NCBI GenBank assembly: GCA_018883705.1
Contig: JAHLFQ010000161.1
Coordinates: forward strand, 1 to 34,322
DNA length: 34,322 nt
Origin: Candidatus Cellulosilyticum pullistercoris
Lineage (GTDB): Bacteria > Bacillota > Clostridia > Lachnospirales > Cellulosilyticaceae
Reading direction: 5' to 3'
Of the stretch, positions 1-34,322 are shown piece by piece; the first letter of the stretch is position 1; the number at the start of each line of letters is the position of its first letter. The position numbers and the translations under genes are program-made. The notes under the pieces are model-generated. The model was not told where the DNA came from. It saw only the letters and a list, made by a program, of their open reading frames with translations, and searched no databases.

Positions 1-1715
<1,715 letters not shown>

Positions 1716-1757
1716 TTATTACAAAAAACTAAATATCTCTTATTAATCTAAATGAAA

Positions 1758-3221
1758 CTATACATTTTTCATATAGCGCGTAATACTCTCCCAATCTTCA
1801 TGAGTAAAAATTTCATGCAAATTAATAACTGGAATGTTTACTTTTTGTTTTAATGTATGTGTTGCTAAAATAAGATCGATATGCTCCATATGCTCTAGCG
1901 CATAATCAATCTGATGGGTAGAGTAATACCCCTCTATTCTAATCTTCCCATGAAAAGCTTGCTCTATCTTACTCTTTAATCTTTTAATCATAATGGCAGC
2001 ACTATTGCTTACTAGTATGGCATGTACCGTTTTTTTCAAATGTTCTAAAATAGTGGCGATATGAAGTGCTATATAAGCATGTTCAATATCTGTAATCCGT
2101 ATCCCTGTCAGTTCTTCAATAATAGGTACAATCTCACCCGCTATAGCATATTCTGATTGAGCTTGTTTTTTGATTTTCTTGGCCATATAAGCATCTTCAT
2201 GATCATTTAATTTAATCCTACTTAGCATAGCTTTAATATGTCTTTCTAAATCTAAAAGCTGCTCTGGTGCCCTTCTCATATCTATTCCATGCTTTTCTTT
2301 TACAGAGTCTACAAATCTATAAGTAATTTCATCCTTAATCTTTGCTTCATCTTCTACTATGCTATTTTGCCCAATATAAATAATTCGTTTTTGCATAAAA
2401 ATATATTGTAGCCAATATCTTTCTTCCTCATTAAATGTCACATCCAAAATACTTTCTAGTGCATCAAAAGGCACAATACTTTCTTTGCACTCCTCTACAT
2501 AAAAGTCATCTACTATGTAACCTGCTTTCACTCTCCCCGCAAAAGCTAAATTTTCTAGAATTAAAGTAATAAAACCATAGTCGGCAAGCACAATATGACG
2601 CTCATTTAGATGCTTTTGATAAAGTAGTACAAGCTGTCTATACTGCTCTCTTGTTCCTAATCCAAAATGTAAAAATACTCTCATCAGATAATTTGCATCC
2701 ATACGATAATGCTTATAAATCAGTGCAGAAATTAGCTTACGTTTCACTACTTCTATGGCCTTAAATTGAATCCCTATCGCTTTACTGACTTCTAATTCAG
2801 TACCTGTTATCTGTTTTACAAACTCATTGAGCTGTTTAATATCATGAAATATACAACTTCTAGAAACAAACAGCTTCTCGCTCATCTCATCCATTGTTAT
2901 AGGTCTTTCTTCCCATAACAATAAGAACATAATTAAGAACTGTCTTTGTGAAGGGGTTTCAGGGATCCACTGACAAATATTTTCGTAATCCTTTAATATT
3001 TTAGTAAGTTTTTCTTTTTTATCTTCTTCAATATAGTATCTACTATCATTTGTGTATTTTACATCTAATTCATATACTTCTAAGAAGTGATTGATTCCTT
3101 TAAGGTCTTCTTTAAGTGTTCGCTCAGAGATAGAAAGCTTCTCACACAAAAAATCCATTTCAACTGTCTTGGCTGTATTGAGTAATGTAATTAAAATAAA
3201 CTCTTGGCGTGCTGATAACAT
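1758..3221 (-). CDS. PRD-domain transcriptional regulator (MtlR/LicR-like, N-terminal HTH)
   Basis: N-terminal HTH-like segment (EFILITLLNTAKTVEMDFLCEKLSISERTLKEDLKGINHFL), second HTH-like segment (MDEMSEKLFVSRSCIFHDIKQLNEF), PRD-like C-terminal half (IVPIIEELTGIRITDIEHAYIALHIATILEHLKK). Located just upstream of the PTS gene. Confidence 0.82.
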   Translation of the reverse strand: MLSARQEFILITLLNTAKTVEMDFLCEKLSISERTLKEDLKGINHFLEVYELDVKYTNDSRYYIEEDKKEKLTKILKDYENICQWIPETPSQRQFLIMFLLLWEERPITMDEMSEKLFVSRSCIFHDIKQLNEFVKQITGTELEVSKAIGIQFKAIEVVKRKLISALIYKHYRMDANYLMRVFLHFGLGTREQYRQLVLLYQKHLNERHIVLADYGFITLILENLAFAGRVKAGYIVDDFYVEECKESIVPFDALESILDVTFNEEERYWLQYIFMQKRIIYIGQNSIVEDEAKIKDEITYRFVDSVKEKHGIDMRRAPEQLLDLERHIKAMLSRIKLNDHEDAYMAKKIKKQAQSEYAIAGEIVPIIEELTGIRITDIEHAYIALHIATILEHLKKTVHAILVSNSAAIMIKRLKSKIEQAFHGKIRIEGYYSTHQIDYALEHMEHIDLILATHTLKQKVNIPVINLHEIFTHEDWESITRYMKNV

Positions 3222-3420
3222 GATGTCGTCCTCCTTTTAAAACACTCATACTCTTTTATTATACGCTATTTTATAGAAATACTTCTTATCTAACCATGAT
3301 AAAGTTACTACTTTATTATAAATAATTACGCTCTTCCTCAAAACACCAACTATTTAAATCTATAAATGCTATACTATTCATAACTGTTTAAAATAAATAT
3401 TGTATAGGATGTGATTATCT

Positions 3421-4572
3421 ATGTTCAAGTGCCTTAAGAAATATCTTGCTTCCACTCTTCTACTTAGCTTACTCGTAACCGGCTGCTCGTCTCCTTCTAG
3501 TAACACCTCTTCTACTTTAAACACAAGCTCTAATCATCCCACTCAGCTTACTGAATCTAAACTCGAAACTAACCTACCTTCTTCTACTCCAGTCACTACT
3601 CCCAATTTTACTCTTCCTGCATCTAAACCTACTCCCACCTTTGATCCTAATACACCTGTAGGCATGCATGGTACATTGAATGTACAGGAAACTTACATAG
3701 TAGATGAAAATAATCAGCCTTTTCAACTTCGTGGTGTGAGTACTCATGGGTTACAATGGTACCCTGGATTTGTGAATGAAGGAAGTTTTGCTACGCTGCG
3801 TGATGATTGGAAGGTTAATGTGGTTCGTTTAGCTATGTATACGGATAATGATTCTGGCTACTTAGGCAATACAGCTGGAATGGAATCTCTTGTCAGAGAA
3901 GGTATTGATCTAGCTACACAAGCCGGTCTCTATGTCATTGTAGATTGGCACTGTTTAAAAGATGGCAATCCCAACACTCATAAAGATGAAGCTATTCGAT
4001 TCTTTAGCCAGATTTCAGCAGAATATATCAACTATCCTAATATCCTCTATGAACTTTGTAACGAACCTAATGGGGAAGATGTAACTTGGAATCAAGATGT
4101 TAAACCCTATTGTGAAACACTCATTGAAACCATTCGTGCTATTGATGAACAAAGTATTATTATAGCTGGTACTCCCACTTGGAGTCAGGATATTCACCTA
4201 GCAGCCCAAAATCCATTAAAAGGTGATAATATTATGTATACACTTCACTTCTATGCAGATACACATCGAGAATTTCTACGTGATCGTTTAGTGGATTGTA
4301 TCACCACTTATAAACTTCCTGTATTTGTTTCCGAATTTGGTACTTGTGATGCTTCAGGTAATACGCATTTCAACGAAGAACAATCTGATATATGGCTAGA
4401 TCTTCTAGATCAAAATCATATCAGCTGGGTGAATTGGAGTCTTTGTGATAAAAAAGAAACTGCCTCTCTTTTAAAACCACTTACTAGTTCACGTGGCAAT
4501 TGGACAGATGAAGATTTAACAGATACCGGATTATATATTAAAAATAGACTTCTAGACGCTTATCCTGATTAA
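3421..4572 (+). CDS. GH5 (subfamily 2-like) endo-beta-1,4-glucanase lipoprotein
   Basis: Lipobox LLVTGC; Ser/Thr/Pro-rich linker; GH5 motifs RGVSTHGLQWYP, VIVDWH, ILYELCNEPNG (acid/base) and PVFVSEFGT (nucleophile). Confidence 0.93.
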   Translation: MFKCLKKYLASTLLLSLLVTGCSSPSSNTSSTLNTSSNHPTQLTESKLETNLPSSTPVTTPNFTLPASKPTPTFDPNTPVGMHGTLNVQETYIVDENNQPFQLRGVSTHGLQWYPGFVNEGSFATLRDDWKVNVVRLAMYTDNDSGYLGNTAGMESLVREGIDLATQAGLYVIVDWHCLKDGNPNTHKDEAIRFFSQISAEYINYPNILYELCNEPNGEDVTWNQDVKPYCETLIETIRAIDEQSIIIAGTPTWSQDIHLAAQNPLKGDNIMYTLHFYADTHREFLRDRLVDCITTYKLPVFVSEFGTCDASGNTHFNEEQSDIWLDLLDQNHISWVNWSLCDKKETASLLKPLTSSRGNWTDEDLTDTGLYIKNRLLDAYPD

Positions 4573-4574
4573 AT

Positions 4575-5520
4575 CCCGCTTTTTTAAATTTGATCCTACG
4601 AGGATTTTTGCGGTCTTCCCGAACGGGTAATATATTCTTTCGAATAAGAACTTCCACCTCAGGTGGATGTACATTTTCATCCCTAAAGAATTTTTTGTAG
4701 ATATGAATGGCTACAGTAAAATTTACTTGATACTCATTCTTTGTAGGCTTTTGCTGAACGACTACGTGCAGAGTAATCATCTCACACAAGTTATACATAA
4801 CAAGTCTTGCAAATACTTCTTGGATAATGTACTCCACCTTTTTTGCGTGAAAACTTATAAGTCCAAGTGCATATTTCAACTCTCTAAAAGAGGTCTCTAT
4901 TCCCCACCTCATGTGATAAAGTTTTTTCAGCTCTTCTGACGAAAAGGCATCAGCATCAAGATTGGTAATAACTGTTTCATATGTATCATCAGTGATTTTA
5001 AAACGTACAACACGAAACCACATAGGATAAAACTTCTTTTGTTTGCTTTCTTGTAAGTTCACGATAAACATTTTTATAATGATATATTTCCAACCTTTTT
5101 CTTGAATATGTGCTAAAACGTTATAACTTTCATAACCTCGATCTGCCATGATGATAGTATTTTTATCTAAGTTTGATCGATCCACCATATCTGTTAATGC
5201 TTTATACTCATTTTCTTCTCTTCCAGATTTGAAATATTTAAGTCTGATCCATCAACCGCTAATAATCTATACCCTTTATAAGTTTTATGCTGCTTAAATG
5301 ATTCATTAAATTCATGGAATAAAAACTCAAATGCAAAAGGTAGAATTTTATCCCGCTGTTGCACAAAAGTTGAAGAAGTAGCTATATTAGGTGTATAGCC
5401 ACAGTAGTCTAATAGTTCTTTATAAATACTATTTCCATTCATATTTAAGAGTAAACCAAACATGGTTTTGAAATCTAATTTGCGATTACGTGTACGTAAT
5501 GAGTCATTAGTATATCTCCT
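4575..5520 (-). pseudogene. degenerate IS4-family transposase remnant (ORFs 4538-5188 and 5194-5463)
   Basis: Two ORFs in different frames together cover RNRKLDFKTMFGLLLNMNGNSIYKELLDY, LLAVDGSDLNIS, (S)GREENEYKALTDMVDRSNLDKNTIIMADRGYES and LKKLYHMRWGIETSFRELKYALGL. The stretch between DLNIS and GREENEYK is missing with a frame change, and the C-terminus reads into the antisense of the GH5 3' end. Confidence 0.87.
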
Positions 5521-5625
5521 TGAAGTTATATATCATCAAGGGGCTTCGCCGCAAAATTTGTAGGTTTTGTCAAGCTTTTTCACAAAACTTAACTAAATGA
5601 CATTGCTCTAAAGAGAGCGTATTTT

Positions 5626-7014
<1,389 letters not shown>

Positions 7015-7103
7015 CTATTATTTTAATTTAATTAAGTTGCTACTATATGTATTCCAATTCCTGACTGCTCTAAACTTTAATTCTTCTCTTTTACTTATAC
7101 GAT

Positions 7104-7138
7104 AAAAAATGACTTCTAAACCCTGTAGAAGTCATTTT
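7104..7138 (-). terminator. rho-independent terminator downstream of the SLH-GH16 gene
   Basis: 13-bp perfect stem aaaatgacttcta / tagaagtcatttt (7106-7118 / 7126-7138), with T-run on the minus strand. Confidence 0.8.
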
Positions 7139-7191
7139 CTAAGTAAACTATTGCTGTATTACTTGTTCATTTTCTTCTGCCTGATTTCTAG

Positions 7192-10100
7192 TTAAATACC
7201 TGCGCCCATAAAAATCTTAAATTCTAATTCTGAACTTGTTTCTAAATTGGTTGTAAACTCATAGTTAAATTCTTGCACTTCAGTTGTTAAGTCAAATGCT
7301 TTAACAAAGTAATCTGCATAACTCTTATTAGAAGTACGCATTTGAATTTTCTTATCTCTATCTGCTTTTCCTTTAAAAGAAAGTACATATCTTTTTCCTT
7401 GTTCTAATGTCGTATTAGGCTGATACATAATAACATCCCAAGGATCTTTCCCCTCATTAGTAATTGTTATTTGAGCACCTGTTGTAGACTCAAATTTGAA
7501 ATTTGCGCCTCCTCCTATAAGCCATGCCCCTTGAGCATTAAAATCTCCATCCTTAAGAAGATTAGTATCTGTACCTTTTTCTACTAGTACAAGATCATCT
7601 AGCGTCACTACGATTTCAGTGCTTTCTTTCACTGGTTCTTCATATAGCATCACATCATTAATTGTAATTTGATTTTTACCACTATGATATGCATTAGTCC
7701 ACTCATCATAGCCCATCTGGAATTTAAGAATTAAATCAGATACAACTTCTGGTGTTACAGTAAATTTATGCTCATAAGTATTGTGACCTTGTTGCAGATG
7801 GATAATTTGAGCATTTTCTCCTATATATTCTTGACTTGATGAATCTTGAAGTGCAATACGTAAACTAGATGCTGTTGTTACATTAGCATTAAATTTGATA
7901 ACATAAGTCTTTCCCTGTTTTAATGAAAGACCATCTTGTTCTAAAGTAATCTGCCATGCTTCGTCACCACTGTTTTCAATATCTACCTGTAATCCATCAT
8001 TACGAGTAAAAGTAGCCTCACCAGGTTTTACTGCATATTGATTCCATCCAAAATCTTCTTTATCCTCAAAATTTCCATTTTGTAAGAGATTACTGATTTC
8101 TGTTGGTACATCTTCTCCACTTTCTTCCTTTTCCTCTCCTGGAACATCCGTTACATAGATATCATCTAAAGTAATGGTTGTAGGTACTGCACCGTCTTGT
8201 TTTCCTGCTTCTAATGCTAGTTTAGCATCTTCATCTGTAGCCTCATTCATTGTGAATCTAAAGACATGTTGTTGCTCCGCCTCTGTAATATCAAAAAATT
8301 GATCATTTGATAAATAGTTAGTATAAGAATAATCTGCTGCCTCATGTCCAACACTTACTTTAAGTTTTGTTGCTGCCTCACTTTGAGCTTTAAATCCTAC
8401 TTCATATGTCTTACCTTTTTCAAGTTTGATACCTCTTTGAGAAAGTTGTATCTCCCATGGATTACTTCCTAACTCTTTAATAGCCATTTGTAAAGCCTCA
8501 TCTAATACGGATATATCAGCTTCTGCGCCTTGGTCACTCGCAACGTAAGTACTCCAATTGTTCGTTCCATCATTAAATTGACCATTTTTTAGTTGTGATT
8601 TTAATAAGACACCATCTTTTACTTCACATACAATATTGTCAATGGTTACTGTATGCGTTTCTATCGGAGCATCTACTGTCTTTCCTATTAAGAATTTAAG
8701 ACCTAAGTCTAAATCTCCATCTGCAGGCATGGTATATTCAAAACTATATTTTTGCTTTTCTGGTGTTAAATTTACAGTCTTCTCAAAGAATGCCCTCCAA
8801 GTACCTTCTTGCTCTGTTTTTACTACCATATCCCTTGGAATTTCTGATGATGCTTCAAAGGAAATTACATATTTCACTCCAGCCGAAAATGGTACGTCAT
8901 TTTGTGAGAGCATCACACTCCATGGATTAGCTCCTATATCACTAATAAAGAACTTTGCTTCATCCTCAAAAGTAACTTCCCCTACTCCACCTTCTACAAA
9001 TAATCCATTCCAGTTTGCTCCATCTTCAGAAAAATCACCATTCTTTAATGGGAAAATATTGACACCTGAAAAATCTTGTCTTGTTTCTACCACACTCACA
9101 TCATCTAATATAATGGTGCTTTGGTCTACTCCGCCCATTTCAAACACTAATCTACCTTTATTGGTACTAGTACCTTTACCTTGCAATACAAATTCATACT
9201 TCTCTTTGGTAGTGGTTAGATCTACTCTCTGTTCTGCATAAATCGTCTTCCCATCTTCACCTAAGAGTTTTACGTTCATGGATTGTGGCTTTTCTGCTTT
9301 TCCAGTAAAAGTCATCGTATAATTAGCGTTTTCACCCAGTTTTAAACCTCTTTGATCCAGTGTAATATCACTTAAATCACGACCACCTGCATCTACTTGA
9401 ATGTGTAAATCTCGTGTAGCTTCTGGAACATGCATTGTAACTGCTCCACCATTTTGAGTGTCTAAATTCCAGTAAGTGAGTCTATCTAATTTCCCTTTAT
9501 CAAATGCGCCATTATAAATTAAGCTACCATTTTTAAGTGGATTTTTAGGTCCATTAAAATCTTCAATAACAGGCTCACTTTCTACTTCTTCTAATTTAAC
9601 GTTGCCAATCCATACATCATTAGAATCTAGCCCAACATTAAATTCAAGACGTGCAGCAGTATCCGTACTACTTTTCATAACGAATGTTTTTTCTATATGC
9701 TGAATTTCTGTACTAATATTTTCAATGTATGTATCTGAATAGACAGCATAGCCCCTTGATTCTCCACCACCTACTTTAAACTGAATGGTTCTATCATCTT
9801 CAGCTTTTGCATCAAAAGAGAGCTTATAGGTTCTACCTCTTCCTAATGTTGTTTGCTCGATCATTTGAATAGAATAATCTTGGTTCCCTTTGTCTTGAAC
9901 TTTAATTCTTGCAAAAGGTACATCTTTCAATAATTCAATAGCTGCTTCTGCCTTTCCACCAAAATTATCTTTATACAGTAGATTCCAACCTTCTCCAAAG
10001 TTTAAATCTCCTTCTTTATTATCCTGAATACCGTAATCAGAATAGGTATTATCATAGATTAAATTACCATCTTCAAGTGGTTTTCTAGCATCTTGTGGAA

Positions 10101-12276
10101 GCTCTGGAATTTTAGAATCTGGATCTGAAGCTTCTGGATAGCTTCCTTCTTTACTTTCATAAAATCTTACATAGTCCACTTCCATCGCATGTTCCTTACC
10201 ACCTTCAAAAATAGATGAATCTACCTCTAAATTCGTTCCTACACCATCATACCAACCGCCTAATGCTAAATTGAGAATCACATGGAACTTTTTATCAAAA
10301 GGTGCTGGGAAAGCATATTTTTCACCTGTATCTGGATCTACTGTAAACCAGTTATCTTGAGTCTGATAAAGCTTACCATCTACATACCATCTGATTTCAC
10401 CTGGCTGCCACTCTATGCCGTAAGTATGGAAACCATCAATGCTCTCTCCTTCTGGGAAAACATAGTTACTGCCTGACTGAGAGTTATTCGGTGTCTTCTC
10501 TCCATAATGTAACGTTCCCCATACCTGATTAGGCACACTTCCTCTACTTTCCATAATGTCAATTTCTCCAGAACTAGGCCATCCTGTATACTCATCATCT
10601 TCTGGAAGCATCCAAATAGCAGGCCATAGAGACTTGCCTAATGGCAACTTTGCTCTGACTTCTATTTTCCCATATTTTTGAGCATATTTTCCTTTAGAAA
10701 CCATTCTAGCAGAAGTATACTCATGTGTTATACCATCAATCGTTACATCTTCTTTTTTACCAGTAATCGTAAGCACGCCATCAGCTACTGTTGCATTCTT
10801 TGCTTGATAAACTTGTTTTTCCTGATTGAGATTCAAGAAACCATTGTTATAATCCCATTTATTAGAATCTACTTGATTTCCATCAAACTCATCACTCCAA
10901 GCAAGCTGCCACTTCGTTTCATCCACATGATCTCCCGGTTTTTCTTCATTTGGCTTTTCTTCTTCTACCAGTTTGTCTTCGGATGGTGACTCATTTTCTT
11001 CTGGCTTATTAATATTAGGAATCTTATTGGTGTTGACATCAATATTAGATTGAATACCTGGTGCAGTCACTATATCATTAGGTTTGATTTCTGTTTTTAT
11101 ACCTGCTATATTTTCATTCAATCGTTTGATTTCACCCTGTCCTACTATGTTCATAGCTCCATCAGCTACAACTAATTGAATAACAGAGCCTTTTACCATT
11201 TCTATTTGAGCTGGTTTAGCATTTTTATCTTGGGTGGTGTTAGGTAGCGTCACTAATTTATCTGCACTTAAAGTGCTTCCTAATTTTAGTGTGACATTGG
11301 AAGGTACCATAATTTCTGAAAAAGTTCCTTCTAGGGTTACTGTTGAATGATTCTGCAAATGAGTAGATATTTTTTTGCCTGTATTAACAATCCTTACTGG
11401 TTTTGCAACTGCCACACTGATTGGATGATCTAGAGTAATATCCTTACAGTGAATAGAGTTTTCTCCTCCGCCTTCCACAAACACTGTCCCTTTTACAGTA
11501 ATATGATCTAGTGTTACATCTCCACGCCCTATACCTTCTGCTAAATATAAATTACCGGATACCGTCATATCCTGGAGGATAACATCTTTTGTATTGATTA
11601 CTAAATTCCCTTTAACATCCACTTTATAGGTTCCTGCTTCTTGTATAATCGTTGATGTTAAACGATCTATAACCATCATCATTTGTGCTCTCGTTAAATA
11701 TGCTTGAGGTGCAAAGCTCCCATCAGGCATTCCTAACATATAGCCATTTCCTACTAAAGCCTGAACTGATTCTATAGCCCAATCAGATATATCTCCTTGA
11801 TCTTTAAAAGTTTTAGCTTCTGCCTTTGTTAAACTATAAGCTCTAGAAAAAGCATAGGCTAATTCTTCACGGGTAACCGGTTGATCAGGTTTAAATCTTT
11901 CTCCTGTATCCTTCATAAGCCCTGCTGAACTGACATGCTCAATGGCAGAGGCATACCATTTACCTTCATTTACGTCTTCATAACTTTTTGCATATGTACT
12001 ATCTTCTAATTTAAATATGCGATCAATAACTGCTGCAAGCTCTGCTCTTGTTACTTGATTTTGAGGTCTAAAACTATAATCCTCATATCCTGATACAATT
12101 CCATTTTGACTCCATTTATAAATAGCTTCACTATACCAAGCATTTTCTTTTACATCATTAAATATTTTTTCTGTGGTTATAGGTGCCGCAATACCAGTTG
12201 CTTGAATCTGAGATAACATCATCGCAGTTACCAACAAGCTAGTTAATCTTCTCTTACTACTACCCATCTTTCTCAT
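7192..12276 (-). CDS. cell-surface SLH-domain GH16 endo-beta-1,3-glucanase (laminarinase-like) with a beta-helix-like spacer and about six CBM4/9-type modules
   Basis: Signal peptide; three SLH repeats (e.g. FNDVKENAWYSEAIYKWSQNGIVSGYEDYSFRPQNQVTRAELA); spacer VKGNLVINTKDVILQDMTVSGNLYLAEGIGRGDVTLD; GH16 domain at about 10155-10915 with catalytic GEIDIMES and NLALGGWYDG; repeated modules of the form LKNGxF..W.....NPW.I.LSQ.G..L..GK.Y...F.A...(T)I.LDD. Confidence 0.93.
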   Translation of the reverse strand: MRKMGSSKRRLTSLLVTAMMLSQIQATGIAAPITTEKIFNDVKENAWYSEAIYKWSQNGIVSGYEDYSFRPQNQVTRAELAAVIDRIFKLEDSTYAKSYEDVNEGKWYASAIEHVSSAGLMKDTGERFKPDQPVTREELAYAFSRAYSLTKAEAKTFKDQGDISDWAIESVQALVGNGYMLGMPDGSFAPQAYLTRAQMMMVIDRLTSTIIQEAGTYKVDVKGNLVINTKDVILQDMTVSGNLYLAEGIGRGDVTLDHITVKGTVFVEGGGENSIHCKDITLDHPISVAVAKPVRIVNTGKKISTHLQNHSTVTLEGTFSEIMVPSNVTLKLGSTLSADKLVTLPNTTQDKNAKPAQIEMVKGSVIQLVVADGAMNIVGQGEIKRLNENIAGIKTEIKPNDIVTAPGIQSNIDVNTNKIPNINKPEENESPSEDKLVEEEKPNEEKPGDHVDETKWQLAWSDEFDGNQVDSNKWDYNNGFLNLNQEKQVYQAKNATVADGVLTITGKKEDVTIDGITHEYTSARMVSKGKYAQKYGKIEVRAKLPLGKSLWPAIWMLPEDDEYTGWPSSGEIDIMESRGSVPNQVWGTLHYGEKTPNNSQSGSNYVFPEGESIDGFHTYGIEWQPGEIRWYVDGKLYQTQDNWFTVDPDTGEKYAFPAPFDKKFHVILNLALGGWYDGVGTNLEVDSSIFEGGKEHAMEVDYVRFYESKEGSYPEASDPDSKIPELPQDARKPLEDGNLIYDNTYSDYGIQDNKEGDLNFGEGWNLLYKDNFGGKAEAAIELLKDVPFARIKVQDKGNQDYSIQMIEQTTLGRGRTYKLSFDAKAEDDRTIQFKVGGGESRGYAVYSDTYIENISTEIQHIEKTFVMKSSTDTAARLEFNVGLDSNDVWIGNVKLEEVESEPVIEDFNGPKNPLKNGSLIYNGAFDKGKLDRLTYWNLDTQNGGAVTMHVPEATRDLHIQVDAGGRDLSDITLDQRGLKLGENANYTMTFTGKAEKPQSMNVKLLGEDGKTIYAEQRVDLTTTKEKYEFVLQGKGTSTNKGRLVFEMGGVDQSTIILDDVSVVETRQDFSGVNIFPLKNGDFSEDGANWNGLFVEGGVGEVTFEDEAKFFISDIGANPWSVMLSQNDVPFSAGVKYVISFEASSEIPRDMVVKTEQEGTWRAFFEKTVNLTPEKQKYSFEYTMPADGDLDLGLKFLIGKTVDAPIETHTVTIDNIVCEVKDGVLLKSQLKNGQFNDGTNNWSTYVASDQGAEADISVLDEALQMAIKELGSNPWEIQLSQRGIKLEKGKTYEVGFKAQSEAATKLKVSVGHEAADYSYTNYLSNDQFFDITEAEQQHVFRFTMNEATDEDAKLALEAGKQDGAVPTTITLDDIYVTDVPGEEKEESGEDVPTEISNLLQNGNFEDKEDFGWNQYAVKPGEATFTRNDGLQVDIENSGDEAWQITLEQDGLSLKQGKTYVIKFNANVTTASSLRIALQDSSSQEYIGENAQIIHLQQGHNTYEHKFTVTPEVVSDLILKFQMGYDEWTNAYHSGKNQITINDVMLYEEPVKESTEIVVTLDDLVLVEKGTDTNLLKDGDFNAQGAWLIGGGANFKFESTTGAQITITNEGKDPWDVIMYQPNTTLEQGKRYVLSFKGKADRDKKIQMRTSNKSYADYFVKAFDLTTEVQEFNYEFTTNLETSSELEFKIFMGAGI

Positions 12277-12320
12277 AATATCCCCCTTATTGAATATAAA
12301 ATGATATATATATCTTCTGA

Positions 12321-12440
12321 TTAATAAAATATCAAGATTCCTATGCAGATTAAAATACTAATCATCAATATAATAGCTACCCCAATACCTACCTTTTGCT
12401 TGATACTTAAAACACTTCTTATCTCATGATGTCCTTTCAT
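12321..12440 (-). CDS. 39-aa single-transmembrane small protein (not in the supplied ORF track)
   Basis: ATG at 12440 preceded by GGGGAG; translation MKGHHEIRSVLSIKQKVGIGVAIILMISILICIGILIFY*. Basic N-terminal segment then one hydrophobic helix. Lies between the lichenase and SLH-GH16 genes, same strand. Confidence 0.62.
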   Translation of the reverse strand: MKGHHEIRSVLSIKQKVGIGVAIILMISILICIGILIFY

Positions 12441-12453
12441 ACATGTTCTCCCC

Positions 12454-13227
12454 TTACTTCTGGTCATAAGCTGTTACTCTCATCCAGTCATACTCTGCGA
12501 TAAGTGGCACTGTACCGTCAAAACGACCTAACCAACTGTCTACACCTATACCTGGCCAAGTATTCATCATGACTTTTCCAGGAGTTTTAGGAATATTTTC
12601 TGTGACTTTATAAACTTCTACCCCATCTACATACCATGTAATGGAATCCTTTAACCATTCAAAACCATATTCATGAAATTCTTGCGCTGCATCAAACCCT
12701 AAATCATATATGTATTCGTGTTGTCCAACCCCATCTGTAAAATAATTAAATTGTACCTTGGTTGTGTCTTTACCTAAAAACTCAATATCGATTTCATCCC
12801 AAGGATTTTGATCACTGGGTCCTGTATAAGTAAAGAATGAAGAAACGACCCCTTCATTTTTAATAGGCTTCATACGTACCTCATACATTCCATAATGATA
12901 CATTTGCCTACTTCTATATTCTGCCCCAGACCATGGTGGCTTTGCCTCACCCTCTTCTTTATCAATCTTTAGTTGCATCTTGCTATCTTCAAAAGTTATG
13001 TTGTTTCCTCTCCACGTACAATTAAACATACTTCCATTTGAATAACCATCTGCTTTTTGCATCCACTCATTTTCTGCTTGTTCAAATTCTAATTCTAGTT
13101 TTATTTTACCTTTCAAATCTCTCATCCCTTTTTGTATAATTTGCTCTTCCACATGATTTTTATTTTCATTATTACATCCACAAAGTACTAATCCAACACT
13201 TAATGCCATGAGTAGGCTTTTTTTCAT
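12454..13227 (-). CDS. GH16 lichenase-type (beta-1,3-1,4-glucanase) lipoprotein
   Basis: Lipobox [31 protein letters not shown]; catalytic [53 protein letters not shown]. Confidence 0.92.
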
Positions 13228-13292
13228 ATTGGTTTACTCCTTTCATCAGATTACTATTACTTTCTAGTATAAAGGCTTTTACACTGAGTCGA

Positions 13293-13316
13293 AACTTGAT
13301 AAAGTTACGATTAAAC
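13293..13316 (-). promoter_or_regulatory. candidate regulator box upstream of the lichenase gene
   Basis: Minus-strand GTTTAATCGTAACTTTATCAAGTT; 18 of 24 positions match the box upstream of the SBP gene (18157-18180). A TATACT -10-like hexamer follows at nearly the same spacing. Confidence 0.45.
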
Positions 13317-13346
13317 TAGGTAAAATTATGAACCCTTATGAAATTA

Positions 13347-13388
13347 AAAAAGAGCCTATTTACTAGTTGCTTCCTAGTAAATAGGCTC
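13347..13388 (-). terminator. rho-independent terminator after the second binding-protein gene
   Basis: Perfect 15-bp stem gagcctatttactag / ctagtaaataggctc (13352-13366 / 13374-13388), with T-run on the minus strand. Confidence 0.9.
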
Positions 13389-13391
13389 CTT

Positions 13392-14678
13392 CTAACGAGC
13401 TACATTTTCAATGAATTGGTCTGAATCTATTTGACCGCTTACAAGCTGTGATAAAGTTTCATAATATATGCTAGAAAAATTTTCATCAAATACTTGATCA
13501 TATGCAGGATGCATTGTCTTATCTTTTGCAATTTGTGCGCACTGATAGAGTGTTGGAAATACTTTTGGATTAACCTTTTGATTTTCATAGGCAGGTAACC
13601 CTATTCCATATTTTTCTATAGCTTTTGTTGAAACTTCTTTTACGATTTCAAAGTAAGCTTCTTGTAAGGACTCATCCTGGGTAATTTGACTTTGTTTATT
13701 AATGACTAAAGTATCTGCATAACCTCCTACTCCTACCGCTTGGGGGATCTCCGGAAAAGATATAATATCTATTTTACCTTTTACTTTAGAATCTGCTCCC
13801 TCTACATTAGCAGCCACCCAACTTCCAGATAATATCATGGCTGCTTTTCCTTGAGAAAAGTCATAGGAAGCATCATAGGAATCATTTTCCAAATAATTTT
13901 TTCCCCATGGTTTAGCTTGTATCAATGCTTCTAACTTCTGAGCAGCATGATAAAACTGTTCTGTTTTGAATAACTGAGGATTTGTTGCTGCTTCATATAC
14001 ACCTTCAATAGTCCCTTCAGTTAATACTAAATTCATATAGTATAAGGAGGTGAGCCATATTTCTTTTGAGCCACTACTCATAGGCGTAATTCCTTTAGCT
14101 TTTAACTGCTCTATAGTTGTTAGTAGTTCTTCGTAAGTATTTGGATATTGTAACTGGGCCTTCTCAAATAATTCTCTATTACAAAATAAAGCTGTGCACC
14201 ACCCATAAACAGGCATCCCATATATTTGTCCATTATAGGTTACGCCATCCATAGCCCCTTGTAGAGGCTTCTCACCGTCATAATATTTCTCCATTGCCTC
14301 ACTGATATCCCATACTAAATCTAAATCTACAAATTTTTTAAGTTTTTCATATCCCCAGAAAAAAAACACATCTGGAAGCTCATTGGTAATAACTGCATTT
14401 TCAATACTTGATTGATAAACCTCATTTTTAAAGGTAGTCACTTCAATCTTAATATCTGTACGTTTACTTTCATAGGTTCTAGCTACTTCATTAAGAATAT
14501 CTTCAATTCCCCCATGAATTGTCCATATCTTAATTGTTTTTACTGGCACCTCTTTATTTCTAGTACTCTTAGTATTTCTAATATCTGAATAAATGACACA
14601 TAGTAATATTCCTAAAATAGATGTTAAACATATGATAATGCCTACAATCACTCTATTTATGAATCTATCATCCCCCAT
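13392..14678 (-). CDS. extracellular solute-binding protein family 1, membrane-anchored (TM, no clear lipobox)
   Basis: N-terminal TM FINRVIVGIIICLTSILGILLCVIY; SBP motifs IKIWTIHGG, DVFFFWG, GQIYGMPVYGWCTALFCNRELFEKA, FSQGKAAMILSGSWVAANV. Confidence 0.87.
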   Translation of the reverse strand: MGDDRFINRVIVGIIICLTSILGILLCVIYSDIRNTKSTRNKEVPVKTIKIWTIHGGIEDILNEVARTYESKRTDIKIEVTTFKNEVYQSSIENAVITNELPDVFFFWGYEKLKKFVDLDLVWDISEAMEKYYDGEKPLQGAMDGVTYNGQIYGMPVYGWCTALFCNRELFEKAQLQYPNTYEELLTTIEQLKAKGITPMSSGSKEIWLTSLYYMNLVLTEGTIEGVYEAATNPQLFKTEQFYHAAQKLEALIQAKPWGKNYLENDSYDASYDFSQGKAAMILSGSWVAANVEGADSKVKGKIDIISFPEIPQAVGVGGYADTLVINKQSQITQDESLQEAYFEIVKEVSTKAIEKYGIGLPAYENQKVNPKVFPTLYQCAQIAKDKTMHPAYDQVFDENFSSIYYETLSQLVSGQIDSDQFIENVAR

Positions 14679-14724
14679 ATTAATCTCCCCTTTAGACCAA
14701 AATCAGATCATTTCCCTAGCCTAA

Positions 14725-14733
14725 ATTATAACA
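14725..14733 (-). promoter_or_regulatory. extended -10 (TGTTATAAT) upstream of the second binding-protein gene
   Basis: Minus-strand TGTTATAAT, immediately downstream of the permease-operon terminator and about 47 nt before the SBP2 start. Confidence 0.5.
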
Positions 14734-14734
14734 T

Positions 14735-14766
14735 AAAAAACAACCCTGTTCTAGAACAAGGTTGTT
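14735..14766 (-). terminator. rho-independent terminator after the permease genes
   Basis: 12-bp stem acaaccctgttc / gaacaaggttgt (one G-T type mismatch), with T-run on the minus strand. Confidence 0.82.
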
Positions 14767-14781
14767 TATTTTCTCATTTTT

Positions 14782-15648
14782 CTATGCTTTTACTGCACCA
14801 GCAGTCATACCTCTTATAAATTGTTTTTGTAAACCAAAGAAGATAATAAGTGGTGGTAACGTTGTTACACATCCTGCTGCCATCAATAGATCATATCTAT
14901 TTTGATAGTTTCCTACATATAATCTGATTCCTACTGGAATAGTCGCTACATCTGAAGAAGTAGTCAGTACCCACGCAAACAACAATTCATCCCATGCCAT
15001 AAGGAAAATATAAATTCCTGTAGCAATTAATCCAATCCTAGCGATTGGTAATATAATTCTTATAAATGCTCCAAGTTTACTACATCCATCAATAATAGCC
15101 GCTTCTTCTAGTTCTGTTGGAATACTTGCAAAGAACCCACGTAAAATCCAAATACTAAAAGGAATAAAGAATGCAGAATACACTAAAATTAAAGCACCAT
15201 AGGTATTAATAATTTTAATACCTAACATATCTTGAATTTTAATAAATACTAAATAAAGAGGTAATAAGAACATAATTCCAGGTACCATCTGAGTTGCCAG
15301 TACAGCAGCTCCAAATATATTAGAACCTGGGAATTTAAATCTAGCTGTTGCATATCCTGCAAAGGTTGCTAAAGCTAGAGCTATAGCTGTTGTTGCACTA
15401 CATACAATAATACTATTCTTGAAATATTTAAAGAAATCTACATTCTTCCACATTTCACTATAATTACTAAAGTGACTTGGTGTCCCTAATTTACCTGTTG
15501 CAATATCTCCTTGTGTCATTAATGAAGTAATTGCCATCCATACAATAGGAAATAAAGCTAGTAAAACAAATATCCAAACAACTACTGTTGCTAGAGTGTT
15601 CATTATATCTTTTCTTCGTTTTATTTGAGATAATTTTTGTGTTTTCAT
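14782..15648 (-). CDS. carbohydrate ABC transporter permease (MalG/CUT1 type)
   Basis: Multi-TM; EAA-loop-like ELEEAAIIDGCSKLGAFIRIILPIARIGL; C-terminal LQKQFIRGMTAGAVKA. Overlaps the upstream permease gene by 1 nt (TAATG). Confidence 0.95.
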   Translation of the reverse strand: MKTQKLSQIKRRKDIMNTLATVVVWIFVLLALFPIVWMAITSLMTQGDIATGKLGTPSHFSNYSEMWKNVDFFKYFKNSIIVCSATTAIALALATFAGYATARFKFPGSNIFGAAVLATQMVPGIMFLLPLYLVFIKIQDMLGIKIINTYGALILVYSAFFIPFSIWILRGFFASIPTELEEAAIIDGCSKLGAFIRIILPIARIGLIATGIYIFLMAWDELLFAWVLTTSSDVATIPVGIRLYVGNYQNRYDLLMAAGCVTTLPPLIIFFGLQKQFIRGMTAGAVKA

Positions 15649-16640
15649 TAGTCATTCACCACCAAATCATTTTGGAATATTTTATACCATACGCCCACTA
15701 ATGAGAGGACACAAATCATAACAATAACTGTCGCTGCTGCACCAGCACCAAATTGCCAAATTTGGAAGGAGTTACGATTAATATTAGTCATCAATAAATC
15801 TCCATACTTACCTGGGAATCCTGCACCATGTCCAAACATCATTGCTACAATATTAAACGAATAAATATAGTTGATAATACCATTAAGAATTTGTATAGAT
15901 AAAACAGATCTTAATAGTGGCAAGGTAATATTTCTAAATTGTTGCCATGCATTGGCACCATCTATTTCAGCTGCTTCGTAATAATCAACTGGTATTTGCT
16001 GAAGACCTGCTAAAAGCATCAGCATAACAAATGGAACAGTTCTCCATATAGTTGGAATCATAATAGCAATAAGAACTTTAGGTCCTGTTAGCCAGTAAGT
16101 TTTTTCCGGCATGATATGTAAAACATCTACAATAATTCTATTGATAACGCCATCTTGTTGCCACATAAAGCCCCATAATAAACCAACTACAAAAGATGGT
16201 ACAACCCAAGGAGTCATTAATAACGTTCTAGCAAGCCCTTGGAATCTAAATTTTCTGTTTAAGAGTATTGCTAATAATAGTCCAATGGAAATGACTAAAA
16301 TACTACATGAAACTGAAAAAATAGCGGTATTTCTAAAGGCATCAAGAAATCCTGAACGCATCGTACTATTAGGATCTAAGAGCACTTCTTTATAGTTGTC
16401 AAATCCTATAAAAGGTGCTTTTAAAAATTGATTGAGTGTGAATTGGTTTAATTTTAGAAATGACATACAAATTCCCGATACGATAGGAATTACATGTATA
16501 ATGAGCATGGCTACTAGCGCTGGTGCAATCAGACCATATGCTAGTTTATTTTTTTTGATTTGATACATTAACCCTTTCTTAGGTGTTTTATTGGTATGAG
16601 AAACTTTTTGAACTTTAGTCATATCTTCTCCTCCTGTCAT
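15648..16640 (-). CDS. carbohydrate ABC transporter permease (MalF/CUT1 type)
   Basis: Multi-TM; LIAPALVAMLIIHVIPI; EAA-loop YYEAAEIDGANAWQQFRNITLPLL. Start may be the internal Met at 16622. Confidence 0.95.
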   Translation of the reverse strand: MTGGEDMTKVQKVSHTNKTPKKGLMYQIKKNKLAYGLIAPALVAMLIIHVIPIVSGICMSFLKLNQFTLNQFLKAPFIGFDNYKEVLLDPNSTMRSGFLDAFRNTAIFSVSCSILVISIGLLLAILLNRKFRFQGLARTLLMTPWVVPSFVVGLLWGFMWQQDGVINRIIVDVLHIMPEKTYWLTGPKVLIAIMIPTIWRTVPFVMLMLLAGLQQIPVDYYEAAEIDGANAWQQFRNITLPLLRSVLSIQILNGIINYIYSFNIVAMMFGHGAGFPGKYGDLLMTNINRNSFQIWQFGAGAAATVIVMICVLSLVGVWYKIFQNDLVVND

Positions 16641-16698
16641 AGTATATCTGCTCTATAATTAGTTCATAGAGCAGATATATACAATGCCATTATGTTAT

Positions 16699-18096
16699 CT
16701 ATTGTTGACTATAGATTGTTGTACATTCACTAGCTGTTTGATCTAAGAATTCTTGAGTTTTAGCTGGATCATATGGACCAAATACACCCATAATATTATC
16801 CCATACATTACTTAATCCTTTTTGAAGAAGTGTTTCTGATGGACCCCATCCTGCTACAGAAGGATATGCTTTACCATATTGTAATTGTTCTTTGAAAGCT
16901 ACGCGCATTTCTTCGCGTGTTACGAATTCTGTTTCGAAAGCTGCTTTAACAGCTGGTAAGTTTCCACATTTTTCTTGATATGCTATTTGAGCATCTGGAG
17001 TCATTAAATACTCAAGTACTCTATAAGCTGCTTCTTTGTTTTTAGAATTTTTAAATACTGAAAGACCACTACCACCAAAGAATGCATATCTACCTTCAGG
17101 TCCTTCAGGAATTGGAGCTGTGCCAACTTTTTCAGCAAGTTCTGGTTGTTCTTTTCTTAAAGTTGCAATTTCATAAGCTCCTGAGAACATAGATGCAAAT
17201 TCACCTGCATTAAATAATGCTTCAATTTCTGATGAGTTTTTCTCTAAAGCAGGCATACTCATAAGACCTTCTGTTGCAAGTTCTGTGTAGAATTTAACAC
17301 CTTTGAATGCTTCGTCAGAGTTAATTACAGATGTTTTATTATCTTCTGCAATAAAGTCACCACCTGCACCCCAGATCCATGGTGCATAGTTATGAATAAC
17401 GTTCCAGTCATTTTTACCTGGCATACCTAAAGCAGGTACTTTAACACCATCAATTTCTACATCTTTCATCTTAGTAAGAGCTGCTTTGAAGCTGTCCCAT
17501 GTTTCAAAGTCTTTTGTTGGATCAACACCGGCTGCTTCACAAATATCTTTTCTGTAGAATAATGCTCTTGTATCAATAAACCATGGTGCTGCGTATCTTT
17601 CTTCACCTGCACCAAGAATTTGAGTAGTTGGAAGGGTAGCATCTACGAAAGCTGCTTCTCCACCAAATCTTTCATATACAGGTGTTAAGTCTTCTAAAGC
17701 ACCCATGGCTGCAATAGCTGCAATTTGTGTGGTTCCAAGCTGAGTAATATCTGGTCCCTCTCCACTGGTTGCTGCTGTTGTTAGTTTTGTCCAAGCTGAT
17801 CCCCAGTCTAATACAGTTGGCTGTACCTCTATATCTGGATTCGCTTCTAAAAATGGCTCTAACATAGTCATAAAGTCAGCTTCTGCCTCACCACTGTTTG
17901 GCATAATCCACATGGTAACAACTGTTTTATCTCCTGAAGTTGTATCTTTAGCTGCATCCGGACTAGCTGATACAGTTGTTCCAGTTTCTCCTTTACTAGA
18001 TGTTGTAGTGGTTTCTGTACTACCACTTCCACATCCTACTACAGAAGTAGCTGCTAATGTTGTTGCTAAAAGACTAAGTATTAATTTTTTCTTCAT
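16699..18096 (-). CDS. carbohydrate ABC transporter substrate-binding lipoprotein
   Basis: MKKKLILSLLATTLAATSVVGCGSGS lipobox; VVTMWIMPNSGEAE; GRYAFFGGSGLSVFKNSKNKEAAYRVLEYL. SD (GGGTGAG) favours the Met at 18096 over 18105. Confidence 0.94.
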   Translation of the reverse strand: MKKKLILSLLATTLAATSVVGCGSGSTETTTTSSKGETGTTVSASPDAAKDTTSGDKTVVTMWIMPNSGEAEADFMTMLEPFLEANPDIEVQPTVLDWGSAWTKLTTAATSGEGPDITQLGTTQIAAIAAMGALEDLTPVYERFGGEAAFVDATLPTTQILGAGEERYAAPWFIDTRALFYRKDICEAAGVDPTKDFETWDSFKAALTKMKDVEIDGVKVPALGMPGKNDWNVIHNYAPWIWGAGGDFIAEDNKTSVINSDEAFKGVKFYTELATEGLMSMPALEKNSSEIEALFNAGEFASMFSGAYEIATLRKEQPELAEKVGTAPIPEGPEGRYAFFGGSGLSVFKNSKNKEAAYRVLEYLMTPDAQIAYQEKCGNLPAVKAAFETEFVTREEMRVAFKEQLQYGKAYPSVAGWGPSETLLQKGLSNVWDNIMGVFGPYDPAKTQEFLDQTASECTTIYSQQ

Positions 18097-18156
18097 ATAT
18101 CTCACCCTTTTGTTATGTATTTGATAATATAATTATATACTTATATAAAATTATAA

Positions 18157-18180
18157 AAACTCAACAAAATTACGATAATA
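18157..18180 (-). promoter_or_regulatory. candidate regulator box upstream of the SBP/permease operon
   Basis: Minus-strand GTATTATCGTAATTTTGTTGAGTT, followed by TATAAT at spacing similar to the lichenase promoter. Confidence 0.45.
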
Positions 18181-18225
18181 CATTAAAAAATTAACTTTTT
18201 AGCTTTATTGACTATCTTTTTTAAC

Positions 18226-19983
18226 TTAATAAGGTATCTTTAATAGGATTTTTGTATATTCTCCACATCTAGAATCAATTTCTATGACCTCATTTGTATC
18301 TTTTAAATCATAGTAAAGTAATATTCTAGTAATAATTGCCTTCAAACCAAATCCGGATTTTACCTCTAATTTTTCACCAGTTTTAATTTTTTGTATCATT
18401 TCTTCACTTATACCTATGCCATCATCTTCTATTGTAATAAACATCATTTTTTGCTCTTTATTTAGCTTTATAGCAAGATGTACATTAACAGGTTGTCCTA
18501 TTTTTTTTATGCCGTATTTAATACTATTTTCTACTAGCGATTGTAATGTAATCTTAAGAATCTTGTGTTCTAATGCCTCTTCTTCTACATCATAGGTTAT
18601 ATGGATAATATTTGGATTCCTAATAACCGCAATCTTTACATATTCTTTCACAATTTGTAGTTCTTCTTGAATCGTAATAACATCGTCTCCCGTCCCTAAG
18701 CAAGCTCTATAATATTTGGCTAAAGTTTTAATCAGCTCATCAGCTGCTTCCTTTTCTTCTAGAGCAACCATGATACTAGCTGTATTTAGTGTATTATATA
18801 AAAAATGTGGCTTAACCTGATGATTAATAATAGATAATTCTAACCGTTTTTGCATTTTTTCTTTCTCTTTTACTTCACTCACTAATTCTTTGATTTCTTG
18901 CATCATTTCATCTAAGGCATAAGTAATCTCATATACTTCTGTATAACTTGTTGCTATAGTAAAATGAGTGTCTAAATTACCTTGTTTTCCTACCATTCTC
19001 GCTTTATCTGCAATGTGTTTTAACGGGAGAATCACTTTCCTTTTGATGAGTAAAGATGCCCCGCTCAAGAAAATAATATTAACTGTAACTGCAAATAAAA
19101 AAATTGTATTCATATTTGTATTAGCTCTAGCATGGCTGTTAATGCCCATAATCTTACCATTTAATATAGGCATATCTTGTATCACATAATAATACTTTTT
19201 ACTCCCTCTTTTGATATAGTTATATTCCTTATCTTCCCACCTTACGATCTCTTCTATATTGTTTAACTCTATATCCCTAGGTATTTGAAAAGTTTGATCT
19301 AAACTATCTTTAATCCTTACTTTTAAATCAATATTATCCAGCATATCGCGACATGTTTTTTCAAACTCTCTAGGATCTATATAAATGATCAAATAACCCA
19401 ATGACTCTAATTTATCTCTAGAACGTATCATCCTTGCTAAATATAGAGTACTTCCCACTTCTGGTTCTAAGACATTGGTACCTATCCCCCAATATACGCT
19501 TCCTTTCTTTTGCTCTATTAATGATAAATCTAACTGTTCTAAAAAATCTGCTGTATTTTTTAAATAACTAGGTTCCTTAAACTCAGAAATCACATTACCT
19601 TTGCTAGTAATAATATGTATCGATCTTATGCCATCTCTACCCACAAGAGCATCTCTTAATGTCTTATTGACTACTCTCATATTTGTTTCATTTTCTATCG
19701 ATAGTGCCTGCTGAAGAAATGTATTGGTTAATAACTCAGCAGATATTCTCTCATTCTCTTGCATATGCTTAGTTATAAAATAAGATACTGTATTGAGTGC
19801 TTCTTGATCTCCTTTTTTAAGTTTATAATCTACCTCTTTTTGTAACATCAATTGGAATAAAAAAATTCCAAAAAATAAAGAAATACTCATAGTTATAAGA
19901 TAACTTCTAATCAAGATCCAACTTACACTTTTAATATGTATTTTTTGCTTCAAATGTCTATATGGGCTAATCATTAAGCTCAC
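18226..19983 (-). CDS. YesM-type sensor histidine kinase
   Basis: Two TM segments flanking an extracellular domain; His-kinase motif LSIINHQVKPHFLYNTLNTASIM; LQSLVENSIKYGI; ITIEDDGIGIS; SGFGLKAI. Confidence 0.94.
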   Translation of the reverse strand: MSLMISPYRHLKQKIHIKSVSWILIRSYLITMSISLFFGIFLFQLMLQKEVDYKLKKGDQEALNTVSYFITKHMQENERISAELLTNTFLQQALSIENETNMRVVNKTLRDALVGRDGIRSIHIITSKGNVISEFKEPSYLKNTADFLEQLDLSLIEQKKGSVYWGIGTNVLEPEVGSTLYLARMIRSRDKLESLGYLIIYIDPREFEKTCRDMLDNIDLKVRIKDSLDQTFQIPRDIELNNIEEIVRWEDKEYNYIKRGSKKYYYVIQDMPILNGKIMGINSHARANTNMNTIFLFAVTVNIIFLSGASLLIKRKVILPLKHIADKARMVGKQGNLDTHFTIATSYTEVYEITYALDEMMQEIKELVSEVKEKEKMQKRLELSIINHQVKPHFLYNTLNTASIMVALEEKEAADELIKTLAKYYRACLGTGDDVITIQEELQIVKEYVKIAVIRNPNIIHITYDVEEEALEHKILKITLQSLVENSIKYGIKKIGQPVNVHLAIKLNKEQKMMFITIEDDGIGISEEMIQKIKTGEKLEVKSGFGLKAIITRILLYYDLKDTNEVIEIDSRCGEYTKILLKIPY

Positions 19984-21067
19984 CCACCACTTTCTTATAC
20001 TCGTTAGGTGTCATATGAATATACTTCTTAAACAACCTTGTAAAATAAGTGGTATCTGTATACCCCAATAAGTCGCATACTTCATACACCCTTAAATTCT
20101 CTTCTCTTAATAAAAATTGGGCACGTTTCATTTTTATACGCGTTACAAAATGCAGGAAATTTTCTCCTGTTTCATTCTTAAAAAGACTACAAAAATAATT
20201 TTTACTTATAGATAATGTTTCACTTATAGTAGTTAGTGTAATCTCTTCATCTATGTGCTCAACTACATATTGGCAAGCTTGCATTACTACATTATCCTTA
20301 TAGATCACCCGACTTTCTTCCAAAATCTTAAATATTCCTTTTACATTTTTCTCAAATCCCTCTATAAGTTCCTCTTTTATATTCGCTTCTTGCTCTCCAT
20401 AATGAAGATATTGTTCAATATTCTTTAGTTTAGTTAAGTAGATATATTTTTCTTTTACCCTACTTACTAATTCTTCTAATATGTAAGAAAATCTCATACA
20501 CATACTAGAAATATGTCCTTCTCCTAGTTCTCTTTCTTCTTCTACAATCTTCTCTAAAACCTCAAGTGCTTTTGAATTAATTCCCATTATATATTTAATG
20601 AGTAATTTATCATTTTCCCTAGAAAATACCCTCTCTTTACTATTTTCTATTTTTATATCATGTGATTTATATCTATTTTCACTTTCCAACTTTTTCAGTA
20701 GTTTTTCCTTAATCTTATTTAAGGTCTCTATCATCTGCTCTTCCTCTATAGGCTTTAAAAGATAATCTGTTACACCATATTGAATGGCACTTTTAGCATA
20801 CTCAAATTCTCCATATGCAGTTAAAATGACTATTTCTCCTAGATAGCCACTCTTTCTTGCTTCTTTCATTAACTCTATTCCATTCATAATAGGCATTCCT
20901 ATATCCGTAATCATGACATCTATTTTCTGTGTGGCTTGCTGGACTAATGCTTCTTCACCATTTTCTGCTTCACAGACTACCTCAAATCCTAATTCTTCCC
21001 ATCCTATTAGTTTATTTAGCCCTTTTCTTACAATAGGCTCATCATCTACTAATTGTACAGTAAACAT
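19967..21067 (-). CDS. YesN-type response regulator (REC + AraC HTH)
   Basis: MFTVQLVDDEPIVRKGLNKLI, MITDIGMPIMNGIELM, YLLKPI; AraC C-terminus ISKNYFCSLFKNETGENFLHFVTRIKMKRAQFLL...YTDTTYFTRLFKKYIHMTPNEYKK. Start at Met 21067 with a G-rich SD is preferred over 21085. Overlaps the kinase start by 17 bp. Confidence 0.94.
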   Translation of the reverse strand: MFTVQLVDDEPIVRKGLNKLIGWEELGFEVVCEAENGEEALVQQATQKIDVMITDIGMPIMNGIELMKEARKSGYLGEIVILTAYGEFEYAKSAIQYGVTDYLLKPIEEEQMIETLNKIKEKLLKKLESENRYKSHDIKIENSKERVFSRENDKLLIKYIMGINSKALEVLEKIVEEERELGEGHISSMCMRFSYILEELVSRVKEKYIYLTKLKNIEQYLHYGEQEANIKEELIEGFEKNVKGIFKILEESRVIYKDNVVMQACQYVVEHIDEEITLTTISETLSISKNYFCSLFKNETGENFLHFVTRIKMKRAQFLLREENLRVYEVCDLLGYTDTTYFTRLFKKYIHMTPNEYKKVVGELND

Positions 21068-21084
21068 AAATCTTCCCCCCCACA

Positions 21085-21119
21085 ATAATAGGTATTAGAA
21101 TCATTCTAACACCTATTAT
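21085..21119. repeat. 17-bp-arm imperfect dyad at the predicted transcription start of the response regulator gene
   Basis: taataggtattagaatcattctaacacctatta: arms 85-101 and 103-119 pair with one mismatch and a 1-nt centre. Confidence 0.75.
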
Positions 21120-21142
21120 ACAATACAATTATTTATTTTCAA
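21115..21142 (-). promoter_or_regulatory. sigma-A-type promoter for the response regulator/kinase operon
   Basis: Minus strand TTGAAA (-35, 21137-21142), 16-nt spacer, TATAAT (-10, 21115-21120). Confidence 0.6.
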
Positions 21143-21143
21143 A

Positions 21144-21175
21144 AAAAGAGTTGAATTTTATCATTCAACTCTTTT
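21144..21175 (-). terminator. rho-independent terminator downstream of the GH94 pair
   Basis: 12-bp perfect stem aaaagagttgaa / ttcaactctttt (21144-21155 / 21164-21175), then T-run on the minus strand. Confidence 0.85.
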
Positions 21176-21181
21176 AATATA

Positions 21182-23881
21182 CTATATTAAGTGAACATAA
21201 ATAGTATGTTCTACTAATGGGGCAAGTGATTCGATATCTTCTCTCTTAATACTAGATTGATTGATATTATATAACTTATTGCCCATTTCTATCTTATCTA
21301 TAGAATAGGTTCCAACTTGTTTTTTATGTGGATTAGAATAAATGATCTTGAGCTTTTTGCCTGCAAATACTAAATGGATTGTAGCTTTATCATCCTGATT
21401 AAATTGATCTAATAATAGTTTAGGTTCAAAATATAAATCACCTAATTTCCCTTTTATACCAAACATTTCTGTAATGACTGTAAGCATTAACCAACTTGCT
21501 GCCCCTGTTAAATAGTGATACATTCCTCGCCCTTTGCCATTGATATATTCCGGGACCCCAGGAAAAATTCGACTTTTTTCAAAATCACTACAATGTTTAT
21601 ACAGTGTATTAATTACTTTAAAACCTTCATGACTAAATCCTCTTTGATACAATGCATTAGCATACATAGTAGCCATGTGACAAAAAACTGCACCATTTTC
21701 TTTATGCCCATAGGCAAAACCAAACATTCTACCAAGATCTGTTTTTACTTCATTAAAGTTAGTATTTAATTTATAGCCACCTACTGATGGATCATATAGA
21801 TACTGATCTGCTGCTTTAACGATATCTATGACTTGCTGATCGGTAGCAACTTTGTTCATAATAGTAAATACCTGACTTGTAAGCATCATACGTGTTCCTT
21901 TTTCATGATCACCTTCTACTCTTCTTCCATGATTATCATAGTACCCATTATACCAACTGTATCCTGACTGATCTGTAAGCCATTCTTCTTTTCTTATATG
22001 CTGCATCATCCAATCAGCTTTGGCCTCTAAATCTGTTATTAGTGTCTCAAGTTCTATTTCTACCTGATGACCAGTGACTCCATATTTTACCCTCTTACAA
22101 TAAGTTTGCAAAATGGTATTCTTTTTTGAAACATCTTCAAAGACTACTACATCTGTACCCATAAGAAGATTTAATTCTTCCGCTAATGTAACTTTTTCTT
22201 CTTGTTCTTTTTCCTTTAGTATACGTAAAAGATTGGCAATTTCTCTCATATTTCCTGCATAAAGCGCAGAGAAAGCAACACTCTCACCTTTTTCATCTGC
22301 CATATCTAAACCATCATTCCAATCTGCTCCATGCAGCCTTAAATGATTATGTTCTCCTACATCGTAGAAGGCCGTAAGATGCTGTACTAAGAGGTGCTCT
22401 AAAATAGTTCCTTGATAAACCATCTGATTACTTTGTTTAAGAGAATTCCCCTTACTAGGTGACCAGCGCTCATCCTTATCTGTTCCTCTATCTACTTGTA
22501 AATCTTTAAAGTAGTTTTGTTTCTCCAATAAAAATTTAATATCTCCACTTTGTTGAATATAGAGATTGGTGGTTAAGAAAGGCCATGCACCATGATCCAT
22601 CCAAACCCTTGTAATATTATTTCTATCTGCTATAAATTCACCTTGCTTGGTACCTATAATCGTGGCATTGGTACCATCAATACGTACGCCTCCAAAATTA
22701 TCTAATAACATACTTCTTACACCACTTGGATCCATGACCAAAAGTGCTAAGCAATCCTGCCATAAATCTCTCCAACCACGTCCACCTTTTCCATAATCAT
22801 GATGTGGCAAAAAAGAACACCCATAAATTCGTCTTAACATAGGTTGGAAATTCACCCAGTACATCCAGTTATCAAACTCCTCATCCCCTGTTTGATAAGA
22901 CACATTGATTTTCTTATCCCAATAAGCCTGAGTTGTTTTAAGCGCTTCATCTACTGCTACTTCACTTAAATACTTTTTAGCCATTTCCTCAAAATGGTCT
23001 TCATTGTCTCCAAATCCCAAAACAAGTATATAAGCTTTTGATTCTTGTGGTCTGAGTAGCGTTTTTTCAAAAACTACTCCTCCCATAGCTTCATATCCTT
23101 CTAGCTCGGAACCAGCATACACATCAGGTGATTTTTGGCACATAATAGCTTCTGGTACTTCAAAAGAACCTCCCTCACCAATGTAATTCTCTACAATAGG
23201 AAAATAACCTATTGGTTTTTGTCCTTGAGCCTCTGAGCCTGACATCCCATAAACAATTGTATTCTTCTTATGACCTCTTTCATCAAACGTTAAGGTCGGA
23301 TTAACAACGATACTATAATCTGTGGTTTTTATTCTATGTAATAAAGAAGTAACGTGTCTATGATCTCTTAAATTATCAGCTGATCGGGCATATAAAGGAA
23401 TTGCTGCTGTTGGTGAAATGACCATTTCCTCTTCACTTGTATTGATAATCGTTACTTTCATAAGCTCTACTGTATCCTCTGAGGCAGGTACAAAAGAGAT
23501 AATTTCTGATTTTATACCTAGTGCTTTAGACTCTCTAGTCACCTTATGCCACATCACTCCAGCTTCTAATTCTGTTTCTTCTTTTTTATCACTAAATAAC
23601 GCAGCCATAGCCATAGGTGATACACCTGTTGCTGACCAAATCCCTCTACTTTCAATAGTAACCCAGAAATTTCTTGAAGATTTATTATTGTGAAGATCTT
23701 CGCTGCTTACTGGCGCTAATAAAAAGGTATTTTGCCCCATCTTACAGTCTCCATTTAAAAAAGGAGTAACACTTGACATCACACCTTTTTCATTAGCCAA
23801 AGGGAAATAGCTGTAGCTATTTCTCTCTGGATCTATAATTTTAAATGTCCCTTTACGATCTATATATGTATATTTACTCAT
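21182..23881 (-). CDS. GH94 glycoside phosphorylase, laminaribiose-phosphorylase-like
   Basis: GRGWRDLWQDCLALLVMDPSGVRSMLLDNFGGVRIDGTNATIIG; catalytic region LHGADWNDGLDMADEKGESV; ENGAVFCHMATMYANALYQRG; LTGAASWLMLTVITEMFG. Start MSKYTYID at 23881 (SD AAAGGTGG) preferred over 23920. Confidence 0.87.
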   Translation of the reverse strand: MSKYTYIDRKGTFKIIDPERNSYSYFPLANEKGVMSSVTPFLNGDCKMGQNTFLLAPVSSEDLHNNKSSRNFWVTIESRGIWSATGVSPMAMAALFSDKKEETELEAGVMWHKVTRESKALGIKSEIISFVPASEDTVELMKVTIINTSEEEMVISPTAAIPLYARSADNLRDHRHVTSLLHRIKTTDYSIVVNPTLTFDERGHKKNTIVYGMSGSEAQGQKPIGYFPIVENYIGEGGSFEVPEAIMCQKSPDVYAGSELEGYEAMGGVVFEKTLLRPQESKAYILVLGFGDNEDHFEEMAKKYLSEVAVDEALKTTQAYWDKKINVSYQTGDEEFDNWMYWVNFQPMLRRIYGCSFLPHHDYGKGGRGWRDLWQDCLALLVMDPSGVRSMLLDNFGGVRIDGTNATIIGTKQGEFIADRNNITRVWMDHGAWPFLTTNLYIQQSGDIKFLLEKQNYFKDLQVDRGTDKDERWSPSKGNSLKQSNQMVYQGTILEHLLVQHLTAFYDVGEHNHLRLHGADWNDGLDMADEKGESVAFSALYAGNMREIANLLRILKEKEQEEKVTLAEELNLLMGTDVVVFEDVSKKNTILQTYCKRVKYGVTGHQVEIELETLITDLEAKADWMMQHIRKEEWLTDQSGYSWYNGYYDNHGRRVEGDHEKGTRMMLTSQVFTIMNKVATDQQVIDIVKAADQYLYDPSVGGYKLNTNFNEVKTDLGRMFGFAYGHKENGAVFCHMATMYANALYQRGFSHEGFKVINTLYKHCSDFEKSRIFPGVPEYINGKGRGMYHYLTGAASWLMLTVITEMFGIKGKLGDLYFEPKLLLDQFNQDDKATIHLVFAGKKLKIIYSNPHKKQVGTYSIDKIEMGNKLYNINQSSIKREDIESLAPLVEHTIYVHLI

Positions 23882-23909
23882 CGTTTTAAACCACCTTTTC
23901 TTCAGCTTT

Positions 23910-26837
23910 TTATGCTCCAAAAGTAAGTGTTATTTGATGCACCCTACCATCATCTACTAATGAAATCTTATGATCTGACACTTGTTTTCCATCTACTATA
24001 ATGCTGCAGTTTTGATCTTTCATTCTTGATAAACCTATTGGTTTATGGATTTCAATGACATACTTAGATGTGAAGTGTCTTAATGTATAACTTACTTGTG
24101 TCATCTCTTCATCTAATAGTGGCTCAATAACAAGTAAATCTTTCTCATATTTAATTCCTAACATTTCAAACAGGGTAATAGCAAGCCAAGTTGAAGTACC
24201 ACTTAAAGTAGGTCCAATATTTTCACCTGTTAAACTATTATTGTATTGTGTACACCAGCGTGGATTACCACATACTTCAAATGGATTTTCTAAAGCTTTG
24301 TAAGGTAGCACAAGGCCTACCATCCAATACGCTAAATGAGTTAATCTACTAGCTAATGCCTTATCCTCTACTCTCTTAGCTGCTTGAAGCATAGCTGCTG
24401 TTGCCATCATTGTTGCATGCTTAAAGATACCCCCATTTTCTCTATCCCCAGGGAAATACTCTCCTGTAGCTGTTCCTTTTGCAACTTTTGATAAGTCAGT
24501 CGGACTCATTAATTTTAATCCATAAGGTGTTTTTAAATACTGTTCAATTTGATCTAACATCTTACCAATCTGCTTTTCATTAGCACAAGAAGAAAGAATA
24601 GACCAACTGAAAGAATTTAAGAAGTATGTACCATCTACATTTGGATCTGCAGAGAAACCATCGTTTTTTGCACCTAAGAAAGTGATTTCTTCACCAAATC
24701 TATTAAACAGTACTCTTGCAAAGAAATTTTCTTTCCATGCGTGTTTTTGAATATTATCATCCAGTTGCTTGATTAAATCTTTTGTATGTTGCTCATAGTC
24801 TTGATCTTTATGAATACTTGAAAACTCTTTCATATGTTGTAAGGCTAATTTCAGTAAGAATGCATTCATTACACTTTCTGAATAACCTTTAAGTGGTTTG
24901 TCTTGTCTTTCTTTTTCTGGACCTGATACATAATGAGCATCTACTTTTAAGCAGTCATTCCAATCAGCAAAATCAATAAGTGGTAATCCATGTTCACCTA
25001 TAGAGCGCTCTGCTGAATAAGTAATAATTGCTTTTAAAGTTTCATAAACACTTCTTGTCTTTCCGTCTGTTCCTGCTATTTCATACACTTCATCTAGGAA
25101 GCTAAAATCTCCACTATAACTGACATAGCGATAGACTGCTTGAAGCAACCATAAACCATCATCTGACCATTTGCCTGGTTCTTTACCTTGCCAGAAGAAA
25201 TTATGATAGCAGTATCCATAATCAAATACTTTTTCAATCCATTCCCTGAGTAATGATTTTGTATACTCTATCTCACCCATAGAAATAAGGTAATATTGTG
25301 ATACAAAAATATCTTGAATTTCTCTAAACCCAATTTCTCTATAACCTTTTTGAGTTAAATCAAACGAACGAGAAACAAAAGTCTGATAAAGTACTTGGAA
25401 AGGTAGATTTTTGTTCACATAGCTATCAAAAGCTGTATCTCCTGTATGAACTTGTAAGTATGTACTATATTTTTTATAGCTTTCTAATTGTTCATTTAAG
25501 CTTCTTACCACACTTTCTGGTGACTCAAATTGACGATGTAAATTAAGAAGTTGAGTATGGATGACTTCATTAGGCACTCTTGTTTCTTTTAGTTCAGAGA
25601 TGAGACCTATAAAGTGATCCACATAAGTGGTTTCCCCTGCTTCTACATGAATAGGACATCCTAGTGCAAAAAATCCTGGTCCTTTAGTATTGAGGCGGTT
25701 AGATAATTTAAGGATTCCTTGAGGTTTGTATAAATTACCACTGCCTATAAATTCTCCATAGTGTGTGCATATTTCTGTTGGATATTTTTTTACATTTTTC
25801 TCGTAAGCAACCATGGTAGTATAACGAACGTCTCTACTAGCTGGTTCTGGATAGTAGTAAGGCACATATCCTATGAGGTGCTCTTCCTCATCTTTAATTA
25901 ATTGGGATTGCATAATGACTGTAGAATAAACCACATCTTCCATGAGTGCTCCTGGAGCTGCTGTGGCTAACATACCTGTTGTAACTACTTTTAAATCTCT
26001 ATCTTTGGCTGTTTTATTAATAAGAGTTATTCTTTGAACTTCTGTAGCAATTGGTAAACCTTCGTACTGTGGTACTAGGAAAATAGTTCTTAAAATCTTA
26101 AGCCCACATTTCGTCTCATACTCAATCTCTGTATAGTTTTGTCCATGTCTACACTCTGCACGTTCAATATTAGCATCTAATACATCTGCGGAATAAAAAA
26201 TTTGTTTGCCTTCCTCTACAATATAAAACTGTCTATTGGCAGGAAAACCATTTTCTTCTGGTAGCATATCCCATCTTGTTGCTAATACTTGATTGGCTGC
26301 GTGTGCTCTAAAGCTTCCACCACCCAAACGATCTACCACACTTTTAGGCGTAGACTGGAGTGCTAGATCAAAATTCATACGATCTCCTAAAAGCATATTC
26401 GTATAAAAGTGTGGTCCTGGTACTGGTTTCTTTAAATCAATAACATGTTCTCCCTTTTCATTAATATAGCCTGCCCATCTTTTATAGTCTTCACAAATAG
26501 CCATAATACGTTTTTGAATAGATAAGTCTACGGATTTTTCTGTAACTACCCCATTCATATAATAAAAATAATTCACTTTATTTTCTTCTATACAAAAAAG
26601 ATGAGATGCAGTAGATGATAACTGACTGAAATACATACTTAATTCTTGATCTTTAAATAATTCTTTTAAAGCGGGTACTTTAAATACAAATCCTCCAATC
26701 GCTATAATATGTGTGCTACTAACGTCCATAAACTGACTATCATACACAAGATCCTTATTCATATACTCTTTAAAACATTGATTTAATACCTTTGTTGCTT
26801 CATTTAATGTTTCTCTAGCTAATACATTTTTTAACAT
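23910..26837 (-). CDS. GH94 / clan GH-Q glycoside phosphorylase, second paralogue with unresolved linkage specificity
   Basis: IGFREIQDIFVSQYYLISMG; KWSDDGLWLLQAVYRYVSYSGD; catalytic region IDFADWNDCLKVD; YFPGDRENGGIFKHATMMATAAMLQAA; LSGTSTWLAITLFEMLGI. Confidence 0.88.
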   Translation of the reverse strand: MLKNVLARETLNEATKVLNQCFKEYMNKDLVYDSQFMDVSSTHIIAIGGFVFKVPALKELFKDQELSMYFSQLSSTASHLFCIEENKVNYFYYMNGVVTEKSVDLSIQKRIMAICEDYKRWAGYINEKGEHVIDLKKPVPGPHFYTNMLLGDRMNFDLALQSTPKSVVDRLGGGSFRAHAANQVLATRWDMLPEENGFPANRQFYIVEEGKQIFYSADVLDANIERAECRHGQNYTEIEYETKCGLKILRTIFLVPQYEGLPIATEVQRITLINKTAKDRDLKVVTTGMLATAAPGALMEDVVYSTVIMQSQLIKDEEEHLIGYVPYYYPEPASRDVRYTTMVAYEKNVKKYPTEICTHYGEFIGSGNLYKPQGILKLSNRLNTKGPGFFALGCPIHVEAGETTYVDHFIGLISELKETRVPNEVIHTQLLNLHRQFESPESVVRSLNEQLESYKKYSTYLQVHTGDTAFDSYVNKNLPFQVLYQTFVSRSFDLTQKGYREIGFREIQDIFVSQYYLISMGEIEYTKSLLREWIEKVFDYGYCYHNFFWQGKEPGKWSDDGLWLLQAVYRYVSYSGDFSFLDEVYEIAGTDGKTRSVYETLKAIITYSAERSIGEHGLPLIDFADWNDCLKVDAHYVSGPEKERQDKPLKGYSESVMNAFLLKLALQHMKEFSSIHKDQDYEQHTKDLIKQLDDNIQKHAWKENFFARVLFNRFGEEITFLGAKNDGFSADPNVDGTYFLNSFSWSILSSCANEKQIGKMLDQIEQYLKTPYGLKLMSPTDLSKVAKGTATGEYFPGDRENGGIFKHATMMATAAMLQAAKRVEDKALASRLTHLAYWMVGLVLPYKALENPFEVCGNPRWCTQYNNSLTGENIGPTLSGTSTWLAITLFEMLGIKYEKDLLVIEPLLDEEMTQVSYTLRHFTSKYVIEIHKPIGLSRMKDQNCSIIVDGKQVSDHKISLVDDGRVHQITLTFGA

Positions 26838-26853
26838 ATCGTCTCTCCTATCA

Positions 26854-28641
26854 TCAATCTATCATAAATCTATTAATAATATGATCTAAGGTATGAACTA
26901 CTGTAGATAACGTATGAGTAGCCTTTCCTAGATCATTAATAAGCTCTATCTGCTCATTCATCTCTAATGTAATATCATTTGTTTTCTCACTTACACTATT
27001 GCCTAAAACATGAATAGCATTCATACTTTCCAAAATACTCTCTACACCCTTACTAGATTGAGTGACCGCCATATTCATGTCCTCAAGTCTGGCAATTGTA
27101 GCTTTTAAATTTTCTTCTATTACATTAAATTTATTGAGTGTATCTCCTGCGAATACTTCACTTTGAGTTGCTTCTTGATTCGCTTCATCTACTAATTGAC
27201 CTGTATGACCAATTAAATGTCCCATTTTATCTATGCAGCTATTAATTTCTACTGTAGAATTTCTACTTACATTCGCTAAATTATTAATTTCTTGTGCTAC
27301 CACAGCAAATCCTTTGCCGCTTTCACCCGCTCTTGCTGCTTCGATAGAGGCATTTAAAGCTAATAAGTTGGTTTGTTCACTAATTTGATTGATAATATCT
27401 GTAGATTTACTAACAATAACAGACTCCTGTTTTAATGCACCTATAACCTCTACTACTTCTTCAATGAACTCTCTAATATGCTTCATCTTCTCAATCATTC
27501 TATGTAACATATCAATGCCATTTACAGCTTCTTCTATGATTTCTACTGTAGTACTTGTAATATTTTCTGTAGTCGCACTTGTTTCTTCACTATTACTTGT
27601 TAATTCTTCTGTTACCTTAGTAACCATACTTACTTCTTTTTTCCAAACACGCATTTCCTCTACTACTCCATCTAAATTGTCATTAATACTATCAAAGGCT
27701 TCTTTGGTATGTATTGTTTTATGGTCTAGATGTGTATCTACCTGTTGTAATTCACCAATAGAATTTTTAAGTATCTGCACCATATCCTGTAGTTCTTGAG
27801 CCATCTTTTTTATGCCTTCATCTATCTCATAAACTTCATCTCTAAATAATCTTTTTCTAGATAGACTCTTATCTTTTAAGCTATGGCTTAATTCAAGTTT
27901 AGATATACTGTTAATCTTATCTGTAATATTCTTTAAAGCCATTTTTAAGTTTTTAATATAAATACCAAAAATTATAATAGCTACTATACTTACTATGCTA
28001 ACAACTAATATACTTATTTCTTCTATTTTGTTGAGCGCTTTTATTGTTATGTCTACTTGCTTACTTGTCTTATCTGTGGTTAATTGATCTATATCCTTAA
28101 ATATTTTTTGGATTTGAGCCATATACTCTTGACCATCTTCCACCATAAATACATGAGCCTTATCAAACCGTTTGGCTTCTAGTGCTTCTTGACTTAATGT
28201 ATCGTTTGCTTCGATCACCTCTATTAATTGCTCTACCTTTTGTGTAAGAGTAGGGTCTATTTCTATTAAAGCCTCTTTCATTCCTTCAAGTCTTCCTAAT
28301 TCTTGCTGTATGACTTCATGCTCTTTGTTATACTCTTCTGCATAACGCATAAAATCTTCCCCATAGAATAAAAGAGCGGATTGTAAATTATTAAATCCTC
28401 GCATCGCCTGAGTATATATTTTTTTAATGAGTGTTACTATTTCCTGAGACTCGGCATACTGGCTATACGCATGAACCATGTGATTCATTTGCCGATTATT
28501 AAAAACAAATATACTTATAAAGATGATGAAAATAGATAACATAAATATTGAAAGCTGTTTAGACAAAGATAAAGCAACTTTTCTCTCATTCCCTTGACCG
28601 TTATTGATAGGCCTTGGTTGTTTTTTCATATTATTACGCAT
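26854..28641 (-). CDS. methyl-accepting chemotaxis protein
   Basis: Two TM segments flanking an extracellular helical domain; signalling hairpin [41 protein letters not shown]. Ends 16 bp before the GH94 start. Start may be the internal Met at 28629. Confidence 0.93.
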
Positions 28642-28796
28642 AGCTCCTCATCCCTCTCTATAAATATATACATTTTTCTTTCTCTTTTTTTATTATCATA
28701 AGATATTTTGTCCTATAACATAACCTTATAATATTATGCTTTTTCATGAAATAATTACTATCTTTTTTATACTTCCTTAAGAAGCATGCATGCAAA

Positions 28797-28830
28797 AAAA
28801 GCTCACCTTTTATTTTAAGGTTGAGCTTTT
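28797..28830 (-). terminator. rho-independent terminator downstream of the ABC exporter operon
   Basis: aaaagctcacctttt...aaggttgagctttt stem with one bulge, A-tract on the + side equals T-run on the minus strand. Confidence 0.78.
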
Positions 28831-28834
28831 CTAG

Positions 28835-30628
28835 TTAGTTATTTAATTCTACATGAGAGGGTGGTGCAAATTGGCTATTATACAGTGATTCATAGAAACC
28901 ACCTTGTGCCATTAACTCTTCATGTGTTCCTTTTTCTATAATATCTCCTTCATTAAGAACTAAAATCAAGTCTGCACTTTTGATAGTTGAAAGTCGATGA
29001 GCAATCACAAAACTTGTTCTTCCCTTCATAATATTTTTCATTGCATTTTGAAGCATAAGTTCGATTCTTGTATCTACTGAACTTGTCGCTTCATCTAGAA
29101 TCAAAATAGCTGGATCTGCTAATATAGCCCTAGCAATGGTTAATAGCTGCTTCTCACCTTGTGAGATATTAGATGCTTCTTCATTTAGCATCATATCATA
29201 ACCATCTGGCAAAGTTTTAATAAAGTGATGCACATTAGCAATCTTCGCTGCTTCTATAATTTCTTCCCTCGTTGCACCAAATCTTCCATACTCGATATTT
29301 TCAGCAATTGTACCTTTATAGAGCCAAGTATCTTGTAACACCATTCCAAAAATGCTTCTTAGATCTTCTCTCTTCATGTCACGAATATCAACACCGTCTA
29401 TTTTTATAGAACCTCCATTTACATCATAAAAACGCATAAGTAAGTTAATAAGTGTTGTTTTTCCTGCTCCTGTTGGCCCTACGATGGCTACCATCTGACC
29501 ACTCTTGACTTCTACATTTAAATCTTTAATCAGTGTCCTTCCTTCTTTATAACCAAACTTAACATGTTCAAAAGTTACATTCCCTTTAACATCAGTTAAT
29601 TTAGAAGTATTGTTTACGTCACTTATTTCTTCCTCTTCTTCTAAAAATTCAAAAACACGCTCTGCTGCTGCAAATGCGGATTGAATAGCTGATGAAAGTT
29701 GAGTTACTTGTGTGAGGGGCTGATTAATCTGCCAAATATAACGGATAAAAGCTTGTAAATTTCCTACAGTTATAGCACCTCTGATGGTTAGTATCCCTCC
29801 CATAGCACCTACAATAGCAATCCCTAAATAGCTTATAAGTGATACTAAAGGCGACATAATGCTTGAAATAAATTGTGCCTTAAATCCTGTCTGGCAAAGT
29901 TCTTCATTAATGCCTACAAATTCTTCTATAGCATCTTCTTGCTTACCATATAATTTAATTTCATTAAACCCTGTATACATTTCTTGTACAGCACCATTTA
30001 ATTTACCTAATGCTTGTTGTTGATTATAAAATAAGCGTTGTGATTTACCTACAATAAACTTAGATACTAAATAACTGAGCGGTATAATAAGAGTGGCTAT
30101 TAGTGCCATTTGAATATTAATGGCATACATCATACCAAGTGCAAGCGCGAGCACTAAGACCGAATTAATCACTTGGCTAAAACTTTGTTGCATGGCATTA
30201 GAGATTGTATCAATATCATTAGTTATACGACTTAGTACATCTCCAAAGCTATTTTGATCGAAATAGCTAATAGGTAATTTTCTTATCTTACTTTGTACAG
30301 CATCTCTTAAGTCCTTAATCGTATTTTGAATCGCATTGGTTAATAAGTAACTTGCTACATACGTAGATACTGCACTTATAACATAAAGGACACCTAATAA
30401 ACTAAGTATTTTAATAATATAAGGAAAATTAATCCCTGCATTTTCTATCCCTTTATTCATAGCTAATACATCTTCTGTAAGTTGCGTAATAATTAACCCT
30501 TCTGTTCTTGGTGTAATAGCATTAATAACGGCTGCAGCGACAATAAATACAACAGCTCCTAAAAAAGGAAGCATATAAGGTTTTAGAAAAGGAATGAGTT
30601 TTTTAATTGTTTCTTTAAAGTTTCTCAT
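28835..30628 (-). CDS. ABC transporter permease/ATP-binding exporter subunit
   Basis: Walker A VGPTGAGKTTL; signature NISQGEKQLLTIARAI; Walker B AILILDEATSSVD; six-TM exporter fold. Confidence 0.96.
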   Translation of the reverse strand: MRNFKETIKKLIPFLKPYMLPFLGAVVFIVAAAVINAITPRTEGLIITQLTEDVLAMNKGIENAGINFPYIIKILSLLGVLYVISAVSTYVASYLLTNAIQNTIKDLRDAVQSKIRKLPISYFDQNSFGDVLSRITNDIDTISNAMQQSFSQVINSVLVLALALGMMYAINIQMALIATLIIPLSYLVSKFIVGKSQRLFYNQQQALGKLNGAVQEMYTGFNEIKLYGKQEDAIEEFVGINEELCQTGFKAQFISSIMSPLVSLISYLGIAIVGAMGGILTIRGAITVGNLQAFIRYIWQINQPLTQVTQLSSAIQSAFAAAERVFEFLEEEEEISDVNNTSKLTDVKGNVTFEHVKFGYKEGRTLIKDLNVEVKSGQMVAIVGPTGAGKTTLINLLMRFYDVNGGSIKIDGVDIRDMKREDLRSIFGMVLQDTWLYKGTIAENIEYGRFGATREEIIEAAKIANVHHFIKTLPDGYDMMLNEEASNISQGEKQLLTIARAILADPAILILDEATSSVDTRIELMLQNAMKNIMKGRTSFVIAHRLSTIKSADLILVLNEGDIIEKGTHEELMAQGGFYESLYNSQFAPPSHVELNN

Positions 30629-32355
30629 AGCATTAACTCCTCCTTTGATAGTTGTGATAAAGCAATTTCTTTATAAATCTCACAATTTCTTAGTAAGTCT
30701 TCATGTTTACCAATACCTACTACTTCTCCCTCATTGAGTACAATAATTTGGTCTGCTTCTAAAATAGAACCAATTCTTTGTGCAACAACTAACACAACAG
30801 ATTCTGTCGTTTCCTCTTTAAGTTTGGCACGTAACATGGCATCTGTTTTAAAGTCTAATGCTGAGAAACTATCATCAAAAATATAGATTTCTGGTTTTCT
30901 TACAATCGCTCTAGCAATAGACAACCTTTGCTTTTGTCCCCCTGACATATTAGCTCCACCTTCACTAATAGGCTCATCAAATTGTTTCGCTTTACGCTGA
31001 ATGAAAGAGTAAGCCTGTGCAATCTTTGTAGAATGCTCTACTTCTACTTTCGTTGCATCTTTCTTACCAAATCTAATGTTATTTGCAATCGTACCTGTAA
31101 ATAATCTTGTTTTTTGTGGTATAAAACCTATTTTGCTTCTTAGTGCTTTAAGATCATAGTCTCTTACATCTACACCATTAACTCTTATAGCACCTTCTGT
31201 TACATCATAAAATCTTGGAATTAAATTAATAAGTGTACTCTTTCCGCTTCCTGTACTTCCAATAAAGGCAACCATTTCTCCTTTTTTAGCAGTAAAACTA
31301 ATATCACGTAGTATAGGCTCTTCTCCGTCTGGATAAGTAAAAGTAACATGATCAAATTCTACTAAACCTTGCTCTTTCGTTTCAGTTACCCCATTTTCTG
31401 GACTTGTAATAATAGGTTTAGTTTCTAATAATGCCTGAATACGATTAGCCGATACCTGTGCTTTAGGGTACATAACAAATACCATCGAGAAAAGCATAAT
31501 AGAGTACATAGCATGGAATAAATAATCACCGAACGCTACTAATTCCCCTACCTGAAGTGTTCCTCTACTAATCATCTGGCTTGAAATCCAAAGAAGTCCA
31601 ATAAACGCTAGATTAAGTAGAAAGAAGAATGTAGGTTGTGAAATAGCCATGAGTTTAAACAGTTTTTTAGAAATGTTTGCATACTTTTCGTTGGTATGAG
31701 CAAAACGTTCATTTTCATAGTCGTCATTACCAAAGGCACGAATGACTCTAATCCCTGTTAAATTTTCTCTGGAAATACGATTAAGCGTATCTAACCTATC
31801 TTGTTGAATTTGTGAAAGTGGCCCCGACTTCTTAGCGATAATAATGACCCCTAATATAATAAAAGGAACCGTAATCGCCACAACGCCTGACAAAGTTAAA
31901 TTTGTTCTTACAATCATCACAATACTTACTAAAAACATAATAGGTGTTAAAAGCGCCGTTCTCAGTAAGGTATTTGTAAATTGTAAAATTTGAAATGCAT
32001 CATTAGTTGTTCTTGTAATCATTGAAGAAACCCCAAATGCATCATACTCAGTGTGAGAAAATTCCTGTGCTTTTCTAAAAATATCATTTCGTATATCACG
32101 CGTTACATTACTTGATATTCGAGAAGAACAGTAACCAAGTAGTATGGTTCCTAATACACCGATAACTGAAATAATTGCCATTAATATACCCATTCGATAA
32201 ATATAGGGCATGTTACCTTCGGCAATACCCTTGTCAATAATCTCAGCCATAATGGTTGGTATACCAAGCTCTACAAGTGCGAAACCAAAGACAGAAATAG
32301 TATTGATGCACACTAAAAGCTTATACTTTTTCAAATAGCTTAAAATGAGTCTCAT
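30625..32355 (-). CDS. ABC transporter permease/ATP-binding exporter subunit (heterodimer partner)
   Basis: Walker A IGSTGSGKSTL; signature NMSGGQKQRLSIARAI; Walker B region EIYIFDDSFSALD (Asp in place of the usual catalytic Glu, suggesting a degenerate site). Overlaps the next gene by 4 nt. Confidence 0.96.
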   Translation of the reverse strand: MRLILSYLKKYKLLVCINTISVFGFALVELGIPTIMAEIIDKGIAEGNMPYIYRMGILMAIISVIGVLGTILLGYCSSRISSNVTRDIRNDIFRKAQEFSHTEYDAFGVSSMITRTTNDAFQILQFTNTLLRTALLTPIMFLVSIVMIVRTNLTLSGVVAITVPFIILGVIIIAKKSGPLSQIQQDRLDTLNRISRENLTGIRVIRAFGNDDYENERFAHTNEKYANISKKLFKLMAISQPTFFFLLNLAFIGLLWISSQMISRGTLQVGELVAFGDYLFHAMYSIMLFSMVFVMYPKAQVSANRIQALLETKPIITSPENGVTETKEQGLVEFDHVTFTYPDGEEPILRDISFTAKKGEMVAFIGSTGSGKSTLINLIPRFYDVTEGAIRVNGVDVRDYDLKALRSKIGFIPQKTRLFTGTIANNIRFGKKDATKVEVEHSTKIAQAYSFIQRKAKQFDEPISEGGANMSGGQKQRLSIARAIVRKPEIYIFDDSFSALDFKTDAMLRAKLKEETTESVVLVVAQRIGSILEADQIIVLNEGEVVGIGKHEDLLRNCEIYKEIALSQLSKEELML

Positions 32356-32412
32356 ATTGTTATACCTCCTTTTATATTTGCCTTACTTTTTAATAGTTTT
32401 CATCATTATTGT

Positions 32413-32443
32413 ATGTTAAACTATATGGTAACCATATAGTCAA
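32413..32443 (-). promoter_or_regulatory. MerR-type promoter/operator of the ABC exporter genes
   Basis: Minus strand TTGACT - 19 nt - TAACAT. The spacer holds most of a 21-bp palindrome ACTATATGGTtACCATATAGT (32420-32440). Confidence 0.72.
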
Positions 32444-32458
32444 GAGGAGATTCTATTT

Positions 32459-33301
32459 ATGGACAAAAAATTAGAAATCTATTTTACAACAGGTGAGTTT
32501 GCTAAACTTTGCGGAGTAAAAAAGCAGACTTTATTTCATTATGATGAAATCGGTTTATTCTCTCCTGCTATTATTAAAGAAAATGGCTATCGCTATTATT
32601 CTTATCGTCAACTTTATATTTTTACAATGATTCTTACACTTAAAGACCTTCATATGCCTTTAAAGGATATTAAAACCTATCTTGATACACGTACACCAGA
32701 AACTTATATGCAGCTTCTTAAGGAGAAGCTATCTGAAGTAGATATGGCTATAGCAGATCTCATAGCAATAAAAAATCGCCTGACAACAGCTGCCCATCAT
32801 ACAGCATTAGCACTTAATACAGAACACGCCAAACCCATTTTAATAGAACAAGAAGAAGAAGAATATCTTATCGTTAGTTCTGATTTAAGCTCCGCTACAC
32901 ATAAAGAATTCTCAACTTATATGCTAGAATACATTCAGTTTTGTAATAAGTATGCCTTAACGACTCATGATTCACTTGGTACACTCATTAAATTTGAGGA
33001 TATAGCAAATGGACGTCAGGATTGCTTTACAAGTCTCTATGCTAAAATGCATGATACAACCGTCCCATCTGTTATTGTGAAACCTAAGGGCTTATATGCG
33101 ACTGTTTATCACCATGGCACTTTCAAAGGTACATATGAATCATATAACAAGATTCTAGAATTTATTCAAAGAAATCATCTGGAAGTAGGTGAATTCTTTT
33201 ATGAGGATTATTTAATACATGATATTGCCACTTGTAATCCAGATGATTTTGTAACACGTATTATGATACAAGTAAAAGGAATGCCAATACATGAAAAATA
33301 A
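32459..33301 (+). CDS. MerR-family transcriptional regulator with GyrI-like effector-binding domain
   Basis: [49 protein letters not shown]-terminal [26 protein letters not shown] effector-domain pattern. Divergent from the ABC exporter. Confidence 0.93.
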
Positions 33302-33332
33302 GCGAAGCTCAAGAATAGCTTCGCTTATTTTT
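33300..33332. terminator. terminator between convergent MerR and histidine kinase genes
   Basis: Perfect 10-bp stem aagcgaagct / agcttcgctt with 7-nt loop, then attttt on the + strand. The kinase stop codon lies inside the hairpin. Confidence 0.78.
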
Positions 33333-34322
33333 CAGTAAGTTATTCATAGGAAGCTTTATGGTAACGACTCCACCACTCTTATCTTCCTTATTACCATACA
33401 TCAAGCTTCCATCATGTCTTTCAATAATCTGTTTTGATATATACAGCCCTAATCCATAATGAGTTCCTGTTCGTGAGACATTTTGGGTAAAAAACTGCTC
33501 AGTGGCATGTTTTAAGGCTTCTTCTGTAAAACCTACTCCAAAATCTTCTACTTGAATGACTAATTCACCCTCTTCTTCTATCAAACTAAGCCTAATTTCC
33601 TTTTGTTCTCCTGAATGCTCTAACGCATTTTTTACAACATTTAAAAGAGCACGCATAACACTTTCCTCATCAATCATTAATGTACTATTTTGCAATAAAC
33701 TTACTTGTTCCACTAAATGCATCTGACAACTTTTACATAGTGCCTTACTTTGCTTAGTCACTTGCCTTACAAAATCTTTAGTCTTTACCCTTACTACCTT
33801 CATTTCTAATTCTTTTTTCTCTTTAGCTGCCTCTATTAACAAGCCAATGTACCTTTCAATTTGCTTTGTACTTCTCTCTATACTTTCTATATACTCCTTC
33901 ATATCCGATGGTATGTTCTCTTCCATGATCAATTCGGTATTACCCTTGATAATAGTTAGAGGTGTTTTTATATCATGTGCTAATGCTGAAATATGTTTTT
34001 TCCTTCTTTCTTCTGTTTCCCATTCCTTTTTTAAAGCTTCAGACAAAGCAGTTTTCATATCCTGAATAGAATTAATAACCTCATTAAATTCCTGTATATG
34101 TGATGCTCTTAACTCAAACTCAAGATTTTTTTCTTTAATTTGCTGTGTTGCTTCCATAACAGGCATTAATTCTTTCTTAAGCTTTCTTGCAAATAAAAAA
34201 GCCATAGCTATCACTAATGCTAAAAATAGAGCAAAGAATCCAAGAAGCAAGGTAAGTTCTAATTTAGGAAATAAACGATTCAAAACTGGAGAGGCAAAAT
34301 GAGCACTAATATCGTATTGAAT
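33309..34322 (-). CDS. sensor histidine kinase, 5'-partial (runs off the right edge)
   Basis: HAMP-like segment; HISALAHDIKTPLTIIKGNTELI; LLNVVKNALEHS; VEDFGVGFTEEAL; THYGLGLYISKQIIERHDG. The listed start at 34283 is TTG and the frame stays open to the window end (IQYDISAHFASPVLNRLFP...). Confidence 0.92.
   Translation of the reverse strand: MQYDISAHFASPVLNRLFPKLELTLLLGFFALFLALVIAMAFLFARKLKKELMPVMEATQQIKEKNLEFELRASHIQEFNEVINSIQDMKTALSEALKKEWETEERRKKHISALAHDIKTPLTIIKGNTELIMEENIPSDMKEYIESIERSTKQIERYIGLLIEAAKEKKELEMKVVRVKTKDFVRQVTKQSKALCKSCQMHLVEQVSLLQNSTLMIDEESVMRALLNVVKNALEHSGEQKEIRLSLIEEEGELVIQVEDFGVGFTEEALKHATEQFFTQNVSRTGTHYGLGLYISKQIIERHDGSLMYGNKEDKSGGVVTIKLPMNNLLKNKRSYS

Follow-up and report, generated by a model that had tools for sequence, protein, structure and literature searches.

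We have identified a tandem pair of predicted GH94 phosphorylases, a cellodextrin phosphorylase (CDP) followed by a laminaribiose phosphorylase (LBP), in a locus of Candidatus Cellulosilyticum pullistercoris that also encodes a lichenase. Both enzyme types are known, whereas their pairing is new. Tandem phosphorylase pairs of the GH94-GH161 kind had already been reported (PMC6484121), and no description of a CDP-LBP tandem, or of a CDP-LBP pair beside a lichenase, was found in the open-licence literature. The two cytoplasmic enzymes probably act in succession on imported oligosaccharides of mixed-linkage beta-glucan. The whole stretch of DNA that was analysed, 34,322 nt in length, is referred to here as the window.

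Two GH94 open reading frames were confirmed on the minus strand, at 21182-23920 (912 aa when read from a TTG) and 23910-26837 (975 aa), and the motifs quoted for them in a preliminary description (WRDLWQDCLALL, IGFREIQDIFVSQ and IDFADWNDCLKVD) were all located in the pair. That description had presented them as divergent tandem clan GH-Q phosphorylases with overlapping frames. The divergence is upheld, as both match Pfam GH94 and are 24% identical where their catalytic domains align (E 2e-08), but the overlap proved to be an artefact that arose when the first TTG was used as the start. An ATG at 23881 lies 28 nt past the CDP stop and follows the Shine-Dalgarno sequence AGGTGG (stop to ATG: TAAAAAGCTGAAGAAAAGGTGGTTTAAAACGATG), and the same order of stop, A/G-rich Shine-Dalgarno sequence (AGGTGG or AGGAGG) and ATG is kept in three relatives of the genus, with spacers of ~30-38 nt. 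Since this ATG and not the first TTG is the predicted LBP start, CDP and LBP do not overlap, and the LBP proper is read as 899 aa. The two genes are as follows:

21182..23881, minus strand: laminaribiose phosphorylase (GH94, 899 aa), predicted from the 6GGY match and the conserved Shine-Dalgarno sequence and ATG; putatively cytoplasmic
23910..26837, minus strand: cellodextrin phosphorylase (GH94, 975 aa), predicted from the 8H6H match, contact residues and fold model

The resemblance of the shorter protein to laminaribiose phosphorylases, noted earlier, was borne out. By full-length homology to a characterised LBP, that of Paenibacillus sp. YM1 (PsLBP; 6GGY), the 899-aa protein is a predicted LBP: it scored 1074 bits across residues 21-882, where indels are very rare, while the next best solved structures scored only about 75 bits. 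Aligned to PsLBP, it displays the WND and WRD motifs and the conserved His, and the near-gapless alignment suggests that the segment of the beta-hairpin gate, which restricts acceptors to glucose, is probably present as well. Its N-terminus carries no signal peptide, on which basis the enzyme is placed in the cytoplasm.

The 975-aa protein is assigned to cellodextrin phosphorylase, a characterised GH94 group, by full-length match, conserved residues and modelled fold. It matched the C. thermocellum CDP (CtCDP) from residue 3 to residue 973 of 975, with 1068 bits for 8H6H and 1065 bits for 5NZ7, so that the homology is full-length and includes the CDP N-terminal domain, while the best match outside the CDP group reached 135 bits. 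A Foldseek search with its AlphaFold2 model (mean pLDDT 75.8; parts of it near the active site are of low confidence) returned CDP structures first (TM 0.85), against 0.57 for LBP and 0.41-0.47 for GH161/GH149. Nine CtCDP residues were checked, comprising contact residues named in PMC5667895 and the phosphate-region histidine H807, which was taken from the GH94 consensus. All nine occur in the window CDP (R500, W626, D628, C629, Y794, E800, F805, H807 and Q864), with Asp628 as the catalytic residue and Trp626 as the platform, and 29 CDPs conserve them, save for a Thr in place of C629 in four.

The preliminary description had separated this paralogue from the LBP by its motif set and had also raised GH149 and GH161 as relatives. 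A GH149/GH161-like beta-1,3-oligoglucan phosphorylase would turn the pair into one that degrades beta-1,3-glucans of different length, and tandem GH94-GH161 pairs are common in related genomes and have been described (PMC6484121). The full-length CDP match and the TM-scores of just 0.41-0.47 to GH161/GH149 led us to reject this assignment as extremely improbable. No GH161 or GH149 chain appeared among the PDB sequence matches of either protein. The two enzymes fall into separate GH94 groups, each of them characterised, and not into one clade.

The genes downstream of the pair, on the same strand, provide its context:

19967..21066, minus strand: AraC-type response regulator (PF00072, HTH_18), ATG about 21066, start taken from sequence
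18226..19983, minus strand: sensor histidine kinase (His_kinase/HATPase)
16699..18105, minus strand: solute-binding lipoprotein of a sugar ABC importer (SBP_bac_1, 142 bits)
15648..16640, minus strand: ABC importer permease (BPD_transp_1)
14782..15648, minus strand: ABC importer permease (BPD_transp_1)
13392..14678, minus strand: second solute-binding protein (SBP_bac_1)
12454..13227, minus strand: lichenase (endo-1,3-1,4-beta-glucanase, GH16) with DEIDIEFLG, a lipobox and a lipoprotein-type N-terminus
7192..12276, minus strand: SLH-anchored GH16 (GH16_3-type) laminarinase/1,3(4)-glucanase with SLH, GH16, EIDIME and six CBM4/9 stretches (CBM_4_9)
5626..6990, minus strand: GH1 beta-glucosidase without signal peptide (NCBIfam BGL equivalog, 559 bits, above cut-off)

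The lichenase scored 284 bits against the beta-glucanase 3WVJ and passed, with 354.7, the NCBIfam BglS equivalog cut-off of 300, and the SLH-anchored enzyme scored 165 bits against the laminarinase 4DFS. An 85% identical orthologue of the solute-binding lipoprotein at 16699..18105 occurs in a related locus of the genus (L065). The locus combines an endo-acting 1,3-1,4-glucanase with an importer and with exo-enzymes of the cell interior, a gene content that fits a mixed-linkage glucan utilisation locus. Further along, a GH5 lipoprotein gene lies on the plus strand at 3421-5188, and at its end it overlaps a minus-strand fragment, 216 aa long, of a DDE transposase.

The established products of the lichenase family are G4G3G and G4G4G3G. 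In the pathway that we propose, the extracellular lichenase and the wall-anchored GH16 would cut the glucan to these fragments and the ABC importer would take them up, roles suggested by their families. At the non-reducing end, CDP would then use phosphate to release beta-1,4-linked glucose units as glucose-1-phosphate, down to laminaribiose, which LBP would split into glucose-1-phosphate and glucose. Each G4G4G3G would yield three glucose-1-phosphate and one glucose, with one ATP saved per phosphorolysed bond. The physiological substrate, the order of action and a regulation shared with the genes for import and for the glucanases are inferred here.

The preliminary description had suggested that the pair acts on different chain lengths or on lichenase products with their alternating linkages, the latter as a potentially new specificity. 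The first parts are plausible, but novelty of specificity is not a necessity. As acceptor, laminaribiose serves CtCDP as efficiently as cellobiose does (kcat/Km 5.3 per s per mM for laminaribiose against 5.5 for cellobiose; PMC7187349), and known CDP chemistry therefore suffices. Because CtCDP glucosylates laminaribiose, its reverse reaction should phosphorolyse G4G3G to laminaribiose, and a beta-1,4-specific GH94 of Blautia does phosphorolyse both G4G3G and G4G4G3G to laminaribiose (PMC10318527). By analogy, the CDP-LBP pair would phosphorolyse every bond of these two oligosaccharides.

One structural trait sets the CDPs of this genus apart. The loop after the catalytic Asp (CDP residues 628-655; window 24873-24956) was found by alignment to have 27 residues in each of the genus's four CDPs, 31 in a CDP of the same family (L075) and 39-41 in the remaining CDPs compared. 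Relative to most CDPs the genus thus lacks about 12 residues here, and the long loop of the CtCDP type is absent. The CtCDP loop exceeds that of CBP by 12 residues and contributes to opening the acceptor site (PMC5667895). The long loop is a described structural trait of CtCDP and lies outside the family definition. The shortened loop is shared by the CDP orthologue in genome G001. A C. lentocellum enzyme, ClCDP (Clole_3989), is listed among characterised CDPs (PMC8950772), and ClCDP (ADZ85667) is probably this 82% identical tandem orthologue, the sole CDP-like gene in G001. The idea that a short loop goes with an LBP partner was also considered and was rejected, since the LBP-linked CDPs of Clostridium carry the long loop. 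It seems doubtful that the shortening adapts the genus CDPs to laminaribiose-ended oligosaccharides (G4G3G over cellotriose), making CDP and LBP a co-adapted linkage relay as opposed to two generalists.

Upstream of CDP, and around the pair, the following elements were identified:

26854..28641, minus strand: methyl-accepting chemotaxis protein (MCP), first gene of the unit; signalling-domain matches below NCBIfam equivalog cut-offs
21144..21175, minus strand: predicted intrinsic terminator just after LBP (13-bp hairpin and U tract, -15 kcal/mol, z -5.9)
21115..21142, minus strand: promoter-like TTGAAA-16-TATAAT before the response regulator gene (11/12 matches; consensus match only)
28797..28834, minus strand: terminator-like hairpin and T run in the gap between the ABC exporter genes and the MCP gene, found by eye

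The MCP gene lies 16 nt before CDP. Given the terminator after LBP, the promoter-like site beyond it and the hairpin with T run upstream, MCP, CDP and LBP likely form one predicted three-gene transcription unit. A hairpin followed by T residues also occurs after LBP in two loci of the genus (L065, read by eye; L067, folded). Rfam and tRNA scans gave no matches. The terminator and promoter-like site part the phosphorylase genes from the import and glucanase genes, which counts against the sequential model.

An MCP gene is directly beside CDP in L065, L076, L077 and L079 as well, and near it in L078 and L087. Leaving out L076, an MCP-linked CDP fragment at a contig end, MCP genes were beside or near CDP in 6/8 LBP-linked loci and in 0/21 other CDP loci, with few independent contrasts, as for the lichenase below. 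The MCP possibly serves chemotaxis towards beta-glucan oligosaccharides. Beyond it, at 28835-33301, are a pair of genes for half-size ABC exporters and a divergent regulator of the MerR type that includes a GyrI-like domain. This block is conserved in G001 (L066), about 12 kb from the phosphorylase unit, and is for that reason probably unrelated to it.

Three further genomes of the genus have CDP directly next to LBP, with CDP/LBP identities to the window proteins of 82/77% (L065), 70/66% (L067) and 79/73% (L069). A sample of 341 genomes of the class, with counts that are limited by contig ends and by flanks of 8-10 kb, contained LBP in 16 genomes and CDP in 22, and the window's own genome was the only one in the sample with the two close together. 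Named records add four Clostridium-type loci (L077, L078, L079 and L087) with CDP and LBP ~2-6 kb apart, and in two of the four a GH161 gene lies in between; 1046-aa neighbours were assigned to GH161 via 9QQK. The linkage was thus found only in the window's genus and some Clostridium, mostly with a lichenase. AU tests rejected both a single clade of CDP-linked LBPs and a single clade of LBP-linked CDPs, and two gains of the linkage, or one gain with losses, are possible histories. In Clostridium sp. C2-6-12 a frameshift or a sequencing error divides LBP into two ORFs (L077:10028-12730). Further phosphorylase pairings were seen at L084:5887-8301 and L086:5176-10045, where CBP-like GH94 genes (two in L086), some only 32-33% identical to CBP, follow LBP.

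A lichenase gene was present in 6/8 LBP-linked CDP loci and in 0/21 other CDP loci (Fisher p 6e-5, for loci that are not independent). Seen from LBP, it was present in 5/7 CDP-linked loci and in 1/28 others, the exception being Herbinix (L082). The two linked loci of the eight that have no lichenase nearby are those of G003 (none in the genome) and L087 (none in the flank). The trees allow only two phylogenetically independent contrasts for this association (sign test p 0.5), and we regard the pattern as a lead, short of proof.

A rather unlikely alternative is that the enzymes have parallel duties, CDP acting on cellodextrins from cellulose and LBP on laminaribiose from beta-1,3-glucan, and share an operon merely as beta-glucan catabolic genes. 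The SLH-anchored GH16 is of the laminarinase type, and LBP is often near GH161 in other genomes: GH161 lay within about 10 kb of LBP in five of the 15 LBP genomes outside the genus (G110, G178, G266, G317 and G336). The window's genome itself encodes, on another contig (G000:C28:11977-15078; L107:7975-12502), a GH161 phosphorylase followed by a GH1 that is 80% identical to the window GH1. These two likely form a separate beta-1,3-glucan route, which LBP could mainly serve. Parallel duties accord less well with the partner that CDP has elsewhere, which is mostly CBP and not LBP (adjoining in 13/20 class loci outside the genus), with the lichenase in most CDP-LBP loci, and with the chemistry, as the expected CDP product on G4G3G is exactly the LBP substrate. 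CBP was not found in the window's genome, whose assembly is 85% complete.

A further point against the sequential model is that the GH1 at 5626-6990 could hydrolyse laminaribiose. Were this its main fate, LBP would have a minor or salvage role, for instance in making laminaribiose as an inducer, and laminaribiose is a reported inducer of the celC operon of C. thermocellum (discussed in PMC5733062). LBP is nevertheless kept beside CDP and is highly conserved in three further species, and we consider this reading very unlikely.

Sequential action of CDP and LBP suggests a route by which some cellulolytic Clostridia could conserve ATP on mixed-linkage glucan, the last bond included. The glucan concerned is cereal or lichen beta-glucan, and imported fragments could be finished one bond type after another, saving energy. 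The disaccharide phosphorylase found beside an oligosaccharide phosphorylase (CBP; LBP with GH161; LBP with CDP) may indicate the glucan that a locus serves, and the enzyme pair would be usable for making or analysing defined 1,3-1,4 oligosaccharides.

Compared with the GH94 LBPs PsLBP (6GGY) and ACL0729 of Acholeplasma laidlawii, the window LBP has the same motifs and His and aligns to PsLBP full-length and near-gapless, but its partner is CDP instead of GH161. The window CDP resembles CtCDP (5NZ7, 8H6H) over its full length, including the N-terminal domain, the general acid Asp and the nine contact residues; it differs from CtCDP and most CDPs in its loop (27 versus 39-41 residues) and in having LBP and not CBP as its neighbour. 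The tandem GH94-GH161 loci (PMC6484121) likewise combine an oligosaccharide phosphorylase and a disaccharide phosphorylase with an ABC importer that lacks its own ATPase gene, whereas the oligosaccharide enzyme here is a predicted beta-1,4-specific CDP, which would suit mixed-linkage glucan and not beta-1,3-glucan. The mixed-linkage locus of Blautia producta (PMC10318527) has in common with the window a GH16-CBM4 glucanase, an ABC importer, an AraC-type regulator and GH94. Its single GH94 is of another subgroup (23% identical to RtCDP), and GH3 glucosidases finish the degradation (PMC10318527), while the window has a putative LBP dedicated to laminaribiose, together with a lichenase and an SLH anchor.
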